Source of the DNA: a virus
Length of the DNA stretch: 64,000 nucleotides
Virus record (IMG/VR): IMGVR_UViG_3300037264_004923
Location: 37,764-101,763 of that record
Reading direction: 5' to 3' (one strand)
Shown: piece after piece, positions 1 to 64,000 of the stretch
Numbering within the stretch: position 1 is the first letter of the stretch
Layout: the number at the start of each line of letters is the position of its first letter
Translations under genes and position numbers: made by a program
Notes under the pieces: model-generated
Seen by the model: only the letters and a program-made list of their open reading frames with translations
Told to the model about the DNA's origin: nothing
Databases searched by the model: none

Positions 1-1
1 T

Positions 2-106
2 AGCGTTGAAGCGATGACTGATGTGGCTGAAACAAGAGACAAAGCTGCCGTTAGCCGAAATCTAGCGACGCGGAATAAAACCCGCGTATTGGGGAACCTT
101 GAGTAA
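2..106 (+). CDS. C-terminal end of an unidentified protein (5' end outside window)
   Basis: Frame 2 is open from the left edge to a TAA at 104-106, giving about 34 residues rich in Ala, Thr, Arg and Lys (ends TRVLGNLE). It has the same orientation as the next genes and is followed by a hairpin at 171-192. No domain can be recognised from this tail. It could be a chance open frame, although its composition and the terminator after it fit a real gene end. Confidence 0.45.
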   Translation, partial: SVEAMTDVAETRDKAAVSRNLATRNKTRVLGNLE

Positions 107-170
107 GGGGCTCGTGATAAAGACACCGGTTGTCCACCCCCGCTGCGAACGCTATGTAAAGTAAACGTTT

Positions 171-199
171 GGGAAAGAGACTTCGCTTTCCCTTGTTAA
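171..199 (+). terminator. Probable terminator hairpin
   Basis: A 7-bp perfect stem (GGGAAAG 171-177 with CTTTCCC 186-192) has an 8-base loop and is followed by TTGTT. The U-tract is weak. It separates the gene tail on the left from the ATP-grasp gene. The rest of 107-265 shows no convincing gene; an AAGGAG ribosome site lies just before 266. Confidence 0.45.
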
Positions 200-265
200 T
201 CACCAGAAATTTACCAGAGTAGTAGAGGCTCTGGGGATTTGATATAGTATTCAAGGAGATATGAA

Positions 266-1129
266 ATGTTGTATGTGTTGTACAAGAACTCGGGAGTTCA
301 CTCTGGAAGAGCCCTCCGCCGGATGCTGGAAGGTTTGTACGAAGAAAAGGTTCTCGGGGGCTATCCCAAGAAATTTTCCCTGATGCAGAAACAGGGTGTC
401 AAACCCAAGGTCGTTGTGAATCTCGGGGTAACTGACGACGATCTGAAGTTCACCGGAAGAGTTCTGAACACACAGAACATGGTACGCTTGGCCTCGAACA
501 AGAGGAAGGCGCGACAGATCTTCGAGGAAGCAAACGTTCCCGCACCCAAGCTCTTCACCTCCGTGAACGCCATCACGGAGGCAGATCTACCCTTGGTGGG
601 GAGAACTTCCTATCACCAGAAGGGTGAAGGTTTTTGGTTCTGCAAGACCATGAAGGATGTACGAGCGGCTGTGTCCGCAGGCGCTACGCACTTCCTAGAG
701 TTCGTTCCCAGCACGCGTGAGTATCGTGTGCATACCTTTATCAGCGGCAAGCATCTGGATACTCCCGCCGATAAGAGAACAGCCGACAGCTACGTTTCCA
801 CCAAGATCTCCGAGAAGGTCTGGCAGGGAGAAGGTTCTCCGAATCCGGAAGAGCCGCAGAAAAACCATGAGTTCGGCTGGTCTTTCCTCGGGCCCCAGGA
901 TCGCAGGGCAGACGAGTTGGATGTGGTACGATATGCTGCAAAGCAAGCCATTGCTGCTCTGGGAATAGACTTCGGGGCAGTCGACGTGATGTACCGCATC
1001 AGGACGAAATGCCCGTATGTTCTGGAAGTAAATTCCACCCCAAGTATGTCGGATGACGCCGCAAATACCTGCGAGGTGTACGCGAAGCGAATCCTGAAGA
1101 CCATCGGCGGAAAAGGAGAAGAGGACTAA
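266..1129 (+). CDS. ATP-grasp ligase family protein (RimK-like)
   Basis: 287 residues. The C-terminal half has the ATP-grasp layout: a nucleotide-binding stretch around FWFCKT (about 125-135), then FGAVDVMYR and the metal-binding EVNSTPSM near the end. Family members form amide bonds between a carboxylate and an amine using ATP, for example adding amino acids to a protein tail. Large phages often carry such genes with unknown substrates. The start is ATG with AAGGAG 6-10 bases upstream. The TAA stop overlaps the next ATG (TAATG), so the two genes are probably translationally coupled. The family call is firm; the substrate is unknown. Confidence 0.8.
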   Translation: MLYVLYKNSGVHSGRALRRMLEGLYEEKVLGGYPKKFSLMQKQGVKPKVVVNLGVTDDDLKFTGRVLNTQNMVRLASNKRKARQIFEEANVPAPKLFTSVNAITEADLPLVGRTSYHQKGEGFWFCKTMKDVRAAVSAGATHFLEFVPSTREYRVHTFISGKHLDTPADKRTADSYVSTKISEKVWQGEGSPNPEEPQKNHEFGWSFLGPQDRRADELDVVRYAAKQAIAALGIDFGAVDVMYRIRTKCPYVLEVNSTPSMSDDAANTCEVYAKRILKTIGGKGEED

Positions 1130-2310
1130 TGCCAACCTATTCTTCCAGTACCAGCAACTTCTCCGTTAGTTATCTCACCACCAGTGAAAACAGTGGATGG
1201 GATAACAGCGCCACGATCGCGACGGGAGCGACGATCGCGACGGGAGCGAGTATCCACCTACGCGAGTACGGTACCGCCAGTCACCACGACTGGCTGGCGG
1301 CGACTCTTCCTCCATGTCATTCGCAGGCACCCAACAAGAAGAAACCCGCAGCGATACCGGCAGCCTTGGCCAAAGAAGGTATCCACTTGGGTTCTGAATT
1401 GCTGGTGTTCTATGAGAGAAAGCGCATCCTTGGAAACTACAAAGAGGGTCACCACCACCGGGGAGAAACTCACTATCAGAATGTCCAAGACTTGCTCGCT
1501 AGGTTCTTTATCAACATACATTACAGCGAGGACTCCGTTTCCAACTGGAGGGACTGGTGTATTGGAATATCGAGCATCGTCCGTAGGAACAACCTAGGAC
1601 AGAGCGCCGGCATGAATATGCACCTACCTATGTTTGATTACGACGGAAAGAACATCAAAAGCCTCCTTCGTAAGGAGGTGCGTCTTCTGCAGCAGCTATG
1701 GGGACTTGGCCCCGCCACCTTATTCCAGACCAAGAGGGGATTTCACATTTATTTCATGACAGATGTGGTTCCTTGGGATGTATACCGCGAGATGCTCGAC
1801 AAGGTAAATTGCTGTAAAGGATTCAAGCGTTGCTCGTTGGATGTCGGCTACGGAGTCCTGCGCGTAAGCGCCAAGTACTCCACCTTCGACATCAAGATGG
1901 ACAGCATCATACTGCCGGAAACTACGAAGCCTTTGCCTGCCAGAAAGATCCGCAAGGCGCATGTGATAGAGGCTTTGATCGCCCTAGGAGAAAAGAGTGG
2001 CACTCATTTCGCTTCGTTGTATCCGGAGTGGGCACATTATAAGGAAGACGAAACCCCGTGGAAGCCCTCCACCAAGAGCATGCGTACGGCAGGCAAGCCT
2101 AATAAGATAGAGGGCGCCCCGTATAAGATAGAGGGCGCCCTGCATCTGCCCCTTGAAGGCGAGGTCGGTGAGCAGCAGGGGGCCATCGAGAACGGACCAA
2201 GGCCTAAACTACTTTTGAAGCCCAAGACGGCGACGGCAGGACAGGCGCAGGCGCCCGCTCCGGCAAACGCAAGCCTCTTCTCCACTACTTCGGAAAATAT
2301 TGGACATTGA
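1129..2310 (+). CDS. Putative primase-fold (AEP-like) protein with low-complexity ends
   Basis: 393 residues. A central region (about 150-265) has FDYDG, then TKRGFHIYF, then SLDVGYGVLR in the order of the archaeo-eukaryotic primase motifs (DxD, sxH, hD). That is the only hint of function and is an inference. The N-terminal 60 residues are Ser/Thr/Ala-rich and include an exact 18-bp tandem repeat. The C-terminal 90 residues are Pro/Ala-rich with a second short repeat. The gene is coupled to the ATP-grasp gene by TAATG. A DnaG-type primase is also encoded at 54.6-55.6 kb, so this would be a second primase-like protein or a degenerate relative. Confidence 0.45.
   Translation: MPTYSSSTSNFSVSYLTTSENSGWDNSATIATGATIATGASIHLREYGTASHHDWLAATLPPCHSQAPNKKKPAAIPAALAKEGIHLGSELLVFYERKRILGNYKEGHHHRGETHYQNVQDLLARFFINIHYSEDSVSNWRDWCIGISSIVRRNNLGQSAGMNMHLPMFDYDGKNIKSLLRKEVRLLQQLWGLGPATLFQTKRGFHIYFMTDVVPWDVYREMLDKVNCCKGFKRCSLDVGYGVLRVSAKYSTFDIKMDSIILPETTKPLPARKIRKAHVIEALIALGEKSGTHFASLYPEWAHYKEDETPWKPSTKSMRTAGKPNKIEGAPYKIEGALHLPLEGEVGEQQGAIENGPRPKLLLKPKTATAGQAQAPAPANASLFSTTSENIGH
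1213..1248 (+). repeat. 18-bp direct tandem repeat inside a gene
   Basis: Two perfect adjacent copies of ACGATCGCGACGGGAGCG (1213-1230, 1231-1248). They encode a repeated Thr-Ile-Ala-Thr-Gly-Ala-like hexapeptide in the disordered N-terminus of the primase-fold protein. The length is a multiple of three, so the frame is kept. Confidence 0.9.
2102..2140 (+). repeat. 18-bp direct repeat, period 21 bp
   Basis: ATAAGATAGAGGGCGCCC occurs at 2102-2119 and again at 2123-2140. It lies in the C-terminal low-complexity tail of the same gene and encodes NKIEGAP/YKIEGAL. The frame is preserved, so this is a coding microduplication. Confidence 0.9.
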
Positions 2311-2378
2311 CACCAATAAAGGCGGAACTGCTTTGATACGGCGGTGTATTTTCGAGTCGGTGGTGGTCAAGAATGATA

Positions 2379-2407
2379 TTGACTTATAGGGTAAAATCCC
2401 TTATGAT
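2379..2407 (+). promoter_or_regulatory. Sigma70-like promoter
   Basis: TTGACT (2379-2384), exactly 17 bp, then TATGAT (2402-2407), about 30 bp before the ATG at 2438. The same TTGAC(A/T)-N17-TATNAT layout appears on the other strand near 22.8, 29.7, 38.7 and 61.1 kb, which raises confidence. It would drive the two small genes 2438-2906. Confidence 0.65.
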
Positions 2408-2437
2408 TCCGTTGTAGCCAAAAAAGGAGAATGCTAT

Positions 2438-2758
2438 ATGTCCCGAAATTCCAAGTACGAGCAAGTGGTAGTAGATGTGCTAACCGACCTAGGCGGCGGG
2501 CCCGTGTCCTGCAAGGTTCTGATCGAGGCGATCGTCTCGAAAGGACTACTCGAGGATCGAAAGTACCTCTATCACAACGTTCTAAACAGAGTTCGACGCT
2601 CGACGACGTTTGACACCTCCGTTCGCGGTATGGTGTCTCTGTCCCCACAGCCTGTAATAGAAGCTCTCGCAGCAGCAGTTCCAGTGGTGCCGCCTGTTCT
2701 TCCCGCCGATGAAAATTGGGCGGCGGAACCAGCAGTCGCCAAAAACTCCGGGTGGTAA
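2438..2758 (+). CDS. Small winged-helix-like protein (HARE-HTH-like)
   Basis: 106 residues. The first 70 (a helix with VVVDVLTDLGG, then KVLIEAIVSKG, then a strand pair ending GMVSLS) resemble HARE-HTH/winged-helix domains found in transcription and DNA-modification proteins. The remaining 35 residues are Pro/Ala-rich. GGAG sits about 10 bases before the ATG. The similarity is judged by eye and the function is unknown. Confidence 0.55.
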   Translation: MSRNSKYEQVVVDVLTDLGGGPVSCKVLIEAIVSKGLLEDRKYLYHNVLNRVRRSTTFDTSVRGMVSLSPQPVIEALAAAVPVVPPVLPADENWAAEPAVAKNSGW

Positions 2759-2759
2759 G

Positions 2760-2906
2760 ATGGAAGAGCGCGTGTGCGAGAAATGTGGGGGGTTCATAGA
2801 TCCTCCCGAAGACATGTCGCTCGCGCTTTGGTGCGATTGCCCCGCCTTCCCAATAGAACCCTACCCAGATGAGGACATAGATCCTTCAGAGGAGACGCGG
2901 GAGTAG
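2760..2906 (+). CDS. 48-aa acidic Cys-rich protein
   Basis: Starts at ATG 2760, two bases after the previous stop, which suggests coupled translation. It has CEKCGG and, later, CDC, a possible single zinc site, and a very acidic tail. An upstream in-frame ATG at 2709 lies inside the previous gene and is less likely. Not recognised. It is the last gene of the rightward block, before two terminators. Confidence 0.6.
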   Translation: MEERVCEKCGGFIDPPEDMSLALWCDCPAFPIEPYPDEDIDPSEETRE

Positions 2907-2954
2907 GGGTTCTGATACACTTGCTTCCCTGATGCTCGGGACTCCGGAAAAAGA

Positions 2955-2988
2955 AAGCCCCCCTTCCGTATCTTCGGAAGGGGGGCTT
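2955..2988 (-). terminator. Strong rho-independent terminator for leftward genes
   Basis: A 14-bp stem (2955-2968 with 2975-2988) encloses a 6-base loop. On the minus strand it is followed by CTTTCTTTTTCC. It lies just past the end of the leftward gene at 3066 and could also slow rightward transcription, where only a short TTTT follows. Confidence 0.85.
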
Positions 2989-3018
2989 CGCGTTTTCTGC
3001 GTCTGAAATCCCACTTGT

Positions 3019-3052
3019 AGGTCCTCTTACTTGGAGGACCTTCTTTTTTTTT
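3019..3052 (+). terminator. Rho-independent terminator for the rightward block
   Basis: AGGTCCTC (3019-3026) pairs with GAGGACCT (3034-3041) around a 7-base loop, followed by a run of T to 3052. Together with 2955-2988 it insulates two convergent transcription units. Confidence 0.85.
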
Positions 3053-3065
3053 CAGGTCGGTGAAT

Positions 3066-3380
3066 TCATTGCTTGCCGCCCTTTGTGTGTGCCTCAATGA
3101 ATCGGAACAACTCTTGAACAACGGGGCATGTACTACATGATTTGTCTGGTTCTGCGAATGCTAACTCCCAATACTCTTTCCAAGCTTCTGCGTGATTTTT
3201 CTTTGGGAAATCTGGTACCACCACCATAGGACTATCATTGAACACAGACTTTTCTACATAAAAGAGGTTCGGGTAGGTTTGGATGAAGGCTTTTAGAACC
3301 GATTGTTCGGCAAAAATAAGAACATCCCAATGATCTTCATCAATGTTTACTATCATGAAGTTAGCTTTGATAGGATTCAT
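3066..3380 (-). CDS. Hypothetical protein (104 aa)
   Basis: Not recognised. Predominantly alpha/beta, with CSTCPVV near the C-terminus as the only notable Cys pair. It is the last gene of the leftward unit and lies 8 bases after the methyltransferase stop. Confidence 0.65.
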   Translation of the reverse strand: MNPIKANFMIVNIDEDHWDVLIFAEQSVLKAFIQTYPNLFYVEKSVFNDSPMVVVPDFPKKNHAEAWKEYWELAFAEPDKSCSTCPVVQELFRFIEAHTKGGKQ

Positions 3381-3388
3381 AATGCCTC

Positions 3389-3991
3389 TTAAAGTTGTAC
3401 CGTGCAGATACCATACCCAATAAGACTTCCACAGATCTCATCTGCGGCTGTCATTCCCAGATTCTGGAAAGCCAGATGTACGGGCCGGCAATCACCGTCT
3501 GGCGCGTATGTTCCTTGGTGGAACCAATCGTGAAACGCAATCAATCCTCCAGGTTTAACCAAAGGGAAGTACATTTCAATGTCCATCTGTACACCCCAAC
3601 GACGATGATCCCCATCGATAAACATAAAATCGAATGGTCCAAATTCTGCCACGCGGGCTTTGGTGGTTTCTAAGTGGCTATCGCAAATAAAAGTCCGCGC
3701 TCCATGATAAGAAGGATTTGTGTCGTAACCAAAGTACTCAACGAAGCCATCAAAGGGCTCAGACTCGTGCGGAATACCGGACTTTGCCCCAGAATAGTGT
3801 CCCAAAGTAAGGCTGGTAGTGGGCGCAAAGAAACCCCAGAAGAAGCTCGTAGCGCCTCCTCCGATCTCCAGAATATTCGTAGGCTGATGTTGGTTTAGTT
3901 TCTCGATCAGCCACCACAATTCTGCAGGATCCTGCGCGGGAGTAGCCTTGGCAAAAAGATCATCAAACTTTTCTTTGGTCATTATAGGCAT
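3389..3991 (-). CDS. Class I SAM-dependent methyltransferase
   Basis: 200 residues. ILEIGGGATSFFW is the SAM-binding motif I and FDFMFIDGDHRRWG the FxxDGDH signature of the Methyltransf_24 group, ending with a GGLIAFHDW strand. Members methylate sugars or small molecules. The ATG at 3991 shares bases with the TGA of the GIY-YIG gene (TGATG); a GTG at 3994 is an alternative. Similar proteins recur in the 11-20 kb glycan island, so it may act on the same product. Confidence 0.8.
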   Translation of the reverse strand: MPIMTKEKFDDLFAKATPAQDPAELWWLIEKLNQHQPTNILEIGGGATSFFWGFFAPTTSLTLGHYSGAKSGIPHESEPFDGFVEYFGYDTNPSYHGARTFICDSHLETTKARVAEFGPFDFMFIDGDHRRWGVQMDIEMYFPLVKPGGLIAFHDWFHQGTYAPDGDCRPVHLAFQNLGMTAADEICGSLIGYGICTVQL

Positions 3992-4746
3992 CACGCATCT
4001 CCTTTATTGGGATCGGTGTCTTCTTGCTTCCTAAATCGCTTGTGCCAACCTATTTTCTTCCTGCTTTCTACCATTTTGGCTCGGGTTTCTTTGGAAATTA
4101 TAGTTTTGGGTTTTAGTTTGGCGGCTTCTTTCATTTTGTTTCTTGTTGCAAGAGAATGTGTCTTACCGAAGAACGCATTATTATTACCTTTATGAGCTTC
4201 GGCAATCTTTTGCTTATGCTCTTCCGTGAGAACCATACCCAGATGGGATTGCCTCATCTTATTTCTGCTTTCCTCCGAAAACTTCTTACCAAAAAGAGGA
4301 TGATTCTCGCCTGACATACGAAGGCTCATGTTTTCTTTCCACTCTTTATTATGCTCTTTCCCAAAAGCTGGATTTTTTGCCCCTAACTTACATTCTCTCA
4401 TTTTTTCTATAGACTCAGGAGAATGTTTCCTGCCCGGCACAGGACCAGCATGCCCGCCAAGTTCCCTATTGTACCCATTAGGAGTTAAAGAATTCAAGGT
4501 TCTTATCCAGTACATTTCTTTATCATCAAGTTCTTCTTTCGAATAGGCAGTATCTAAAAGAACAAAATCGAAGTTAGTACGTCCATGTTTTATCATTGCC
4601 TTGTTTATAACCAAACCGCCTTTACTTTGTGAAGTTTGAGAAAAGTGGGCAGATTTTCTCTTGTATGGATCAATGGTTTGACCGACATACAGCTTACTAT
4701 TTATGGTGTTCTCTATTATGTAAATGTATCCAACAAAACTCTGCAT
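3991..4746 (-). CDS. GIY-YIG homing endonuclease with NUMOD3 repeats
   Basis: 251 residues. The N-terminus has GYIYIIENT...LYVGQT, the GIY-YIG catalytic core, followed by Arg and Glu residues of the fold (SKEELDDKEMYWI). From about 105 onward come repeated NUMOD3-like DNA-binding segments (GRKHSPESIEKM, GKKFSEESRNKM, TEEHKQKIAEAH). Such enzymes are free-standing homing endonucleases that spread within phage genomes. The gene overlaps both neighbours by 1 nt, so it sits inside the operon rather than inside an intron I can see. Its A/T-rich codon use differs from its neighbours. Confidence 0.9.
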   Translation of the reverse strand: MQSFVGYIYIIENTINSKLYVGQTIDPYKRKSAHFSQTSQSKGGLVINKAMIKHGRTNFDFVLLDTAYSKEELDDKEMYWIRTLNSLTPNGYNRELGGHAGPVPGRKHSPESIEKMRECKLGAKNPAFGKEHNKEWKENMSLRMSGENHPLFGKKFSEESRNKMRQSHLGMVLTEEHKQKIAEAHKGNNNAFFGKTHSLATRNKMKEAAKLKPKTIISKETRAKMVESRKKIGWHKRFRKQEDTDPNKGDA

Positions 4747-5348
4747 TACTCTCCTCGAACTCTGTACACAATAAATTCTACTTTTCCCGCTTTGATAAGA
4801 TCTCTTATTTGTCTTTGTTTAGAAGAAAGCTGAGACTCGCCCGATTTTACCTCTACAAAAACTATCTTATCCTCTAAAAAATGGCAGAAGTCGACAGGAT
4901 CTCCTATGAACTTACCTGTTGAAGGCTCCATAGGATAGTCCTTTAGAAACGGCGCCATCTGTTCTGCTATCTTTCCTGTTCTAACTTCTGAAGATTTCTT
5001 CTGCCCAAACAACTTTTCATACTGGGACTTCTCGAACTTAATAGAAAGCTCAAGCGCCTCATTATTTTCGTTCAGATTGTTTAACACGGACATGAACTGC
5101 TTCTCACGAGCAAAAGCGTTCTCGAGAGCCTGAGAGCCTCTCTCCATGAGCGTGTTCTTGTTGGCAAGGTCTTCTAACAGGCTTTGAATTCGTAGTTGAT
5201 CCGTCTTGTATTGACCATCGGCCATCTCAAAGAGGGTTTTGAACTCTTCTTGGCGCCTGAGCTCACTTGCCTTACTCTGGCGGTAGAAATAAAACACACC
5301 GCCAGCGAGCAAGGCACAAATCACACCCAGGGATATGAAAAGCAGCAT
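4746..5348 (-). CDS. Membrane-anchored Holliday-junction-resolvase-related nuclease
   Basis: 200 residues: an N-terminal transmembrane helix (about 2-22), a long coiled coil (about 28-115), then a domain resembling Endonuc_Holl/archaeal Hjc-related nucleases. Its motifs are RTGKIAEQM, FIGDPVDF, VFVEVKSG and SSKQRQIRDLI, i.e. the D...ExK core plus the Q/R helix. Relatives are often membrane proteins of unknown role; endonuclease activity on DNA is inferred from the fold. It overlaps the next gene by 1 nt at 5348. Confidence 0.75.
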   Translation of the reverse strand: MLLFISLGVICALLAGGVFYFYRQSKASELRRQEEFKTLFEMADGQYKTDQLRIQSLLEDLANKNTLMERGSQALENAFAREKQFMSVLNNLNENNEALELSIKFEKSQYEKLFGQKKSSEVRTGKIAEQMAPFLKDYPMEPSTGKFIGDPVDFCHFLEDKIVFVEVKSGESQLSSKQRQIRDLIKAGKVEFIVYRVRGE

Positions 5349-5596
5349 TACTCCCCCCGAAGTCTATTTCGTCCGTAGTAAGCCTTGCGTCGTGTATCTT
5401 CATCTCTAATACTGATCTTGCCTTCTTCGCGTAGTCTTTCAACTCTGCGCGCTAGGCTCTTTAAAGAGCGTTCCGCCCACACCTTCTCAACGCGCAATTC
5501 ATTATGAGCATCAAGAAGTTCCTTCGCTGTTTTATTCTCCGCGTGCTCAATGAGGAAGGCGTCCTCTAAAGAGGTAAATGCTATACCGCGTCCCAT
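5348..5596 (-). CDS. Small Myb/SANT-like helical protein
   Basis: 82 residues, highly charged. It opens with FTSLEDAFLIEHAENKTAKE and continues with a basic helix (KSLARRVERLREEGKI), a layout like small Myb/homeodomain-type DNA-binding proteins of phages. The assignment is tentative. It is coupled to the membrane nuclease downstream. Confidence 0.6.
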   Translation of the reverse strand: MGRGIAFTSLEDAFLIEHAENKTAKELLDAHNELRVEKVWAERSLKSLARRVERLREEGKISIRDEDTRRKAYYGRNRLRGE

Positions 5597-5604
5597 AGTT
5601 CCTC

Positions 5605-5856
5605 CTAACTTCGGAACCGCTGCAGGGAGGGAGAAGAAACCTTGACCCCCTCCACTACGGTTCCGTCTTCGAGTCTTACATCCAAGGTAGAGGCTGTGGG
5701 GTCTTGTGATCCGCGAATCAATTTCGTGACCACTCCAAATTTCTCGTTGTAAAGAACTTTAGTGCCCACATCATAAATCCTACCCTGAGCGAACTCTTTC
5801 AGCTTGTTTTCTGCTGCTTCTAATCTGTTTAGAACCTTATCGATGTTATCTGTCAA
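5605..5856 (-). CDS. Hypothetical protein (83 aa), TTG start
   Basis: An N-terminal helix is followed by a beta-rich part (VGTKVLYNEKFGVVTKL...LDVRLEDGTVVEGV) suggesting a small barrel. The start is TTG at 5856 with GGAGG about 7 bases upstream. Function unknown. Confidence 0.6.
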   Translation of the reverse strand: MTDNIDKVLNRLEAAENKLKEFAQGRIYDVGTKVLYNEKFGVVTKLIRGSQDPTASTLDVRLEDGTVVEGVKVSSPSLQRFRS

Positions 5857-5869
5857 TGGATTGCCTCCG

Positions 5870-6433
5870 TTATTTCATCAGCCACAGCCTGTGAAGCTGG
5901 TCTTTTTCTTCGTCGGACGCATTTTCATCCACCCAAAAAATCATACGACCCCCCTCTTTAAGAAGAGGAGCCAAGTTCTGAGCTAATTCCTTTAAATCTC
6001 CCTGCGTCTCTTCATAGGCAGTATAGTGGTCTACAAAGATGAGATCGAACATAGGGAACTGCTTGGGGACTTCACGTGCCCAAGCATAAACATCAGTCAA
6101 AAGCAGATGGTGGCGAGGTAGTAATCTACCATACGCCTCGACTATCTGCTCATTGTTCTCCAGGGTTAGTAGGTGCTTGACCTTGGGGTTCGCCAAGATG
6201 ACCTTGGACGCACACCCAAGCCCTAACCCTATCTCCAAGACCCTGCCTTTGGCATATCCCATGACGTTCTTGATATACCAGTCCTGTTCTGTGGTGCTGG
6301 CATACATGATTTGCCCAACAAAAAGGTATTGCTCCCCATCTACCTCGTAGATACGAACATCGCCCTTGTTAAAAGACAACCAACCGACTTCATCCCAGAA
6401 CTTGAACGGATTTTTAGGGTCTTTTACTGGCAT
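5870..6433 (-). CDS. Class I SAM methyltransferase (spermidine-synthase-like)
   Basis: About 187 residues. VLEIGLGLGCASKVIL is SAM motif I, LTLENNEQIVEAY motif II, and FDLIFVDHYTAY motif IV. Aminopropyltransferases share this fold, but a small-molecule or nucleic-acid methyltransferase is as likely. ATG 6433 is preferred over an upstream TTG at 6463 that lies within the deaminase gene. Confidence 0.75.
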   Translation of the reverse strand: MPVKDPKNPFKFWDEVGWLSFNKGDVRIYEVDGEQYLFVGQIMYASTTEQDWYIKNVMGYAKGRVLEIGLGLGCASKVILANPKVKHLLTLENNEQIVEAYGRLLPRHHLLLTDVYAWAREVPKQFPMFDLIFVDHYTAYEETQGDLKELAQNLAPLLKEGGRMIFWVDENASDEEKDQLHRLWLMK

Positions 6434-6443
6434 AAGTATAAAC

Positions 6444-6974
6444 CTATTTCCCTTCTTTGGCAACTCGAACTATGTTGACACGTTTGGCATCCTGAACCTC
6501 GTGTCCAAAGGACAGCGTGATGTCCGGCGAGGGGTGATATTCCATTACTGCTCCCCATGCCAAAAGCAGCCTCTCTACGATTTCTTTTCTACTCCCGTTC
6601 CGGTATAGGGCCCCGCAAACAACTCGCTTTACACCGTAGTGTAGAAGAGTTGACAAGCAGTTTTCGCAGGGTGTCGCATTTATGTAAGCAGTCACACCCA
6701 GCAGGTTTGGTACTCTTTTGCGAATTTGAAGGATCGCTGAGCCTTCAGCATGGACTGTTCGTAAACAGTGCTCCCTACCGTCATCCCCCATAACCAATAG
6801 ATGCCCGACTTCGTCGCACTCATCCATCTGGGAGGGAGCCCCGTTGTATCCGGTAGCCAAAATCTCCCCATCCTTAACCAAAACGCATCCGGCCCATAGC
6901 CTGTCGCAGGTGGCACGGGTAGCTACCAAATGGGCAAGGGATAGGAAGTATTCATCTTTGGTTAATCGTCGCAT
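6444..6974 (-). CDS. dCMP deaminase family enzyme
   Basis: 176 residues. It has the zinc-binding pair TVHAEGSAIL (HAE) and TPCENCLSTL (PCxxC) and the N-terminal DRLWAGCVLVKDG typical of dCMP deaminases. The reaction converts dCMP to dUMP, feeding thymidylate synthesis. This fits the ribonucleotide reductase and other nucleotide genes in the window. Many phages carry this enzyme. Confidence 0.9.
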   Translation of the reverse strand: MRRLTKDEYFLSLAHLVATRATCDRLWAGCVLVKDGEILATGYNGAPSQMDECDEVGHLLVMGDDGREHCLRTVHAEGSAILQIRKRVPNLLGVTAYINATPCENCLSTLLHYGVKRVVCGALYRNGSRKEIVERLLLAWGAVMEYHPSPDITLSFGHEVQDAKRVNIVRVAKEGK

Positions 6975-6975
6975 C

Positions 6976-7719
6976 TTATTCCCCTATGCTGGTTCCCGAG
7001 AAGGTCGTTCCGTGTCGTCCGTAATAAGATCGGTCTATTAGGGTTCCTTGGTAAAGAACTCCGCTTGGGACGGTGTCCCCAGCCTCATCCCCCATTCTAT
7101 ACCAGAGGTGGAGGTTTTCGAACTGTCCTATTGTGGATAGATCGGCCCCCCTTACGCCATTGTTATAGGATCCGGTTATCGTTGGGATCGTTATTGCGGC
7201 CCGATACACAGCAAACTCATCCAAATCTCCAGGAAAGAGGTCCACTACTCCCCCAGTTCTAGCTGGACGAGCACCTATTATTACATCCTGCTCCCCAGGC
7301 GTACTGATACCTGCTATTCCATTCTCGAACACCCGTCCGTTGTCCAGAGACCCGTCCACATACACGACCGCATTGGCAAAGTTGCGAAGCCGGGAATAAG
7401 GATCGCTCGTATTGTACACAAAAGCCACATGATGCCAAGTCCCGTCATTCAACAGGGAGTCTGTACGTCTGCCAGAAGTCCTGCTAAACAGCTCCAGATG
7501 ACCCTGGATCAATCTTATTCGGTTTTCCTCACCATCGCCCAGATTCTCATTTAGATAAGCACCCCAGTAGCAAATGGTGGCGTCGTTGCCGCTATGGGTA
7601 GTCCTTATCCAGAAGGTGGTGGAGCGATCTACACTCTGATCGAAAGGATAGGCAATGCCCTTATAGCCGGAAGCCACCACATAACCTTGTATTCCATCAA
7701 AAGATAGGAACTTATTCAT
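6976..7719 (-). CDS. LamG/concanavalin-like lectin domain protein
   Basis: 247 residues. One jelly-roll domain: FLSFDGIQGYV at the start, FWIRTTHSG, TWHHVAFVYN and VYVDGSLDN, then DLDEFAVYRAAIT, a classic LamG series. It probably binds glycans as part of a tail or capsid-decoration protein. No signal peptide is seen. It overlaps the next small gene by 4 nt. Confidence 0.8.
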   Translation of the reverse strand: MNKFLSFDGIQGYVVASGYKGIAYPFDQSVDRSTTFWIRTTHSGNDATICYWGAYLNENLGDGEENRIRLIQGHLELFSRTSGRRTDSLLNDGTWHHVAFVYNTSDPYSRLRNFANAVVYVDGSLDNGRVFENGIAGISTPGEQDVIIGARPARTGGVVDLFPGDLDEFAVYRAAITIPTITGSYNNGVRGADLSTIGQFENLHLWYRMGDEAGDTVPSGVLYQGTLIDRSYYGRHGTTFSGTSIGE

Positions 7720-7931
7720 GTAAGTCCTAGGCGGGTCCAGGTATACCAGAAATCGTCGATGAACACTTGTGCTTTTTCCGCCGATGAAAAAAGCGTTCGA
7801 CTTACAATCCGATCCTCGTCCAGTTCATTCCATGTATCCAGACAGCGAAAGAGAGGCGCTAATACCCCGTCCTCTCGTTTATAGACTACCCAGTATCCCT
7901 TTTCAAGGTCTTTGTATTCTCCGAGGATCAT
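7716..7931 (-). CDS. Hypothetical protein (71 aa)
   Basis: Not recognised. Aromatic-rich (YWVVYKR, FWYTWTRL). It overlaps the LamG gene (ATGA) and follows the patatin gene by 3 nt, so it belongs to the same operon. Confidence 0.6.
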   Translation of the reverse strand: MILGEYKDLEKGYWVVYKREDGVLAPLFRCLDTWNELDEDRIVSRTLFSSAEKAQVFIDDFWYTWTRLGLT

Positions 7932-7934
7932 GTC

Positions 7935-8864
7935 TTACTTCCAGTTTTTTTCGAGCCAATCTATGACCGGGGCGATGTCTGTGTTCTGCGCGATCACCAT
8001 AAGATCAAGGATGTTCTTCCAATCATCCAGAGGATAATCGTGAGCCAGCTGAGGATTTAGACGATAGTACTTATCCCGCAGGATTTGCTTACATTCGAAG
8101 TCTACTACATCCACAGAACCATCCATTAGAATGCCTAAAAGATGCTTTGCCCATTTAGCCAAACCCCAGTTCAGGTTGTCGCCCTCGATATGCTGTCTGA
8201 AACGCCCCGCACCCAAGGAAAGCAAGTTGATGTTCCTCAAATCTTTGTTTAGATTGCGTGGATTCAAGGCTTGCGCGAGTCCCACCATACCTGGATTATT
8301 TGCAAAGACTCCCCCATCAATGTAGCCGTCCGAGGTTGGAAAGTAAGTTGGAGCTGCTAAAGTTCGAAGTGCCAAATCTACAACCCGTACATCCAAATCG
8401 GCATCCGACCCGCGACAATTGTGGAAGATCTTTGCTTTCCAAGCCCGGGCAGAGCCCTCAGCTTCGTTATCCAGATCGAAGGTCGTGATAGCCACGCTCT
8501 TTTCGAGATCACCCAACAAGAGATCGCCAAACTGGATCTCTAACATTTTGCGCAGATTATCCGATTTGTAATCGGCACCCAAAAGCTTCCAAAAATCCTT
8601 GAATTTACCGAAAAAAGTCTCTGAAAAGATCTCCTTCGAGGCAGTTTGATACATCTCTCGTAAAGCAGCAGGGCTCTTTCCAGTTGCTAAGCCCAAGGCA
8701 ATAATGCCACCCGTAGAAGTCCCCACCAGAAGGTCTGCATCTCTGAGAATGTTGGGGTGTTTACTCTCAATCCGCTCCAAAAGACAGGCCTCAAGGATAC
8801 CACGTACCCCGCCCCCATCAAAGGAAAGAATGTTGAAAGGCTTCTTGGTAACTTGATTCCCCAT
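7935..8864 (-). CDS. Patatin-like phospholipase
   Basis: 309 residues. It has the glycine-rich oxyanion loop DGGGVRG (16-22), the nucleophile elbow GTSTGG (Ser50) and the dyad Asp in YIDGGVFANN (Asp183). These enzymes release fatty acids from membrane lipids. In bacteria the CapV branch is a CBASS effector; other branches are toxins or housekeeping enzymes. No secretion signal is visible, so it would act from the cytoplasm, perhaps in lysis or membrane remodelling. It overlaps the upstream winged-helix gene by 1 nt. Confidence 0.9.
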   Translation of the reverse strand: MGNQVTKKPFNILSFDGGGVRGILEACLLERIESKHPNILRDADLLVGTSTGGIIALGLATGKSPAALREMYQTASKEIFSETFFGKFKDFWKLLGADYKSDNLRKMLEIQFGDLLLGDLEKSVAITTFDLDNEAEGSARAWKAKIFHNCRGSDADLDVRVVDLALRTLAAPTYFPTSDGYIDGGVFANNPGMVGLAQALNPRNLNKDLRNINLLSLGAGRFRQHIEGDNLNWGLAKWAKHLLGILMDGSVDVVDFECKQILRDKYYRLNPQLAHDYPLDDWKNILDLMVIAQNTDIAPVIDWLEKNWK

Positions 8865-9124
8865 TATTCGAACACCCTATTCTGAGCGTCCAATTCTCTC
8901 GCCCAGTCCTCAGCAACATAAAGGGTGTGTCCTGGTTTATTGGTAGTTTGGGACACTCTAACAGGGCCTTCCACCACCATTCCGCGATCAATCAGTTCTT
9001 TGATGGCGGGACCAGAAATGTTATTCTGAAGCTTCAGTTTGTCCCGAACCTCCGTGCGAAGGATTCCAGGGTTTTCCTTGATTATAAAGAAGATCTGATC
9101 GCGAATAGAACTTGTGTAGTTCAT
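8864..9124 (-). CDS. Small winged-helix DNA-binding protein
   Basis: 86 residues from ATG 9124, which overlaps the TGA of the radical SAM gene (ATGA). SIRDQIFFIIKENPGILRTE and the following helix plus the wing KPGHTLYV match a MarR-like winged helix. It is coupled to the phospholipase downstream and could regulate it, which is an inference from position. Confidence 0.65.
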   Translation of the reverse strand: MNYTSSIRDQIFFIIKENPGILRTEVRDKLKLQNNISGPAIKELIDRGMVVEGPVRVSQTTNKPGHTLYVAEDWARELDAQNRVFE

Positions 9125-10605
9125 GTTTGCTCTCTCTTCAGAATGAAACTGGGAAGCCCCTGTCCCATTGAATGTTCGTATCGCAGCGCGGCTCTCGCAG
9201 AGTTGAAGGGAATACCAAGCTTCTCTCGGACATCCGCTTCCAACCAGTCTCGCATCTCTACTAACTTCTCGGCTGCCAAGTGGTCGGTGTAGACGAAGGA
9301 TTTGTATCCGCCGCCAGGAATACCCTTGTAGTAGCTGGCGGTAGCAGAATAATCTACTTCCCAAGCGTAGAGTTTATCCCCGGTCTTAGGTTGAGTGTAA
9401 ACATACAGACCTGGCTTATCTCCTGGACGTGCTTCATCATAATACGGAGAGCCGGGGTAAGGGGTAATGATGGTACAATCAAAATCCTCGGGACGAACCT
9501 GAAGGAGCCAGTTCCTAACCGCGATAACAGACTCCTCGCTCTCACCAGGATGTCCAATAGACATGAGAGCCTTTACTTTCAAGCCGGCTGCTTTTGCAGT
9601 CTCCACGCACCGCGTGTTGTCTTCGAGAGTAGCACGTTTATTGATGTTCGTTAACATTCGAGGGGTCGCAGTTTCATACCCACATAGAAGCCATCTAAAC
9701 CCGGAACGATACAGGGCCTTTGCTTGTTCTTCATTGAATAGTTCAGATTTTACGAAGCCACGCAATCGAAACTCTACACCTAATCTATCTTGTAAATCTG
9801 TTATCTTGTTCAGCATCGGAACGAGACCTGGATTTACATTCAACTCATCATCATAGAACATGAAACCCGTGTATCCGTAAGTAGTGTAGAGAGATTCCAA
9901 CTCTTGGATGATAGAATCTGTCGTTCTCGTACGGATCATGCGAAGGCTTTTGCTATTGCGGCCGCCACAAAAACCACAACCAAAAGGACATCCCAGCTGA
10001 GAAATCAAACTGGTCGCATTCTGCCCGTCAATAGAGTAATGGTAGGAGGGCATGTCGATAAGATGTCGGGCGGGATACGAACTGTCGTTGTACTGCTTAT
10101 CCGACAGGAAAAGACCGCCTTTCGGATCGTCGGCATCAATAACTTTCGGAGCATCAGCAGTGATGGCTTGGAAGATGGCAAGTTCTCCGTCTCCCGCAAC
10201 CAATACATCCGCCAGTACTTCTAACTTTTGGCGAGCACGGAACGCTCTTCCATCCATAGCCCCCCGCTTCTGCTCCAACTTATGTGCAGCAAGGGTAAGG
10301 GTAATGTGAGGCCCGCCCAGAATGATACGAATGTGAGGACAAATGTGTCGGATGGTCTTTACGATTTCCGATACAGCAGGAAACTGAGGAGTGGTAGTAG
10401 TAATACCTATCACATCGTCCGGAGCGGTGCGGAGATAATCCTTCAGAACTTCAAGATAGTTTTCCACCCCAGAGAAGTCCAAGAGATTTACCGAATACCC
10501 ATTGGCTTCTAGGGAACCAGCAACCTTAAGTATGCCCAGGCTTACAAAGACCCGCTCGTCCAAAAGGAAAGCAGAAGGCGGGGTAATGAGACATACAGAG
10601 GTCAT
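9121..10605 (-). CDS. B12-binding-domain radical SAM enzyme
   Basis: 494 residues. An N-terminal cobalamin-binding Rossmann domain (about 1-150, LGILKVAGSLEANGYSVNLLD, then IILGGPH) is followed by a radical SAM barrel with the 4Fe-4S motif CPFGCGFC (about 205-212) and the GYET and GHPGES stretches common in BchE-like proteins. This class often methylates unactivated carbons or rearranges rings. Next to glycosyltransferases and methyltransferases it may modify a sugar or lipid. The exact substrate cannot be told. Confidence 0.85.
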   Translation of the reverse strand: MTSVCLITPPSAFLLDERVFVSLGILKVAGSLEANGYSVNLLDFSGVENYLEVLKDYLRTAPDDVIGITTTTPQFPAVSEIVKTIRHICPHIRIILGGPHITLTLAAHKLEQKRGAMDGRAFRARQKLEVLADVLVAGDGELAIFQAITADAPKVIDADDPKGGLFLSDKQYNDSSYPARHLIDMPSYHYSIDGQNATSLISQLGCPFGCGFCGGRNSKSLRMIRTRTTDSIIQELESLYTTYGYTGFMFYDDELNVNPGLVPMLNKITDLQDRLGVEFRLRGFVKSELFNEEQAKALYRSGFRWLLCGYETATPRMLTNINKRATLEDNTRCVETAKAAGLKVKALMSIGHPGESEESVIAVRNWLLQVRPEDFDCTIITPYPGSPYYDEARPGDKPGLYVYTQPKTGDKLYAWEVDYSATASYYKGIPGGGYKSFVYTDHLAAEKLVEMRDWLEADVREKLGIPFNSARAALRYEHSMGQGLPSFILKREQT

Positions 10606-10608
10606 AGG

Positions 10609-11301
10609 TTACAGAGGGCGGGAGATGTCTTGGACGTCAATCTCGCCCATCTCTCCCCGATTGATTTTATCAAAGATCTCATCGTTCTGAATCTGGGCAA
10701 CAGCAGTCTTATAGTGGTTGATGTTGAAGCGTGCGGGTTCTTCTCGGGTCTTTCTCTTATAGTCAATCTCAGTTCGCTTGGTAAAGCCGACTACCTCGAC
10801 GTGGACCCTATCCTTGGGATCTTCGCTGTAATTGCAGGTTCTCTTCCATAGCCTGTACTGATAGTCGGGATAGATGTCAGTCTGCTCTCCGTCCAAAATG
10901 TTTCGGCGGGGAACACCAAAACAATCAAAGAGTTCAGTACTTTCAGGAATGACGTCAGTAAGCATGAGCAAACGTTGCCCCTTCTCGGTGATTAGAAGAG
11001 GAATAATCTCCAAGAGAGGGGGATCCAATCTTTCATCCGGATCGTGAATGTATACCCAATCAGTATTCAACTTACGCATGCCCAGGTTCTTCTGAAAGGC
11101 ATGATTATGAACCCAGGGTTGATAAAATACCCGCGCCCCCATTCTCTTTGCCCATTCCACAGAGTTATCCTGTGAACCACCATCGATAACCACAATATCG
11201 TCCGCAATGTTGTAGAACTGGGCAATCGTGGCTGCCATATGCGACTGCTCATTCTGGCAGTTGATTGCGATACCAAGGGTTGGTTTCTTATTTTCAGGCA
11301 T
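10609..11301 (-). CDS. Family 2 glycosyltransferase
   Basis: About 230 residues from ATG 11301, preceded by AGGGAG. GT-A fold signs: LGIAINCQNEQ at the start, DDIVVIDGGSQDNS, then WVYIHDPDERLDP, where DPDE takes the place of the metal-binding DxD. It transfers a sugar from a nucleotide donor. First of a run of GT-A genes. Confidence 0.85.
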   Translation of the reverse strand: MPENKKPTLGIAINCQNEQSHMAATIAQFYNIADDIVVIDGGSQDNSVEWAKRMGARVFYQPWVHNHAFQKNLGMRKLNTDWVYIHDPDERLDPPLLEIIPLLITEKGQRLLMLTDVIPESTELFDCFGVPRRNILDGEQTDIYPDYQYRLWKRTCNYSEDPKDRVHVEVVGFTKRTEIDYKRKTREEPARFNINHYKTAVAQIQNDEIFDKINRGEMGEIDVQDISRPL

Positions 11302-11311
11302 ATTTCTCCCT

Positions 11312-11860
11312 CTATTTAACCTTAACCATTCCGATGCCAAACTCTACAAAAAACTCGGTGGTTTCGTGCTCCTGACCATTCACTATCTCTTCGAATACTA
11401 CACCACAATAAATCTCGCTATCCATATCCTTATAGCGACGGAACCCAATGTCATGGAATCCAATAACCCCAGGAGAGGAGATCAGAGTTTTAGCAAGTTC
11501 CCAATCTTTCTTTGTGCCATCATATGAATGATCTCCATCAATAAAGATAAGATCATAGGGTCCATTTTGTTGGATCTCCGCTATAACCTCTGGACTACTG
11601 GAATCCCCAACTATGAAATGGACCTTGGGAAACCAAGCATCAGGAATTCCGACTTCGCGACCTCTGATGTCGATGGATATACATCCCTCAGAAGCGATAT
11701 GCTGGAACATCAAAGCAGTTCCGCCTTTATTGGTGCCAATGTCCAAGATTTTCCGAGGACGCTGTCCCAAGTATTCTTCAACGGCGGCTATAAAACTGGT
11801 GAACTCTTCGCGTTGCTGTTGGATAAACGGGTTCCACCATTGATTTATTACATCATTCAT
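11312..11860 (-). CDS. Class I SAM methyltransferase (Methyltransf_24-like)
   Basis: 182 residues. KILDIGTNKGGTALMF (motif I), YDLIFIDGDHSYDGTKKD (signature DGDH) and GVIGFHDIG. Members methylate sugars and secondary metabolites. It overlaps the next methyltransferase gene by 4 nt. Confidence 0.85.
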   Translation of the reverse strand: MNDVINQWWNPFIQQQREEFTSFIAAVEEYLGQRPRKILDIGTNKGGTALMFQHIASEGCISIDIRGREVGIPDAWFPKVHFIVGDSSSPEVIAEIQQNGPYDLIFIDGDHSYDGTKKDWELAKTLISSPGVIGFHDIGFRRYKDMDSEIYCGVVFEEIVNGQEHETTEFFVEFGIGMVKVK

Positions 11861-12378
11861 GGGATATAGACCAGCCCAATTCCGTATCCGTCATCCCATA
11901 CGCCCTTCTGCAGGGGGATGCTGGAGAAGAAACGGCGGATACCCTCGATGCGTAGGTCATGGAAACCTACTAATCCTCCAGAACGAACCAGAGGAGAATA
12001 CATCTGGAAGTCAGAAGAAACTCCCTCGTAAGAATGATCCCCATCGATGAATAGGAAATCGATAACAGGAACGGCCGTCTTAACCTTGTCGAATGTATCA
12101 GGGGATTTGCTATCACCCACAATAATAGGAGGGCGCTTGTCAAAGTACTGCTCGGCAGTAGCATCTCCAATATCTACACCCACTACATTACCCTCGACCC
12201 CCGCTATAATCTCCCAAACTCGAAGGCTTTTACCAGACTGGACACCAATTTCTACGATGTTGGTGTGCGGTTCCAGAGCCTGAACACGAGAGGCAACCTC
12301 CCAAAGTTCATCATCGCTGGAAGCCCACCCCTGCCCGCGAGTAGCATTACATAGTTCTACAAACTGCTGCTTATCCAT
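11857..12378 (-). CDS. Class I SAM methyltransferase (Methyltransf_24-like)
   Basis: 173 residues. NIVEIGVQSGKSLRVWE is motif I, IDFLFIDGDHSYEGVSSD the DGDH signature, GGLVGFHDL the final strand. It is a clear paralogue of the neighbour at 11312, in tandem and overlapping it by 4 nt, which suggests duplication for different positions on one glycan. Confidence 0.85.
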   Translation of the reverse strand: MDKQQFVELCNATRGQGWASSDDELWEVASRVQALEPHTNIVEIGVQSGKSLRVWEIIAGVEGNVVGVDIGDATAEQYFDKRPPIIVGDSKSPDTFDKVKTAVPVIDFLFIDGDHSYEGVSSDFQMYSPLVRSGGLVGFHDLRIEGIRRFFSSIPLQKGVWDDGYGIGLVYIP

Positions 12379-13315
12379 GCTCTATTGCTCCTCCAATGGC
12401 TAAATCCCGTTCTATTAGGGGTCTAAACTTTTCCTGTCCGTACAAGAAATCCTTTTCCCAGATAATCTTGCCTTGGTCATGATGCTCTTGGAACCAATAG
12501 TGCCAGTATTCTATGTTGTTGATTCCGCCAACAGACTTGTCGTCCTGCGTACTGCGATGGTGTATGCGTTGTCGGCGCTCCAGAGAAGCCTGTGTCCATT
12601 GATCAATATTGGTACCAAACAACATAGGATAACCATTAGCAAACGGAGAGGTTCCCTCTGTTGGGTTAGCGTAGCTCTCTTCTTGATCTCTATTACGAAG
12701 CATCTTAGGAGTATCTGCAATGAACCCATTGAAATAGCCGTTCTTTAGCATCGAATAAAAGAATCCAATATCAGCAGCGGAGTGATGTCTCTCAGGAAAT
12801 CCTCCGAGTTTAGACCAAACTTCCTTCCTAAAAGCAAAGGCACCGCTACCTCGCGGGTTAGAATTAAGCTCGATATTTAGATTGCCGCGTCTAACAACAG
12901 GCCCTCCAGAAAATCCGGCATCTCCCATAACACCGAGACACCCGACATAAGGAAGCTCCAAGGCACTGGCTACATTTGGAAGTCCAGGCCCCACCATCTC
13001 GATATCATTGTTCAGCAGCAGCACGTAGTCTGAGTTGCACAAGGCAGTCGCCTGATTGGCTGCGTTTGTAAACCCACGATTGCCGCCGCTATTCAAAATC
13101 ACGGTGGAGGTGGCAGGAAGATTCTGATATAGCATCTGTTGTACTTGTTTATCAGAAGACGCATCATCTACTACGATGATCTCCATAGGCATATCGGACG
13201 TATTATGAAGAGATTGTAGCAAGTTAAAGGTGTATTCCGCCCGTTGAAAGCTCAAAACGATAATGGAAATGAAATCCTTACCAGAGTACGGGGAATCCAA
13301 CTTGTGCATTGTCAT
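12371..13315 (-). CDS. Family 2 glycosyltransferase (rhamnosyltransferase-like)
   Basis: 314 residues. FISIIVLSFQRAEYTFNLL, IIVVDDASSDKQV, GGNRGFTNAANQA and YVLLLNNDIEMV give a full GT2 fingerprint with NND as the DxD equivalent. GSGAFAFRKEVWSKLGGF is the acceptor-loop motif of rhamnosyl/galactosyl-transferases. It overlaps the methyltransferase downstream by 8 nt. Confidence 0.9.
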   Translation of the reverse strand: MTMHKLDSPYSGKDFISIIVLSFQRAEYTFNLLQSLHNTSDMPMEIIVVDDASSDKQVQQMLYQNLPATSTVILNSGGNRGFTNAANQATALCNSDYVLLLNNDIEMVGPGLPNVASALELPYVGCLGVMGDAGFSGGPVVRRGNLNIELNSNPRGSGAFAFRKEVWSKLGGFPERHHSAADIGFFYSMLKNGYFNGFIADTPKMLRNRDQEESYANPTEGTSPFANGYPMLFGTNIDQWTQASLERRQRIHHRSTQDDKSVGGINNIEYWHYWFQEHHDQGKIIWEKDFLYGQEKFRPLIERDLAIGGAIEHG

Positions 13316-13328
13316 AGTTAATCCTCTA

Positions 13329-14294
13329 TTACTTTGTGTTCAGAATGTATTCTTCAATCTTGTTCCACGCCTCCGCAGGACGCCTGTGGGGCTCGAATCC
13401 CTGCTGAAAGATGTCGTGAATCTTGTAATAATACTCTCTATCGGAAAGAAGTCTTCGGAAAGTTTCTTCAAGTTTCTCTTCGGAAACAGCTACAGCTGAG
13501 GGAAGAAGATCGGCTTCTCTGGCTTCCTCCCCAAAGAAACCAAAGTCGTTGCAAAGAACTGGAATGGACTTGGCGTAGATCGCCTCGAATACGCAACCTG
13601 TAATACCACCTGGATTGATGCTCAACTTGGCCTGACACATGAGATTTACCAGTTCTGTCCAAGGAATTCTATCCAGTCCTCGATGAGGAATCTTGGTCAA
13701 AAGCTCTCTAACTTCAGGCTCGAACTCGCCGACGTCAACAAAAGCTGCCCCGCCAAACACTATTTCGAAGTCAAAGTCTGTTGCCAATCTGGCAAGAACA
13801 CGAAGGTGCGCCATACTGGACTGACGGCGATGCTCTCCGAAACCCGGAGTGAAACTACCTTTGTTTGCCCACATCAATAGTCTACGATTGAAGGGTTCAG
13901 GCATATCTGTAGGAAGAAAGCTGTCCAGATAAGGGATGGGAGCAAAGAATCTCTGAAGATTCTGGTGCTGGAAGTTCTCGATCGCCTGTCGATAAGAAGA
14001 CCGGGTAGGATGAAGCATGGGATGCCCGCAATGAAGGTAGCTCGGAGCCTCGGGGCTGAAGTAGTTATGGAAATGAGAGCGATCGGGGCATCGGTAGGCG
14101 TCAGAAGTTGCGGCGTCAAAAGTAAAATCCACCTGAGAGGATGCTCCAAAGATCTCGGCAGGATGAGCAAAAACAGGGGTGTGTCCGATAGTTGCCAAGT
14201 AATGCGCCCAGTTCACGGAGTATCGTATTTCCAAGCCACCATACGTGTTAATATCCGAGATATGGCAGCTGTGAGATTGGAACAAAAGTTTCAT
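13329..14294 (-). CDS. GT-B fold glycosyltransferase (GT4-like)
   Basis: About 321 residues from ATG 14294. The N-terminal half is a divergent Rossmann domain (YGGLEIRYSVNWAHYLATIGH). The C-terminal half holds PWTELVNLMCQAKLSINPGG and GCVFEAIYAKSIPVLCNDFG, the E-x7-E-like donor-binding region. Substrate unknown. Upstream in-frame codons to 14321 lie in the next gene and are not preferred. Confidence 0.75.
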   Translation of the reverse strand: MKLLFQSHSCHISDINTYGGLEIRYSVNWAHYLATIGHTPVFAHPAEIFGASSQVDFTFDAATSDAYRCPDRSHFHNYFSPEAPSYLHCGHPMLHPTRSSYRQAIENFQHQNLQRFFAPIPYLDSFLPTDMPEPFNRRLLMWANKGSFTPGFGEHRRQSSMAHLRVLARLATDFDFEIVFGGAAFVDVGEFEPEVRELLTKIPHRGLDRIPWTELVNLMCQAKLSINPGGITGCVFEAIYAKSIPVLCNDFGFFGEEAREADLLPSAVAVSEEKLEETFRRLLSDREYYYKIHDIFQQGFEPHRRPAEAWNKIEEYILNTK

Positions 14295-14302
14295 GATAAT
14301 CC

Positions 14303-14971
14303 TTATGCGGGTTTGCGCCACAAGGCAAAACCGGCGCGGTCGGGCTCGATCACTTGAACAGGTCCAAGGGTGGCGAGATGTTCTCGCAACGCATCTACCC
14401 CGTCCGTGCGGAAATCTGCGAGGACAAACAACCCGCCGGGTCGAAGAAAGGGCAGGACAATGTTCTCAAAATCTCTACGAGGAACATCGCCGAAGTGTCC
14501 TCCATCATGGAAGATCATGTCAGCTTGTTTGTCCCCTAAAATATAAGCTATTTGCTCGTGAACCTCAAGAGAATTCGAATCTCCTATTACAAATCGAATG
14601 CTTCTCTCGCTGGCTTCCGGATCCAGGGGGTTTTCGGTGCAGTTTTCGGGGCTCACAAAATTACTGGGACATGTTTCCCACTCCCAAGTAGGGCCTGGGC
14701 GAGCTGCCAAATAGGGAGGTATTGTGGAATGTCCTGAACATCCAAGAAGTTGATCTTTGGGAGCCATATCGACCTCAATGAGCAGACCTTCCTCCCGAGG
14801 AAGCATCCTCTCCCAAACCCTCAAAGTCCCACAACATTTAACGCCTACCTCAATGATGGTCTTGAGGGGGTTAACTTTCTGGATCTCTTGGATAAGGGCG
14901 AAGAATTCATGCGGATAGTTCTCCACATATCGACCTTTCCAAAGAGATTTGAGCTCCTCCGAAGTAATCAT
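14303..14971 (-). CDS. SAM methyltransferase-like protein
   Basis: About 222 residues from ATG 14971 (TAATG overlap with the gene upstream). TIIEVGVKCCGTLRVWE is a motif I variant with Cys in place of the usual Gly/Ser. DMIFHDGGHFGDVPRRD replaces the DGDH of its relatives, and GGLFVLADFR is the last strand. Because of these changes, activity is less sure than for the neighbours. Confidence 0.7.
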   Translation of the reverse strand: MITSEELKSLWKGRYVENYPHEFFALIQEIQKVNPLKTIIEVGVKCCGTLRVWERMLPREEGLLIEVDMAPKDQLLGCSGHSTIPPYLAARPGPTWEWETCPSNFVSPENCTENPLDPEASERSIRFVIGDSNSLEVHEQIAYILGDKQADMIFHDGGHFGDVPRRDFENIVLPFLRPGGLFVLADFRTDGVDALREHLATLGPVQVIEPDRAGFALWRKPA

Positions 14972-15693
14972 TAGATTGCGCAATAATCACGCAAAAGGTT
15001 CGCGTGCGCAGCATCGTAATAGTTATGCAAAGGGCCATCAGAAGGATAATTCACAAGGTCTTCGTAGGACATCTTTTCACAGAACAAGGTCTGGACACAG
15101 GTGTCGGGAATGTCCTGATGCAGAATCTTGAACCCAGCTGTCCTAATCATAAATCGCATTTGATGGGCATGCAAACAGGAAACATGCTGTAGATTCGCCA
15201 TGGCGTTATCAGGAATGTCTACATTTACATCCTTACCATGCCATTGCGGCACATTCAGCACCATACGCCCTCCAATGCGTAGTACTCTGTACATTTCCAG
15301 GATGGCTTTCCAAGGATACCAGACGTGTTCCAATGCCTGAACAGAAATTATTCCATCTACACTCTCATTTTCGATGTCTAACATTTCGCACATGTCGTTC
15401 ATTAGGCACTTGAAACCTTCTGCGATGAGAAGATCCTTTACTTGAGGAGACATGACAAGATTGGTACAATCGTATCCCAATTCCTGATATACCTTTGCCT
15501 CATACCAATTCGCACCCAAATTCAAAATCTTGGGATGGGTATCAAGGGGAATATACTTCTTGATTTCGTGCCTACCATCAGGACCACCCATAAAGGGTTG
15601 CCAAACATGCTCGTTATGATCTTGATCTCCAGCATAGATGTTTGTTGATGGAAATCTGTAGCGAGCTAAAGATCGTGCATCTCTTTCGTTCAT
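14971..15693 (-). CDS. Class I SAM methyltransferase (type 11)
   Basis: 240 residues from ATG 15693, which overlaps the TGA of the hydrolase gene (ATGA). KILNLGANWYEAKVYQELG is a motif I variant, and ISVQALEHVWYPWKAILEMYRVLRIGG... follows the UbiE/Methyltransf_11 pattern. Probably a small-molecule or sugar methyltransferase. Confidence 0.8.
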   Translation of the reverse strand: MNERDARSLARYRFPSTNIYAGDQDHNEHVWQPFMGGPDGRHEIKKYIPLDTHPKILNLGANWYEAKVYQELGYDCTNLVMSPQVKDLLIAEGFKCLMNDMCEMLDIENESVDGIISVQALEHVWYPWKAILEMYRVLRIGGRMVLNVPQWHGKDVNVDIPDNAMANLQHVSCLHAHQMRFMIRTAGFKILHQDIPDTCVQTLFCEKMSYEDLVNYPSDGPLHNYYDAAHANLLRDYCAI

Positions 15694-16394
15694 AAAATGT
15701 CTCCTAAAATTACCGCGGATAAACCACCGGTAACTTGTTGTTGAATTACATGTGTTGCGCAAGCATGGGAAGCGCAGCCGTAATACTTGATCTCGACGCC
15801 TAAACAATTCTCGATGTGCTTGGCGTATATCACATCTTTCTTACTTCCCTTGCCCACATGAAGGAAGTATTTCGTGTGCCCATTGGATTCGGACAGAAGT
15901 GCTCTTAAATCCGGGACGTAATAATCTACCAATGGAGGTTCGGATAGTAGCTGATGTATTTGAGGAAAGGTATCGTACGCTTCCATACCCTCTTCATAAT
16001 AGCGTTGCTCCAATTCCGGGGTTAGAAAAGTCTGAGGACCAAAAGCATGAACTGTGTCCGCCTTCAAAAGGTACCCAAACATTATCGCGGCAAACCCACC
16101 GGCACTCACACCCACTAAGCGTAAATGCGTAGGCTGCGCCTCTTCTATTAACTCTTGTAACTTTGTTGCCGTTTTCGAAATGGAGTCAAGATCCTCGTTA
16201 AGTCCTTGTTGATACCAGACATACTTGTTATCCAAGCAGTATATCTTGGAACAATCTGCATGTCGTGTAGTTCGAACAAATTCAAAGTGCTCCAACTCTA
16301 TTAGACGAGATGCCATGCCGGCGAAGGTAATGATTAAGGCTTTCCCTGGGTTTAGTTCCCATTTAATCCCCTTTTCATTGGATAGGGTATCCAT
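15690..16394 (-). CDS. Alpha/beta hydrolase
   Basis: 234 residues. The nucleophile elbow GVSAGGFAAIMFGY (Ser of GxSxG at about 98), an early strand ALIITFAGMA and a late His-rich stretch (SHACATHVI) fit the fold. It lies in the middle of glycosyltransferases, so a deacylase or acyltransferase role on the glycan is possible. It could also be an esterase of unrelated function. Confidence 0.7.
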   Translation of the reverse strand: MDTLSNEKGIKWELNPGKALIITFAGMASRLIELEHFEFVRTTRHADCSKIYCLDNKYVWYQQGLNEDLDSISKTATKLQELIEEAQPTHLRLVGVSAGGFAAIMFGYLLKADTVHAFGPQTFLTPELEQRYYEEGMEAYDTFPQIHQLLSEPPLVDYYVPDLRALLSESNGHTKYFLHVGKGSKKDVIYAKHIENCLGVEIKYYGCASHACATHVIQQQVTGGLSAVILGDIL

Positions 16395-16406
16395 CCTACC
16401 TCCGGA

Positions 16407-17345
16407 CTATACTTGTTTCTCCTTTGCGCAAAGCTTTAGGTATTGATCAAACTTATGAATCTCGTGAAGGTGCGGCCGCTTATCATTATCTTCGCTATGT
16501 TGTTCTGCCCAGTCTTTGAACTCTTGGCATACTTGGCCACTCTTTAGGAGTGGATCCAAATCGTGGTACTTTTTCACTTCTGGATGATTCCTTTGAAGGA
16601 TGTCCAGCATTTCGTGCCAGGAATCAATCTTGAAACCATCCTTGAGAGGATAGAAGGTCAAATTCAAAGGTCCGCCTGGGTGCCAACGTGGGTCCTGACC
16701 GGTCTCCTTGAACCAATACTCAAAACTTTCCTTATGATCAGCCCAAACCCCGCCCGCGAAGAAGTTGCGGCAAGATCCTCGCAAGGAACCTGATTGGGTT
16801 TTATGGTGATAGTAAACAGCATTACATCGAACGCCGCCACGTTTCCCGACCATTGCCTGATGTAGATCAATCTCGAAACGTAGCTGATTATTCCAGGCGG
16901 TCAGCATTTCTCGATAGTAGTCGCTCGGCTGTCCCGTGTTTCCATCCCAACAATCAACGCAGCGGAAAGCTACGGTATCAAACTTGGAAGCATACTCGCT
17001 TTGCTGAATGATGGGGCGTAAAGACTGCAGCATCTCCTCGCTAGGAACTTCATCGTCGTCCAGCCAAAGCATCCAGCCGCCAGTGATTGCATCCAACCCG
17101 GCTTGATACTGAGCACGGAAAGAGTCATCCCACGGCCGATAAACGATTTCTAGATTAGGAATGGTCTGGAGATAGGCCTCGGCTTCTTCGTCTCGAAAAC
17201 CAATAACGATTAGAGCCCGATCTACATAGGGCATAATCAAAGGTAGGTTGCGCTTCAGCTTATCTAGGTGTGGGGTTGAAACGCACACATAGGTGAGGTA
17301 GTCCTGTTGCAATCTTTGGTTGACGACAGTGGTTCCGTAGTCCAT
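16407..17345 (-). CDS. Family 2-like glycosyltransferase
   Basis: 312 residues. YVCVSTPHLDKLKRNL, ALIVIGFRDEEAE and GGWMLWLDDDEVPSEEML (LDDDE as the DxD metal site) place it in GT-A. Later Trp/His-rich segments are shared with the next gene, so the two are probably paralogues. Its end codon overlaps nothing; its start overlaps the upstream stop by 1 nt. Confidence 0.8.
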   Translation of the reverse strand: MDYGTTVVNQRLQQDYLTYVCVSTPHLDKLKRNLPLIMPYVDRALIVIGFRDEEAEAYLQTIPNLEIVYRPWDDSFRAQYQAGLDAITGGWMLWLDDDEVPSEEMLQSLRPIIQQSEYASKFDTVAFRCVDCWDGNTGQPSDYYREMLTAWNNQLRFEIDLHQAMVGKRGGVRCNAVYYHHKTQSGSLRGSCRNFFAGGVWADHKESFEYWFKETGQDPRWHPGGPLNLTFYPLKDGFKIDSWHEMLDILQRNHPEVKKYHDLDPLLKSGQVCQEFKDWAEQHSEDNDKRPHLHEIHKFDQYLKLCAKEKQV

Positions 17346-18229
17346 TAGAAACTCATCTCCCCTGGGTAAGGCTTTCGATCAGGATCGTAGGTAGGAAATT
17401 CCTGATTCGTAAGACTTGGATTCAATTCTGGATGAAGCAAAACAAAATAGACCACAAAGAAAGATCTAAACTCGCTATTGACAGAGTTTCTCTGTTCAAC
17501 AAACCATTCAGTAAGAGGGGCAGGAACATTGCCCTCTCGCATCAGCTTTTCCAGCTGGTAGAAAGCGGTAATCCCTTCTTGCGAGCAGCGGGCACGTAGA
17601 TCCCGCCAAGCTGTCTCGTCTCCTGGTCCACCCGCGGGCTGAGAAATAGCAAATCCGTTCCTCGTACCTCGTAAGTGTACAGAGGCTTCAGAACGGACAT
17701 GGTAGTACTTGAAATCGACACGGGCGTGTCGGTGAGGAACTCCCAAGTTAATGCCTTCGTGATGAAGACCCTGATAAGTTATCTGCGGGGTCAGCTTAAA
17801 TAGGTTCGGGCACCAGAAATCGGGATTAGCTATCCGGGTAGAGCCGTCAAGCTGAGCTACAATATCGCAAGCTTTGAATTCTACAACGTTAATTCCGGCG
17901 ACCTCGGCCTGTCTAATGAGTTCTCGAAGATTGGAACCCCCCTCCAGAGAAATGAACTCGTCGACATCCAGGCGCATCATCCAGCCTGTTTTTTCCGCCG
18001 CGGCTAAATAACGATTGCGAAGGCGGATCGTCTGATAGCCCTCAAAGTCCAGAATAGCCGTGATCTTCAGGCGCTTTGCCTCGTCAGATACGAGCCAGTC
18101 ATTCATCTCAGGCTCAGAAGAATCAGAGACTACAATAACACGATCAAAGAACTGAGAGTTGTGATAGAGATTTCTCTTTAGTTCGCTAAAACGATTCTTT
18201 ACGATCATACCCATCACTACTTGATGCAT
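17345..18229 (-). CDS. Family 2-like glycosyltransferase
   Basis: About 294 residues from ATG 18229, preceded by GGAG at the right distance; an ATG at 18241 is possible. VVMGMIVKNRFSELKRN, DRVIVVSDSSEPE and GWMMRLDVDEFISLEGG (DVDE metal site) identify GT-A. The C-terminus is shared in style with the 16407 gene. Confidence 0.8.
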   Translation of the reverse strand: MHQVVMGMIVKNRFSELKRNLYHNSQFFDRVIVVSDSSEPEMNDWLVSDEAKRLKITAILDFEGYQTIRLRNRYLAAAEKTGWMMRLDVDEFISLEGGSNLRELIRQAEVAGINVVEFKACDIVAQLDGSTRIANPDFWCPNLFKLTPQITYQGLHHEGINLGVPHRHARVDFKYYHVRSEASVHLRGTRNGFAISQPAGGPGDETAWRDLRARCSQEGITAFYQLEKLMREGNVPAPLTEWFVEQRNSVNSEFRSFFVVYFVLLHPELNPSLTNQEFPTYDPDRKPYPGEMSF

Positions 18230-19017
18230 TGGTTTCTCCAATCTAGGAAAGCCCGGGGGTGGGTTCCTGTATAATCCAAAAACTCGGGTTCTATTTCTCT
18301 AACCTCGGGATTATCTACCGTGGTATCGATGTTCTTGGGCTTAAAATCATAAGGTTTAAGTTCGTGATCCTTGGGGATTTTATCCGCCGGATGAAACAAA
18401 CTATCCAAAACTTGGATCCTCTTACTGATTGTGAGAGGATTGCCGAAACGCTGGTAATGATAGATCCAGATCTCGGGAATAAGCGGGCGATACCCTGGGG
18501 TTGTTGGAACACAGTTGTGTCCGTCCAAAGTGGCATAGGTGTGAGTTCTCTTACGCGTGAGGCGTACCGCTTTGATCGTCCAATCCCTTCGAATACGCGA
18601 CATGTCTCCATAGAAACACACACGCTGAAACTCAAACCCTGTAATGTCCGGAGTAGCCCGATCAATAAGCAGGTGAAGATTATTCCTATCCTGCTCATGA
18701 AAGGCCTCGTCAAGCTGACAATGTAATTGCCAGTCAAAATAACATTCAGACATGGCTATGTCGGTCTGCCTTCCAATTTCTGTTCCGGCGTTTCTATTTT
18801 CCATGTTCCAAGCGGAAACAACCAGCTTCACATCAAAATCTTCCCGCAGCTTCTGGCAGACCTCAAAGGTCCCATCGTCTATCGTGGGATCGTAGCAAAG
18901 TATTACCTCGTCTGTTACGTTCGCAAGGGCTTCAACACATTGGCGAATAGGGTAGCCAAGCTCAACTACATTACGAGCAATGGTAAATCCACTAATCTTG
19001 TTTGTAGGCGATGACAT
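18217..19017 (-). CDS. Family 2-like glycosyltransferase
   Basis: 266 residues. ISGFTIARNVVELGYPIRQ, DEVILCYDPTIDDGT and FDWQLHCQLDEAFHE (QLDE at the metal site) fit GT-A enzymes. It overlaps the next methyltransferase by 26 nt. It completes a run of three adjacent GT-A paralogues (16.4-19.0 kb). Confidence 0.75.
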   Translation of the reverse strand: MSSPTNKISGFTIARNVVELGYPIRQCVEALANVTDEVILCYDPTIDDGTFEVCQKLREDFDVKLVVSAWNMENRNAGTEIGRQTDIAMSECYFDWQLHCQLDEAFHEQDRNNLHLLIDRATPDITGFEFQRVCFYGDMSRIRRDWTIKAVRLTRKRTHTYATLDGHNCVPTTPGYRPLIPEIWIYHYQRFGNPLTISKRIQVLDSLFHPADKIPKDHELKPYDFKPKNIDTTVDNPEVREIEPEFLDYTGTHPRAFLDWRNQCIK

Positions 19018-19603
19018 GCAATTCCCAATCGTTTTCTACTATGCGTCTTACATCCTTGAATCCAGCTTTCTCCAGTCGGATCCTAAAACTATCGAAGGTA
19101 TATAGAGCCTTGTGAGAGCTCCACTCCGTATAGACTCCAGGATGTGGGACTTCTCCGTCTTTCAAGGTATTGCGCTTCCAGTTAGGATCCCCTGAGATCT
19201 TCTCCCAACCATCGGGGCCTCCGGGAATATCAGAGAAACCTCCGTATAAACAGATCATAGTCTCTTCTGTGGAGTGGATACCCTCAATGTGGGCTCGGCA
19301 CATAAAGTCCAAGTCGGGCATCTTGATAGTCATTTTTCCGCCCGGCTTCAAAATTCTGTTCCATTCCAATAATACCCAGGCAATCTCGGTATAGGAAATG
19401 TGTTCTACAGCGTGGGCGGAATAAAGCTCATCCACAGATTCGCTCTTTAGCCACTCAAGGTTTCGAATGTCGGAAACCTTATTGACATTCCCACCCCCGA
19501 CCACATCTACATGATAGAACCCCTCGATGCCATGAGGACCAGAGCCAAGTTCTATCCTTACAGGTGCGCTCTCTCTTTTAGAGAGCAAGTCTTCAATCCG
19601 CAT
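18992..19603 (-). CDS. Class I SAM methyltransferase
   Basis: 203 residues. VRIELGSGPHGIEGFYHVD is motif I with the next acidic residue. VDELYSAHAVEHISYTEI and ILKPGGKMTIKMPDLDFM follow the predicted SAM-dependent methyltransferase COG4627 style common in capsule and LPS loci. It closes the glycan island and overlaps the Clp-like gene by 11 nt. Confidence 0.85.
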   Translation of the reverse strand: MRIEDLLSKRESAPVRIELGSGPHGIEGFYHVDVVGGGNVNKVSDIRNLEWLKSESVDELYSAHAVEHISYTEIAWVLLEWNRILKPGGKMTIKMPDLDFMCRAHIEGIHSTEETMICLYGGFSDIPGGPDGWEKISGDPNWKRNTLKDGEVPHPGVYTEWSSHKALYTFDSFRIRLEKAGFKDVRRIVENDWELHVIAYKQD

Positions 19604-21548
19604 CTTCTTCCTTCTTTCCCTTCTTTGAGGATTTGAAGGTAAGCGCGGTCTTCTCAGGATTCAGCCCAACAGCGGCCTTGCTATTCTCTTCTATCTCATT
19701 AGAGAGAATGGCGCGAGCCAGTGGAGTATTCAAGTGTCGCTTGATTGCTCTGCGCAAAGGTCGGGCTCCGTACTTCTTATCGATACCACTATCGAGCAAG
19801 AAATTTTTAGCGGCGACACTAAAATTCAAACCCACGCCCTTGCCCTTCTGAATCTGATCTTTCACTTCATCCAACAAGATGTCCAGAATGCTTAGATAGT
19901 CATTCTTTTCGAGCTTGCGGAAATGAACGATCTCGTCCACGCGATTCAGGAACTCGGGCTTAAATCTCTGCTTCAAAGCTTCGTCTCGTGCCTTGGAAGA
20001 CTTTAGGTCCGTCTGGACAGATACATCTCCAAAACCAAGGGTCCTACTAATCTCCGAGACTTCTGCTACCCCAATGTTAGAGGTCATGATAATCACACAC
20101 TCATTAAATGGAACCTTTTTGCCCTTGTTATCGGTTAGTTCTCCGTCGTCGATGATTTGAAGGATACGATCATGAAAGTTAGAATGGGCTTTCTCGATCT
20201 CGTCAAAGAGAATGACAGAGAAAGGGCTCTTGGAAACTTCTTTGGTGAGATGCCCACCATCATCATAGCCAACATACCCCGGCGGGCTTCCCGCAAGTTT
20301 AGCGGACTCGTGCGGTTGCTGATAATCTTGGCAATCAATCCTCACTAGGGGGGCTTCCAAGCAATCTGCTAGAACCTTGGCGGTTTCAGTTTTGCCAACA
20401 CCTGTATTACCGGTGAAAAGAAGTACACCAAGAGGTTCGTGTGGTCTTTTGAGCCCCACAGACGCACGTTGGACAGCATCTGCAATGTGGTGGATTGCTT
20501 CATCCTGCCCAACAACCTTCTGTTTCATCTTATCCGCCAAAGAAATCAAAGTTTCCTTGGACAGATCAGCGAACCTCTTGCGCTTACGAGAAGATACAAT
20601 CTTATCTTCAGAGCCAGACTGGGCGATGCGTCGATTGTTTCTAATCTTGGATCTCTCCCGGGTCTTATACTGGGTGCGGACAGACTTCAAATCTACGCTC
20701 TCGAGCTTCAAAAAAGGATTGTGTTCGATGACAATCGCATAGAGTTCTTCCATTAGAATTTCGGGCTTAATCTTTTCAGAAATACCCAACTGATCCAACA
20801 GCTGGAAGACATCAGAGAAGTCTTCCACGCAACGTTCCACTACAAGAATGTGATAGCCACGGGTAGATTCAAAGGGGCTTCCGCCCAACAAGGATACCAA
20901 CGCGGCATCGCTCTCTTCGTACTTGCGTACATTAACATAGAGCCCGAGGCGATCCCATTTGTGTCCAACTAATTCATATGGAACGTCCACATTGCCTCCA
21001 CCGGCAGAATTAGAGAATGGATTATCAGGAACGTCTTCCGCGGGAGGTGCATCCAAGAGGGGCGCATCCTCATCATCTTCGCGGAATGGATTATCATCTG
21101 TCTTGTAAGGGGTAGAAGTAATAATGGCTGGACCAAAATTAGACAGCGGCGGATCTTGATCCCACAAATCGTTAGAAGTAAGCGCACGGCCCTTTTCTCC
21201 TGCACGCACCGAAGACTTCGTCTTCAGAATGTTATTCTGATTGATGACGATGTTTTCTGGTTTGAATCCTGGGCTGTGCCTAAAGATAAGATCGAGGGCC
21301 TCTTTACGGATCTCTGCCAGTTTTACGATTAACTCGGCTCTCTTGCGAATGTGATAGAAGAAGGGGCCTGCGTTCGCCATGCAAGTCCCGATAACAAAGT
21401 CTTCATAGAGATGGCGATAGATCAAACCCTTCTCAGAAGCCAGAACGGAGAGCTTATCATTTACGTCCGTCTCTGGAAACTCCAGGATCAGGACATAGAA
21501 ATCAGCTGACTCCAATAGCACATTGTGAGTAATGTACTTCTCCACCAT
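19593..21548 (-). CDS. Clp-family AAA+ unfoldase (ClpA/ClpC-like, single ATPase module)
   Basis: 651 residues. The first 330 are phage-specific, with an acidic Pro-rich linker at about 130-185. Then comes one D2-type AAA+ module: Walker A GNTGVGKT (about 380-387), pore loop SPPGYVGYDDGG, Walker B VILFDE (about 445-450), sensor MTSNIG, and a C-terminal D2-small domain (KKYGARPLRRAIKRHL). LGF at about 504-506, just before the FKPEFLNRVDEI stretch, sits where ClpA/ClpC carry the tripeptide that docks into ClpP. A phage ClpP is encoded at 37.8 kb. The likely role is ATP-driven unfolding of selected proteins for degradation; the N-domain would choose substrates. Confidence 0.9.
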   Translation of the reverse strand: MVEKYITHNVLLESADFYVLILEFPETDVNDKLSVLASEKGLIYRHLYEDFVIGTCMANAGPFFYHIRKRAELIVKLAEIRKEALDLIFRHSPGFKPENIVINQNNILKTKSSVRAGEKGRALTSNDLWDQDPPLSNFGPAIITSTPYKTDDNPFREDDEDAPLLDAPPAEDVPDNPFSNSAGGGNVDVPYELVGHKWDRLGLYVNVRKYEESDAALVSLLGGSPFESTRGYHILVVERCVEDFSDVFQLLDQLGISEKIKPEILMEELYAIVIEHNPFLKLESVDLKSVRTQYKTRERSKIRNNRRIAQSGSEDKIVSSRKRKRFADLSKETLISLADKMKQKVVGQDEAIHHIADAVQRASVGLKRPHEPLGVLLFTGNTGVGKTETAKVLADCLEAPLVRIDCQDYQQPHESAKLAGSPPGYVGYDDGGHLTKEVSKSPFSVILFDEIEKAHSNFHDRILQIIDDGELTDNKGKKVPFNECVIIMTSNIGVAEVSEISRTLGFGDVSVQTDLKSSKARDEALKQRFKPEFLNRVDEIVHFRKLEKNDYLSILDILLDEVKDQIQKGKGVGLNFSVAAKNFLLDSGIDKKYGARPLRRAIKRHLNTPLARAILSNEIEENSKAAVGLNPEKTALTFKSSKKGKKEEDAD

Positions 21549-21561
21549 TAGGATCTCCCTA

Positions 21562-22434
21562 TTAGAGTTGCGCTGCCTTGATTACCTGAATAGCCTGTTC
21601 CCGGGTAAGTTCTTCGAAAGAACTCACGGGCTGCCCATGTCCATCCACAATTGCTGCGAGAGCAATCAGAGCGGACGGAGTCAAACCCTTTCTGTTTGCC
21701 AGGTTGGTCATGGCATTCAACTGTGTAGAGTTGGGACCAGACGCTTCGGCATTGCTGGTGAAAGGATTTGCTCGAGGCGCCGCGGGGGCCGGCACAGAAA
21801 CTGGACGAGCAGGCGGAGGGGTCGGCTTCGCAAGAGGAGCCGGATTAGCTGCTCCCGCTCCTGAGAACGGATTGCCCGCAAGCTTTGGTGCTGGAGGAGC
21901 CACGGGCTTTGGGGGCGCCGGAGGAGCAACTGGTCGTGCCGGAGGAGCTCCGACAGGCGGGCGAGGGGCGGCAGGAGCTGGAGAGGAAGGGCGGGGGGCG
22001 GGGGCCGGAGGAGTTCTAAACTGCGGCGGAGTAGGAGGAGGAGCCGCGGGCTCTTCATCCTTGTAAAGCTCCAGACCAAGCCCAAGCAGGGTTGCGCATT
22101 TCTTCAAAGCGTCACTTGCGGCGCCCTTGAAAGCGGATCCAACATCAAGACCGCGGGTGATTTCGCAAGAACCAAACTGCTGCTTGGCGACATACTTACC
22201 GTCGGTGGTAGGAACAGAAAGCTCCAGACCAACCACAGCAACGTTGTCAGCAAATACATCATGGGAAACGATACGAGTGTTCCATTCACCACCAAAAGCT
22301 TCGTTCAAAGTATCGATAACGAAGTCCGGAGTAATGTAGGAAAACTCCAAACCGCCCTTGCCTGGGCGAGTCTGAATTTTATCCTTGGGAAGAGCACGAG
22401 TTAAAACGGCAAAAGCATTAGAATCAAGGGACAT
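21562..22434 (-). CDS. Rad52-like single-strand annealing protein
   Basis: 290 residues. Residues 1-120 match the Rad52/Sak core: QTRPGKGGLEFSYI, DTLNEAFGGEWN, then GSAFKGAASDALKKCATLLGLG. A long Pro/Ala-rich disordered linker (about 125-225) follows, and then a short helical C-terminal domain ending LTREQAIQVIKAAQL, possibly an SSB- or partner-docking tail. It would anneal complementary single strands in phage recombination, alongside RecA and RuvC. It overlaps the next gene by 1 nt. Confidence 0.85.
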   Translation of the reverse strand: MSLDSNAFAVLTRALPKDKIQTRPGKGGLEFSYITPDFVIDTLNEAFGGEWNTRIVSHDVFADNVAVVGLELSVPTTDGKYVAKQQFGSCEITRGLDVGSAFKGAASDALKKCATLLGLGLELYKDEEPAAPPPTPPQFRTPPAPAPRPSSPAPAAPRPPVGAPPARPVAPPAPPKPVAPPAPKLAGNPFSGAGAANPAPLAKPTPPPARPVSVPAPAAPRANPFTSNAEASGPNSTQLNAMTNLANRKGLTPSALIALAAIVDGHGQPVSSFEELTREQAIQVIKAAQL

Positions 22435-22727
22435 TATTGGTTCTCCACTAAAGAGGCGGTATTATTTTCCGCCGAAACATAAACATTCCCGGCAGGTAAA
22501 GACATACCTTCGCGAGGAAAAATAGCTGTCTTGGTCAAACGATCAGACAACCGCAGCTTACAATCCAGCAAGTATTCATTTACCTGCGGATCATTTAGCA
22601 TACATAGGGCGGTCAGCATCACACGGGTAACATCGCTACCCCCGGTGACCAGCTCGCCAAAGCTAGGATAGGATTTCACGACGGGGATGCCTTCTTCCGC
22701 CGCGCTTCTTCCATCAAAAGAACTCAT
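22434..22727 (-). CDS. Hypothetical protein (97 aa)
   Basis: Not recognised. It lies directly upstream of, and overlaps, the Rad52-like gene, and has its own promoter at 22749-22777 and a TAAGGAG site. It is probably the first gene of the transcript that continues into the annealing protein and Clp genes. Confidence 0.65.
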   Translation of the reverse strand: MSSFDGRSAAEEGIPVVKSYPSFGELVTGGSDVTRVMLTALCMLNDPQVNEYLLDCKLRLSDRLTKTAIFPREGMSLPAGNVYVSAENNTASLVENQ

Positions 22728-22748
22728 TGTAAATCTCCTTACAACTCA

Positions 22749-22777
22749 ATAATACGACAGGGGACGATAGATGTCAA
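22749..22777 (-). promoter_or_regulatory. Sigma70-like promoter
   Basis: On the minus strand: TTGACA (22777-22772), 17 bp, TATTAT (22754-22749), then TAAGGAG and the ATG at 22727. A near-consensus match with the same layout as four other sites in the window. Confidence 0.8.
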
Positions 22778-22789
22778 GAATACTTCCAG

Positions 22790-23299
22790 CTACGGCATGA
22801 ACATACGTAGTCGTCGGTTGTACCAACCCTCCAAAATGTTGGAACTGCTATTTTCTTTCGGATCTCCCACACCAGTAATAACCTCGATACCGCACTCCTG
22901 GCAGGTTTCCCATTCCGGAATGGTGGCCGCGTCTACCCGGTCTCCGCCTTTGGTAAAGACATCGGGTTGAATCGCTTTCAGGGCTTGTATCACGGTAGTG
23001 TCATTTTCTATTTCAAAGGACACCACATAATCTACGCCACGAATAGCAGAAACTACCCCACAACGGTTGCGCAAATCCATAAAGGGAGCCCCCTTCTTAT
23101 GTGCCAGGAACCAATCTCCGTTTACGATTACAACCAAGATGTCTCCATAATTCTTGGAATCTGTCATACAAGAGATGTGTCCCAAATGAATAGGATCGTA
23201 TCCCCCGGACGTCAATACTAACGTACCTTCAATAGAGTCCCGAATGTCCACAAATTCTTGTAGGGACATTATCGGAGCAAAACTAATCCTTTCGCCCAT
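22790..23299 (-). CDS. Nucleotidyltransferase (RfaE2/HldE C-domain-like)
   Basis: About 169 residues from ATG 23299 (preceded by GAGG). SGGYDPIHLGHISCM is the HxGH nucleotide-binding motif, then ILVVIVNGDWFLAHKKG, and IQPDVFTKGGDR near the end, as in ADP-heptose synthase domains and glycerol-phosphate cytidylyltransferases. It joins a sugar phosphate to a nucleotide, making a glycosyl donor for the glycan genes. Confidence 0.85.
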   Translation of the reverse strand: MGERISFAPIMSLQEFVDIRDSIEGTLVLTSGGYDPIHLGHISCMTDSKNYGDILVVIVNGDWFLAHKKGAPFMDLRNRCGVVSAIRGVDYVVSFEIENDTTVIQALKAIQPDVFTKGGDRVDAATIPEWETCQECGIEVITGVGDPKENSSSNILEGWYNRRLRMFMP

Positions 23300-24032
23300 G
23301 TGTTTCCTCATACTTTTCAAAAGCCTCTACCAGGTCGGCAACTATTCGACTTCGAACAATGTCGTTTCTGGTAAATTCCACTACGGCAATACTCGGCACG
23401 TCTCTCACGATCTCTATTAACTTACCGAGCCCATTCTGAGTGTGCCGCGGAAGATCGGTCTGGTGGGGATCTCCGTTGATAACCATCTTACAATTCTCAC
23501 CCATGCGAGTTACGGCCATCTTCAGTTGTTCAAAGGTAGCGTTCTGGGCCTCGTCCAAGATTATGAAGCAGTTCGAGAGCGTCCTGCCTCGCATGTAAGC
23601 GAGTGGTGCGATTTCGATGTATTCCCGCTCGATTTTTTCCTTGGTGAGAGAGATCCCAATGATGTCATAAAGAGCATCGTAGATCGGGCGCATGTACGGG
23701 TCGAGTTTCTCTTCTAATCCGCCAGGCAAAAATCCAAGTTTCTCTCCTGCTTCTACTGCCGGGCGCGTAATAATGATACGCTTCATACCCGTCTTGGCCC
23801 AATGATGTTTCAGGGCTTCATAAACAGCAAGGTAGGTCTTGCCTACGCCCGCGTGCCCGGAACTTATAGTAATCGTGTTGTTCTCAATAGCATCCAGATA
23901 AAGTCTTTGACTTTCATTTCGTGGATAAACCTCACGAAGAGTCTTTATGCGGGGTGCCTTCTCTTGAGGAACTTGTTCTTGGTTTTCATAATCGGTCTTT
24001 GGTTGTTTAGTGCGTCGATTTTTGTTGGCCAT
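23283..24032 (-). CDS. phoH: PhoH-like ATPase
   Basis: 249 residues. Walker A GHAGVGKTYLAVYEAL, Walker B CFIILDEAQNATFEQ and INGDPHQTDL are the PhoH superfamily signature. The N-terminal 30 residues are basic and disordered. PhoH proteins are common in phages and are predicted RNA helicases or ribonuclease partners; the true role is unresolved. It overlaps the nucleotidyltransferase gene. Confidence 0.9.
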   Translation of the reverse strand: MANKNRRTKQPKTDYENQEQVPQEKAPRIKTLREVYPRNESQRLYLDAIENNTITISSGHAGVGKTYLAVYEALKHHWAKTGMKRIIITRPAVEAGEKLGFLPGGLEEKLDPYMRPIYDALYDIIGISLTKEKIEREYIEIAPLAYMRGRTLSNCFIILDEAQNATFEQLKMAVTRMGENCKMVINGDPHQTDLPRHTQNGLGKLIEIVRDVPSIAVVEFTRNDIVRSRIVADLVEAFEKYEETHGRKD

Positions 24033-24070
24033 TTAGGAATTTACCCTCCTTATGCGAAGAGACTATTCAA

Positions 24071-24295
24071 CTAAAAAGCTCGAGAGTTAGTAAAGTCTAT
24101 CTTGAAAAACAAACGCGCAAGACCGAGCCAGAGGCGAAGAGTTGCCCCTCGCTCGTATTGATTCTGCCAGAACGTTAATGAAGGCCAGGCAGGTGTCCGA
24201 ATGTAAGAAGGGTGCGCCGTCAGGTCAAAAGAAATGTCCATCTCTTTCTTGCGCCAATAAGGAATTCTGAGTTGAAGGTTTAATACTCCAAACAT
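24071..24295 (-). CDS. Hypothetical protein (74 aa)
   Basis: Starts at ATG 24295 behind a perfect AAGGAGG site. Aromatic and basic, with an amphipathic C-terminus (LRLWLGLARLFFKIDF). Not recognised. Confidence 0.6.
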   Translation of the reverse strand: MFGVLNLQLRIPYWRKKEMDISFDLTAHPSYIRTPAWPSLTFWQNQYERGATLRLWLGLARLFFKIDFTNSRAF

Positions 24296-24305
24296 AGTGT
24301 CCTCC

Positions 24306-24542
24306 TTATGCCTTACTTGTGCGAACCACCTCGTCAAAAATGAGTTGAAACAGATACCGAAACATAGGCCCGTCGTGCGTATCTGTGGTCCCACAATGGC
24401 ACTTGACATCTGTATTGACTCGGACTTTCTTCTTATGCTTGTCGCATAATTCGTCATAGCCCTTTTTCCAGATGTCGTATAGTTGTGCGAACGCCACTTC
24501 CGCGGCGTCCCCACATTTACTACAACGTAGCATCACGTACAT
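24306..24542 (-). CDS. Zinc-ribbon-like protein (78 aa)
   Basis: CSKCGDAAEV at the start and KCHCGTT in the middle make a possible four-Cys zinc site. AGAAGGAGC precedes the ATG. The C-terminus is helical. Function unknown. Confidence 0.65.
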   Translation of the reverse strand: MYVMLRCSKCGDAAEVAFAQLYDIWKKGYDELCDKHKKKVRVNTDVKCHCGTTDTHDGPMFRYLFQLIFDEVVRTSKA

Positions 24543-24702
24543 TCAGTGCTCCTTCTGGTGCTACCAGAGGTGTCCGGTCCTCTGGTAGCGGGGGCGCGGT
24601 TTGCACCGCTTCCACCAGGAGAGGTTTAAGGTCTCTCTCCACGACTGGGCTCCCCGTTCTCGGAAGTTTTATCTCCCGAGATTGCCCTTGTTCTTCAACC
24701 AT
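24520..24702 (-). CDS. Possible small protein bridging two genes (60 aa)
   Basis: This frame fills the otherwise empty stretch between the secreted protein gene (end 24669) and the zinc-ribbon gene (start 24542), overlapping both. It is Pro/Glu/Leu-rich with no motif. No good ribosome site is seen, so it may be a chance frame. Confidence 0.3.
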   Translation of the reverse strand: MVEEQGQSREIKLPRTGSPVVERDLKPLLVEAVQTAPPLPEDRTPLVAPEGALNVRDATL

Positions 24703-25127
24703 TCCTGGCGTCGCCTTTCTACACGGGCAACGTTGGGATCTTCAAACTTGTAGGGGCAATTCTTACCCTCGCGTTCATAAACGAGAGTGTTATCTGCGCC
24801 GTAGATACAGGCGGTAAGGTTCTGTGGTTCGCGGGCGGTAGGATCTGGGTTCCTGATTGCTTCTGACATCTGACTTTCACAAGCAAAAGGGAAGCAGGGG
24901 TCCGTATCTTCGTCGTCATCCTCTAACGAGTAGAATTCTATGTTTGGACCAGTGTCATAGATGGGATAGAAGAAGTTGTTGCTGTTCCAACCAGACCATC
25001 CTCGATTCCAACTCCTAACTTCTCGCGATCTAACCGAATCAATACGCGTAGCGGCTCGTTGCGCCCAAGAAAAATCGGCGGGAATAACAAACAAAGCTAA
25101 AAGTAAAACCCACTTAAGCGTAGACAC
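24669..25127 (-). CDS. Secreted Cys-containing protein (152 aa)
   Basis: A clear signal peptide at 1-22 (MSTLKWVLLLALFVIPADFSWA, cut after AQ or SWA) is followed by an acidic middle (LEDDDEDTDPC) and four Cys residues that could pair outside the cytoplasm. The C-terminus is basic. Perhaps involved in lysis or envelope interaction; not recognised. Confidence 0.7.
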   Translation of the reverse strand: MSTLKWVLLLALFVIPADFSWAQRAATRIDSVRSREVRSWNRGWSGWNSNNFFYPIYDTGPNIEFYSLEDDDEDTDPCFPFACESQMSEAIRNPDPTAREPQNLTACIYGADNTLVYEREGKNCPYKFEDPNVARVERRRQEWLKNKGNLGR

Positions 25128-25602
25128 CGAGGATGGCCTTTACTACATTCAGTCCTTCATCCAAAGTCTGAACGCGAAATCCAACACACTCTCTAATCAT
25201 AGCGTGCTCGTGAACGTTTCCTTTAGAAGGAACGAGGCCTGTATTCTCTTCAGCCGAAGGTTCCATAACAAGAACGACGGGAACTCTAACAGCATCTGCC
25301 CAAGCAATTTCCATAACCGTCCCGATAGATACTCGTTCAGCGCCCAGAAGATTTACCAGCAATACATCAGCCCGCATACAATCAAAGCGATCTCGGGTAG
25401 TGATAGCACGAGCAGTGCTCAGCGCAATATCCTCATACGAATCCCCAATAGCCTGTTCGTTTCGTAGATACTCTTTCGCGCGAAGAGGAGATACACCTAC
25501 AACACCAGCAGTGGATAGCTTTTCGCAAGCATACTTACGCCAGTCTGTACATCCTCCGTAGGATAGTCCAGTTATGGGACCTGCGAGATAAACATACGCC
25601 AT
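25114..25602 (-). CDS. Nucleoside 2-deoxyribosyltransferase-like protein
   Basis: 162 residues. VYLAGPITGLSYGG at the N-terminus and RADVLLVNLLGAERVSIGTVMEI (the Asp and Glu-bearing helix) are the fold's signature. Relatives swap bases on deoxynucleosides or cleave nucleotide monophosphates. It fits the nucleotide-metabolism set. It overlaps the secreted protein gene by 14 nt. Confidence 0.8.
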   Translation of the reverse strand: MAYVYLAGPITGLSYGGCTDWRKYACEKLSTAGVVGVSPLRAKEYLRNEQAIGDSYEDIALSTARAITTRDRFDCMRADVLLVNLLGAERVSIGTVMEIAWADAVRVPVVLVMEPSAEENTGLVPSKGNVHEHAMIRECVGFRVQTLDEGLNVVKAILGVYA

Positions 25603-25674
25603 ACTAAAATCCTTTCACTACAATCATAAGACATTTTCTTGTGGCAAGAAAGGACAGGATCCTTCTTTGCCTAT

Positions 25675-25695
25675 CGGCGGGAAACCAATCCCGCC
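25675..25695 (-). other. Hairpin between two genes
   Basis: GGCGGG and CCCGCC pair around an 8-base loop right after the stop of the gene at 25696. No T-run follows, so it may be an mRNA stability element rather than a terminator. A poorly matched promoter (TTTCTT-N17-TATGAT) could lie at 25620-25650. Confidence 0.4.
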
Positions 25696-26313
25696 CTACA
25701 GCAAGTAGGGCATATGCTTTTCGAAAAGAGCCTCCATTTCAGGAGTGATCGTTTCGTGATCATCATTTAGATGATCAGGCATAGTCGCTACCAAAGCTGG
25801 AATACTATAAGGCTCTTTACCAATCTGATACCACTTACCATGCTTTACCAGTAGGTGGTAGAAATAAACATAGGCGTTAGCCATCTTCGTATAGAGATCC
25901 CAGTCTCCAGGCAAATCCATCTCTCGTGCCATCGCAATAGTTCTACGCTCACAATCTAATTCACAACGCAGGCTGTTCATAGCATGATAACGGGCTCGCT
26001 CTTGGGTCAAAGTTCTCTCTCCTGCCAGCCAAGGCCACAGAGTTACATCAGATTCGCCGGCAGGACCCCAAAGAGGAGACTCCTCGGCCCACTGCAGCAT
26101 GTGATTGTACTCATGTACTGCCACGGGAAACCAAATCTGAAAGTCCCTGCCCGTACAATAAGCAAGCTTGGGGCCTCCGTTCCTCTCGTCATTGAAGAAG
26201 CCGTTGCTTTTGGTAGATTCAAACTGAACAAAGGTTCCAGGGTAAACTTCCAGCTCTACGCCGAGAAGAGCGCATTCCTTTTTGATGAAGTCTTGAAAGT
26301 CTTCAGCGTTCAT
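25696..26313 (-). CDS. Putative zinc metallopeptidase-like protein
   Basis: 205 residues. FPVAVHEYNHMLQW contains HEYNH, an HExxH zinc motif, followed by a helix with ELDCERRTIAMA that could give the third ligand. It looks like a compact gluzincin-type domain without a signal peptide. The substrate is unknown and activity is inferred from the motif only. Ends in TAG. Confidence 0.6.
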   Translation of the reverse strand: MNAEDFQDFIKKECALLGVELEVYPGTFVQFESTKSNGFFNDERNGGPKLAYCTGRDFQIWFPVAVHEYNHMLQWAEESPLWGPAGESDVTLWPWLAGERTLTQERARYHAMNSLRCELDCERRTIAMAREMDLPGDWDLYTKMANAYVYFYHLLVKHGKWYQIGKEPYSIPALVATMPDHLNDDHETITPEMEALFEKHMPYLL

Positions 26314-26344
26314 TTCTTTTCCTCTTCAACTTTTTGGGCGGCGG

Positions 26345-26385
26345 AATAAAAAGGTGCCCAGCTTCTGTTGCTGGCGGCTGGGCGC
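26345..26385 (-). terminator. Rho-independent terminator of the tmRNA gene
   Basis: GCCCAGC (26383-26377) pairs with GCTGGGC (26362-26356) around a 14-base loop, followed on the minus strand by ACCTTTTTATT. It lies about 30 bases past the tag stop codon. Confidence 0.85.
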
Positions 26386-26700
26386 GCCCCTTACTTTATG
26401 ATCGGGTTAGGATCTTAAGCAGTGAGTGTCTTAGCAGGCGCGAGGGTTTCTTTAATAGCAAGTTCACCCTTGTGCATTGCCGCGACATAGTCAGTTAGAG
26501 TCTGATTTAGACTTTGTAGCGCTTTTTTTTATCGCCTCGCTAACGATAGGTCGCGTAATCTCCCTCGCGTCGTCAGTCGATTCCAGTTCATCCCCAGGAT
26601 AAATAAACCTTGCTGGAGATGAGGGGATTCGAACCCCTGTGTTGTCCGACCTTAAGAGACACCGAATTACGACCATCTTTTTCCCACCCGAAGGTGGGAA
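26386..26700 (-). ncRNA. ssrA: Circularly permuted (two-piece) tmRNA
   Basis: Transcribed leftward, the 3' tRNA-like half comes first. A T-arm (AGGGG-TTCGAAT-CCCCT) is followed by CATCTCC and discriminator A73 at 26614. After an 18-nt spacer (26613-26596) the 5' half begins with GGGGATG at 26595. GGGGATG and CATCTCC form a 7-bp acceptor stem with G3-U70, the alanine identity pair. Then come CTGGAATCGAC (D-arm region), a P2 helix joining the halves (26549-26566 with 26654-26674) and pseudoknot PK1: helix 26544-26548/26530-26534 and helix 26538-26542/26517-26521, with an A8 linker. The tag frame ends at TAA 26415-26417, then the terminator. tmRNA frees stalled ribosomes and tags the product. 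CCA is not encoded. The acceptor-piece 5' end is approximate and includes a UUCG hairpin at 26681-26700. Confidence 0.9.
26415..26483 (-). other. Proposed tmRNA tag reading frame
   Basis: Read from a GCG codon at 26483, the frame gives AAMHKGELAIKETLAPAKTLTA and TAA. The frame stays open back to PK1, so the resume codon could be earlier. A second frame after PK1 ends in SKSDSN with TGA. The C-terminal TLTA differs from the usual LAA-type ending. The TAA lies at the base of a hairpin (GATC...GATC), like P5 of known tmRNAs. Confidence 0.5.
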
Positions 26701-26721
26701 AAGTTCAAAATGGTTTCATCC

Positions 26722-26859
26722 CTACTTCACCCTACGTCCCTTCAAACGTAGGCAGGACTTACAGGTAACCTTTGACCAATCTTTTGATCTTGGCATAAAT
26801 CCATCGTTGTTTAGATTACAGCGCAGGGCGTCGTAAAAATAACCTCTCCAAGGTCCTCG
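26722..26859 (-). pseudogene. 3' part of a small phage gene split by foreign DNA
   Basis: The open frame runs from the left junction to TAG at 26722-26724 and encodes about 45 residues (GPWRGYFYDALRCNL, then a CKSC pair and a basic tail). It has no start of its own. Joining it to the start at 28957-28969 recreates one 49-residue frame beginning MEVGRGPWRGYF. This would be a small Cys-containing phage protein. Confidence 0.65.
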
Positions 26860-26966
26860 TGTCGCGCGTCCTCTTGAACCAGCAGGAGCCGAACGTCCTC
26901 GCCAGCGCGCAGTGCGGCGTCGATGGCTACGGGGCCGGCGAGCTGGCGCACGCGAGAGTTCTTCAT
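26860..26966 (-). pseudogene. 5' fragment of a bacterial gene (possibly SpoU-type RNA methyltransferase)
   Basis: About 35 residues from ATG 26966, then cut by the left junction. Its sequence (AIDAALRAGEDVRLLLVQED) resembles the N-terminal substrate-binding part of SpoU/TrmH methyltransferases. The assignment is weak because of its length. It shows that the foreign DNA ends in mid-gene. Confidence 0.4.
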
Positions 26967-26978
26967 CTGCCGTTCAGC

Positions 26979-28751
26979 TTACGGAAGAAATGCCGTGCAG
27001 ACATGAGAGATGCCCGGGGCGAGGCTCGCGAGCGCGCGGCGCAGGCGGACGGAGTCTTCGAGATCACAGGCCGCGCTGCCGCCGACGTCACACTTTTCGG
27101 GCGCGGCAGGCGCGCTCTCCGAGCCGGCCAGGAACGAACGCAACGCGCTCACATCCGCGGCATCGATCCGGCCGTCGTCGCTCGTGTCGCCACACTGACA
27201 GAGATCGCCAATCCCGTCGGGTGACGCCGTCGCGAGCCCGCCCGAGTCGGTCTGCTCCGCGTTCGCCTCGACCGGGCAGTCGTCGAGCGCATCCTGGATG
27301 CCGTCGCCGTCGAAGTCGCCGCTCGCCGCCGCGACCGTCCCACCGAGATGCCCGCGAACCAGTATGCCGTTCGGGCTGGCGGTCGCGAAGAGCACGTCCG
27401 CGCCGGCGAGTCCGCCAACGCTGTTCGCGTGCAGGATCATCGGACCCGGGCAGCACTCCTGGCCGATTGCGCCGGCGGGACTGGTGGCGGCGATCGTCTG
27501 GGCTACACCGAAGCGCGACGCGAGCAGTGGGTGCGGCGATGCGAGGTTGCGCTTGTCGAACGCGAGCAGCGCGAGACCGCCGTCGTTGTACGACGTCGCG
27601 GCCAGAAAGTCGCCCGAAGCGCCGAAGCTCACCTGCGAGACGTAGGAGTACACGCCGCTCGCGCCCGGCGGCGGAGAAAGCACGATCGGGTTCAGGCCGC
27701 CGCGGATCACCCGCTTGCGCAGACAGGGGACACCCCCGGCGCTCGCGTAGCTACCGTCGTTGCAGGAGGGCCGTTGCAGGCGCGCATCGACCGCCGCTGC
27801 GGGCAGCGCGGCGATTCCGCGCACGTCGACCGCGACGAGCTGGCGCAGCGTCGCGGAGCCGGCGACCGCGACCGAGCTCGTCGGGTCGAGCGCGAGTCCG
27901 CGACCCGACGGATTGCCCGGTCCGAGCGGAATGGAGCCGACGAGCCGGCCGGTCGACACCTCGAGCACGTCGATGCTGCCCTGACCCGTGACCAGCGGCG
28001 GAAAACCGGCGTCGTAGATCCCCGCGTTGGTCACCGCGACGCGTCCGCCGGGAAGCGGGGTGAGGGCGACCGGGTTCGGATCCGAGGTGATCGCGAAGAA
28101 CGGGCTCGCCGGTGTCAGCGTCGTCGTCGCTCCGGAATCGTCGAGCGCGAAGAAAAGCACCGTGCCGGGATTCCAGATCGGATTCGATCCGGCCTGGTGG
28201 ATGTTCGAGGTCGCGACGACCAGACGATTCCCGACGCGCAGCGCGGAGCTGGTGAAGCTCGTCTTGAACGACGTGATCGCGGCGCCGGCGCCGGAATTCT
28301 GGTAGCGCGTGAACGCACCCGTGATCGTGTGCTTGGTCGGCACCGACGTGCGACTCTGACCCGAGTACAGAATCGTGTACCCGGCGCCACTCGCGTAGTT
28401 GAACGGCACGACGAGCTCGCAGTTCGACGTCGTGATCCATCCCCGAGTGACTCCGGTTCCGCGCTCGAGCGCCACGTTCCCGATCGTCGGCTCGTTGAAG
28501 GGCGCCGACTCGGTGCAGTTCACATTCCCCGGCAGCGAATACGACGCGCCGACATAGGCGAGCGCTTGCGTCGGCGCGATTCGCACCTCGAAGACGCCCG
28601 GGCCGTTACTCGATGCGGCGATGAAGGCGCGGTCGGGGTTGGTCGGGTGCGTCTCGAGCGCGGGCGGCGCAAACGTGTCGACGAGCAACGTGTCGGTTGC
28701 GGCCGAGCCGACGGAGAGGGTTGCAGCGAGCAGGGCGGCCGCCACGCTCAT
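26979..28751 (-). CDS. Secreted protein with thrombospondin-3-like and dockerin-like C-terminus (foreign segment)
   Basis: 590 residues from ATG 28751, with signal peptide MSVAAALLAATLSVGSA. The middle is beta-rich and propeller-like (repeated strands around LVAVDVRGIAALPAA). Residues near 500 carry DFDGDGIQDALDDCP, a calcium-binding TSP3-type repeat, and then GDTSDDGRIDAADVSALRSF, a dockerin-type EF-hand pair. This domain pairing is common in high-GC environmental bacteria (myxobacteria-like, Planctomycetes-like), not in phages. The ATG overlaps the stop of the preceding fragment (ATGA). Confidence 0.8.
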   Translation of the reverse strand: MSVAAALLAATLSVGSAATDTLLVDTFAPPALETHPTNPDRAFIAASSNGPGVFEVRIAPTQALAYVGASYSLPGNVNCTESAPFNEPTIGNVALERGTGVTRGWITTSNCELVVPFNYASGAGYTILYSGQSRTSVPTKHTITGAFTRYQNSGAGAAITSFKTSFTSSALRVGNRLVVATSNIHQAGSNPIWNPGTVLFFALDDSGATTTLTPASPFFAITSDPNPVALTPLPGGRVAVTNAGIYDAGFPPLVTGQGSIDVLEVSTGRLVGSIPLGPGNPSGRGLALDPTSSVAVAGSATLRQLVAVDVRGIAALPAAAVDARLQRPSCNDGSYASAGGVPCLRKRVIRGGLNPIVLSPPPGASGVYSYVSQVSFGASGDFLAATSYNDGGLALLAFDKRNLASPHPLLASRFGVAQTIAATSPAGAIGQECCPGPMILHANSVGGLAGADVLFATASPNGILVRGHLGGTVAAASGDFDGDGIQDALDDCPVEANAEQTDSGGLATASPDGIGDLCQCGDTSDDGRIDAADVSALRSFLAGSESAPAAPEKCDVGGSAACDLEDSVRLRRALASLAPGISHVCTAFLP

Positions 28752-28957
28752 GGCGTCCTCCCGCGCACGCGCAGCAGCCAGAGCGTCTGATTCGGCAGCG
28801 GCTGACCGAGCGAATCCGAGCGCTGCTCGTGAGTCAGGTTCGCGGCCTCGATCGATAGCGTCAGATCCGCGGGAAACAGCGCAAGCCCTGGCACGCGGCG
28901 CGGCCGGAGGATCACGCCCGCGTCGACCTGGAGCGCGGCGTCCGAGAGCGTCGCACG
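28748..28957 (-). pseudogene. 3' fragment of a bacterial gene (TonB-dependent receptor-like C-terminus)
   Basis: The last 69 or so residues of a protein: LTLSIEAANLTHEQRSDSLG, then QPLPNQTLWL and a terminal RGRTP. This matches the final strands of outer-membrane TonB-dependent receptors. It is cut by the right junction; the in-frame codons beyond it are phage sequence. Its stop overlaps the start of the secreted protein, which indicates a bacterial operon. Confidence 0.55.
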
Positions 28958-28969
28958 GCCAACCTCCAT
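28957..28969 (-). pseudogene. 5' end of the phage gene split by the foreign segment
   Basis: ATG at 28969-28967 follows GGGAG with a 6-base spacer and lies 16 bases after the upstream TGA at 28986. Only codons for MEVG and the first base(s) of an Arg codon remain before the GC-rich DNA. Its continuation is at 26859. Confidence 0.6.
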
Positions 28970-28985
28970 GTTTTTCTCCCATGTC

Positions 28986-29165
28986 TCAAATGTATTCTTC
29001 TCTATCGAACTCGTCTGCCTCGCAAGGACATTGCTCTTGTGCCTGTTCTGGAAAGGGGCAGCCCATACTACAGGTTCCATCGCAGTCGGGATGATGAACT
29101 GGAACGATTACAACATACCAACCCTCTCCTCTACAACGAGGGCATCTTGGATTTGGTCGAGACAT
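28986..29165 (-). CDS. Cys-rich small zinc-binding-like protein (59 aa)
   Basis: From ATG 29165, overlapping the previous TAA (TAATG), to TGA 28986-28988. It has CPRCRGEG at the start, then HHPDCDGTCSMGC and CPCEADE: eight Cys and two His, enough for two zinc sites. It is a phage-type protein and the last intact gene before the foreign segment. Confidence 0.7.
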   Translation of the reverse strand: MSRPNPRCPRCRGEGWYVVIVPVHHPDCDGTCSMGCPFPEQAQEQCPCEADEFDREEYI

Positions 29166-29434
29166 TACTTCTTCAAACCTCTGGCGCCCTTCTTTCCTTG
29201 GGAAAGATCATAAGGGCTTGGTCCTGGGTAGCGGCGGGTGTTTGGATAAGTGCGTGGTTTATATAGCGCCGAAATAATTTCTTCCTTGGTGGGAACATGA
29301 TTGATCTTCTTCAGTGCTTCCTTGGCTATGCGGTGGCAAGGTCCGGGCGGGGATAGATCTGCGCCCTGCCCATCTTCTCGCATGATGTCTTCCAAGGCTT
29401 TCAGTGCTACTTTTAACTTCTCTACGTCCGTCAT
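29165..29434 (-). CDS. Hypothetical protein (89 aa)
   Basis: Helical N-terminal half (VEKLKVALKALEDIMRED), then CHRIAKEAL, and a basic Pro/Gly-rich tail. Not recognised. It shares one base with the Cys-rich gene downstream. Confidence 0.6.
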   Translation of the reverse strand: MTDVEKLKVALKALEDIMREDGQGADLSPPGPCHRIAKEALKKINHVPTKEEIISALYKPRTYPNTRRYPGPSPYDLSQGKKGARGLKK

Positions 29435-29435
29435 T

Positions 29436-29639
29436 TTACCACCTTTTAGCGGACTCTTTTATCTTCAGTCTATAGGAAATTGCGGGCTGGTTGATTTCTT
29501 CCACCGGCGCAAAAATTGCTCCGTCGGCATGAACAAGAGTTCCATCGAACCTCTTTACGAAACCAGAGCACATGGAGCAGTCTTGCCTGTAGCCCATACC
29601 ATCACAGGGCCCTTCGTGTCGGGTTTGTTCTGTATTCAT
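29436..29639 (-). CDS. Small Cys-containing protein (67 aa)
   Basis: GPCDGMGYRQDCSMC gives a three-Cys cluster; the rest is beta-like. ATG 29639 is preferred because the first candidate (29657) lies inside a promoter, between its -35 and -10. ATG 29639 lies only 6 bases after the -10 box, so a leaderless or downstream start is possible. Confidence 0.5.
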   Translation of the reverse strand: MNTEQTRHEGPCDGMGYRQDCSMCSGFVKRFDGTLVHADGAIFAPVEEINQPAISYRLKIKESAKRW

Positions 29640-29645
29640 AACGTA

Positions 29646-29674
29646 ATAATACCTCATTCTCCCCTAATAGTCAA
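29646..29674 (-). promoter_or_regulatory. Sigma70-like promoter
   Basis: Minus strand TTGACT (29674-29669), 17 bp, TATTAT (29651-29646). Same architecture as the sites at 22.75, 38.66 and 61.06 kb. It would start a transcript running toward the tmRNA. Confidence 0.65.
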
Positions 29675-29687
29675 GAATCAATCCCAG

Positions 29688-29891
29688 CTAATCCCGCCAG
29701 CATTCCAGTGCGCGTTGCTCGTCGATCGCTCGCTCGTATCCTGCCTCATAGCCCTGTCGATAAGCAGCCTCTTGCCGGGTCTCAAGGCGAGGGCTAAAGG
29801 AATGATCGGCAGGGAATCGATGGTTGTATGGGTTCTCGGTCTGAAAACACTTGGAGCAAATAGTCTGCGGCTTAACCTTTGGCGTTCTCAT
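29688..29891 (-). CDS. Small protein with a Cys pair (67 aa)
   Basis: Starts at ATG 29891 behind AAGGA and overlaps the upstream gene by 20 nt. ICSKCFQTENPYNHRF suggests a zinc knuckle; the rest is a charged helix (AYRQGYEAGYERAIDE). Function unknown. Confidence 0.6.
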   Translation of the reverse strand: MRTPKVKPQTICSKCFQTENPYNHRFPADHSFSPRLETRQEAAYRQGYEAGYERAIDEQRALECWRD

Positions 29892-30180
29892 TACGCGCTT
29901 TCCTTCTTTCCTGAATACGAGATCTGACGGCAGCAATAGCACTTCGCATTTCTGCTTCTAACTGATCAGCCTCACCCTCGGCAGCAGAAAGTTCTTCCGC
30001 ACTGACTCGAAAAGATAATCGAGTCGGAGCACTTCTGTTTTCTTTGCATCGATCAAGTTGAATAGTTTCCTTCCAAAGCTGCTTAATTTCCTCGACCAAA
30101 GGTGCGCGGAAGGGCGGTTTGATCTCATAACCCGCGGGAAGAACTGATTTTGCAAGCCAAATTCTAAACTCATTGAACAT
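29872..30180 (-). CDS. Hypothetical protein with C-terminal coiled coil (102 aa)
   Basis: Starts at ATG 30180, 7 bases after GGAGGG. The last 50 residues form a charged coiled coil (AEELSAAEGEADQLEAEM...RSRIQERRKARNE). Not recognised. Confidence 0.6.
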   Translation of the reverse strand: MFNEFRIWLAKSVLPAGYEIKPPFRAPLVEEIKQLWKETIQLDRCKENRSAPTRLSFRVSAEELSAAEGEADQLEAEMRSAIAAVRSRIQERRKARNENAKG

Positions 30181-30182
30181 TT

Positions 30183-30725
30183 TCATACCCTCCATTTGTA
30201 TCTAACGGCGTGAACGACATCGAAGCAGTCATCCAGCGCGTCGTGAGACACGGGTTTGCGCCCGATTAACTCGTTGATCTCTCCCTGAGTGGGAATGTGA
30301 TCAAACTCTTCAGTATACATGGAACCTGGATCTAATACCCGCCGCAAAAATCGGCGGAAAAAGAACCCATTTACAGAGTTGGTGAGAATAGGAAGATCGA
30401 AACCAGCTGCGTTCTTACCAGCCACGGTAATCTTGCCGTCCTTCTGTACGTCCCACAGGAACCGATCGAAGTCAAGCTTGGCCTTGACAATGGTAACCAC
30501 GTTATCTTTCTTGGCGGCCCGCTCTAACAACTTCTTGTTTAGATTCATAGCGTACTCTTCACCATAGGTGATTCTCGGCCACGCAATAACCGCATTGAAG
30601 GTAGATAGATCAGCAATAGGACTGCCGTCATCATAGACTGCGGAAAGCTGAAGCACGTGTACCTTTTCAATGTTTACACCAGTAGTCTCTACATCCAGAG
30701 CTAAATACGGGAATCGAAAAGACAT
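30183..30725 (-). CDS. DnaQ-like 3'-5' exonuclease (DEDDh)
   Basis: 180 residues. LALDVETTG (D and E of motif I), AGKNAAGFDLPIL (motif II) and SHDALDDCFDVV (His and Asp of motif III) give the full DEDDh set. It acts as a free-standing proofreading or ssDNA-degrading exonuclease. The family A polymerase at 43 kb has its own exonuclease domain, so this one has another role. Confidence 0.85.
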   Translation of the reverse strand: MSFRFPYLALDVETTGVNIEKVHVLQLSAVYDDGSPIADLSTFNAVIAWPRITYGEEYAMNLNKKLLERAAKKDNVVTIVKAKLDFDRFLWDVQKDGKITVAGKNAAGFDLPILTNSVNGFFFRRFLRRVLDPGSMYTEEFDHIPTQGEINELIGRKPVSHDALDDCFDVVHAVRYKWRV

Positions 30726-30726
30726 A

Positions 30727-31383
30727 CTACAATCCTTCTATTTGAGCTAAAGTCATAGACGCAGCAGCAAATGGGCCACCGCAATCTGTCCGCCTCATGG
30801 TCACCAACTCGGTACCAGAATTTACGGGGCGGTAAGAAACAGAAAACTTTGAACCTAACATAGGAATGTCTGCTATCTTCGTCTGGAAAGTTCCAGGAAG
30901 ATGCGTAGTGTGATTGCTTGATTGTGTTACGCACAGGTCAAAAAGAGCACCGCTGTGAGTGACCGTAAAAGGTTGAGAGATCAGGAAGTCATCGTTCAGC
31001 TGCGGATTAGTTGCCAATCCTCCCAGTCCCCGAGTCAAAGTTCCGGTAACGCCCTGAAGGCACACGGAGTATCCATTAGAAGTACCGACAGGAGCATCAA
31101 AGTTTACCGTGATGGTTCCCGAAAGAGCCGTGGGTTCGTATAGACCAAAGATGAAACCATAAGGGAATGAATCGCCCCCCGCTCCTACCGTCTGGGAGAT
31201 CAACTGAAGGGGTTGTCCCGCGTAGTCTCCCCCAGAGATGTTGGGCCGCTCATCGTCTATGGCCCCCACGAACACCAGCATGGTTTCGTAGTCCAAGCCC
31301 TGAACTCCTGTATGATACCATTGAATAGCGGAAGAGTTAAAGACGGGGACACCGCTGGCGGCAAGATGAAGGCTAACGATCAT
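30727..31383 (-). CDS. Virion-like beta-rich protein (218 aa)
   Basis: Ser/Thr/Gly-rich with alternating strands and no catalytic motif (TGVQGLDYETMLVFVGAIDD, later ALSGTITVNFDAP). The style fits phage structural or tail-decoration proteins. No signal peptide. Tentative. Confidence 0.5.
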   Translation of the reverse strand: MIVSLHLAASGVPVFNSSAIQWYHTGVQGLDYETMLVFVGAIDDERPNISGGDYAGQPLQLISQTVGAGGDSFPYGFIFGLYEPTALSGTITVNFDAPVGTSNGYSVCLQGVTGTLTRGLGGLATNPQLNDDFLISQPFTVTHSGALFDLCVTQSSNHTTHLPGTFQTKIADIPMLGSKFSVSYRPVNSGTELVTMRRTDCGGPFAAASMTLAQIEGL

Positions 31384-31385
31384 TG

Positions 31386-31637
31386 CTATCTGCGAGAATT
31401 ATACTGGTTCTGGCGCTGTTGATTTACCTTCTTCAGGTAGCGCTTACCTCGGGGAGCCAGGACGAAGTGCGACCACCCCGCCCCCTTAGTACTATCCACC
31501 CGGCTAATGCCGCCACGGCGCATGAGAGCGAGAAGATCCCACCAATCGAAATCGCGGCAGCTAATGCGTCGCTTCTTCTTGGCTAGGCGCAATATCTGCA
31601 TGTCGTAGCCAGTGAAGTTTGAATGAACTCCAGACAT
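31386..31637 (-). CDS. Hypothetical basic protein (83 aa)
   Basis: ATG 31637 shares a base with the preceding TAA. Lys/Arg-rich (KKKRRISCRDFDWWDLL, later RGKRYLKKVNQQRQ). A winged-helix-like pattern is possible. Not recognised. Confidence 0.6.
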   Translation of the reverse strand: MSGVHSNFTGYDMQILRLAKKKRRISCRDFDWWDLLALMRRGGISRVDSTKGAGWSHFVLAPRGKRYLKKVNQQRQNQYNSRR

Positions 31638-31822
31638 TATTTCTCTTCCTTTGGTTCGATCACCAACAATCTGGGATCGCAAAAACAGTCCTCGCCACCA
31701 ACATGGTCCCCGGGTATGTCCCGGCAGATCACAATGACGGCGCTTCCCCCGCTCTCTATTACCATTTGTATGGCTTTTTGTATGGCTTCTTTACGAAATC
31801 CTTCTTTGAATCCTGTGTCCAT
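31637..31822 (-). CDS. Hypothetical protein (61 aa)
   Basis: Short alpha/beta protein with an amphipathic helix (RKEAIQKAIQMVIES), a strand SAVIVIC and two Cys. Overlaps both neighbours by 1 nt. Not recognised. Confidence 0.55.
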   Translation of the reverse strand: MDTGFKEGFRKEAIQKAIQMVIESGGSAVIVICRDIPGDHVGGEDCFCDPRLLVIEPKEEK

Positions 31823-32637
31823 TAGTAAATCTTATTCTGCTTGAACTTTTCTTCGGGGATAAACTCTCGCTCCAAAGAGTTCGCCACCTTCTCCAGATTC
31901 TTGCGAGCAAGGTCGTGGAAGCGAGGGTCTCTTTCGATACCCGCATACTCCCTTCGATTCTGGTAGGCTACTACGGCAGTCGTACCGCTTCCCATGAAAG
32001 GATCGAATACCAAGTCGCCTGGAACAGAATAAAGACGAACCAAGTTTCGCACCAGTTCCTCAGGGAACTTCGCAGGATGATCATCGTTAGCCTGGACAGA
32101 GCGGATCTTCCATACGGCGCTTACAAGCTTTCGCCATTCCGCCTTGGAAAGATAGTTCGTGATGGGACCAAGCCCTTCACGAGCAGGTGTGGTCTTATAG
32201 TACGTCCAGATGTATTCAAACGACGGCAGCTGTCTTACATAGGTGGCTGGAATTTTATCGTGATAGCTGACATGCTGGGAATTTACCCAGGGTTCATCTT
32301 TAGCCCAAATAGTTCGAGCCAGCAAAAAGCAATCTTCTTCGCGCATCCAATCTTGAATGTCGCGGGAGATACCAATGTATTCCTCCACTTTACCAGACAC
32401 TTTGGAAAAGGCGGCGATGTCTGCTATGTTGATACAGATTTTCCCGCCGGGTAAAGTTTTAGACGCCACATTCCGTAGAACGATACGAAGAAGATCTTTG
32501 TAATCCTGAAAAGAATAGTCTGACTCGTAGTCCTTCTCGCAATAATACGGCGGAGAGGTTATGGTCAGAGCTATACCTTCGGGATAATTCTTGATGTCTC
32601 GGGAATCCCCTAATACGATCCGATTTGTTTCGGACAC
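31822..32637 (-). CDS. DNA methyltransferase (N4-cytosine/N6-adenine, beta-type order)
   Basis: 271 residues from GTG 32637 (GAGG 8 bases before). The catalytic motif TSPPYY lies near residue 27 and the SAM-binding motif FDPFMGSGTT near 210, i.e. catalytic first. The target-recognition region lies between. It would methylate specific sites in phage or host DNA, often to evade restriction. No cognate nuclease lies next to it, so it is an orphan. Confidence 0.9.
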   Translation of the reverse strand: MSETNRIVLGDSRDIKNYPEGIALTITSPPYYCEKDYESDYSFQDYKDLLRIVLRNVASKTLPGGKICINIADIAAFSKVSGKVEEYIGISRDIQDWMREEDCFLLARTIWAKDEPWVNSQHVSYHDKIPATYVRQLPSFEYIWTYYKTTPAREGLGPITNYLSKAEWRKLVSAVWKIRSVQANDDHPAKFPEELVRNLVRLYSVPGDLVFDPFMGSGTTAVVAYQNRREYAGIERDPRFHDLARKNLEKVANSLEREFIPEEKFKQNKIY

Positions 32638-32657
32638 GATTTAGACCTCAAGGTTGG

Positions 32658-32936
32658 CTATTCGTTGCGATCGCAAGAAGTGGCGGTCGCCTCTTCTACC
32701 TGCTTACTCAGAGTGGAAGTCTGGCGGGAAAGCAAATCCACAGCCCACTGAAAGCGGCAAGCCAAGAAGAGAAGAGCGACGCGCTCTTGGGAAAAATCAT
32801 CATTCACAAACCACCCGTTGTGGGTAGCAACTTCTTTTGCGAAGTCTGGGTTAGCAAGAATATTGCCAACCACATCTAAAGTTCGCTCAATAGAGACACC
32901 ATTTGGCTGGGTCTCCACTTCAATTACATTATTCAT
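32658..32936 (-). CDS. Hypothetical protein (92 aa)
   Basis: ATG 32936 lies 5 bases after GGAGG; earlier in-frame codons lack a ribosome site. Mostly helical (TLDVVGNILANPDFAKEVA). Not recognised. Confidence 0.6.
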   Translation of the reverse strand: MNNVIEVETQPNGVSIERTLDVVGNILANPDFAKEVATHNGWFVNDDFSQERVALLFLACRFQWAVDLLSRQTSTLSKQVEEATATSCDRNE

Positions 32937-33028
32937 TTCTTCCTCCAAAACTCCGGCGTCGGGGATGACCTTCATCACCATACCGGTTGTTTCTTGGGAC
33001 GGGCTCCGCACGAGGCGGAGCACGTCGG

Positions 33029-33529
33029 TTAAACCAGTCCGAGTCGCGCTGCTACCCGTCGAGTCTGAGTGTATCGAGTGTATCGCTCACCAGTCTCGTC
33101 TTCCCAACTCTGGAGAGGCTGCTCAGTGGCGTAGCGTCTCTGGAAACGAAGGGCTTCTGGAGTGCGGCCAAGAGCGCCTGCCAAGATGAGATTAGTATCC
33201 GGAGTTGCCGGGGTGACCAGCACAGCGGCGATGTCAACATCCGACCAAGCGTTTCTGGAATTGCCAGGAACAACCTCAATCAGATTGGCATTGCCGAAGG
33301 CTTGCTTCTTTACTTCCTTGCGAAGTACCTCTGTATTGTAAGCATAGAACTCAGCTACGCTTCGAACTAGGCGGGTGGTCTTAGGGTTGCGGGAAGCAGA
33401 CACGCTGCGGAACTCCCGCAATGCGTTATCGAACTCAGCCACCTGAAGGAAAGCAATTCCCTTGCGGATGGTGCGAACACCCCGGGCTACCGTAGCCTGA
33501 GAAGTCCTGTTAAAACTAAAAATACTCAT
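33029..33529 (-). CDS. Hypothetical protein (166 aa)
   Basis: Basic N-terminal helices (RGVRTIRKGIAFLQVAEFD), then an alpha/beta segment and an Arg-rich tail. It overlaps the upstream gene by 4 nt. Not recognised. Confidence 0.6.
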   Translation of the reverse strand: MSIFSFNRTSQATVARGVRTIRKGIAFLQVAEFDNALREFRSVSASRNPKTTRLVRSVAEFYAYNTEVLRKEVKKQAFGNANLIEVVPGNSRNAWSDVDIAAVLVTPATPDTNLILAGALGRTPEALRFQRRYATEQPLQSWEDETGERYTRYTQTRRVAARLGLV

Positions 33530-34101
33530 TTCTCTTTCTCCTTTTTGACCCTAAAGTTGGGTCTTCCTTTTGTGAACTTTTCGGTCGTCCTCTTCATCTG
33601 CATCAAAGATTGTAGATAGCCTTCAACTACAGCTGGAAGATCTTTTATCTCACAGAAGCACATGGCCGGGTGCTCTGGATTGAAAACACGATAGAAGGTG
33701 TTGCATCCTGTTTCGTTCTGAAACTTGTTTCTTTCCGGCTCCTTGTCCAAATCGCCGGAGAAAATGTAGGACATGGGAATAACGACGGCGCGTGTAGTGT
33801 TATAGTTTACCTTGACAAACAGAGACATGGGGTGGGACACAAAGAACTTCTTTTTGCGGGACAGAACCGAGAAGCCCTTGACCCAGTTAGGCGGAAAGGG
33901 AAGATCAGATGTCCATTTTGCTTCCTCTGTATTCTCAATCTCAATCCCAAAATCCGAGTACCCCTTAGCGGTGGCGACGATGTCTATTCCATTTGGACCT
34001 TCTGGATGTAATAGCAACTTGTACTTCTGAAGGGCAGAGGCTCCGGCAAGAACCCGGAACACATCCTTCTCTGTTTTTGATGCCTCAGTATTATCTACCA
34101 T
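33526..34101 (-). CDS. Possible PD-(D/E)XK nuclease-like protein (191 aa)
   Basis: ATG 34101 shares a base with the MutM stop (TAATG). GIDIVATAKGYSDFGIEIENTEE could hold the D...ExE core of a restriction-like fold, followed by basic strands (RKKKFFVSHP). The C-terminus is very basic. The nuclease call is an inference from one motif. Confidence 0.45.
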   Translation of the reverse strand: MVDNTEASKTEKDVFRVLAGASALQKYKLLLHPEGPNGIDIVATAKGYSDFGIEIENTEEAKWTSDLPFPPNWVKGFSVLSRKKKFFVSHPMSLFVKVNYNTTRAVVIPMSYIFSGDLDKEPERNKFQNETGCNTFYRVFNPEHPAMCFCEIKDLPAVVEGYLQSLMQMKRTTEKFTKGRPNFRVKKEKEK

Positions 34102-34997
34102 TACGCCTCCTTCGGCTGGCAAGAGGGGCAGAAATGAGTCGATCTTCCGGATACTTTTACCCGTTCTATAGAACTTTCGCACTCGACGCATTTCTTTCCA
34201 AACTTTCCATAAACCCGATGGTGCTCTTGATAAGAACCTTTGCTACCATCGGTAGCGGTGTAATCTGATACAGAAGATCCGCGATAATGAATACCCTCTT
34301 TGAGGACACTCTTTACAGCGAACCATAGTTTGGTCTGTTGCTCTTCGGTTAGAGAGGTTCCCAGAACACCTGGATGAACCTTGGCGACGAAGCAGGCTTC
34401 ATCTGTGTAGATGTTTCCTACCCCCGCCAAATTTGCTTGGTCAAGCAGTATTGCTTTTACACTTCTCTTGCGGCGAATGATTTTTTGGAACTCCGCCAAT
34501 GAAACTCCCAAGGCGTCGGGACCCAAGCCCCGTAGTCCAGGGATGTCTAACTCTTCGATGCTCTGAACATTCTCTGCTAACCAGATCTCGCCGAACAAGC
34601 GCACATCGTTGAAAGCCAGCTCCAAATCTTCTTCGCGGCCGCCTTCGTACAGATCGGAAAGCTCCAGCATGAAGTGCGTATGCTTATGGATGTTGTCGTC
34701 GCCGCTAAAGCGATCATCGAAACTTATCTGAGGAATAGGACGAAGAAGAAGACGACCAGTCATCCCCAAGTGAAAAACTATTACATTGCCATTGATCAGG
34801 GGAAGCAGAATGTACTTACCTTTTCGCAATACGGTGCTAATCTCTTGTCCAATCACACCTTCATAAAAGGCAAAGGGATCGTTGTTTAGGAGGTGCTTCT
34901 CTGCCTTCTGCCGAATAACCAAAGCGGTAATGGTTCGCCCAGAAATAGCCGGGCGTAGATCCCTAACAATTGTTTCGCACTCAGGAAGCTCAGGCAT
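34101..34997 (-). CDS. mutM: Formamidopyrimidine-DNA glycosylase (MutM/Nei family)
   Basis: 298 residues. MPELPECE carries the catalytic N-terminal Pro and Glu, GKYILL the conserved Lys loop, then the H2TH helices (ANLAGVGNIYTDEACF). The C-terminal zinc finger is CVEC...HFCPSC with the DNA-contacting Arg in VSGRSTHF. It removes oxidised purines and nicks the strand. Rare but known in phages; it would protect a long phage genome. Confidence 0.9.
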   Translation of the reverse strand: MPELPECETIVRDLRPAISGRTITALVIRQKAEKHLLNNDPFAFYEGVIGQEISTVLRKGKYILLPLINGNVIVFHLGMTGRLLLRPIPQISFDDRFSGDDNIHKHTHFMLELSDLYEGGREEDLELAFNDVRLFGEIWLAENVQSIEELDIPGLRGLGPDALGVSLAEFQKIIRRKRSVKAILLDQANLAGVGNIYTDEACFVAKVHPGVLGTSLTEEQQTKLWFAVKSVLKEGIHYRGSSVSDYTATDGSKGSYQEHHRVYGKFGKKCVECESSIERVKVSGRSTHFCPSCQPKEA

Positions 34998-35464
34998 TAT
35001 TCCTCCTGTTCTTTTCGTGACAAGTAAAAGGCCGGGAGGTTCTTATTCGCGGAGATGTCCGCGTAGGAACCCCGAAAAATGTAAGCCGCAATACCAAGAC
35101 ATGTATTACCAGGCAGCGCCTTGATAACAGAACGAGCAGCACCAAACGAGGTAATAACGTCATCAACGATCAGATAGTTTCCAGATTGAAACTCTGGACC
35201 TCGTACCTTACCAGACTTATCCACTATAACCAAAGGCCTCTTGGAGGCAAATGCTGCAAGGAACCCCGGGATAATTCCACCAATAGCAGGGCTCGCAATG
35301 AAATTTACTCGTCGCATAATGTCATTAGGAACTTGCTGGAGAAGCTGCTCTATATACACAGCAGCCTCGGCAGGTTTAAGCAGATCAAAATCATAGAAAA
35401 TCTTGGACTGACGTTCGGAAGAAAGAACGAAATCGCCCTCGACACGACACTCTTCAAACATCAT
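34997..35464 (-). CDS. Phosphoribosyltransferase (orotate-PRT-like)
   Basis: 155 residues. The PRPP-binding motif YLIVDDVITSFGAARSVI and the SPAIGGIIPGFLAA and RPLVIVDKSGK loops resemble PyrE-type enzymes but are shorter than the usual 210 residues. It would join PRPP to a base or release it. Substrate uncertain. Shares its last base with mutM. Confidence 0.75.
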   Translation of the reverse strand: MMFEECRVEGDFVLSSERQSKIFYDFDLLKPAEAAVYIEQLLQQVPNDIMRRVNFIASPAIGGIIPGFLAAFASKRPLVIVDKSGKVRGPEFQSGNYLIVDDVITSFGAARSVIKALPGNTCLGIAAYIFRGSYADISANKNLPAFYLSRKEQEE

Positions 35465-35470
35465 ATCCCC

Positions 35471-36427
35471 TCAGTAGTCCGTGGTCATCGTGTAATGATG
35501 ATTCAACCACTCGTGTGTGAAAAGTCCCGCGGGCATCTCCGCGCCGCGCGTAGCTGCACTCCAGAGAAGGAAGTCAGTGTTCAGGGAATTTACACTTTCG
35601 TCCACCAAAGATTTCAAGTTTTTGGTAATCATGTCCGCCCCGATTATAGAAGCGGCGCGAAGTTCTAATTCTTTCTGACTACCAGACGCCAAGAACTCCT
35701 TGCGATGAAGACGAGTCATAAGCTGAGAACGGGGCTCGATAACACCCAGCGCAATCAAAGTCTGAGGCACTCTATAGTCCGAAAAGATCGTTAGATCTGA
35801 TAGGCTTTCATCGTCAATAGGGCATTCTGTCCAGTCCTGGAAGCGCCCATAAGTCATACCTACAAACAGCTGGGAACGCTTGAAGAAAGGATCCCTCCAA
35901 CTTGGAAGCATAACCGGAAGGTATTGCGAAACAAAGTAAGCATTCCGCTTGTACTTCTGAAATAGTTTAGCAAAGGTAAAGTCCTGGTTCTTGTTTAGGA
36001 ACGCTCCAATCTCTCGCAGCGCGTTGGTGCGCTGCCTCACCATGGAGATGGGGCGTTCAGCGCGAAACAACTCACACAGCAGGTAATTCTCATCGACCTG
36101 GGAAAGAAAATAAGGGTCCTTGATCTCTTCCCAATGCTCCGTCAGACGAGCGCATATCAAGGAACAACCAGAAAGATCTCCATCCTGAAACTTCTTACCA
36201 TCCTCATCAAAATAACAGTAGTTAACCGCATTCAAGAAGAGATTGAAAAGACATACATTTTCGAAGTCATCCACCTGTGGATGAAAACGAGGATCGAAAT
36301 CCCAACGAGGAATGGAGATGTCATACTCCTTCAAAGCTTCGGCTACTTCTCGGGCACGCCCGGGGTTTAGACGGACGTACTGCGGGTTTGCCAGGATAAT
36401 GTCAGATAAGGCTCTCACTCTTGACAT
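35471..36427 (-). CDS. Queuosine salvage protein (Qng1/DUF2419 family)
   Basis: About 318 residues from ATG 36427 (ATG 36433 possible). CLFNLFLNAVNYCYFDEDG, TIFSDYRVPQTLIALGV and KELELRAASIIGADMITKNL, with a C-terminal FLLW and a closing HHYTMTTDY, follow the DUF2419 pattern. Known members are nucleosidases that release queuine from queuosine 5'-phosphate, letting cells reuse the base for tRNA modification. In a phage it could supply queuine for tRNA, or process 7-deazaguanine nucleotides; no other deazaguanine gene is in the window. Confidence 0.8.
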   Translation of the reverse strand: MSRVRALSDIILANPQYVRLNPGRAREVAEALKEYDISIPRWDFDPRFHPQVDDFENVCLFNLFLNAVNYCYFDEDGKKFQDGDLSGCSLICARLTEHWEEIKDPYFLSQVDENYLLCELFRAERPISMVRQRTNALREIGAFLNKNQDFTFAKLFQKYKRNAYFVSQYLPVMLPSWRDPFFKRSQLFVGMTYGRFQDWTECPIDDESLSDLTIFSDYRVPQTLIALGVIEPRSQLMTRLHRKEFLASGSQKELELRAASIIGADMITKNLKSLVDESVNSLNTDFLLWSAATRGAEMPAGLFTHEWLNHHYTMTTDY

Positions 36428-37019
36428 ACTCATAAACTCCCCGAAAAGTTTTGCGATGAATGTCAGAAGGACCATAAACCATGATCGCTTCTCTATGTTC
36501 TTCTGTGCCATAACCTTTGTGTCTCGCGAACCCATACATGGGCAAGATGTCGTCCAAGCTGACCATGTACTGATCTCTATGAACCTTCGCAACAATGGAG
36601 GCGGCAGCAATACATTTGTGGATGTTATCCCCGCCCACGACAGCTTGTTGCTTTACCCCTGGCAAATCCAGGTTGGGAATAGTTTGATTTCCATCTACCA
36701 GCACCAAAATCTCCTGCCCATCTACCATAAATTCCAAGCATAAACGACGGGCAGCTTCCCGCATGCACATCAGAGTTGCCTGAAAGATGTTCATCTCATC
36801 AATCTGATACGGATCCGCGCTTGCTAAAGTCCAAAAGCAGTTCTCACGAATAAGAGCGGATAGCTGTTCTCGCTTCTTGGCAGAGAGCTTCTTGCTATCC
36901 CGGATCTCAGCAACCCAAGGATAGTCTACGTCAGGAAGCATCACAGCGGCAACAACAACCGGTCCCGCTAAAGAACCTCTTCCGACTTCATCAACTCCGA
37001 TTGTAATCCGGTGCTTCAA
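36402..37019 (-). CDS. rnhB: Ribonuclease HII
   Basis: 205 residues. ITIGVDEVGRGSLAGPV holds the catalytic Asp-Glu, RDSKKLSAKKRE the next helix, LVDGN the third Asp, and KGYGTEEHREAI the C-terminal signature. It cuts RNA in RNA-DNA hybrids, so it would remove primers or single ribonucleotides from phage DNA. Confidence 0.95.
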   Translation of the reverse strand: MKHRITIGVDEVGRGSLAGPVVVAAVMLPDVDYPWVAEIRDSKKLSAKKREQLSALIRENCFWTLASADPYQIDEMNIFQATLMCMREAARRLCLEFMVDGQEILVLVDGNQTIPNLDLPGVKQQAVVGGDNIHKCIAAASIVAKVHRDQYMVSLDDILPMYGFARHKGYGTEEHREAIMVYGPSDIHRKTFRGVYEYVKSESLI

Positions 37020-37419
37020 CGTTAGATCCTTGCTGTAAGTTGTTATCTACGGACACCTCAGGTCCACCACCAGTAAGGCCCTCACGCTCGTCGCCTCTCT
37101 GACTAAGAGAGGCGGCGTTCGCGGTAGTGCGAGGCATCTCGATAGTCTGTCTCTGCAACGGAGTTCCATCCTCATGAACCTTGATGATGCCAAGTTCAAC
37201 CATCTTGCGGATCAAACGCTGTGTACTCTTATCGATCTGTGGAATGTACCTCCCCTCAACAGGTTCTCGGTTTTTGTACTCACCCTTGAACTGGTAGATG
37301 GTACAAGTGCGATGCTTTTTGGGAGACACGCCAATGGTCTTGGAAGTACACATGTTCCCGGACAGAAGCGCACAATCAACGCAACGAACCTTGTTTTTTC
37401 CGCCGTTAAACTGGCTCAT
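36991..37419 (-). CDS. Hypothetical Cys-containing protein (142 aa)
   Basis: ATG 37419 overlaps the upstream gene by 14 nt. CVDCALLSGNMCTSKT with a later HRTCTIY makes a Cys4 cluster near the N-terminus. A helix and a disordered Gly-rich tail follow. Not recognised. Confidence 0.6.
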   Translation of the reverse strand: MSQFNGGKNKVRCVDCALLSGNMCTSKTIGVSPKKHRTCTIYQFKGEYKNREPVEGRYIPQIDKSTQRLIRKMVELGIIKVHEDGTPLQRQTIEMPRTTANAASLSQRGDEREGLTGGGPEVSVDNNLQQGSNVEAPDYNRS

Positions 37420-37828
37420 TTTCGTCATCCTCTATAGAAATCACAGCGTTACTTGGCCCTGATTTCCTCGGACCTCCAAGAACTTCATCCTTTGTTCCTA
37501 CTCTTATGCCTGGACCGTACCCTTTAGACGGCTCACGGGTGCGGTGGACGGAGCGAACGGCAAGCCTCGCAGCAAGTTCAGGGTCTGTGCCTTCCATCTG
37601 ACTGGCTTCGGATAAAACTGCGGGGTCCATTGGGAAGGAAGTCTTACCCTTTTCCTGAATAGCGGCCTTCGGCGGCCGGCCGCGCTTTTTAGGAGCAGAT
37701 GTGTCGCCAGTAAGTTCCTTTATCAGGCTAATCTTGGCATCGATTTGAGAGATCTCAAAAAGCAAGGCTTCCTTATCAGCTTCCAGTTCCAAAATCTTTT
37801 CATTTAGCGCTTTTACAAAATCACTCAT
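37406..37828 (-). CDS. Coiled-coil protein with AT-hook-like motif (140 aa)
   Basis: ATG 37828. Residues 1-40 form a coiled coil (FVKALNEKILELEADKEALL). KKRGRPPKAA is a near-perfect AT-hook, suggesting minor-groove binding. The rest is disordered. It overlaps clpP by 8 nt. Confidence 0.6.
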   Translation of the reverse strand: MSDFVKALNEKILELEADKEALLFEISQIDAKISLIKELTGDTSAPKKRGRPPKAAIQEKGKTSFPMDPAVLSEASQMEGTDPELAARLAVRSVHRTREPSKGYGPGIRVGTKDEVLGGPRKSGPSNAVISIEDDENEPV

Positions 37829-38429
37829 TGCTTTCCCTCGTACTGACTTCGTGAATGTCGTCGATAATACCAAACGACTTGGCTTCAACAGGCCCCATGT
37901 ACTTATCCCGCTCAAAGATGTCTTTAACTTCTGTCAGAGACTTGCCTGTATTCTTCGCCAGAAGAGACATCATAGTATCGTTCAGGAAGACCATCTCCTC
38001 ATACTGGATTGCCACATCAGGAGCGGATCCGTGGGCGCCGCCTTGTACCTGATGCATCATAATGCGAGCATGCGGGAGCGCAAATCGCTTACCTTTGGTT
38101 CCCGCCGCCAATAAAAAGCAACCCATACTTGCTGCTTGCCCGATACAAATCGTTGCGATGTCGGGCTTAACATAACGCATAGTGTCGTAGATCCCCATGC
38201 CCGCATTCACTTCTCCTCCAGGAGAGTTTATGTACATGTAGATCTCTTTGTTAGGATCAGAACTTTCCAGAAACAGCAACTGCGCAATCACTGCGTTCGC
38301 CACCTGTGAATTGATCTGCGTTCCTAAAAAGATGATGCGGTCTTTTAGAAGGCGGGAGTAAAGATCGTAAGCCTTCTCGCTGCTTCCATCTTTTTCAATG
38401 ACAATAGGAAGAGGATAATAGGTAGTCAA
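37821..38429 (-). CDS. clpP: ATP-dependent Clp protease proteolytic subunit
   Basis: 202 residues, the usual ClpP length. Catalytic triad: Ser101 in IGQAASMG, His126 in RIMMHQVQGG, Asp175 in FERDKYM. The handle helix and YINSPGGEV loop are intact. It forms a two-ring peptidase barrel fed by a Clp ATPase; the Clp-like unfoldase at 19.6 kb with its LGF motif is the obvious partner. Together with the tmRNA this makes a complete tagging and degradation route plausible. Confidence 0.95.
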   Translation of the reverse strand: MTTYYPLPIVIEKDGSSEKAYDLYSRLLKDRIIFLGTQINSQVANAVIAQLLFLESSDPNKEIYMYINSPGGEVNAGMGIYDTMRYVKPDIATICIGQAASMGCFLLAAGTKGKRFALPHARIMMHQVQGGAHGSAPDVAIQYEEMVFLNDTMMSLLAKNTGKSLTEVKDIFERDKYMGPVEAKSFGIIDDIHEVSTRESNE

Positions 38430-38444
38430 ATCAGAGTTCCTTTA

Positions 38445-38627
38445 TTAGCAAAAGGCAACTGCATTGCCGATAACGAGAAGCCCGCGCCCGACGCAAATCT
38501 CACAGATTTGCTTCTCTCCTTGGAGAGGATCTGCGCTATACGCATTATGAACGAAGATTTCTCCGTTCTTACATGCAGGATCGGGGCACTGGATAATGCT
38601 AGTGATCTGTGAAACTTCAGCAGCCAA
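38445..38627 (-). CDS. Small zinc-finger protein (60 aa), TTG start
   Basis: CPDPACKNGEIF and CEICVGRGLL make a DnaJ-like four-Cys zinc site. TTG at 38627 has AAGGAG 7 bases upstream and a near-consensus promoter behind it. It is probably the first gene of the clpP transcript. Function unknown. Confidence 0.7.
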   Translation of the reverse strand: MAAEVSQITSIIQCPDPACKNGEIFVHNAYSADPLQGEKQICEICVGRGLLVIGNAVAFC

Positions 38628-38654
38628 TACAGAACTCCTTCTTTGGACACTCCA

Positions 38655-38683
38655 ATAATAAGCAATGAACCCTTAAATGTCAA
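38655..38683 (-). promoter_or_regulatory. Sigma70-like promoter
   Basis: Minus strand TTGACA (38683-38678), 17 bp, TATTAT (38660-38655), then AAGGAG and the TTG start at 38627. Likely driver of the clpP-rnhB-qng1 operon. Confidence 0.8.
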
Positions 38684-38695
38684 GAATGCCAAATA

Positions 38696-39502
38696 TCAAT
38701 CGCTGTAAGTTCGGATATCCCCCACGTAGTTCTTCTTCATGTGTTCGGTGTGGGCTTTGACTGCCAACTTTCGTGCTTCCTCAGCTTCTTCAGGAGTAGC
38801 GCCTCCCAATCTTCCGTCCGCCAACATGTGGTGGCGGCGGCATAGAGGCAACCAGTTCATTCCATCAAGGGGGTTGTTCTCATGATCCCCGTCAATGTGA
38901 TGGCAATCTACGAAACGAGCATTTTCCCCCTCAACCAAATCACAGCCAGGAAAAAAGCACTTTAGGGGCGCTCCAAAGATCCTCTTTAGGCGGTACTTAC
39001 CCTTGCTCTGATAGAGATGGCGAGAACGCCCGCCCTTCCAAGAATTTCCTTTTTCCGCAGACTGCGACTCGGATCTCCGTCGCCGCCCTTCCTCAGAAAC
39101 CACAACAGCCCTAAGCTTCAGGCGGGTTTCGTGGCTCACCGAATGCCCCATAAGAGCAGCACTAATAGCGAGCTTATGCTCTTCGGAAAGAGCCTTTCCT
39201 AAACGAGACTGCCTGATCTTTTCCTTGGTTGCTTCGGAATGAGGACGGCCTATAAGACGTAGGTCGGTCGGCTTAAGACCTGAGGAAGTTTTAGTATTTA
39301 GCTTCCCCGTCTTCCTCAGGATGTATTTCAAGCGAGCCAGCTGCTGTTTTCGTTTCGTCAAAGGCGAAACGACTTCCGCACCTGGGTAGGCTAATTTGTA
39401 TTGCTTTATAGTCAGTCCGTGTCTTCGCGTATGGCGGGACAGGGCCTTGAAACGCTCGAAACAAACTTCACACTTAACTGTCGGAGCGAGATGGCGACCC
39501 AA
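38696..39502 (-). CDS. HNH homing endonuclease with NUMOD3-like segments
   Basis: 268 residues from TTG 39502, with AGGAGGTGA just before. N-terminal CxxC...HxxxH finger (CEVCFERFKALSRHTRRH), then NUMOD3-type helices (SEATKEKIRQSRLG, SEEHKLAISAAL), and a C-terminal HNH: DCHHIDGDHENN and LCRRHHML. A free-standing homing endonuclease next to the ribonucleotide reductase gene, a common home for such elements in phages. Confidence 0.85.
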   Translation of the reverse strand: MGRHLAPTVKCEVCFERFKALSRHTRRHGLTIKQYKLAYPGAEVVSPLTKRKQQLARLKYILRKTGKLNTKTSSGLKPTDLRLIGRPHSEATKEKIRQSRLGKALSEEHKLAISAALMGHSVSHETRLKLRAVVVSEEGRRRRSESQSAEKGNSWKGGRSRHLYQSKGKYRLKRIFGAPLKCFFPGCDLVEGENARFVDCHHIDGDHENNPLDGMNWLPLCRRHHMLADGRLGGATPEEAEEARKLAVKAHTEHMKKNYVGDIRTYSD

Positions 39503-39552
39503 GGGTCACCTCCTTTTACTCCCCGTCTATCTGTAAAGTATTTCTCCCCGCG

Positions 39553-42108
39553 TTAGGAGCAGGCGCTTGATCCACAATCTGCGCACTTAGAACAACCTTC
39601 CTGCATAGTCAGGTTAGATCCACCGCACGCAGAACACTTGGAAACAGCGAGTATCTCCTCTTCAGAAATGTACTTTCGAAGTACTCGGAGCATTGCTTTA
39701 CTAAAGGTCGTGATGTCCCCGTCGCACTTGGAAAGTTGATCTACCAGAGCATTTAGTGGTGCTCCGTGGCGAAGCGAAGTAGAAAGCAAGCGAGTAATCA
39801 TGCGATGTTCATCCGACATCAAATGCTTAGCAATGTCCTTGATTACCCATGTATCTTCACCGGCACCGATAACCAAATCATATCGTCCGTTTCCGCCTCG
39901 ACGTAGATCACCTTTGCTCTTGGAGGAAGGGATTTGAATCTGTTCCTCCGGAAAGCAGAAGATCTCGTAGGGTTTCCCATGCAGCAGTCCTACCAGAACC
40001 TTCCACTTATCTCCCTTTACACTTACGGCATGAATGTCGCAAATCAAGTCTTCTGGTCTCTTTGGTGCGCCGATGGTAATAATGGTCGGCGGGCGAGCAG
40101 AAGAAGATTTAGCAGTGCTCTTCAGGGTCTCCAAGATCTGGGACTTGGACCCATCACGATAGACCGCGGTGGATTTGATACCCAGGTCATAAGCCCCAAC
40201 ATAAGCTTGCATAATGTCTTCTACGGTTGCCGAGTTTGGTAAGTTGATGGTCTTGGATACAGACGAATCAACCTGCTCGGCAAAGACAGCCTGCATCTTC
40301 AGATGGTTTTCCCATGAAATCTCCTGAGCTTCTTCAAATACTTTGGGAACTCGCTTATGCTTGCGTAGTTCCTTTAGGTTGAATTTGTAATCCCCGTAAT
40401 TGATATCCTTGGACTTTAGCCAGTCTGTGAAAGACGGGCAGCCGTCCATAATAGTGCCAATGTTAGAATTACGCATGTACGCCATCGCGAAGTAAGGCTC
40501 GCAACCAGCAGAGTAGCCAGTTATTGTGCCCGTAGTTCCCGTGGGCGGCTGGGTAAGAACGGTTACATTGGCTATTCCCTGATTCTTTAGCTTTTCATCC
40601 AAATCCGGTCGTTCTTTTATTAGCTGCTGAACAAACTTACTCTGGATAAATCCCTCGTAGTTGAAGGCAGGGAAGGGGCCGATTTCTTTTGCGAGATCTA
40701 TAGATGCTTCATAAGCAGCGTGCTTGATAAACTTCAGGATCTTCTTGGCCAAGGCTCTGCCGCTATCTTCGCTATAGAGATAATCATCTCCAGAGCGGGT
40801 AGATGCGCGAATGAGTAATTCGTGCATACCTATAGTGCCAAGACCAATGCGTCTTTCCAATAGAGTATTTTCATCAATTTGGGTAATGTGTGTTTTATTC
40901 AAAAGAGTGATGTTGTTTAATGCGCGCACCAAAATTGACACGGACTCTTTCAGCCCATCCCAGTCTATGGACCCATCGTCCTTTACAAACTCAGGAAGAA
41001 CTACATTGGAGAGACAGCACACAGACCAACGTGGCAAAATTTCCTCGGCGCATGGATTTGTTGCCTCCAAAGGATTGAAATATTCCCCGTTGTGATAAGC
41101 CCTTGCGCGATCAATAAAGAAGATACCAGGACAGCCATCTTCCCACGCATTACTACAAATCTTATGGAACCACTCGTAAGCTGTTAGCCCATAAGGGCCC
41201 CTCATCAACTCCAGTGCTTTGTTATTTCTGAAGGGGAGCTCATTAGACGCCTGATGAAGAGCAATCTCCAAATTGGGAGCGCAGACCGTGATGGTGGTCG
41301 GAGTCTCCAGGACATCTCCGCCGGCCAGGCAATCCTTCAATACTGCCTTGAAGTCCCACAGGTGCCAGTCTTCATCTTTCCAGTGAAGCCGCCAGGGTTT
41401 CTTTACTTCTCTTTTTACTTGACGCATAAATTCGTCAGACAGTCCTACAGAGACATTGAAGGTTTGCCATTGATGAGGATTTAGCCATTGCCATTGCTTA
41501 AACTTGTTCTCGTCGGCAATCACTGCGAACTTGCGGATGTTCTCCCAGTTACTACGAGATTTCTTGGTAATGAATTTTAGAAGGCCGGGATGCCAATCTT
41601 CCAAGATACCCATATTGGCGCCGGAACGATTTCCACCTTGCTGAACGTTAGACGACAGGTACCCCATCGCAGTAATGAAACCTTCTGGGCCAGAAGCTCG
41701 CGCGTTCGCACCTTTACACCAGGCGCCGCTGGGACGCAGGCTGGAGAAGTTAATCCCAGTTCCTCCGCCGTGGGCTTGAATGTGAAAATGAATGCGCTGA
41801 CATTCAGAGATTTCCTCACGGCTATCTCCAATTCCCAATACGAAGCAATTCAGCATGTTGCTGATTGAGGTTCCAGCTTGTGCAAGCGGGCGGCCTGCGT
41901 ACATGATTTTCTTATCTTCACAAAGGCGCTGCGCGATTTCTTTATGAGCAGGGTCGTTCTGGAAGATGTAGTTATTGACGCGCTGAAAGGACTGGAAAAT
42001 GTTCGTCTCAAGGGCGTTTCCAGCGAGGTCCTTCAGATAATACCTAGCTTTCGCAATCTCCTCGTGAGCAGGATTGATAAAGTAAGTCTCAGGAATGTAT
42101 TTAGGCAT
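39553..42108 (-). CDS. nrdJ: Class II (adenosylcobalamin-dependent) ribonucleotide reductase
   Basis: 851 residues. NCFVLGIGDS holds the first active-site Cys, NPCAEEILP the radical-cysteine finger loop, TQPPTGTTGTITG the phosphate-binding loop. The C-terminus has CSACGGSNLTM and CSKCADCGSSAC, a Cys-rich tail typical of NrdJ. It reduces ribonucleotides to deoxyribonucleotides using B12, so it needs no separate small subunit; none is seen. It supplies dNTPs for phage replication. Confidence 0.95.
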   Translation of the reverse strand: MPKYIPETYFINPAHEEIAKARYYLKDLAGNALETNIFQSFQRVNNYIFQNDPAHKEIAQRLCEDKKIMYAGRPLAQAGTSISNMLNCFVLGIGDSREEISECQRIHFHIQAHGGGTGINFSSLRPSGAWCKGANARASGPEGFITAMGYLSSNVQQGGNRSGANMGILEDWHPGLLKFITKKSRSNWENIRKFAVIADENKFKQWQWLNPHQWQTFNVSVGLSDEFMRQVKREVKKPWRLHWKDEDWHLWDFKAVLKDCLAGGDVLETPTTITVCAPNLEIALHQASNELPFRNNKALELMRGPYGLTAYEWFHKICSNAWEDGCPGIFFIDRARAYHNGEYFNPLEATNPCAEEILPRWSVCCLSNVVLPEFVKDDGSIDWDGLKESVSILVRALNNITLLNKTHITQIDENTLLERRIGLGTIGMHELLIRASTRSGDDYLYSEDSGRALAKKILKFIKHAAYEASIDLAKEIGPFPAFNYEGFIQSKFVQQLIKERPDLDEKLKNQGIANVTVLTQPPTGTTGTITGYSAGCEPYFAMAYMRNSNIGTIMDGCPSFTDWLKSKDINYGDYKFNLKELRKHKRVPKVFEEAQEISWENHLKMQAVFAEQVDSSVSKTINLPNSATVEDIMQAYVGAYDLGIKSTAVYRDGSKSQILETLKSTAKSSSARPPTIITIGAPKRPEDLICDIHAVSVKGDKWKVLVGLLHGKPYEIFCFPEEQIQIPSSKSKGDLRRGGNGRYDLVIGAGEDTWVIKDIAKHLMSDEHRMITRLLSTSLRHGAPLNALVDQLSKCDGDITTFSKAMLRVLRKYISEEEILAVSKCSACGGSNLTMQEGCSKCADCGSSACS

Positions 42109-42141
42109 CTGGCTTTCGAGCCTCCTAATATAGAGAATGGT

Positions 42142-42501
42142 CTAAAGTATCGTAGTACCTACGGAAAGTCCGTGCTGTTCAAAAAATCCAACTGGAACTT
42201 CAAGCGCATAGCGCACAAGCTCATAAGATTGCTGAATGGAACCGAACATAGGGTCAAGAGTTTCAATCTGCTTGATCTCACCCCATTCGGAAATGAATGC
42301 CACCTGTACAGGGAACTTTAACCCGCGCGGTGTCATGGCAACTGACATTTCGTATCCAAAATCAAAAAGCATTCCGTCGTATGGCTCTAAACTGGCGACT
42401 CCGGAAAGCCCACGAACCAGATCCAAGGTTCGAACGGCCACTGAAAAGTTAAATACTTTACCATTAATGGTATAGGCTTTACCTTCTGGAAATGCGGTCA
42501 T
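42142..42501 (-). CDS. DUF192 family protein
   Basis: 119 residues. GMLFDFGYEMSVAMTPRG, then FPVQVAFISEWGEIKQIETL and ALEVPVGFFEQHGLSVGTTI match the DUF192 beta-barrel. Its role is unknown in all organisms. No signal peptide, unlike most bacterial members. Confidence 0.75.
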   Translation of the reverse strand: MTAFPEGKAYTINGKVFNFSVAVRTLDLVRGLSGVASLEPYDGMLFDFGYEMSVAMTPRGLKFPVQVAFISEWGEIKQIETLDPMFGSIQQSYELVRYALEVPVGFFEQHGLSVGTTIL

Positions 42502-42982
42502 CGATTATTCTCCTTCTTCGGACGTAGCGCTCTACATCATACGATAGTAGGTCTATCTCGCGGCTAACATCGTTCAATACTTCAACAACCTGAGGAAACT
42601 TGGCGGAAAGCTCATTGAAAACACCACTCTGGATGTTAGCGTACGCTGTCCTTCCCATGTCTATGTAATCTCCAAGGGTGAAAAGATTCCTTCGGTTTTC
42701 TAAGCTGTCAGGAAAGATACCAGAAACAAATAGAGACACATCCCCCGCAACCTGCAAGTATTCTCTTCTAACATAACCTTCGGAATTCAAACCTTGTCGC
42801 AATAAATCAATCACATATAAACTCTTCGGAGCAAGGCTATGTGCCGTAGCCGAAAGATCGCTTACAACAGATACGATGTATTCTTTGGCTCCAGGACTCA
42901 AAACCAAACGCTGCGTTTGAACGGAAGCAGTGATAAGCACTGAAAAAAACTCTGGTATATCCTCTTCAGAGTATCTCTCCAA
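42479..42982 (-). CDS. Hypothetical protein (167 aa), TTG start
   Basis: TTG 42982 lies downstream of a strong AGGAGGTGA. All-helical, ending in an Arg-rich helix (DVERYVRRRRIIDDRISRR). Not recognised. Confidence 0.6.
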   Translation of the reverse strand: MERYSEEDIPEFFSVLITASVQTQRLVLSPGAKEYIVSVVSDLSATAHSLAPKSLYVIDLLRQGLNSEGYVRREYLQVAGDVSLFVSGIFPDSLENRRNLFTLGDYIDMGRTAYANIQSGVFNELSAKFPQVVEVLNDVSREIDLLSYDVERYVRRRRIIDDRISRR

Positions 42983-43001
42983 GGCGAGTCACCTCCTGGT
43001 T

Positions 43002-45014
43002 TTACTTTGACCAGTGCTTGGCGATAGTGACGGAAACCTTATCCTTATTGCCTACTGGCACGGTTTTGATAAAGCGTCTAAATGCCTCTCTCATAACTTC
43101 TGCCTTAACTTGGGACACATACTTTGCTATAGAAACAGGGCATTCTGAAACAATTTCGTCATGCACAGTGAATAGAATCTTCGCGCCGGGAATTTCATCG
43201 TAGGCCTCCTGGAGTCGATTGATTGCCTCTTTGATGATGTCGGCGTTGGTTCCCTGAATGACGTGGTTGTTTCCCATACGACGGGTAGCCCCACGAGAAC
43301 GCTTGAACATTTCCTCATCCGAAGGATCGGCAAGTTGGAAATACTTCTTGCGTCCCAAAATAGTCTTGGCGTATCTGTTCGCAACCGTCTCATGGGCGTT
43401 GCGATCAAGCCACCGCTTGATACCATGATAGGTCTTGAAGTAGTTGTTCAAGATTTCTTCTGCTTCTTCCATAGGGATCTTGAAGCGTTCCGACAAAGAC
43501 CAAGCACTCAGACCATAAATAATACCGAAGTTTATGGTCTTCGTCTTGCTGCGGTAATCATAGACCGCTTTATGCATTGCGATCTGTTCCTTGGAAAAGA
43601 AAGCCTCAAGTCTAACTTCGGGACCATCCTTTTCCTTGACGGCGGAAAAAGTAGCAAGATCAGCATCGGTATAACCGAAAACCTGCTGCGAGGTAATAAT
43701 ATGGAGATCCTGATCCTTTCGGAAGATCTCCAAGAACCTTGAATCCTGGCTTACTTCAGCAAGGATGCGCAATTCGCACTGGGAGTAATCAGCGGTCAGC
43801 ATAACGTTGCCTTCCGCAGGGACGTATGCTTCGGCTTCCTGCTCGGCGATGCTGGGAAGGACGGCCGGCGCAGCTTCGAAGCAATCTCGGAATGAAAGGC
43901 TGACCTCCGCGTCCGGATCATCCTTATCATTCGGAATGTTCTGAATGTTAGGGTTCTCGGAACTGAGGCGCCCCGTATCTGCTCCCAGCTGGTGAAGAGT
44001 AAAGTGAAGACGCCCGGTAGTTCTGTTGATCTTCTTGAGGATCGCCTCTCCATAGGTGGAGATCATCTTGTTGTAAGCTCGATACCCCATGATGAGCTTG
44101 GCAAGAGGATGAGGAATCTTCTTCAGGGCCTTCTGATCGACATTTTCCAGTTCAAAGCCCAGTTTCTTAAAGGCATCCATTAGCTGAGGCTGGCTATCTA
44201 TGTTGAAGATTACCTCTCCGAACAGAGTGTTCTGGTCGCACAAAGGCTCTATATGTACGGCTATTTCTTTCTTAAAGCCTTGGGCTTTGCGCTCTGCTTC
44301 GGCAATGATGCCGCGCCATTTCTCCTGATTGATGTAGATTCCATTCATTTCCATTTCAGCAACGGGGCGAATGAACTCAAACTCAAGCAACGCGGTTTCA
44401 ATCAAACCATCGTCCATAAGAAGCTGAGAAAGAATGTCGCAAAGAGGATGAAGAACTGCAACGTCAGAAGCGGCGTACTGAAGCTGGGCAGAAGTGAATT
44501 CCTTTTGATAGGAATGATCAGCAAAGGTCTGTCGAACGGACTTATCGAGGGAAATACCAAGATACTTCTGAGTTAAGAAGTTCAAACCCTTGTAAGGGAA
44601 ACGCTTCATGTTCTTATCACGGAAACCAGCAGGAACCCACCCACCCTTACCATCCTCGATACGACCAGAGGTTAGCAGCCTATAGGCGAGCATGGTATCG
44701 AACAGGTTCCGAATAACGATTCCAGTATTCTTCTTGGTCGCTTGATAGTCGAACTTCGCGTTATGGAGAACCTTCAGGATCTCTTTAGACTCAAGTACTG
44801 GCTTGATGATTTCCGTATTTACTTTGCGCGCATCAAAAAGATAAGTCGTATCTTCCGTACCCAGCTGCATAAGTAGCAATTTAGCCTTACCGCTTACCAC
44901 ATCAAGTCCGGTGGTCTCGGTGTCATACCCTAAGCGCTTATGAGTAGCCAGAAATTCTACGGCTCGTTCAGCTTCTGGGTTGTTATCTATGTAGATGTAT
45001 TCGGTAGAACTCAC
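43002..45014 (-). CDS. polA: Family A DNA polymerase (Pol I-like) with 3'-5' exonuclease
   Basis: 670 residues. Exonuclease domain: YDTETTGLDVV (exo I), VLHNAKFDYQ (exo II), YAASDVAVLHPL (exo III). Polymerase motif A DYSQCELRILAEVS, motif B RSKTKTINFGIIYGLSAWSL, motif C TVHDEIVSE. There is no 5'-3' nuclease domain, as in T7-type replicases. Both catalytic sites look intact, so this is the likely phage replicative polymerase, working with the sliding clamp and helicase nearby. Confidence 0.95.
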   Translation of the reverse strand: MSSTEYIYIDNNPEAERAVEFLATHKRLGYDTETTGLDVVSGKAKLLLMQLGTEDTTYLFDARKVNTEIIKPVLESKEILKVLHNAKFDYQATKKNTGIVIRNLFDTMLAYRLLTSGRIEDGKGGWVPAGFRDKNMKRFPYKGLNFLTQKYLGISLDKSVRQTFADHSYQKEFTSAQLQYAASDVAVLHPLCDILSQLLMDDGLIETALLEFEFIRPVAEMEMNGIYINQEKWRGIIAEAERKAQGFKKEIAVHIEPLCDQNTLFGEVIFNIDSQPQLMDAFKKLGFELENVDQKALKKIPHPLAKLIMGYRAYNKMISTYGEAILKKINRTTGRLHFTLHQLGADTGRLSSENPNIQNIPNDKDDPDAEVSLSFRDCFEAAPAVLPSIAEQEAEAYVPAEGNVMLTADYSQCELRILAEVSQDSRFLEIFRKDQDLHIITSQQVFGYTDADLATFSAVKEKDGPEVRLEAFFSKEQIAMHKAVYDYRSKTKTINFGIIYGLSAWSLSERFKIPMEEAEEILNNYFKTYHGIKRWLDRNAHETVANRYAKTILGRKKYFQLADPSDEEMFKRSRGATRRMGNNHVIQGTNADIIKEAINRLQEAYDEIPGAKILFTVHDEIVSECPVSIAKYVSQVKAEVMREAFRRFIKTVPVGNKDKVSVTIAKHWSK

Positions 45015-45925
45015 TTTAAAGCCTTTCGTCTTGCCTTAATAAGCACTATGATCTCTTCGTCAAAGTTAGCTTGTGCCTCGAAACCCAAAATCTCCTTGGC
45101 TGGTTTAGGATTTGCTATTAGGGTTTGAAAGGGAATGGCATTATTCGTCGGGTAAAATTTGATCTGCCCGGTGTAACCGGATGCCTCTTTCAACTTATGA
45201 ACCAAGTCTTGAACTACAATACCCTTGCCTGTTCCGATGTCTAATCGAACAGAGTTCTTTTCTATCTTAACCGTCGTTGCTAACTCACATGCTCGCACAG
45301 CGTCGGAAATGTGAAGGCAATCAATCTTTTCTTTCACACCAAACACACCCAAGGTTTGGTTTTGAACCATCCCGTTAGCCAAGAAATTCAGCAGGCTCGT
45401 GGATGTGTAAGGAACGTTATGCCCGTAGATCTCCGAGAACCGCAGCGTGATTAGCTGGCGACTGCCCTCAGGAAAGCGCAGGAAAACACTTTCCAAAAGA
45501 TCTTCTGCGGCCCGTTTGGATACTCCATAGTGAGATACAGGTTCTTCCGCGGCCAAAGTGGAAGCAAAGATTACCCGCTGTACGACGCTGCGCAGAGCCA
45601 GGCAGGCTTGCAAAACGTTAGCTGTCCCTACATAGTTGATTTCCGCACAGGTTTTGAAATCTCCAATAGTCTCTGGGCGGCTATTGAATGCCGCCAAATG
45701 AATGATCGCTTCAGGTTTGAAACGTTCCATTCCACGAAGTACGTCGTAGTAATTGCGAATGCTACCGCTAATGGGAGGAAGAACATTCTTACTCTTATGG
45801 GGCTTCTTCGGGAATCCATGAGAAAACGTATCCAGAACCTGAATAGTATTGGAGCGAGTTTTAGCCAGCGAGTTTACCAGCGCGCTCCCGAGGAAGCCTG
45901 CTCCTCCCAATACCATTATGCGCAT
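45011..45925 (-). CDS. NAD-dependent sugar epimerase/dehydratase (SDR)
   Basis: 304 residues. GGAGFLGSAL nucleotide-binding loop, SxnY-like IFASTLAAE, then HYGVSKRAAEDLL with the YxxxK catalytic pair, and RFSEIYGHN. A nucleotide-sugar epimerase or dehydratase. It overlaps polA by 4 nt and pairs with the next SDR gene. Confidence 0.85.
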   Translation of the reverse strand: MRIMVLGGAGFLGSALVNSLAKTRSNTIQVLDTFSHGFPKKPHKSKNVLPPISGSIRNYYDVLRGMERFKPEAIIHLAAFNSRPETIGDFKTCAEINYVGTANVLQACLALRSVVQRVIFASTLAAEEPVSHYGVSKRAAEDLLESVFLRFPEGSRQLITLRFSEIYGHNVPYTSTSLLNFLANGMVQNQTLGVFGVKEKIDCLHISDAVRACELATTVKIEKNSVRLDIGTGKGIVVQDLVHKLKEASGYTGQIKFYPTNNAIPFQTLIANPKPAKEILGFEAQANFDEEIIVLIKARRKALK

Positions 45926-45940
45926 GCCTGTCCTTTTTCC

Positions 45941-46897
45941 TTATACCGCGCAGTAAAACTTCTTCGGGTCCTTTTGGTATTCCTCATACCAGGGGATGCA
46001 GGCTCGAATACCTTCGCGGATACCAAACTTACACTTCCAACCAAGTTCTTCCAGCTTCGTGGAATCCAAGTATTGCTCCTTGATCTCAATGAAGTCCTTT
46101 TCCAAGATCTCCGGTTCGATGTCGGTTCCCATTTCCTCAAGTACCATACTCACGGTATCGAAGATGTTCTGGAAACCAGAACCACCAATATTGTAAGCAT
46201 GTCCAGGAAGACCACGATCCTGAACCGTGAGATAAGCATCAACCACGTCGTCGATGTACATAAACTCGCGCTTATAGTTGCCGACGCCCTTATAGATAAT
46301 GGGGCGTTCCCCCGCCAGAACACGCAGAATGCTACCAGGAATGATACGAGATTTGTTCAAATCACCAGGACCAAAAATGTTTCCAGAACGAATAATAGAA
46401 GTGTCCAGCCCATAGGTGTAGTGATAACTCTGGGTAAGAAGGTCCGTACAGGATTTGGAGGTGCTGTAGGGATCACTTGCCAAAAGAGCATAGTCTTCCT
46501 TGTACGGAAGAATATCGTGGTTTCCGTATGCCTTATCAGAGGAGGCAACAACCACCTTGGACACATGCTTACATTCCCGAGCGGCTTCCAGCACATTGAT
46601 CGTACCCATAATGTTGGTCTGAAAGCAAGTCTTCGGATCGTAGGTCGCCATCTTAAGGATGGTGATGGCTCCTATGTGAAAAATGGTATCGATTTCGTAC
46701 TTGGAAACCGCGTAGCGCACGGTATCGTAATCACGAAGATCTCCATGAACTACTGAAATGTTCTCCAGAATGTCCCGCCGAGACTTGTAGTTCTTGTCTC
46801 GAATAAGACCAACCACCGTCTTGTTCATACGCAGTAGTCGATCAACAACAGCAGCCCCCACGAAGCCATTGGCACCAGTTACGAGTACATTTTTCAA
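45941..46897 (-). CDS. CDP-glucose 4,6-dehydratase-like SDR
   Basis: 318 residues. VTGANGFVGAAVVDRL (NAD loop), IGAITILKMATYDPKTCFQTN, ASSDKAYG and DPYSTSKSCTDLL (YxxxK) follow the RfbG-type dehydratase pattern. Such enzymes make 6-deoxy sugar donors from CDP- or GDP-hexoses. They supply the glycosyltransferases just upstream and those in the 9-19 kb island. Confidence 0.85.
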   Translation of the reverse strand: MKNVLVTGANGFVGAAVVDRLLRMNKTVVGLIRDKNYKSRRDILENISVVHGDLRDYDTVRYAVSKYEIDTIFHIGAITILKMATYDPKTCFQTNIMGTINVLEAARECKHVSKVVVASSDKAYGNHDILPYKEDYALLASDPYSTSKSCTDLLTQSYHYTYGLDTSIIRSGNIFGPGDLNKSRIIPGSILRVLAGERPIIYKGVGNYKREFMYIDDVVDAYLTVQDRGLPGHAYNIGGSGFQNIFDTVSMVLEEMGTDIEPEILEKDFIEIKEQYLDSTKLEELGWKCKFGIREGIRACIPWYEEYQKDPKKFYCAV

Positions 46898-46911
46898 GGT
46901 AAATCTCCTAT

Positions 46912-49089
46912 TTAAGATCTGCTCTTATCGAGCTCTGACAAGCGGGCAACAACCATCTTACCTATACGATCCCAAGTAAAGTTCTCTGATATGTAATCTC
47001 GCGCCTTGGCACCCTTCGCACGGGACTCATCTCTGTTATTGTAGACGTGGCGCATTATGTTTATGGCGTTCTCCAAATCTGGTTCGCACCAATACTGGTC
47101 GCCTCGGTAGTACGGGGAAAATTTATTCATCCCGCATACGGGCGTCAAAGTGTAATTCGTCAAATAGCTATTATCTGGCTTCAAAAATTCCGTCTGTCCT
47201 CCATATCCTGGAGTGATGACGGGCTTGCCACAGGCTGCCGCTTCAAAGTGTGGAAGTCCCCAACCCTCGGATCGCTGTAGAAGTATAAAACAATCTGAGC
47301 GTTTGTGAAGAGCAAGAATGTTCTCCCGGCTCATATTCTCTACAACCAGAAACATTTTCGGAAAGTGTGGCAAGTTGATGAAGTTCTTGTATTCCATAAT
47401 CAGCTTACGAATCTGTTCTTTATCGCCACTATGATCGAAGAGGTAGGTCTTCAATACCAAAATTACATCCTCTACCCCACTGAAAGCAGCGCAGTAAGCG
47501 GAGAGAAGAGCGTAAGGATTCTTTCGCTCCTGCCATTGGAAAATGGAAGTGAAGACGAAAGGATTTCCGTCCAGCCCATTAAGATCGAAGGTAGGAAGAG
47601 AACCCATGTTCGGAACCTCTATGGCGTGAGGAACTTTGTGTAGAGGTACCGTAACGCCAGACTCTTTGAATACCTTCATGTTCCAGTCGCAGGGCAACCA
47701 AACCTCATTCGCTTTATTACAGGCTGTTACCCAAGTAGGATGAATCTTGCTAGACTCCCACACAGTATATCCGATGATGTACTTGTTCTTTTCGAAGCGC
47801 GTAAAGTTTTCCCAGAGGTCTGGGGTGGAGTGGACGATTACCTTATCGTAATCTATTCGGGCATTGATTAGCTCCCGAAGGGTATCTCCGTCCTTTCCCA
47901 GATCAGGGCGAGTACGCTCAAAGCTAATAGGCGCTAAGGTAACCGGATAGCCCTGACGATGGATAGACAGAACATAATTCCTGGCTGCCTCGGCATAGCC
48001 AGAGTTTCCGCACCACACCGCTTTGCCGTTCCTTCGAACAAAGAGAGTGTGATTAGGAACTGACGCGCAATACACCTTGCCCTTATATGTGATGCTCGTA
48101 TTTTTGGTAGCATCTCCGTTTCCCCAATTGGCGCCGTCTATAGCACAGAGTTGTTGTTTCCAGCGGACAGAAATGTTCCAGTTATCTTCTCTACAAACAC
48201 AATCTCTACCATAAATTTGTATCTTGTCTCCTTTTTCCTGAACCTTGGTATAAGAACCACTCAGCCCAGTTTTCAAAAGAAGCTCCATAAAATCATCTCG
48301 TAATCTAATGGAAGCAGTAGTGTAAGAAGAGCCTCCGTCTTTAGGCGCATGTCCATCTCCTAACATTAGAGCACTAAATAGTACCAGGAGTTGATTGCTG
48401 GAACACTGGTTCAGTATTTCACGAGGAATATACTTGTGATACTTATCTCCAAATGTAGATTTCAAATAAATAGCCAAGTTTTTGTCATTTACTATAGCAC
48501 GTTCTTCCTTCCTTACATTCACCTTATTGGTGGTTATTCTCTGTAAGGCGGCCGCCATTTTATCAAGGTGAATACCCGTCTGCCTTATTTGAACAATGTA
48601 GTGCTTGTTAGGAGTTACGGTAGAGGAACCTTCAGAAAGATAATAGCCCAAAAACTCCAACCACTCTTCTGTTTTTATTTGGCGACCACAAATTTCCACG
48701 AAAGGTAAATCAGGAACGGCGTTAAGGCAATCTTTTTTGAATAGTCTATACTTGCCTAAAACTTGCGCAGCCTTTTCAAAACGGAACCCAGAGCATTTTC
48801 GATTGTTTCTTCTAAAGATTTCAGGTGCAACGTACATGTTATGGTCAGGCGTAACCAAAAGATCTATACCGGCCCTGTGGTTATAGAAATGGCACATTTC
48901 CCCTTCCCAATCTTTGGCTATAAGTTGCTCAGGTTTATGATACTCCAAGTAACCAGAAGGATTCAAAGTGGCAAGGGGGTCTCCGAAGGATAGTTCTGAA
49001 AAGAATTTCCAACCGTCGGCAGTCAAGACTTCAGTCTCACTATCGTAACATCCATCAAAAACGGGACCGATATACTTTACGCCTGCCAT
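46912..49089 (-). CDS. GT-B glycosyltransferase interrupted by an intein
   Basis: 725 residues as translated. The N-extein is only 13 residues (ends GPVFDG), then the intein, then SGYAEAARNYVLSI and the rest of a GT4-type enzyme with DCFILLQRSEGWGLPHFEAAACGKPV, the classic GT4 donor-binding region. Removing the intein gives a 376-residue protein whose start, YIGPVFDGSGYAEAARNY, reads like an ordinary GT4 opening loop. Splicing is needed for activity. Paired with the GT4 gene at 49089. Confidence 0.9.
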   Translation of the reverse strand: MAGVKYIGPVFDGCYDSETEVLTADGWKFFSELSFGDPLATLNPSGYLEYHKPEQLIAKDWEGEMCHFYNHRAGIDLLVTPDHNMYVAPEIFRRNNRKCSGFRFEKAAQVLGKYRLFKKDCLNAVPDLPFVEICGRQIKTEEWLEFLGYYLSEGSSTVTPNKHYIVQIRQTGIHLDKMAAALQRITTNKVNVRKEERAIVNDKNLAIYLKSTFGDKYHKYIPREILNQCSSNQLLVLFSALMLGDGHAPKDGGSSYTTASIRLRDDFMELLLKTGLSGSYTKVQEKGDKIQIYGRDCVCREDNWNISVRWKQQLCAIDGANWGNGDATKNTSITYKGKVYCASVPNHTLFVRRNGKAVWCGNSGYAEAARNYVLSIHRQGYPVTLAPISFERTRPDLGKDGDTLRELINARIDYDKVIVHSTPDLWENFTRFEKNKYIIGYTVWESSKIHPTWVTACNKANEVWLPCDWNMKVFKESGVTVPLHKVPHAIEVPNMGSLPTFDLNGLDGNPFVFTSIFQWQERKNPYALLSAYCAAFSGVEDVILVLKTYLFDHSGDKEQIRKLIMEYKNFINLPHFPKMFLVVENMSRENILALHKRSDCFILLQRSEGWGLPHFEAAACGKPVITPGYGGQTEFLKPDNSYLTNYTLTPVCGMNKFSPYYRGDQYWCEPDLENAINIMRHVYNNRDESRAKGAKARDYISENFTWDRIGKMVVARLSELDKSRS
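48004..49050 (-). mobile_element. Intein with LAGLIDADG endonuclease domain (349 aa)
   Basis: Starts at Cys14 (CYDSETEVLTADGWKFF, block A). Block B is LLVTPDHNMYV with TxxH. The endonuclease helices are LEFLGYYLSEGS and LLVLFSALMLGDGHA. The C-terminal blocks are VYCASVPNHTLFV and KAVWCGN, followed by Ser as the +1 residue. The usual penultimate His is Gly here. The intein sits at the nucleotide-binding loop of the host enzyme, typical of its preference for conserved sites. Confidence 0.9.
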
Positions 49090-50420
49090 TAGAGTAGATC
49101 TCCCTTCAGCACAGGACGGGACAGGTTGGGACCCTGCGTAGCGGGGGGGCGAGTAGCTTCCGCGATAATTTGATCAAACATATTCAGCCATCGAGGATTC
49201 ACTTGCTTATCCCACACCAGATTGTTCATCACCATGTTGTAGGCAGTTTCTGCCCTTTTCTTTGACTCGTCTCGGTTATCATGAACCTCAAGCAGTCGTT
49301 GAACAACTTCGTTGATGTGCGCGGTGGGGCGAGGAACCTCGTTATCGTTCGGAAGAACCGTGATGTGGTCGGCATCCTGTCCGCTTGCGTAGGGATAACC
49401 AGTCTCCTCGGTGATGTATTCGCCCAGGCAGGTGTTGTTCGGGAAGATAACGGGAACCTTACAAGCCATGGCTTCTGTCCAACTTAAGCCCCATCCTTCA
49501 CCCACAGTGGTGCTAATAACTGCGTCGCTCGCGTTATATATCAAGTTCAAAATGTTCAACGGGAAACCAGTAGATGGGGAGAAGTTCTGAGGCAGAATAA
49601 CATCCTTGGTGATATCCAGATCAAACGCCTTGATAACCTCTGGAAGGTTCCAGCCCTGGTCTTGGGCCGCCATGTGCAGATAGAGAAGGCTCTCAGGTCG
49701 CTGTTTCTGGAATTCCTTGAAGGCACGAATGGTGGCAGGAATGTCCTTACGCTGCTGGTTTCGATTGACGTTGGTAATGATGAAGCGGTTCGACATAGTC
49801 CCAAAGAACTGCTCTCGAAACTGCTTAATCTCTGCAGCGGGGACAGGGAAGAATACCTTAGGATTTACCCCGTGCGGCATGATCTGCAAGCGCTCACCAA
49901 TCTCTGGAACTACCATAGAGGACATGTTGTGCGCAAACTGAGAATAGGTTACCGGGTAATCTACGCAATTCGCAGCATCAATCCAGGCCTTCTTGGGGAT
50001 ACCATCCACAGGGAAGTAGAATACGCTCTTAAATTGCTTCCCAGCCTGCTTCAAAGAAGCGATAAGATTGGGTAGGAAATCAAGAATGAAAGTATCCTGA
50101 AGGAAGAATAAGATGTCGTATTCCAACCGAGGGTCATGGAGGTGCTGCTGAAGGCGTTGACGTCCATAGGGGTCCCGCTGGTTATTGATCGCCATCGGCC
50201 AGATCTTGAAAGGATATTCGTGTGGGTCCCCCCAGTAGTTAATACCAAGGATGTCTACATCAAAGCGTCCTGAAGCATGAAGAGCAGGAAGAATGTTTCT
50301 GGAGACCTGACCAAAGCCTGTTGCGCAGGTTGGAGAGTCTCCGTAGAAAATAATCTTGCTCTTTTTCTTTTCACCAGCGACATTGATTCGCTTTAGAAAC
50401 TCGGGTTGCTGATTGCTCAT
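49089..50420 (-). CDS. GT4-like glycosyltransferase
   Basis: 443 residues. FYGDSPTCATGFGQVSRNIL is the opening loop equivalent to the intein site in the neighbour. FIITNVNRNQQRKDIPATIRAF and AVISTTVGEGWGLSWTEAMA are the GT4 acceptor/donor motifs. It overlaps the intein-bearing gene by 1 nt. They probably act in sequence on the same glycan. Confidence 0.85.
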   Translation of the reverse strand: MSNQQPEFLKRINVAGEKKKSKIIFYGDSPTCATGFGQVSRNILPALHASGRFDVDILGINYWGDPHEYPFKIWPMAINNQRDPYGRQRLQQHLHDPRLEYDILFFLQDTFILDFLPNLIASLKQAGKQFKSVFYFPVDGIPKKAWIDAANCVDYPVTYSQFAHNMSSMVVPEIGERLQIMPHGVNPKVFFPVPAAEIKQFREQFFGTMSNRFIITNVNRNQQRKDIPATIRAFKEFQKQRPESLLYLHMAAQDQGWNLPEVIKAFDLDITKDVILPQNFSPSTGFPLNILNLIYNASDAVISTTVGEGWGLSWTEAMACKVPVIFPNNTCLGEYITEETGYPYASGQDADHITVLPNDNEVPRPTAHINEVVQRLLEVHDNRDESKKRAETAYNMVMNNLVWDKQVNPRWLNMFDQIIAEATRPPATQGPNLSRPVLKGDLL

Positions 50421-50620
50421 TTCCCTTTTCCTCCGTTAATCAAGAGTAATGCCCTCTTAATGATCCTACGGGGTACATCCAATATGTCCCCGTATTTGTT
50501 CTTTACGTAGATGGTATAATTGGTGAACTTATCTACCTCGCCAAACATCTTTCCGCCATCTTTCAATTCAATCGCGATGCGCGGATTGCCTAATTCCTCA
50601 AGCTGCGCTTTCGTCTTCAT
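50417..50620 (-). CDS. Hfq/LSm-like small protein (67 aa)
   Basis: From ATG 50620, inside the end of the upstream nuclease gene. RIAIELKDGGKMFGEVDKF followed by TIYVKNKYGDILDVPRRII gives the five-strand Sm fold outline (Sm1 G, then a variable Sm2). Hfq-like proteins bind RNA as rings. Similarity is by pattern; the family is short and divergent. Confidence 0.5.
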   Translation of the reverse strand: MKTKAQLEELGNPRIAIELKDGGKMFGEVDKFTNYTIYVKNKYGDILDVPRRIIKRALLLINGGKGK

Positions 50621-51803
50621 CAATGATTGTGTCTTGTTCGTATCCATCGAATTGTGATACCGCCTTCTCATCAATCTTTGCAGCCCTTGTCTTATAGACA
50701 GGCGCATTATAGGACACCTGGGCGATACGAGCAAGCTTGTTCTTAAGCTGCGGATCTTCCTTAGCATAGCGATCCAGACGAGCCTTATTTACGTTAAGCA
50801 CTGAAAGTAGATCTTCCTTAGGAATAAGATCCACTACCTGCTCCACATCGTAGTTAGTTCGAGATTGCTGAGAAGAGTAGAGCTCCTTACCGCCTCCCTG
50901 AATAGTCTCACCTCGCATAAACTTCTCGTGGGCAGTCATTTTCAAGTCCCGCTGTCGGGATTCAAGAATGGCTTTTTGATCGGCAGTCTCTTCCCAATGC
51001 GCAACGAATTCATCATCACTGATGTCAGTAAGGGGGCGAAGCTTCAGTTGCTTGGAGTTAATGAAGTTCGCATAGGCCGGACAACGATCTTTGTAATCAC
51101 ACCATCCGCAAAGGCGGTTAATGTTCCCTACTACCTCTTCCTCTTCCAGTTTGTTGATCTGCATCCAAATACTCTGGAGAAATTCCCCAAAAAGTTGGTA
51201 TTGTTCCTCTGTGCGAAAGGTAAAAACCTTCTTGTTAATACGAACGAAGTCCAAGTACAAAAGCCTGTTCTTGTACTGCGGCCAAATTAAGCTAGCAGCG
51301 TAGTCGTACATAGATAACTGAACATCATCCTGTAATTCGTAGGGAGTTAGGGCGTTCCGAGCAGTCTTATAGTCGATGATGGCGATAGTGTCCTCATCGA
51401 TCTTCACAACCTTATCGATCGCGCCCGTAATGGGAATACCAGCAGGTGTGATAATCTTGAACTTATGTTCCACATCTATAATCTCTTCAGATGGATCAAA
51501 GCGGTCTATGAACTCGGTCACAATTCGTCTTCCATCGGTATAGAAGCTCATGTTCTCCAAGCCTTCCTGCGTCGCATTATTCATGAAAGTAGCAATAGCA
51601 AACTCGTAATCGGAAGGATCTGGAAAACTCTTCTTGCTAAGCATTCTTAAGGTGAATTGTTCGAGGGCTTCATGGACTGCAGTACCAATCTTGGCGTGAT
51701 CGTTTCGGATAGAAGGAATTTCGCGATCGTAGCGAAGAACGACCTTCAATTTACACTGCAGAAAATCCTTAATTCCAGTTGCAGATAGGGCCTTAATGTA
51801 CAT
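50598..51803 (-). CDS. RecB/Cas4-like PD-(D/E)XK nuclease
   Basis: 401 residues. IGTAVHEALEQF, GAIDKVVKIDEDTIAIIDYKT (D...D-x-K core) and a Cys cluster CGWCDYKDRCP typical of the iron-sulphur AddB/Cas4 type (an N-terminal Cys in FLQCKLK may be the fourth ligand). It degrades or processes DNA ends in recombination. The C-terminal 100 residues are acidic and helical. Confidence 0.8.
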   Translation of the reverse strand: MYIKALSATGIKDFLQCKLKVVLRYDREIPSIRNDHAKIGTAVHEALEQFTLRMLSKKSFPDPSDYEFAIATFMNNATQEGLENMSFYTDGRRIVTEFIDRFDPSEEIIDVEHKFKIITPAGIPITGAIDKVVKIDEDTIAIIDYKTARNALTPYELQDDVQLSMYDYAASLIWPQYKNRLLYLDFVRINKKVFTFRTEEQYQLFGEFLQSIWMQINKLEEEEVVGNINRLCGWCDYKDRCPAYANFINSKQLKLRPLTDISDDEFVAHWEETADQKAILESRQRDLKMTAHEKFMRGETIQGGGKELYSSQQSRTNYDVEQVVDLIPKEDLLSVLNVNKARLDRYAKEDPQLKNKLARIAQVSYNAPVYKTRAAKIDEKAVSQFDGYEQDTIIDEDESAA

Positions 51804-52119
51804 TATTTGATAACCTCGTCTTTTTTCCCCACTCCTGAATAAGATTTCTCAAGGTGGTTGAATGTTCGTCGCCTTGGAATAAAGAGCAACGCTTGCAGTG
51901 TCGCTATTCTTGTACAAACTTCATGAGAGCGCACTCGTTAAGGGGCTGAACCTGTGAATTGAACCGGCATAGAGACGGTTGGCCAGGCATCTGTTTGCTT
52001 ATTCCGGCTACAGAATGTCCCCAGAGATACTTGTAATCTCGGGTTGTTCCATAGGAACGAACATGCTGATAACAGTTGTCATTTTTAATCCTTTTGTGTT
52101 TAAACGAGAGTACGACTAT
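51794..52119 (-). other. Coding-like stretch with ambiguous start and an in-frame TAG
   Basis: One frame is open from the ruvC stop (52120) to a TAG at 51904-51906 and then again to a TAA overlapping the next gene's start. It encodes a Cys/His-rich sequence: YQHVRSYGTTRDYKYLWGHS, then NECALMKFVQE, TAG, RHCKRCSLFQGDEHS. It lacks an ATG near its beginning. Another frame has AAGGA and ATG 52082 but stops after 24 codons (52008). See findings. Confidence 0.4.
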
Positions 52120-52581
52120 CTAAAAATCATCCTGCTTTGTCATCGCCAGATGGAGAGCCCAAGCATCAGTGATGTCGTTATATTCTTTGAAATTCCAGCC
52201 CAAAGAGAAAGTGGAGTTGAAATAGTTAAACACATCCTCTTTGGTTATCTTGCCTTCCAGACCAAGAGCTTTGCGAGCCGAAGTAGCAGTAAGGAGCACC
52301 ACCTTTGCCTTCTTTGAAGCAGCAACTTCCGAGGCGACGCCCCCAAATTTAGCAAGGGCTTTTACCGTATGTATGCTGCTAAAACCCAATCTATAATGCA
52401 CATCTTCTATTACTACAACTTTTGGTTTGTGCTTTATCAGCAAGACGGAAAGTTCCTTCCGGAACAGAACGAGTTTAGCTGGGAATTCCAAGTCTTCTTT
52501 GATCTTTATCATTCCACAATTTTCTTGATCTACGAACCAACCTGTAGATTTTGTAGAGATGTCCAGAGCCAGGATCTTCAT
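52120..52581 (-). CDS. ruvC: RuvC-like Holliday junction resolvase
   Basis: 153 residues. LALDISTKSTG holds the first Asp, VVVIEDVHYR the Glu, and EYNDITDAWALHLA the C-terminal Asp pair. It resolves four-way DNA junctions formed in recombination, with RecA and the annealing protein. Ends in TAG. Confidence 0.85.
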   Translation of the reverse strand: MKILALDISTKSTGWFVDQENCGMIKIKEDLEFPAKLVLFRKELSVLLIKHKPKVVVIEDVHYRLGFSSIHTVKALAKFGGVASEVAASKKAKVVLLTATSARKALGLEGKITKEDVFNYFNSTFSLGWNFKEYNDITDAWALHLAMTKQDDF

Positions 52582-52626
52582 CGGTCCTCCTGAGAGCGGT
52601 AAGCCCCCGGAAAGAATAATAAAACC

Positions 52627-53433
52627 CTATCCTTTCGAAAGCAATCCGTGAAGCGCGGTCTTCTCCTCTTCGTTCAATTGATCAAGGCTTGGGTACTTAA
52701 CGGAGATCTGAAGCATCACATCGCCCGGCGCTCCTCCGTTGAACCCACGTCCTCCTGCCGCGGCGATGCGCAGGATGGATCCGTTATGTAGCCCGGGAGG
52801 AATTTGAACATTGATCTGTCTTTCTTCGGAAACAATACCCCGCCCCTGGCACGGCTCGCAAGTCTTACTAATCCTTTGTCCTTGCCCTCGACAAGCAGGA
52901 CAGGTGCTTTGAAGGATCATGTTGGGTTCTTGCCGAACAATACTACCCGCGCCCTTACATTCGGGGCAAGTTTGGAATTCTGTTCCGCCTTTAGTTCCAC
53001 AGACATCACACGGAGAGTTTGTTGAATACTGGAAGTTTTTCTCCGCCCCAAATAAAGCTTCGGCAAGTCCCAGTTCTAATCCCAGCTGTACTCCCTGTCC
53101 TCGTGCTGACTGAGGCTGTCTTGGTTCCCTTCTAAAAGAGAAGTTCCCAAAATTGCGCATGAACTCCATCGGATCCCCATAAGTTCTAAATCCATGATGA
53201 GGACCAGAAGGGTCGCCCGAAAGATCATAGTTAGCTTTCTTCTCTGGATCGGAGAGAACAGAGTAGGCTTCGGAGATCTCTTTGAATTTCTCCTCCGCAA
53301 CCTTTCTCTGTTCTTCTCCATCTACTTGGTGTTTATCAGGGTGCCATTCATTGGCAAGCACACGATAGGCTTTCTTGATTGCCTTTTCGTCAGCATCCCT
53401 TTCTACGCCGAGCAAGTTGTAATAATCCTTCAA
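52627..53433 (-). CDS. dnaJ: DnaJ co-chaperone, C-terminally shortened
   Basis: 268 residues. J-domain with HPD (NEWHPDKH), a Gly/Phe linker, and four zinc repeats (CDVCGTKG, CPECKGAG, CPACRGQG, CEPCQGRG). The second C-terminal beta-domain and dimerisation region are missing relative to the usual 370-380 residues. It would recruit host Hsp70, since no DnaK gene is visible here. Confidence 0.9.
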   Translation of the reverse strand: MKDYYNLLGVERDADEKAIKKAYRVLANEWHPDKHQVDGEEQRKVAEEKFKEISEAYSVLSDPEKKANYDLSGDPSGPHHGFRTYGDPMEFMRNFGNFSFRREPRQPQSARGQGVQLGLELGLAEALFGAEKNFQYSTNSPCDVCGTKGGTEFQTCPECKGAGSIVRQEPNMILQSTCPACRGQGQRISKTCEPCQGRGIVSEERQINVQIPPGLHNGSILRIAAAGGRGFNGGAPGDVMLQISVKYPSLDQLNEEEKTALHGLLSKG

Positions 53434-53444
53434 AATCGTGCCTT

Positions 53445-53627
53445 TCAGAGTTTTCGCAAACTACCGTTTTCATCCTCTTCAAAGTAGAGAGTGAAGTTAC
53501 TATAGCAGTATCCGCAGTAGTATGTGGCGCTGAGTGAATAGTGCTCCCTTGTCTTGGTCAGCAAGGGCATACCATCAATGGGCTGCCCACAATACACGCA
53601 ATCTTGGATATCAAACTCAGCGGTCAT
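53445..53627 (-). CDS. Small zinc-ribbon protein (60 aa)
   Basis: CVYCGQPIDG and YYCGYCYSNF make a four-Cys zinc ribbon. Ends in an acidic tail. Function unknown. Overlaps the next gene by 4 nt. Confidence 0.7.
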   Translation of the reverse strand: MTAEFDIQDCVYCGQPIDGMPLLTKTREHYSLSATYYCGYCYSNFTLYFEEDENGSLRKL

Positions 53628-53965
53628 ACATTCCTAATGACTTCACCGTGAAGTACGATGTCGTTCTCATTGATCTCTACCCCGAACACATTGAAGCACT
53701 CATCGTCCTTCAGGTCGGGGTAGCGAACATTGGCAAACATCACTCGAATAACTTCCCAGAGGGACAGAACACCATCATCAAATACGGTGAAGCTATCCTC
53801 ACCGGCAAACTTTAGTTGTTCGTTAGCGCTGTTGGCCTTGACCAGAGTACTCAGCTGGCCTTTGTTAGGGATAGAGATCTCAAGCTTTCGCACCAACTCC
53901 CATTCGTATTCACGGGCGGGAAGGAGTAGGAAGCCTGGAGCTACGCCTTTTACCTGATTAGGCAT
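53624..53965 (-). CDS. Hypothetical protein (113 aa)
   Basis: Alpha/beta, acidic, no motif. It overlaps the SSB-like gene by 8 nt and the zinc-ribbon gene by 4 nt, so it belongs to the replication operon. Not recognised. Confidence 0.6.
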   Translation of the reverse strand: MPNQVKGVAPGFLLLPAREYEWELVRKLEISIPNKGQLSTLVKANSANEQLKFAGEDSFTVFDDGVLSLWEVIRVMFANVRYPDLKDDECFNVFGVEINENDIVLHGEVIRNV

Positions 53966-54596
53966 GGATCGCCTCGGGGGTAGTGAAGTTGGTCACCACA
54001 GCGTCGGTGAATACGCGCTTCTGTCCGTTATCACCGGTGAAGCTTCTATCCTGGATGTGCCCAGATACCTTAACAACTCCACCTTCGCCTACGGAATTCA
54101 GACCCTCAGCAATGTCATCCCAAGCGGTAATGCGAATGTAGGAGGAACCAAGAGTTCCGTCCTGCTTCACAAATGGGATCTTGACCTTGGACTTGAATAG
54201 GGAAGTACCGCGCTCTCCCACGGTCTTCAGTTCCGGCCAAACTATCTCGCCCTGAAGGATGAACTGGTTCTCGCCGGTGGTTGCCTCTACCGCTTCCACG
54301 CCATCAACGACGATGTCGGTAACGGACTGGCGCTTACCTTCCTTATTCGTGAAGGAACGCTCCTGAATGCGACCAGACACACGAATGTTGGTCCTTGGTG
54401 GTAGAGTATTTAGATACTCCGCGAACTCGTCCCACGCAGTGATGCGAAGGTATGCTTTCTGGATTTCGCCGGTGAATTGGTTCGCGGTAGGAATGCAAAC
54501 CTTGGCCTTGAACAAAGGTTTACCGGCGCCAGTGTATTTCAGTTCTGGCCAGCAAAGCTCGCCCTGAAGTAAAACAGAATTGATCCCGTCAGTCAT
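53958..54596 (-). CDS. Tandem-OB single-strand DNA-binding-like protein
   Basis: About 212 residues from ATG 54596. Two homologous halves: LLQGELCWPELKYTGAGKPL...SGRIQERSFTNKEGKRQSVTD and LQGEIVWPELKTVGERGTSL...SGHIQDRSFTGDNGQKRVFTD. Each looks like an SSB OB-fold (K-V-I-P, RITAWDE/D, VSG.IQ.RSF). Position just upstream of the primase supports an SSB role; the usual acidic tail is missing. Confidence 0.7.
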   Translation of the reverse strand: MTDGINSVLLQGELCWPELKYTGAGKPLFKAKVCIPTANQFTGEIQKAYLRITAWDEFAEYLNTLPPRTNIRVSGRIQERSFTNKEGKRQSVTDIVVDGVEAVEATTGENQFILQGEIVWPELKTVGERGTSLFKSKVKIPFVKQDGTLGSSYIRITAWDDIAEGLNSVGEGGVVKVSGHIQDRSFTGDNGQKRVFTDAVVTNFTTPEAIHA

Positions 54597-55602
54597 GATG
54601 TATGTATCCTCCAAAATAGTGCTGAATATCAGCATGTGTGAAATTCTTAGGGTCCTTGTCCGGAGGCAACCTTAGTGGCTTCACCGATACATAGAAGCTT
54701 AATAGCTTCTCCGCCCTATCCATTGCTTGTTGCCCGGCTTCATCCGGATCCAACATTAGAACAACTTCATCTGAATAAATCGAAAGTAATTGCGCTTGCC
54801 TTGACGTCAGACCTGTGCCCATTGCGGCTACGGTGTTCCATACCCCGTGAAGAGCCAAAGTCCAAACATCTACGAAACCTTCAACCAAGATAAGAGTACG
54901 AGGTAATCCCACATACTCTTTAGCAACATCCAAGTTGTATAGGGTAATTCCTTTAGGCACATTCTTTACCAGAATGTACTTAGGGTCTTCATCACTATCT
55001 GTCCGTCTGGCGCTGATCGTTAGAACGTTGCCTTCTGGATCTCGAATAGGAATGGTTTCCCTATGAACACCTTTACCATCTGTCATTCCACCCACTTGAA
55101 AAAAGTCAAGCAGGTCTTTAGGAAAGCCTCTATTGATGAAGTAATCACTTCTCTTCTTCATCATTTCTTCGACGACTTCTTCTGAATAGGAACCAGTATC
55201 GATCTCTTTTGCCTTGGCGGCTTGCTGGATTTCCTTATCGATTTCCCGCTGTTGCTTTAACTTCAGATACTCTGCGGAAAAGTCATCCTGGTTGTTCAGA
55301 TTTACACCAGCAATGTCGGCTAAAAGCTGAACACTTTGAGTGAAGGATTGCCCGGTTACCCGTTGCACCAATCCTACAAGATCTCTATCATTTTCGCCTT
55401 CGCAATGACGAGTATAGCAGCACCATGTTCGGGTTTCCAAGTTGAACCTAAAACCAGTTGGGTTATCTCCACCATGAACCTTACAAGGACCTCGGAGTTC
55501 TTTTGCCCCTCGACGAACTACATGGAAACCAAGGTGGAGAAGAACAGCCTCTGCATCGACGCCCTGCTTAACTCTGTGAATCATCTCCGGCTGGATTTTC
55601 AC
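54589..55602 (-). CDS. dnaG: DnaG-type DNA primase
   Basis: 337 residues. An N-terminal zinc-binding region (CKVHGGDNPTG, then WCCYTRHCEGE), then a TOPRIM domain with LILVEGFVDVW and VVLMLDPDEAGQQA (the Glu and DxD). The helicase-interacting C-terminal domain is short. It makes RNA primers on the lagging strand, working with the helicase at 56 kb. Confidence 0.9.
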   Translation of the reverse strand: MKIQPEMIHRVKQGVDAEAVLLHLGFHVVRRGAKELRGPCKVHGGDNPTGFRFNLETRTWCCYTRHCEGENDRDLVGLVQRVTGQSFTQSVQLLADIAGVNLNNQDDFSAEYLKLKQQREIDKEIQQAAKAKEIDTGSYSEEVVEEMMKKRSDYFINRGFPKDLLDFFQVGGMTDGKGVHRETIPIRDPEGNVLTISARRTDSDEDPKYILVKNVPKGITLYNLDVAKEYVGLPRTLILVEGFVDVWTLALHGVWNTVAAMGTGLTSRQAQLLSIYSDEVVLMLDPDEAGQQAMDRAEKLLSFYVSVKPLRLPPDKDPKNFTHADIQHYFGGYIHHD

Positions 55603-56020
55603 TTGTTACCCTCTTGATAGCTTCGAACACGAGCTTAACTTGCTGTCTTACGGTCGCATCGGATACGTTGGGAACATTCTTAACTCCAGCCTCTCGGTAG
55701 CGCTTCAGTTCCTCGGACACGATCGCGAACACTTCGTCCTGTACATCGTCAAATTCCAAGTTGGAAACATCGTTAAAGGTTGCACGTAATCTCTCACTCA
55801 CCCTGCCCATGAGTGTTACGAAATCGTGAAGGTCAAATACGCCCTTTTCATCTTTGATTCGCCCAGCAAAAAATCCCAGGACCATAGGCAGAAACGGAAG
55901 AATCTTCTTTACTATATTGCGGACTTTCTCGTTCGTGTAATAAACATAAGACAAACCACCAAAAGATGCAACTATGCCAACTATAATGGACACATCACGT
56001 AGCTGGGTAAAATCAATCAT
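55568..56020 (-). CDS. Membrane protein (150 aa)
   Basis: Two transmembrane stretches near the N-terminus (VSIIVGIVASFGGLSYVYY and ILPFLPMVLGFFAG), then a soluble helical domain. It lies between primase and helicase and overlaps both. It might anchor the replisome to a membrane or have an unrelated role; not recognised. Confidence 0.6.
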   Translation of the reverse strand: MIDFTQLRDVSIIVGIVASFGGLSYVYYTNEKVRNIVKKILPFLPMVLGFFAGRIKDEKGVFDLHDFVTLMGRVSERLRATFNDVSNLEFDDVQDEVFAIVSEELKRYREAGVKNVPNVSDATVRQQVKLVFEAIKRVTSENPAGDDSQS

Positions 56021-57443
56021 TTTCAGAAGCCTCCTCGCTCTTCATCAAATCTGTGAGCTGCTGCTGTGCTTCAGACAGCGTAATTATTTCCTTACGGAAG
56101 TACAGGTCGATGCCTGTGAAGTTAGTTCCGCCGGCGCGAGCATCAAGAATTTGGAGACGATGGGTGCCCATGTTCCGGGCGGTATCTCGTCCATACTTCT
56201 CTTCCAGTTTAATAAACTCATCCTTGGTCTTGGCGGAAAGACCAAGAAGAGTGTTTGCGTAGCGTAGAATACGATCGCTGTCTGCGAACTCAGAGGAATT
56301 GACATGCCCCTTGTTTGCTCCGCCTCGACCAATTTGCGCTGCGGTAATGACGGGTATTTGTAGTTGTCCCGCCAAGTTTTTCAAAGCCACACACAGAAAC
56401 CCCAATGCCTGATGTTCCTTCACGTTGTTCATCATCTGCAGATCGGCATCGGGAAGTTTGATATAATCGAAAATTAGGCAACGAACACCGTGCTGATAGT
56501 AGTACTTCCTCGTCAGCGCGGCAATCCCCTCGGGAGTAAAGTCAGGATAGTACTTGTGAAGAATGAGACCACTATCGAGAATAACCCTAGCTTGCTCTAC
56601 CGCATGGCGCTGTTCGTCATTCTGATAAAAGGTTCCATTCTTGATTTCTCTTTCGGGAACGCTGGACAAGACGGAGAGTAGGCGGAACTGCTGCTCACGC
56701 TTACTCATTTCCGTATCGATGATGAGGATAGGAGCGTGCGCAGTATACGCGATGTGTTTTGCCCAGTTCAAAAGGATCGCAGACTTGCCGGTCTTGGGTC
56801 GCGCACCTAATACCGTGAGCGTTCCGGGTTCCAAACCATTGACGGCCTTGTCCAGTATCTGAAAGCCGGTAGGAAGACCTCGCACATCCGTTGGGGCAGC
56901 GGTAACCTCCGCGAGAAGTTCGTCAATACCAGTAGCGATGTTTACTGCGTCTTCGCTCTTCTGGGCTTCGATAGAGATCTGTAGGAACTTCTGTTGGGCG
57001 TGCTCCACAAGATCCGAAGCTGTAAGGGTCTCTCCCGTAAGGGATTTGTTCTGCTCTGTTAGTTCAGCAATCTCGGTCGTCGCACGGAGCACCTTCAACT
57101 TGGTGCTGGCATCCGAAACCCGTTGAATGTAGAAGTCGATGTTGGAAGGATCAATGTTCTTATCAAAGAGAGCAGTGATGTAATCATACCCACCAATCTC
57201 TTTCTCTAACGACAGGATCCCCGCTTGGTTCAGAATAGCAGCAGTGTCAATGCTGGTGATGCCTTCTCGTACCAACGTTCGAACAATGGTCCAAAGGGCA
57301 CGATGATGTTCCCGCAGGAAATCATTTTCCGCCAGCTTAGCCTCTACTTCAAAGTAGTTGGTAGGATCTTTGAATACGCAAGCCAGAACCGCAGCCTCCA
57401 TGCCGGTTTGCGCAAAGAGTTCCTTGGCTTTTGACAGGTCCAT
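56013..57443 (-). CDS. dnaB: Replicative DNA helicase (DnaB family)
   Basis: 476 residues. N-terminal DnaB domain (LACVFKDPTNYFEVEAKL), then a RecA-like core: Walker A GARPKTGKSAILLN, Walker B LIFDYIKLP, and DSDRILRYANTLLGL. It unwinds DNA at the fork and is coupled to the primase two genes away. Confidence 0.95.
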   Translation of the reverse strand: MDLSKAKELFAQTGMEAAVLACVFKDPTNYFEVEAKLAENDFLREHHRALWTIVRTLVREGITSIDTAAILNQAGILSLEKEIGGYDYITALFDKNIDPSNIDFYIQRVSDASTKLKVLRATTEIAELTEQNKSLTGETLTASDLVEHAQQKFLQISIEAQKSEDAVNIATGIDELLAEVTAAPTDVRGLPTGFQILDKAVNGLEPGTLTVLGARPKTGKSAILLNWAKHIAYTAHAPILIIDTEMSKREQQFRLLSVLSSVPEREIKNGTFYQNDEQRHAVEQARVILDSGLILHKYYPDFTPEGIAALTRKYYYQHGVRCLIFDYIKLPDADLQMMNNVKEHQALGFLCVALKNLAGQLQIPVITAAQIGRGGANKGHVNSSEFADSDRILRYANTLLGLSAKTKDEFIKLEEKYGRDTARNMGTHRLQILDARAGGTNFTGIDLYFRKEIITLSEAQQQLTDLMKSEEASEND

Positions 57444-57926
57444 TTAAACTCTTTCTCGGCTGTACTGGCGTTCCTCTGCGCGTCTGCGCACCTCTGACTT
57501 CAAGGCATTGATAAGTTCTGTAATGGGACTATCCAAACCTTCCAAAAGATCTCTCTCCGCGGAAGCCTCGTCATAATCCAGTTCCAACCCTTGAAGCTCC
57601 GGAGAGGAGGAGATAGCGTTGGCTTCCCTTTCCTTCAGGGTCTTACCTTCCACAGCGTCGGTCTTTAGCAGGTCGTAGACCTTGCGATCCAGAACCTTCT
57701 TCTTTTGACCAGCAATAACTCGAGCGGTATTGTATCGCACCTGGAGGGTAATAAGATACTGAGCAAGAATAATGGTATAGCGGGAAAGGACTTGCGAGTT
57801 CGTCGCATCCATGTCCACCGCTGGTTTGAAATTGAAGATGTCCTCTACTTCAGATGGAGAAGTAGCAGAGTATAGAGATAGAGCGGTTGATGTTTCTAAT
57901 AGTCTATTGCGGATACGATCATCCAT
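57444..57926 (-). CDS. Hypothetical helical protein (160 aa)
   Basis: Charged coiled-coil-like helices throughout, basic C-terminus (RRRAEERQYSRERV). It lies between recA-side genes and dnaB and may be a replication mediator or structural helper; not recognised. Overlaps the upstream nuclease gene by 8 nt. Confidence 0.6.
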   Translation of the reverse strand: MDDRIRNRLLETSTALSLYSATSPSEVEDIFNFKPAVDMDATNSQVLSRYTIILAQYLITLQVRYNTARVIAGQKKKVLDRKVYDLLKTDAVEGKTLKEREANAISSSPELQGLELDYDEASAERDLLEGLDSPITELINALKSEVRRRAEERQYSRERV

Positions 57927-58269
57927 TCTGTTGAGCCTCCGAAACTTTACGCAAGAGATCTGCTACAGAAATAGGGATCTCATCGTAGTTGATACATACG
58001 AGGGTGACGTCGTTCAGACTGCACCACTCTTTCTTTAGTAGGTCTCTCTTTTTAGCGGCGCGAAAAGCAGCAGCGTCGCCATGAAAATGGGAGTTGAACT
58101 CCGTGTGCTGGATACCCTGAACCTCTACATAAATGTGGAGGGTGGGTAAATAAAAGTCAAAGAAGAGTTTCTGCCCTTTATAGGGAATGTATTCCTCTTC
58201 CTTGACGAGCGTATTCGGGAACGCGCTATTTAGCGTCTCTCGTACGCTTTTGGCTAGCAGGCTTATCAT
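57919..58269 (-). CDS. VSR-like or DUF559-like PD-(D/E)XK nuclease
   Basis: 116 residues from ATG 58269. LFFDFYLPTLHIYVEVQGIQHTEF holds Asp and E-x-Q/K-like core residues, followed by RAAKKRDLLKKEW and VTLVCINYDEI as in very-short-patch repair and DUF559 endonucleases. It overlaps recA by 44 nt. DNA cleavage at mismatches or nicks is an inference. Confidence 0.65.
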   Translation of the reverse strand: MISLLAKSVRETLNSAFPNTLVKEEEYIPYKGQKLFFDFYLPTLHIYVEVQGIQHTEFNSHFHGDAAAFRAAKKRDLLKKEWCSLNDVTLVCINYDEIPISVADLLRKVSEAQQNG

Positions 58270-59317
58270 CAGGTGTATCTTCCTTTGGAGCAACAGGTAC
58301 TTCTACAACCTCACCAGAAATCACAGAACGAATGCTCTTTTCGATAGCATCACGAAGCTCTGTGTTTCCCATGAGAGCAAGTTTGGCAGCACCTCTACCC
58401 TGCCACTTATGCTCTTTGTAGTTCAACCAAGCGCCGCCCTTTTCGATGATGCCCGTGTCGGCGCCGAGATCGATAATCTCTCCGACGTTATCATACCCTA
58501 TTCCGTAGATGAGATCTACCTCAGCTTCTCGGTAGGGAGCGTTTCGTTTGTTCTTGACTACACGAAAGGTAGTTCGGTGCCCATAAACCTCACCAGTTCC
58601 TTCGTCTTGAAGGCGACGGGATTTGCTCTGAGGGCTACCCATCACCTCGACCCGATAAGAAGCATAGAAACCCAGGGCCTCCCCGCCAGTTGTAGTTTGG
58701 GGATTTCCATAGGCTCCAATCTTGTTTCGGATCTGATTGATGAAAAGCAAAAGGGTATTGGTCTTCTTGGCGACGGGCACGATCTTCTGGAGGCCGGCGC
58801 TCATCAGTCTCGCGTGGAGACCCATAGTCTGTTGATCATAGTCATTCTCGACCCGGCTTTCTGGGATGAGAGCAGCGACGCTGTCAATCATAACGACCGC
58901 GAAGTCTCCAGTAGCCATCAGATTATCAGCGATCTGGAGGTTAGCTTCTCCCGTAGGGGCACCATCGACCACCAAAACCATGTCCGCTGGAAGACCCACA
59001 TTGATAAGAAGATTGGGATCCAAGGAGTTCTCGGCATCGATGATAGCACACTTATGTCCTTGGAGAGTTGCTTGCTTTATGATGCTATAACCGAGGAAAC
59101 TCTTTCCGGCTCCGCCTACTCCGAAAAACTCAGCGGTCAATCCCCTTTCAAATCCCCCTTTTCCAATAGCATTATCAAGTCCAATACAGCCGGTCGGTAT
59201 TACTTCTCTCGTTATTGCCGCTGCCTCTCCCAGCCATTTGATTACGTGCCCATACTCTTTCTCTATTGATTTGGTCACTACCCCGAGACGGGCTTCATTC
59301 TCTTTCTTTGTACTCAT
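58226..59317 (-). CDS. recA: RecA recombinase
   Basis: 363 residues. Walker A variant EFFGVGGAGKSFLG, VVMIDSVAALIPESR (Walker B and L1), and NQIRNKIGAYGNPQTTTGGEALGFYAS (L2 and following). The C-terminus has a long acidic/basic disordered tail. It catalyses strand exchange. It fits the RuvC, RecB-like and Rad52-like proteins in this window. Confidence 0.95.
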   Translation of the reverse strand: MSTKKENEARLGVVTKSIEKEYGHVIKWLGEAAAITREVIPTGCIGLDNAIGKGGFERGLTAEFFGVGGAGKSFLGYSIIKQATLQGHKCAIIDAENSLDPNLLINVGLPADMVLVVDGAPTGEANLQIADNLMATGDFAVVMIDSVAALIPESRVENDYDQQTMGLHARLMSAGLQKIVPVAKKTNTLLLFINQIRNKIGAYGNPQTTTGGEALGFYASYRVEVMGSPQSKSRRLQDEGTGEVYGHRTTFRVVKNKRNAPYREAEVDLIYGIGYDNVGEIIDLGADTGIIEKGGAWLNYKEHKWQGRGAAKLALMGNTELRDAIEKSIRSVISGEVVEVPVAPKEDTPDDKPASQKRTRDAK

Positions 59318-59837
59318 TCAGTTTCTCCAGTATTTTCTTCCGCTCATTGGCTGCTCTTTCAAAGTCCTTGGCGGCATTCTTCTTGTTGTAATACTCATTT
59401 ACCTCATTGAGATAGAGCTCTGTATCATATTCTCCCGCTTCCGCCACTTCTCCATTCATAAAGGAGCATACCTTGTCCATTGCCCACGCTTGGGATAGAA
59501 GAGTAGGACTGATTATAGGCTCTCGCAGCTTCATTTGCTTTTCAAAGCGGAACATAGCATCTACAAGGATTGCTGCTTCCCGAACAGCGTCTTTTCTACC
59601 CAGCCCCAATTTTTGACGGGATCTGATAAAAGTGCTCAGAGTCTTCACATCCTCAGTATAGTCAATGCTATAGGGAAACTTACGATCAGGGTTGTAAAAT
59701 CTGCGGCGACTATAGAAGTAATCCACCAGTTCCCGCAGAGTATTTATTGATCCGGCATCGGGATAGTCTTCTTTGACCACCCTGTAACCTCTACTCTGGA
59801 GTTCTTTGATGGCTTCTTGCTCATCAAAGAAGAGCAT
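59295..59837 (-). CDS. Hypothetical protein (180 aa)
   Basis: All-helical, charged (YFYSRRRFYNPDRKFPYSI, and a C-terminal coiled coil KDFERAANERKKILEKL). Between clamp and recA. Not recognised. Confidence 0.6.
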   Translation of the reverse strand: MLFFDEQEAIKELQSRGYRVVKEDYPDAGSINTLRELVDYFYSRRRFYNPDRKFPYSIDYTEDVKTLSTFIRSRQKLGLGRKDAVREAAILVDAMFRFEKQMKLREPIISPTLLSQAWAMDKVCSFMNGEVAEAGEYDTELYLNEVNEYYNKKNAAKDFERAANERKKILEKLNEYKERE

Positions 59838-59839
59838 TC

Positions 59840-61012
59840 TTAATCTACTTTCTTCAGGGTACAGACGAAGGCTTTGAAGTCGTCGTCCTTCTGAGACTTG
59901 AGCACTACCCCTTTGGCATCATTTGTGAAGTAGAACTCAAAGTGGCCCCCCTTCAGCTGCCGAATAGCGTTATGAAGCAGGGTGCTATCAAAGTGAAGGG
60001 TGAAGTCTTCTGGGGTCTCTACGACGAGCCCAGAACTCTCTGCTTCACCTGTAATGCTGGAGGTGGATACGATGGCGTTTCCAGCCTTCTCAGCTGCCAA
60101 AACCATTCTGTGGCTCTTGGCATCTACCGACGGCAGAATTCCCTGTAGGATGGACAGGAAGTCCTCCGTGGGGAAAGTGGCTCGCAAAAGCGCCTTAGTT
60201 TCCATGTAAGGTTCGTACTTCGGGAACGCGGTGTTTAGCAGAGTGCCCACCAGAACCGTACCGCCGCTCTTCAGGAAGAACTTCTCGTCCTCCACATAGA
60301 TGTCCACGGTATCAAACTTACCCGGATTGACCAATTTGGCAGCAACGGTGGCAAACTTTAGCCCTAAAATAAAAGAGCCGCGAAGTCCTTTGACTTCAGC
60401 GGCTTTCTTGAACTCAGCAATTTGGATACCATCAGTTGCGGCGAATACCACTTCCGCGTCTCCTAGGGAGAGGCTGATACAATTGAAGTGGAGCTTGGAG
60501 TTGTCTTTGGAGGCGGCGTGGCTCACCTTTGCCAAACCATCCATGAACTGGAAGGCTGGGAAGTGAGTTGCCTTGGCGCTATTAAAAACGGGGGTCTCTA
60601 CGAAGAAACCTGCGTTCAATAGGGCAAGGTTTCTCTTGGTGGGAAGGTTGGTGCCTGCTCGCACACGATTGGTTCCTACCAAATGAAGGGTTCCCTTCGA
60701 AGTAGTCTCCACCTTAATTTGGTTGGGCTCCCCGTCAAATCCTACATCCGTATAGGACGCATTGACTTGCGTAGTGATTGCCACACAGCGCACCAGCGCC
60801 TCACCTGGGTCTTGAACTTCGGCAGGAACTTCCACGCGAACATAAGAGGTGTCATCAAACGCCATAAATACCACGGAATTTCCGTTAGTTCGCAGCAGAA
60901 CACCAGTCTTTTCTTCAGCGATCGCTGAACTTACGGGCGCAATTTCATTACAGGTGTTCAACGCCCGCTTCAAATCTTGAGCAGTGATGGTAAACTTCAT
61001 CTGTTTCTCCAA
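59840..61012 (-). CDS. dnaN: DNA polymerase sliding clamp (beta)
   Basis: 390 residues, the standard length for a DnaN-type clamp with three repeats. The beginning (FTITAQDLKRALNTC) and the repeated LxxxL...F patterns fit the beta-clamp fold; SHRMVLAAEKAGNAIVS and the terminal FKAFVCTLKKVD match the last domain. It raises polymerase processivity. It has its own promoter. Confidence 0.85.
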   Translation of the reverse strand: MEKQMKFTITAQDLKRALNTCNEIAPVSSAIAEEKTGVLLRTNGNSVVFMAFDDTSYVRVEVPAEVQDPGEALVRCVAITTQVNASYTDVGFDGEPNQIKVETTSKGTLHLVGTNRVRAGTNLPTKRNLALLNAGFFVETPVFNSAKATHFPAFQFMDGLAKVSHAASKDNSKLHFNCISLSLGDAEVVFAATDGIQIAEFKKAAEVKGLRGSFILGLKFATVAAKLVNPGKFDTVDIYVEDEKFFLKSGGTVLVGTLLNTAFPKYEPYMETKALLRATFPTEDFLSILQGILPSVDAKSHRMVLAAEKAGNAIVSTSSITGEAESSGLVVETPEDFTLHFDSTLLHNAIRQLKGGHFEFYFTNDAKGVVLKSQKDDDFKAFVCTLKKVD

Positions 61013-61060
61013 TACCCGATAATTGGGCGGGGGAAATACCCTGCCTCTGGGTTCAGAGTA

Positions 61061-61089
61061 ATGATAAGTTAGAATACCAAAAATGTCAA
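61061..61089 (-). promoter_or_regulatory. Sigma70-like promoter for the clamp gene
   Basis: Minus strand TTGACA (61089-61084), 17 bp, TATCAT (61066-61061), about 50 bp upstream of the clamp ATG with GGAGAA before it. A small hairpin CCCAATTATCGGG lies in the leader. Confidence 0.75.
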
Positions 61090-61095
61090 GTTGCT

Positions 61096-63216
61096 TTATA
61101 CGCCGGTAATACTGGCAGCTAGGCTGCCATTGGATTCCTGGTAAATTGAAGCGGACAGGTCTGACGCATCCGCCCCCACCCCTGCTACCGTTGCGATGAG
61201 ATCATTGATGTCTCCAGTTCCATTGACCATCGCACCAAAGTCAGAGGGGAAAACTCTTCCGGCGATGGCATGGAGATCATCATAAGTATCACTTACCCCC
61301 ACTAGCGCTCGCAGACCTTTGTAGCCTCCCGCTGCGGTAATACTGGCACCAAGTTCTAACTGCCCTTCAAGTCCAAGAACCATGCCGATACAAGCCCTTA
61401 CGGCTGCGTCAATAGTGGCAAAGGATTGAATGTCTCCCCGCCGACAAATTCTGGCTACGGCAAAGTCTCCAAACAAGTTAGCCGCAATGGGCTGGAAAGA
61501 ACGTACATTGATGCGCCACTGCTCTTCTGAATCGCGGATAAAGGCATCATCTGTACCATTCACATAGATGAACTCTACCAGACGACCTTCCAGTTGTAGT
61601 CTGATCTCTTGAATGTTTAGGTTTTCTCCGCCGTTTCTCAAATCTGCGGCGGTCAAACGGGAGAGGGTAGGAACAACACGTGGAAGAGGGAAGCCTGCGG
61701 CTACTCGAGCATTCAGATCCTTGTATGTCAATGTTCCCGTGATCGCAGCGCCCAAGTTCTTTCCACGGAAAGGGGAGTATCTAATAGCAATTGAATCAGT
61801 GCTACGAAGAACCTTGGTCTTCTTATCTCTTCGAGGAGAGTATCGTACATTGATCACATCCATAGCGTGGATGATGTTGGGGGTATTTACACTGGCGCCC
61901 AGTTCGTGTTGGGCAAAGGAAATAATAACAGCAAGGAGGTTCTTTGCGTTCTTGGCTATAGCGGTGGCGGATAGTTCTTTGATAGCACTTCCGCCGTCGC
62001 ATTCGGGTCTTCCAATAACCGCCCGCAAATTTCTAGCAGACATGGTGCTTACGGTAAAGATGGCGGTGATGAAAGTTTCTGCCGCCCGAATAAAAGCACC
62101 AAGATCCTTGGTATCGCTGAGAGCTTCGATAAATGCACCCAAGAATGCCGTATTACGGTTGATAGTCATAACAGCGCCCAGATCTGCCGGATGAACACTC
62201 TGCGCAAAGGCAGGAAGTTCTCTGTTGCGGACACCAAAAGGAATAGTTCCTATGGTAGCAGTAATGTTCAATGCGCCCAGAAAATCTATGATCGCCGGAA
62301 GATCAACTTCTCCGCCTGTCTTGATAAGAGCCCCGAGATTATCCACGCCTTGAAAGGCACTGAGGATAACCGCAGACATGTTATCGTGATGTCCGATCGC
62401 AGTTATGTCAGCAAGGAAATCGTTCGGTCCCGGGTAAGTTGAATTGATGCTGGCAGGAAGATCCGGGCTTTCACTTAACAGATGGATCGCAGAGGGTAGG
62501 TTAGCAACTGCGCTGGCAGAGCCTCGAATGAATGCGCGGAAAGAAGGGCCTGGAATACCCAACATTCTGGCAGGAAGGTTCTTGAATGACATACCCAAAA
62601 CGGAGGCTGTGAGGTTATCACCAAAGGTAATAGCGATACTTGCCGAGAGATCCTTGGGAGACCAAATAATAGCACCAAGATTTCCACCAGTCTGACCAGT
62701 AATACGCCCACGAAGATCATAAGGGTAGACTAGGTTGATGCACGCGGGAAGATCATCAGTAAAGATAGGACGCGCGAGGATAGACGCCAAGAGGTCTTTG
62801 TACATGAACGTACCAAAGATGTCAGCACCAAGATCTGTCTGAAGCAAAGCAAAAATCGAGGCGGGAAGATCAGGAATACGATTCGTTAGATAGATAGCGG
62901 CAGGAAGATCTCGAGCAGCCTGACCAAAAATGATCGCTAGGAGTAAATCACTATTCGTCTTGACCGCGTTAATTCGCGCTTGAAGATCAGGAAAGTTGAA
63001 ACTGGTAGGTGGCTTCTTTATCGTGCCTTCGGTGATGTCGAAGTCAGAGATAAAAGAAATGCCATCTTGTGTGGCGTTGGGACGGGGATCAGCACCAACA
63101 ACTGCTCGAATGTGAGGACCTGTGTGGGCTTGTATAATTGAACGTATAACACTGCCGGCTTCGTCTCTTCCGGAATTGAAAAGCGCTGAATTATAGGTAA
63201 ACCTATTGTATACCAC
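61096..63216 (-). CDS. Large virion-like protein with short degenerate repeats
   Basis: 706 residues from GTG 63216 (AGGAGG before it). Most of the sequence consists of imperfect units of about 20-35 residues built around [DN]L.A.I, for example DLPASIFALLQ, NLGAIIWSP, DLGAFIRAA and DLHAIAG. The start MVYNRFTYNSALFNSG and the repeat style suggest a fibre or sheath-like structural protein, perhaps a beta-solenoid. No known enzyme motif is present. Function inferred. Confidence 0.55.
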   Translation of the reverse strand: MVYNRFTYNSALFNSGRDEAGSVIRSIIQAHTGPHIRAVVGADPRPNATQDGISFISDFDITEGTIKKPPTSFNFPDLQARINAVKTNSDLLLAIIFGQAARDLPAAIYLTNRIPDLPASIFALLQTDLGADIFGTFMYKDLLASILARPIFTDDLPACINLVYPYDLRGRITGQTGGNLGAIIWSPKDLSASIAITFGDNLTASVLGMSFKNLPARMLGIPGPSFRAFIRGSASAVANLPSAIHLLSESPDLPASINSTYPGPNDFLADITAIGHHDNMSAVILSAFQGVDNLGALIKTGGEVDLPAIIDFLGALNITATIGTIPFGVRNRELPAFAQSVHPADLGAVMTINRNTAFLGAFIEALSDTKDLGAFIRAAETFITAIFTVSTMSARNLRAVIGRPECDGGSAIKELSATAIAKNAKNLLAVIISFAQHELGASVNTPNIIHAMDVINVRYSPRRDKKTKVLRSTDSIAIRYSPFRGKNLGAAITGTLTYKDLNARVAAGFPLPRVVPTLSRLTAADLRNGGENLNIQEIRLQLEGRLVEFIYVNGTDDAFIRDSEEQWRINVRSFQPIAANLFGDFAVARICRRGDIQSFATIDAAVRACIGMVLGLEGQLELGASITAAGGYKGLRALVGVSDTYDDLHAIAGRVFPSDFGAMVNGTGDINDLIATVAGVGADASDLSASIYQESNGSLAASITGV

Positions 63217-63304
63217 GGTTTATCCTCCTCAGCGGTTGGCTGTTAGTTTCTCCTAGGGTGTGTTCAGATTTTTCCCTTGTAAATCTGGGTAAGAAGGTAA
63301 GAAA

Positions 63305-63326
63305 GGAGGGGAGGGTTTTCCCCTCC
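63305..63326 (-). terminator. Terminator for the right-edge gene
   Basis: GGAGGGGA pairs with TCCCCTCC around a 6-base loop, followed on the minus strand by TTTCTTACC. It lies just past the stop of the gene at 63333. Confidence 0.7.
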
Positions 63327-63332
63327 GAGAGA

Positions 63333-64000
63333 TTAGACTACTTCTATTCTACTGTAAAGTCTTTCTACCCAAATAGTAGGGGCGGCAACAACGTGCTCCA
63401 TCTCAACCAAAAGGATTTGGTCCACCTCTGTATTGATTATACCACTTGCGATAATCGGATTATTTACTACGGCCTGCGCGCCCAAATCACCAAGCCCCGT
63501 GGTAGTGCCGGTTGTGCCTGTTGAGTGGAAATACGTACCTCCCAGTCTTTGTTCAGATGTGCTAACGTTATTGATTTCAAAATCCAGCACCATCGCTCTT
63601 TCTATGGTGGTGCTGGTGACCAAATTTATGGTATTATCTTGGTAAAACGTTACCCCGCCGAACTTTATTCTCAAAGTAAGGGCGCGAGAGGAACCGGAAT
63701 TATTGAAATGGGATGCTAGTACTCTGCCTTTTATAGTACCGTTTGGTCCTAAACTATTGGCGGGTATAGTCCCGCTCATAACGGGAAATGGGTCTGCAGT
63801 GTCCACAAATCTCTGCCTAGTCCCGTTTATCTGGAAAAATCTTCTAGGAACCACAGGCATACCGGAGACGGTAAGGGAGTGGGAGAAGGTTCCAGTGTGT
63901 GCGGAGACTGTTCCGCCCGTTCTGTATTCGGTGCCGGACACTACTGCTCCGGATATAGTTACCGTACCGCTAGCCAAGACCTGAATCGCCCCAGCGTCAC
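63333..64000 (-). CDS. Virion-like protein, 5' end outside window
   Basis: The frame is open to the right edge (the residues before the first in-frame TTG at 63977 read DAGAIQV), so the gene starts beyond 64000. The 214 or more residues are Thr/Ser/Gly-rich and beta-like (GTVTISGAVVSGTEYRTGG, later VSTSEQRLGGTYFHSTG). It probably belongs to a decoration, tail or fibre protein. No motif recognised. Confidence 0.6.
   Translation of the reverse strand, partial: DAGAIQVLASGTVTISGAVVSGTEYRTGGTVSAHTGTFSHSLTVSGMPVVPRRFFQINGTRQRFVDTADPFPVMSGTIPANSLGPNGTIKGRVLASHFNNSGSSRALTLRIKFGGVTFYQDNTINLVTSTTIERAMVLDFEINNVSTSEQRLGGTYFHSTGTTGTTTGLGDLGAQAVVNNPIIASGIINTEVDQILLVEMEHVVAAPTIWVERLYSRIEVV

Follow-up and report, generated by a model that had tools for sequence, protein, structure and literature searches.

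Why should a phage carry its own tmRNA, an RNA that frees stuck ribosomes and marks half-made proteins for destruction, and what would destroy the proteins so marked? The locus considered here lies in a window of 64,000 nucleotides, the whole stretch of DNA analysed, which belongs to a virus record of 101,763 bases, itself a fragment. The initial annotation had read a circularly permuted two-piece tmRNA gene in the window, and a covariance-model match together with compensatory changes in related phages supports this reading. It had left undecided whether a permuted tmRNA had already been described in a phage. One has: methylophage Melnitz encodes a two-piece tmRNA, and the survey that reports it counts 53 two-piece forms among 133 unique phage tmRNA structures (PMC9004378, 2022). 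Permuted tmRNA in a phage is already known, and the Clp setting is the less expected part. The novelty of the window tmRNA lies in a divergent core, a long conserved tag and this Clp setting. We consider it highly probable that this phage-encoded, circularly permuted RNA performs trans-translation with a long lineage-specific degron, which a phage Clp system may read besides host proteases.

The features of the locus are listed in Table 1. Read leftward, the tRNA-like 3′ half precedes the 5′ half, and the 18 nt gap between them (26613–26596) is exactly as first annotated. The other parts named there, a 7 bp acceptor stem with G3–U70, the T-arm, P2 and an H-type PK1 with an A-rich linker, are all present in the sequence: GGGGATG occupies 26595–26589 with A73 at 26614, the T-arm is AGGGG-TTCGAAT-CCCCT, and the minus-strand positions of P2 are 26674–26670 for GGTCG and 26553–26549 for CGACC. 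The CATCTCC-A end stands as far as CATCTCC and A73; the next bases are GCA, so that the 3′ end is A-GCA rather than A-CCA and CCA is not encoded in the gene. Because of this ending, a gene for tRNA nucleotidyltransferase (the CCA-adding enzyme) in the phage record, just outside the window, is noteworthy. The hairpin and TTTTT of the suggested terminator are likewise present, a site of a kind so often expected by chance that it is weak evidence alone. The UUCG-loop hairpin was not seen at the corresponding place in relatives. Region L121 (G000:1–20000) carries ten tRNA genes, together with a nicotinamide phosphoribosyltransferase and a 1061-residue protein that weakly matches RNA polymerase beta.

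Table 1. Positions of the tmRNA elements and Clp genes in the window
Feature	Position	Strand	Composition	Basis or remark
Permuted tmRNA (ssrA) gene	26348..26674	−	tRNA-like 3′ half first, coding half second	RF04321 match and syntenic relatives
Acceptor piece	26614..26674	−	P2 5′ strand GGTCG, T-arm, acceptor 3′ strand CATCTCC, A73	
Intervening segment, 18 nt	26596..26613	−		Presumably removed in processing, by analogy with known two-piece tmRNAs
Coding piece, 5′ part	26549..26595	−	Acceptor 5′ strand GGGGATG, D-loop-like AACTGGAATCGAC, P2 3′ strand CGACC	
PK1, H-type pseudoknot	26517..26548	−	TATCG/CGATA and TAGCG/CGCTA, A-rich linker	
Tag reading frame	26415..26504	−	QTLTDYVAAMHKGELAIKETLAPAKTLTA-stop	Amino-acid homology to relatives' tags; exact resume codon predicted
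Hairpin then TTTTT, possible terminator	26348..26383	−		1 site found, 1.0 expected by chance
Perfect UUCG-loop hairpin, possible precursor element	26679..26702	−		Just upstream of tRNA-like half
Clp-type AAA+ unfoldase, 651 aa	19593..21548	−	AAA_2 and ClpB_D2-small at 372–626	
ClpP peptidase, 202 aa	37821..38429	−	GQAASMG, MMHQ and ERD active-site motifs	

A cmscan search, with the E-value computed for 64 kb and 4227 families, matched positions 26475–26674 to RF04321 (tmRNA_permuted) at 56.3 bits, above the cut-off of 47 (E = 2.8e-8), and the window tmRNA is a member of this family. RF04321 is a merger of RF01849, RF01850 and RF01851. The best-fitting of the older clade models is beta_tmRNA (RF01850), in which the window tmRNA is not filed because its 53.1 bits lie under the cut-off of 84. 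Of the checks proposed with the initial annotation, the search with permuted models was thus borne out by the merged family while beta_tmRNA stayed below its own threshold, and folding gave a single-strand local fold better than that of shuffled sequence (z = −3.4). In common with the bacterial RNAs of RF04321 are the permuted order, tRNA-like domain, P2, PK1 and tag frame. The window RNA differs from them in the A-GCA end, in a resume codon that is not for alanine and in a tag of 29 residues, the commonest length in the tmRNA database being 10 (PMC11915505); it also scores under every clade-specific cut-off. Other than RF04321, the 64 kb window has no Rfam match by cmscan and so no riboswitch match. 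Melnitz and other marine phages likewise encode a circularly permuted ssrA (PMC9004378). The Melnitz gene resembles those of alphaproteobacteria and lies near a transcription coactivator, with a glutamine riboswitch linked to it, whereas the window gene is closest to beta_tmRNA among the older models, if below its cut-off, and has a Clp unfoldase and ClpP nearby. ARAGORN, a standard tool, missed the window gene, so that phage tmRNAs may be undercounted; it did detect the corresponding genes of relatives, as permuted 'tmRNA*'. A BLASTN search of 50,697 phage records with the tmRNA as query gave no match.

Since the two genes flanking the tmRNA have no relatives in IMG/VR, related phages were located there through the DNA polymerase and ribonucleotide reductase (RNR). 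This yielded G001 (a 295,848 bp record) and the fragments G002–G005 and G011. A permuted tmRNA is found in G001, G003 and G004 (83.5, 98.5 and 98.5 bits) at the same position as in the window; the G003 and G004 genes are identical, so that with the window copy there are three distinct sequences. Genes on both sides are syntenic among the relatives while the small genes immediately around the tmRNA turn over, which indicates that the tmRNA was retained in place as its neighbours changed. The 667-residue ORF upstream of it (26979–28982, minus strand), which contains a TSP_3 repeat and weakly matches a dockerin-like domain, has no relative in IMG/VR by pattern search.

The three distinct sequences share a 32 nt plan for PK1 in which all 30 cells pair: 10 of 10 pairs are kept and six of the 10 are compensatory, a result reached by none of 500 shuffles, and sliding the PK1 partners destroys the pairing signal. 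Two compensatory positions each were found in P2, the acceptor stem and the T stem, and G3–U70 is invariant in all. The conserved pairings that had been suggested as a check in related phage genomes are therefore present in PK1, P2, the acceptor and the T stems, in a sample that is small, with only three distinct sequences, though the changes are clean. These data bear on the idea that the locus is a chance resemblance or contaminating bacterial DNA. Host-like genes, which might suggest the latter, are common in large phages; the covariation and the synteny refute the idea, as do the E-value given above, the syntenic homologues in independent viral contigs and the phage replication genes that surround the tmRNA, and we regard it as scarcely credible. 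A search for the host, with the DNA polymerase against bacterial genomes, gave only distant matches (28–35%) in metagenome-assembled bins, none of which serves as a host assignment.

Several further genes were noted in the window and its relatives. A glycosyltransferase (phrog_2170; 46912–49089, minus strand) is interrupted by a probable intein that starts CYDSETEVLTADGW, ends ...VWCGN ahead of a Ser and contains a LAGLIDADG_3 match; such an insertion seems unusual for a phage glycosyltransferase. In G001 the gene for the RNR large subunit (L141, 10001–13615) covers about 1.1 kb more than in relatives, suggesting an insert such as an intein. Also on the minus strand of the window are a homing endonuclease matching GIY-YIG families (3991–4746), a patatin-like phospholipase (7935–8864), a radical SAM protein with a B12-binding domain (9121–10605) and a queuosine salvage protein (35471–36610; PF10343, 135 bits) that is conserved in G001.

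The tag of the window, QTLTDYVAAMHKGELAIKETLAPAKTLTA, has 29 codons followed by TAA, and those of relatives have 28–31 residues; for the permuted tmRNAs of G001, G003 and G004 ARAGORN gives DNSSLMSYAKALHVRELSEKETLVEAEAIAA and GNSLVEYATRLHAKELVSKDVEQVAIAA. When the C-terminal 28 codons of the window and G001 tags are aligned, 12 of 28 residues are identical, with eight synonymous codon changes, and none of 20,000 shuffles is as good. The G001 and G003 tags have 13 of 26 residues in common, and the remaining frames of the window tag are interrupted by stops. Judged by these comparisons, the tag is conserved as a protein in the phage lineage. The resume codon is most likely CAG at 26504–26502, which follows TAAAT and lies 12 nt beyond PK1, because relatives resume 11–12 nt after PK1 following AAU or AUU. 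For the same reason we dropped a 35-codon tag starting from GCG inside PK1, resumption within the pseudoknot being unexpected. We also dropped the notion that the long tag is unique, since other viral permuted tmRNAs carry tags of 27–33 residues by a crude tag caller; it is unusual, not unique. The C-terminus is LTA in the window and IAA in relatives. By the same crude caller many tags of cyanobacterial-type phages end in ATA, VTA or ATV, not LAA (L024, L025, L096, L104 and others), and phage tags may drift systematically from the host degron.

These details raise the prospect that the window gene is a decaying copy, descended from functional phage ancestors and now losing its function, with a broken tag. 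Its score is the lowest in the lineage (56 against 83–98 bits), ARAGORN misses it, the tag ends in LTA, the predicted CAG resume codon is unusual, and a ribosome resuming in a different frame directly behind PK1 would make only the short TKSKSDSN-stop. Set against this, all helices are intact, including a pseudoknot with compensatory differences, and the 28 aligned tag codons are open and similar to those of relatives. Such decay appears improbable to us, though the lower score, the lack of an encoded CCA and LTA in place of IAA mean that the copy could be partly decayed or its tag a poor degron. Still less probable is a regulator or decoy, an RNA that ties up host SmpB, alanyl-tRNA synthetase or stalled ribosomes and so dampens host rescue. 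PMC11915505 cites a report that a phage tmRNA without a tag (DS6A) inhibits the tmRNA of the host in E. coli; the window tag frame, in contrast, is retained and conserved as a protein.

The reading that we prefer, trans-translation with a long degron, would proceed as follows. Enzymes of tRNA processing would cut the precursor at the 18 nt spacer and at both ends, and CCA would be added after A73, for which the phage encodes a tRNA nucleotidyltransferase. Alanine would be loaded by way of the G3–U70 identity element, and host SmpB would bring the tmRNA to ribosomes stalled on broken mRNAs. Translation would then resume on the phage tag frame, giving tagged peptides that end ...KETLAPAKTLTA, and the tag would act as a long lineage-specific degron. 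We infer the steps of processing, charging and ribosome rescue, the last of which is the likely function. A search that detected its positive controls revealed no SmpB in the phage record, a fragment, or in relatives. Of the earlier suggestion that the RNA replaces or supplements host trans-translation, both parts are plausible, and this result points to supplementing rather than full replacement. Huge phages carry tmRNA together with SmpB (PMC7162821). Like the phage of the window, they are large and have translation genes that include tmRNA and a CCA-adding enzyme; they differ in the SmpB, and the main text of that study is without Clp or proteases.

Besides host proteases, the likeliest reader of the tag would be the phage Clp unfoldase with ClpP, whose genes flank the tmRNA. 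The unfoldase is nearest to the D2 modules of ClpB, ClpC and ClpA, its N-terminal region of about 325 residues has no Pfam match, and it is 64–67% identical to the copies in relatives. An [LV]GFGD loop (LGFGD or VGFGD) is conserved in three sequences; it aligns with the [V/L]GF loop of ClpC and, by its sequence, would qualify as a docking loop of the form [LIV]-G-[FL] in the D2 module. An AlphaFold model of the unfoldase from three sequences has a pLDDT of 40.8, too poor for use. ClpP is complete (PF00574, 247 bits, positions 3–180 of 182) with its Ser-His-Asp motifs present, and the solved chains closest to it are ClpP. The window, G001, G003 and G004 all carry the genes for unfoldase, tmRNA and ClpP in that order and on the same strand.

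In the host, ssrA-tagged proteins are normally substrates for degradation by ClpXP and ClpAP. A functional tmRNA might accordingly pass its products to host proteases only, with the phage Clp serving to degrade host or defence proteins or in virion assembly. This is a serious possibility, if one that we hold to be short of probable. The normal role of the host enzymes is in its favour, as are the lack of adjacency between the Clp genes and the tmRNA and the IAA ends of relatives' tags, which are near the LAA read by host Clp; opposed to it are the gene order, conserved across three distinct lineage members, and the repeated pairing of tmRNA and ClpP in other phages. Coincidence may account for the Clp link, because the Clp genes lie about 5–11 kb from the tmRNA, do not form a single operon and are of a kind that large phages carry in numbers.

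The permuted tmRNA pattern matches at least 119 viral contigs. A ClpP match occurs in 13 of the 48 permuted-tmRNA viral records searched, five of them full length (>250 bits), as plain counts over contigs that are fragments and in several cases close kin. In a lineage comprising G022 and G030 (the longer 221 kb), a permuted tmRNA occurs with ClpP and with a Clp unfoldase of two modules that carries NTIGFGDE; the unfoldase is about 38–40% identical to that of the window in the shared module, and the ClpPs are 47% identical. In G027 (L164, 5960–9834, plus strand) clpP, an ORF of about 129 residues, a permuted tmRNA with a 30-residue tag, groES and groEL are consecutive, the last two having been identified by eye from their sequences. 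A small ORF like that of G027 also precedes the tmRNA in G022. This recurrence of permuted tmRNA with ClpP or a Clp unfoldase supports, short of proof, a functional link. That the phage Clp recognises the phage tag is a proposal we make tentatively. We are more hesitant still about a nearly complete phage tag-and-destroy pathway, consisting of tmRNA, a degron of about 29 residues, an unfoldase with a new N-terminal region and ClpP, lacking only SmpB and assembled in at least two lineages.

For the Sinorhizobium jumbo phage AP-J-162 one tmRNA is listed alongside six ORFs related to Clp, clpX among them (PMC11242549); the passages of that paper dealing with them discuss Clp with regard to DNA replication and mention neither a syntenic tmRNA–Clp set nor conservation of a tag. 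In the literature searched, which included few subscription journals and preprints, we found no description of a phage tag and a phage Clp as one pathway. A lineage with tmRNA, a conserved long tag, an unfoldase with a loop of the ClpP-docking type and ClpP offers a concrete, testable answer to the question of why phages carry tmRNA. If the proposal is true, a phage tag-and-destroy pathway redirects trans-translation away from host control, and phages may control what becomes of proteins from stalled ribosomes by providing the protease as well as the tag.

Follow-up and report, generated by a model that had tools for sequence, protein, structure and literature searches.

The window analysed here is a stretch of 64,000 nucleotides comprising bases 37,764–101,763 of a 101,763-base virus record. 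It carries a bacterial island that is genuinely present and foreign to the phage DNA on either side. Its three genes, all in minus-strand orientation, encode the C-terminal part of a TonB-dependent receptor, the whole of a TSP3/dockerin-like protein and the N-terminal part of a SpoU/TrmH-type methyltransferase. The features of the locus, in window coordinates, are the following.

26475..26674, minus strand: permuted (two-piece) phage tmRNA gene, left neighbour of the insertion and anchor of the empty site (RF04321, 56 bits; same place in L034, L036 and L037)
26728..26846, minus strand: 3' remainder of a broken 46-codon phage ORF (...YFYDALRCNLNNDGFMPRSKDWSKVTCKSCLRLKGRRVK*), in frame once the flanks are joined at AACCTC (weak PHROG match phrog_30413, E = 0.026)
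26841..26846, no strand: left copy of the 6-bp direct repeat AACCTC, phage/insert junction
26847..26968, minus strand: 5' start of a SpoU/TrmH-type RNA methyltransferase gene, cut short at the junction (...LLLVQEDARHED); aligns to L025 ORF 1103-1846 (PF00588 and PF08032)
26847..28960, minus strand: foreign bacterial chromosomal fragment, an outlier in GC and tetranucleotides, with DNA alignment to G012 and G013
26979..28751, minus strand: complete gene for a secreted protein with a TSP3 calcium-binding repeat and a dockerin-like C-terminus, bacterial (PF02412, E = 3e-6; PF00404, E = 6e-4)
28748..28966, minus strand: 3' end of a TonB-dependent receptor gene, truncated by the junction; aligns to L026 ORF 609-2876 (PF00593/PF07715)
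28961..28966, no strand: right copy of the 6-bp direct repeat AACCTC, where the nearest bacterial relative, L026, reads GACCTG
28961..28982, minus strand: 5' end of the same 46-codon phage ORF (MGEKHGG...), whose ATG follows the stop codon of the upstream phage ORF 28986-29165 by 3 nt

The sharp change in composition at both ends, on which the original prediction was built, is borne out. GC content is 0.67–0.72 in the island and 0.45–0.53 around it, the phage block as a whole lying at ~48%. The k-mer profile across the segment, suggested as a check, sets it apart as well: measured against the rest of the window it has a tetranucleotide distance of 0.076, compared with a mean of 0.017 (s.d. 0.002) and a maximum of 0.025 for 56 segments from elsewhere in the window. 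The gene content had also been read correctly. The identities of the two outer genes have been taken from complete genes of relatives that align to them at the DNA level and match TonB_dep_Rec_b-barrel/Plug and SpoU_methylase/SpoU_sub_bind, respectively; the former had been called TonB-receptor-like and the latter simply the start of another gene, and both ends do cut bacterial genes. The description of the middle gene as whole, secreted and TSP3/dockerin-like holds for the TSP_3 part, which passes the Pfam cut-off, while Dockerin_1 falls slightly below it; the ORF is complete and its coding composition intact. A search of the remainder of the contig, read as two stretches, revealed no second foreign island. 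A stretch of 0.60 GC at contig 29.2–30.4 kb was considered as foreign and rejected, being ordinary phage-like coding DNA.

The nearest relatives of the island are deltaproteobacterial MAGs. One of them, L002 (54% protein identity), has all three genes in the order seen here, and two closer genomes have been found among 90 of the class: G012 (82–83% protein and ~80% DNA identity) and G013 (68% protein and 72% DNA identity). At the DNA level the ~80% identity is to G012 contigs, from 26853 to 28080 and from 28140 to 28965, and the 72% identity to G013 runs from 26853 to 28923. Relatives of the secreted protein, at 46–83% amino acid identity, are present in 4 of the 90 genomes. The order TonB receptor, TSP3 protein, SpoU is kept in L002 and L027, orientation included, and the expected neighbours also occur on the two contigs L025 and L026. 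G013 has the full gene order on a single contig; in G012 the gene is split across two contig ends, each of which bears one expected neighbour. A search of viral contigs for the TSP3/dockerin-like protein found none encoding it. Since the island is homologous to bacterial genomes that share its gene order, and no viral contig encoding the protein was found, it is an ordinary chromosomal segment that was taken regardless of gene borders.

The donor is a high-GC bacterium and not an obvious host of the phage. Insert and phage differ by about 22 points in GC (~0.70 and 0.48), though phages can differ from their hosts in this respect. Among four near relatives of the donor, three have a one-piece tmRNA over the cut-off and none has the permuted form over the cut-off, while the phage and its relatives have the permuted form; here too phages can differ from hosts. 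Neither difference is conclusive, and a host relationship is compatible with both.

The DNA outside the island belongs to a phage that encodes ClpB-like, ClpP, Rad52-like, PhoH, RNase HII, DnaJ, DnaB helicase, RecA, DNA polymerase and NrdJ proteins. Relatives of its NrdJ at 72–76% identity led to six syntenic viral contigs, among them L033 with 295,848 bases, and synteny with contigs of up to this size indicates that the window is a fragment of a large phage. PhoH relatives were tried as a comparison set and set aside, as they are not syntenic, unlike the NrdJ relatives. The tmRNA at 26475-26674 was missed by ARAGORN and detected by RF04321; two-piece tmRNA in aquatic phages has already been described (PMC9004378). 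Alongside it, the window encodes a ClpB/ClpX-like AAA+ unfoldase (19593-21548, minus strand) and a ClpP protease (37821-38429, minus strand), and the unfoldase, ClpP and the tmRNA may possibly form a phage-run tagging and degradation set. The glycosyltransferase gene at 46912-49089 (minus strand) has an intein-like insertion with a LAGLIDADG domain at about 49047-48010, and the aligned relatives L031 and L032 have the glycosyltransferase apparently free of it. In L033, the NrdJ gene is interrupted at about 11060-12140 by ~1.1 kb that the window's gene does not have, likely an intein or intron. A long array of small methyltransferase and glycosyltransferase genes occupies 3400-19600 (minus strand), with weak cross-matches between paralogues and a make-up that is partly different in relatives.

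The ends of the island lie elsewhere than first thought. Borders at 26860 and 28957 had been given, and the breakpoints had been said to share only CG. Both statements are wrong: bacterial homology spans 26853 to 28965 in the alignment to G012, and the 6-bp direct repeat AACCTC flanks the insert at 26841-26846 and 28961-28966, so that the net insertion (insert plus one repeat copy) is 2,120 bp. The junctions show no long homology, with no overlap longer than 6 bp, and the insert does not end at gene borders. No run of N has been found in the window, including at both junctions. Simulation of 20,000 unrelated junction pairs gave a repeat of at least 6 bp between the two junctions in 2% of them. 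At the right end, GGCCAACCTC of the window corresponds to GGCCGACCTG in the bacterial relative, which suggests that the bacterium probably had ACCT in common with the phage at this point.

The insertion also cuts a phage ORF, which the first reading had missed. When the flanks are joined without the insert and with one AACCTC, the minus strand reads ...EEYI-stop followed three bases on by the ATG of the 46-codon ORF MGEKHGGYFYDALRCNLNNDGFMPRSKDWSKVTCKSCLRLKGRRVK, which is in frame across the join. Searches with the restored ORF gave phage matches only at E of at least 1, none in 9 relative or related records and the one weak PHROG match. As none of these is a significant homologue, the reality of the ORF is argued from its frame and from how closely it follows the small gene before it. 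The 205-aa protein of the left flank, the exonuclease of the right flank and the exact 19-mer of the left junction found no close relative among the viral contigs searched, a collection from which near-identical records may be absent.

The site is empty in the related phages. In three syntenic relatives that have both flanks in order, the tmRNA lies 2,804, 2,496 and 2,496 bases from an anchor (near window 31.4 kb); in the window this interval measures 4.75 kb with the insert and 2.63 kb without it. L029 and L030 are near-identical in matches and spacing, so these three comparisons are closer to two independent ones. The highest 300-bp GC within this stretch of the relatives is 0.52. A segment homologous to a bacterial chromosome is thus missing from the corresponding site of related phages. 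Together, the restored ORF and the matching spacing indicate that the flanks are contiguous in the phage and that little or nothing was lost. With the flanking repeat, they show that the insertion was clean, with collinear phage DNA on both sides and none of it lost.

We propose that a random 2.1-kb piece of the chromosome of a high-GC bacterium entered a large phage genome within a small ORF by microhomology-guided joining, in the sampled phage DNA, with no phage DNA lost and a 6-bp repeat left behind; we give this reading a probability of roughly one half. The foreign origin, gene order, borders, repeat, restored ORF and empty relatives are direct results, and from the anatomy of the locus we infer that microhomology guided a template switch or an end joining. 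Either a growing phage strand or the end of a staggered break would move onto bacterial DNA at ~4–6 bp of common sequence (ACCT/AACCTC). Then 2.1 kb of bacterial DNA would be copied in, and the strand would rejoin the phage where it had left it, at AACCTC; alternatively, a staggered break may have been filled. The clean ends, the few bases in common and the collinear return point to a microhomology event. The Rad52-like and RecA proteins encoded by the phage count in favour of capture, though ordinary homologous recombination needs much more than 6 bp and their role is therefore speculative. Against capture count the facts that the insertion is known from one assembled contig, that it disrupts a phage ORF, that it offers no plausible benefit and that the donor is not an obvious host. 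The insert carries no sign of function.

The choice between a join present in the sampled phage DNA, as a very recent illegitimate capture with no function, and one made in the tube is almost evenly balanced, capture being slightly favoured. The original prediction had offered recent non-homologous capture or assembly chimera, and this pair of alternatives was the right one; its analysis of the borders failed, and a simple assembler mis-join is disfavoured by the repeat, the restored ORF and the spacing. As an artefact, the island would have been joined during whole-genome amplification or library making, by a double template switch, or during scaffolding or gap filling, and would be in no phage particle. 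This explanation, to which we give somewhat less than an even chance, fits a random gene-cutting fragment from a bacterium that is not an obvious host, and its absence from all relatives. Assembler joins require k-mer-length overlaps or chimeric reads. Here the overlap is at most 6 bp and there is no N gap at either junction, so a mis-join in the assembly graph lacks an explanation. A short-read library molecule is too small to hold both junctions, and a chimera must then predate the library, as in MDA. A single event usually makes one junction, and an exact return to the same site, with no bases lost and the ORF restored, needs two coordinated switches. The spacing and the restored ORF show the flanks to be collinear, which also argues against a chimera, although a double template switch is still compatible with it. 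The short terminal complementarity is typical of MDA chimeras (PMC1855051); the same study reports no obvious model for the re-annealing of a 3' end to its own template. MDA chimeras are mostly single, inverted and intramolecular, which favours a real molecule.

That the TSP3/dockerin gene is a selected cargo acquired for its function, or that the island is a transposon with a 6-bp target-site duplication, we regard as very improbable. One complete ORF of intact coding composition and the 6-bp flanking repeat speak for it. The absence of mobile-element signs, as originally reported, holds: no transposase ORF, terminal inverted repeats or long terminal repeats have been found at the island. Both neighbouring genes are cut, the ends match the bacterial chromosome up to the junction, and the lack of viral contigs encoding the protein in our search is a further point against a cargo. 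As to target-site duplication, the direct repeat is present, yet the nearest bacterial sequence has ACCT at the right end, and microhomology is an equally good reading. The idea that the whole contig comes from a bacterial genome or prophage to which the island is native, for which the presence of high-GC bacterial DNA alone would speak, is refuted by synteny with insert-free phage relatives, both flanks forming one syntenic phage block (~48% GC, with DnaB, RecA, NrdJ, PhoH, DNA polymerase and tmRNA) in records up to 296 kb, and retains a negligible probability.

Under capture or chimera alike, annotating the TSP3/dockerin gene as a phage auxiliary gene is inadvisable. If the join is an artefact, it shows that bacterial genes in the middle of a viral contig can pass for phage auxiliary genes despite genuine collinear flanks. 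If it is real, a fresh, non-functional capture with exact ends would be informative on the uptake of foreign DNA by lytic phages and on the length of homology needed. A more specific version of capture, in which a large phage, switching templates at microhomology, naturally picked up a random chromosome fragment of a bacterium other than its usual host and its population was sampled while the useless insert was still there, seems unlikely; it would offer a direct snapshot of phage sampling of foreign DNA.

In templated insertions of the FoSTeS/MMBIR type, a donor segment is inserted with microhomology at both ends and collinear flanks. The island has all of these in common with them, and such a process in this phage would be deduced from the anatomy of the ends alone. 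In the MDA study, 77% of chimera junctions have at least 2 bp of complementarity, up to 21 bp (Lasken and Stockwell 2007, PMC1855051). Those chimeras and this contig are alike in the few bp of complementarity where unrelated molecules join. A typical MDA chimera shows a single junction, mostly inverted and within 10 kb, whereas here there are two junctions and the same phage site is regained. A phage that took up host DNA illegitimately is already on record (Giles, Morris et al. 2008, as cited in PMC8136500). As far as that citation goes, Giles is a cultured isolate, while ours is one metagenomic contig, known from assembly alone, with a donor that is not an obvious host; common to both is bacterial chromosomal DNA in a phage genome with no long homology. 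Whether capture or chimera, no new kind of system is proposed, and a real island would be another case of a known process, the illegitimate capture of bacterial DNA by a phage, with unusually fresh ends.

Follow-up and report, generated by a model that had tools for sequence, protein, structure and literature searches.

A degenerate 12-13-residue repeat family in an uncultured lineage of large phages, a probable shaft of a virion-surface fibre or adhesin

We describe a family of phage proteins built from degenerate repeat units of 12-13 residues, which probably constitutes the shaft of a virion-surface fibre or adhesin in an uncultured lineage of large phages (up to ~300 kb). The member studied here is encoded in the window, i.e., the 64,000 analysed nucleotides that make up bases 37764-101763 of a linear, 101,763-base virus record (IMG/VR record IMGVR_UViG_3300037264_004923). 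In architecture the family follows a known plan, that of a solenoid shaft combined with lectin heads, and in sequence it appears to be new: we found no published text with the family's peptide strings, and by the measure of the literature, Pfam and PHROG searches the repeat family appears undescribed. The gene and the segments of its product are as follows:

61096..63216, minus strand: gene for the 706-residue repeat protein (706 open codons, GTG start, stop included)
63224..63230, minus strand: Shine-Dalgarno-like GAGGAGG, 7 nt upstream of the GTG start
62989..63216, minus strand: residues 1-76, N-terminal non-array region with the signature YNRxxYNSALYNAGR...AHTGPHIQAV, conserved in clade I alignments
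62029..62988, minus strand: residues 77-396, main unit array of ~24-26 units of 10-16 residues, placed by motifs and segmentation
62509..62988, minus strand: residues 77-236, modelled segment with 13 predicted strands, one per unit (pLDDT 76)
61981..62076, minus strand: residues 381-412, specialised conserved units, xTAIxTxSTMxxxxLRAxIGxPxCxGGSA
61759..61860, minus strand: residues 453-486, paired DxIx[VI]x[YF]S segments
61357..61662, minus strand: residues ~519-620, non-repeat, globular-looking domain, better conserved within clade I than any other part
61099..61356, minus strand: residues 621-706, C-terminal units, followed in six clade I relatives by two Laminin_G_3 domains

The GTG start is supported both by the GAGGAGG element and by the orthologues, which begin with [MV][TV]YNRF. 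Comparison with the 95%-identical gene of locus L002 yields dN 0.028 against dS 0.208 (dN/dS ~0.13), indicating that the gene is conserved as a protein and is under purifying selection. An ORF on the opposite strand (61613-62194) was set aside as a shadow ORF.

A preliminary description of this DNA, made from the letters alone, had pointed to a 706-residue protein composed of degenerate [DN]L.A.I repeats, and the counts bear this out. The strict motif occurs 16 times, against a mean of 0.12 and a maximum of 2 in 1000 composition shuffles, and the wider form [DN]L.[AG].[IV] 20 times (mean 0.28, maximum 3 in 500 shuffles), the runner-up among the window's 118 ORFs with 100 residues or more having a single wider motif. 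Self-alignment of residues 77-440 recovers a period of 12-13 residues, with maxima at shifts of 12 residues (z 3.7) and 13 residues (z 3.6), and the orthologue in L006 reaches z 8.6 at offset 12. The unit has D/N at position 1, L at 2, A at 4, I at 6 and G/A/S at 8, followed by a loop of variable length; its anchoring on strict matches pre-chooses positions 1, 2, 4 and 6 but not position 8. Spacings between strict motifs are mostly 12, 13 or 14 residues, with 10-16 tolerated, in agreement with the varied spacers noted earlier. The recurrence of the unit by the dozen likewise holds for its degenerate form: segmentation of the protein delivers 47 unit-like pieces, and about 40 is the fairer count since some pieces are forced within the non-repeat domain. 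The array is not uniform, being interrupted by this domain at ~519-620 and by the specialised units at ~381-412 and 453-486.

Higher-order periodicity between units differs among members. The window protein displays no super-period, L039 has one at a lag of 3 units (z 7.0), and L041, L119 and L122 have one at a lag of 4 (z 3.3-4.8); a lag-2 similarity, as strict faces of a two-per-coil arrangement might give, was not seen. We considered that the lag of 3 might reflect a three-sided coil and abandoned the idea because of the lag of 4 in other members and the occurrence of extra single units. Scans of three members for established short repeats found no RTX GGxGxDxhx nonapeptides in any of them, no CsgA-like (curli) motif, and no excess over shuffles of tandem hexapeptides or A[DN]Lxx pentapeptides.

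Profile searches agree with the earlier statement that no known repeat name could be assigned. The window protein (P0001) and P0003, P0004 and P0005 have no Pfam match at E 1, lyases and hydrolases included; the best PHROG matches of the 706-residue protein and of family queries (E 0.15-0.29) cover short stretches only; and a phmmer search of PDB sequences, with a best E of 0.39, found no solved relative. A tblastn search of 50,697 phage records returned nothing with P0005 as query, nor with P0001 at an E of up to 10, and four weak rows for P0003 (E 0.2-0.7), which lie on unrelated capsid or hypothetical genes and were rejected. Among the same records the clamp encoded in the window has no match, and the RecA and DNA polymerase have matches below 60% only. 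Moorella phage MTATph1, tried as a syntenic relative, was discarded on its unrelated gene order.

Relatives were recovered from IMG/VR with a protein query (one locus), a two-unit DNA pattern (three stretches), a RecA bait (80 of 211 loci kept) and profile searches (17 loci, then 8). Of the 80 RecA-bait loci, 13 contain an ORF with five or more strict motifs; they make up the full set of loci in which RecA is 43% identical or more and the upstream DNA extends for 3.5 kb or longer. Removal of duplicates (L030 of L029, L034 of L033 and L120 of L119) left 24 distinct members that fall into clade I (17 members, 44-95% identical to the window protein) and clade II (L006, L039, L041, L044, L119, L121 and L122; ~31% identical). 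Profile-profile comparison identifies the two clades as homologous (hhalign E 1.4e-43 over 528 columns), and matching driven by the repeats is excluded as the cause, since the non-repeat domain on its own aligns between the clades (probability 97.4, E 1.1e-11). Two clade I records measure 295,848 and 297,725 bases, which places the family in a large-phage lineage. Among five records searched, Terminase_6N matches occur in three (over the cut-off in one), and Baseplate_J and Phage_sheath_1C in none. The search of GTDB contigs gave one locus, L116, a clade I member with the full clamp-p180-RecA order on a contig labelled as a Candidatus Altiarchaeales MAG; this contig is likely viral, and perhaps mis-binned.

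The length of the array varies little across the family. From residue 77 to an ETF motif at residue 380, all 14 clade I members that extend as far as residue 77 have 23-25 units, the 5'-truncated L110, L112 and L113 (16, 22 and 15 units) being left aside. Five of the six measured clade II members have 24-25 units, and the sixth, L039, has 76, with duplicated blocks of three units (z 7.0); L121 was not measurable with the clade II anchors. These anchors differ from those of clade I, and the counts, taken from our own segmentation, may be off by one or two. Directly after the array lies a Cys-bearing core, [LMI][RS]A[TV]I..C, which both clades have in common and which is present in 20 of 23 distinct members (counted with L002, L034 and L120 excluded; L102, L107 and L121 do not match). 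Further, E380, C406, D453, D474 and R484, among others, are invariant in all 17 clade I rows; this conservation marks the post-array part as more than a spacer, and it possibly houses an enzymatic or metal site. At the other end, residues 1-76 could possibly serve as a virion anchor. The N-terminal tag of clade II proteins, F[NTS]F..GGY..P, recurs on a small neighbouring gene (L122:6884-7231) and may be a shared virion-anchoring tag.

The preliminary description had suggested a beta-solenoid, and structure prediction favours this for part of the chain. An AlphaFold run on all 706 residues with 17 clade I orthologues produced a model of low confidence (pLDDT 29.7, pTM 0.21) that was not used. 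In contrast, residues 77-236 were modelled with a mean pLDDT of 76.1 and a pTM of 0.76, with 13 strands for 13 units. The input combined this segment with 126 thirteen-unit windows from 19 relatives (127 rows) and kept the register, with 94-100% hydrophobic residues at the Leu column of each unit; confidence came only with this repeat-enriched alignment, which can coax a solenoid from the predictor, and the five models spread from pLDDT 76 through 67, 51 and 50 to 29. In the best segment model, short repeats contribute one strand each and stack in parallel, as in beta-solenoids. Foldseek gave no match at E 0.001 in the PDB (111 at E 10) or in BFVD (370 at E 10), the best rows being nearly all beta-solenoids and none of them significant. 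Alignment with VIA-align gave Z 12.2 to SufB (2.9 A over 152 residues), Z 12.1 to RTX751 (3.1 A over 121 residues) and Z 10.5 to SufD (2.7 A over 150 residues), left-handed helices fitting at ~9 A only; as the program warns that for repeats a Z below ~13 may mean a common arrangement only, we claim the fold class alone. Together, the model and these alignments to right-handed flattened beta-helices suggest that the array is a right-handed, flattened, two-sheet beta-solenoid with ~25 residues, or two units, per coil, handedness and coil size being drawn from the structural alignments. The 160-residue segment would then correspond to ~6.5 coils; 121 residues of RTX would make ~6.7 turns of 18.

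A different way of building a fibre from these units is an obligate trimer of other strand topology, such as a triple beta-spiral, with the monomeric solenoid an artefact of the predictor. Phage fibres are usually trimers, the full chain is predicted poorly as a monomer, and the single-unit differences in array length and the mixture of 3- and 4-unit super-periods would fit a modularity of one unit. We nevertheless consider this unlikely: a monomer suffices for a segment model of fair confidence, and the 12-13-residue unit is shorter than the repeat of the triple beta-spiral, which is ~15 residues. The solenoid could also belong to an enzyme, viz., a tailspike-type depolymerase with a right-handed beta-helix that cuts host surface sugars and has its active site at the conserved residues in the midst of the array. 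In its favour, the model aligns with several pectate lyases and with the tailspike of phage HK620 (Z 6.4), and the conserved units are non-uniform, with the five invariant residues and the Cys motif described above. It is rather improbable, however, given that these Z values sit at the background level of the tool's warning, that Pfam detects no lyase or hydrolase in any of the four proteins scanned and that the LamG fusions favour binding over cutting.

The fibre-or-adhesin reading draws its virion location from neighbouring genes and domain fusions, the repeat gene itself adjoining replication genes. The surrounding genes are:

63333..63998, minus strand: fibre-like neighbour with its 5' end beyond the record, 30% identical over 227 residues to L002:2-727
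59840..61012, minus strand: DNA polymerase processivity factor (clamp), next downstream (phrog_947, E 3.1e-33)
59295..59837, minus strand: p180, a conserved 180-residue protein, recognised by synteny
58226..59317, minus strand: RecA-like recombinase, used as search bait

The neighbour at the right edge has no Pfam or PHROG match of its own, and its homolog L002:2-727 matches the tail fibre profile phrog_9942 with its N-terminus (30 residues, E 7.8e-5), which identifies it as fibre-like by homology. Upstream of the repeat gene of G001 is a run of large ORFs of up to 2664 residues, with matches to a tail fibre (phrog_9729, E 1.1e-6) and a virion structural profile (phrog_8510, E 7e-5). The encoding module has weak tail-fibre or structural PHROG matches to some upstream genes on one side and replication genes on the other; upstream neighbours had no functional profile match in 8 of 10 cases in one scan and 4 of 7 in another. 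The clamp is the next gene downstream in 22 of 26 loci (duplicates counted), with clamp, p180 and RecA co-directional, and 1-4 ORFs intervene in L002, L006 and L121. In L103 (4457-7809) p180, RecA and the helicase form a block whose orientation is reversed with respect to the repeat gene, reflecting a rearrangement or an assembly error. Two small ORFs that flank the repeat gene in L002 (1492-2130 and 4288-4881) look like homing endonucleases by eye and have no Pfam match; the window, where 83 bases separate the repeat gene from the clamp, has nothing equivalent to the second there.

Other parts of the same virus record also carry genes worth recording. An open chain of at least 1019 residues (L003:15944-19000, at bases 15944-19000 and beyond) has an Rpb2 domain 6 (368-473) followed by an Rpb1 domain 2 (752-832, with NLDFDGD), domain content of an RNA polymerase-like protein with both barrels on a single chain. 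A class II glutamine amidotransferase (L004:7414-9144) adjoins a phiEco32-like COOH-NH2 ligase (L004:9166-10431), the two belonging to an amidoligase-type cluster towards the left end of the record. Within the window, a glycosyltransferase gene (46912-49089, minus strand) includes LAGLIDADG_3 (238-295) and matches to phage intein-bearing profiles at 9-123 and 317-365, and looks like a case of an intein within the enzyme. A 667-residue protein (26979-28982, minus strand) has a thrombospondin type 3 repeat, matches dockerin below the threshold and is otherwise unclassified.

For lectin domains within the repeat proteins, Pfam scans covered the six long members and the four proteins P0001, P0003, P0004 and P0005. 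Six of the 17 clade I members are 1102-1250 residues long and carry two Laminin_G_3 (LamG) domains after the C-terminal units; the window protein has no LamG domain by Pfam. Separate LamG genes lie one and three genes upstream of the repeat gene in G001, L027 combines a LamG fusion with an adjoining LamG gene, a LamG/DUF2341 gene is directly upstream in clade II locus L044, and LamG is encoded in all five records searched. Joint action of the rod and the lectins is best supported by this coupling of fusion and adjacency, which, with the fibre-like neighbours, also lends indirect support to the earlier proposal of a fibre as the probable role. The position next to the replication block raises the alternative of a non-virion protein, co-expressed with this block, with an early role in the host or at its surface; in agreement with it, the repeat gene of 22 of 26 loci lies directly upstream of clamp, p180 and RecA and points the same way. 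Yet fibre-like genes lie on the other side of the repeat gene, L006 has an additional non-replication gene between the repeat gene and the clamp, and the LamG fusions argue against it as well, so that we hold this to be distinctly improbable. That the protein sets a length in the virion, as a scaffold or ruler, is very improbable, for although a near-fixed unit number in two clades at ~30% identity (76 in one relative excepted) would suit a ruler, known tape measures are long helical proteins whereas the repeat protein is strand-rich, and lectin fusions are ill-suited to a ruler inside a tube.

For the favoured fibre or adhesin, we propose that each unit forms one beta-strand and a variable turn, with the L, A and I of DLxAxI facing the core, and that the strands stack in parallel into a right-handed, flattened solenoid, thereby forming a rod. 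At a rise of 4.8 A per coil, an array of ~24 units would have ~12 coils and measure near 6 nm. The N-terminal region would anchor this rod to the virion, and a host-binding surface would be presented by the C-terminal region, which includes the non-repeat domain and, in some relatives, the two LamG domains. A stiff surface rod, sometimes tipped with lectins, might thus help the phage hold its host. A more specific version is conceivable if doubtful: a counted rod, in which the unit number (~24-25 across the clades) sets the height of the receptor binder, with two units per coil, the conserved Thr-Met...Cys-Pro site at the end and interchangeable lectin heads, the unit number having been tripled in one phage by 3-unit duplications. 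If the fixed unit number is functional, members with 25 and 76 units would offer a natural series for relating fibre length to adsorption. More generally, the family defines a repeat absent from Pfam and PHROGs, with a testable fold and a tie to lectin-bearing fibres, and its unit could serve as a simple, extensible building block for solenoids.

Among known systems, the right-handed flattened beta-helix of SufB/SufD gives the best structural alignment of the segment model; the resemblance concerns the fold class only, with 8-9% identity amounting to no sequence relation, and with no role in iron-sulphur assembly. The RTX beta-roll is similarly a two-sheet right-handed roll (Z 12.1), the repeat protein differing in having no GGxGxDxhx. 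The curli CsgA beta-solenoid also has a strand per short repeat and two per coil (Z 12.0), but superposes at an rmsd of 8.1 A and has a motif that the repeat protein does not share. The HK620 tailspike (Z 6.4) and the Agrobacterium phage 7-7-1 fibre (Z 6.8) are likewise phage surface rods of stacked strands, without a sequence relation to the family and with Z at the background level. With regard to the lectins, the closest parallel is with the tail fibres of jumbo phages, which are reported to bear Laminin G3 domains (PMC7824862, section 3.4.5): both occur in large phages and have LamG (PF13385) on or beside a fibre protein, whereas in the present family, whose window member is without LamG, the shaft is a distinct, unclassified 12-13-residue repeat.
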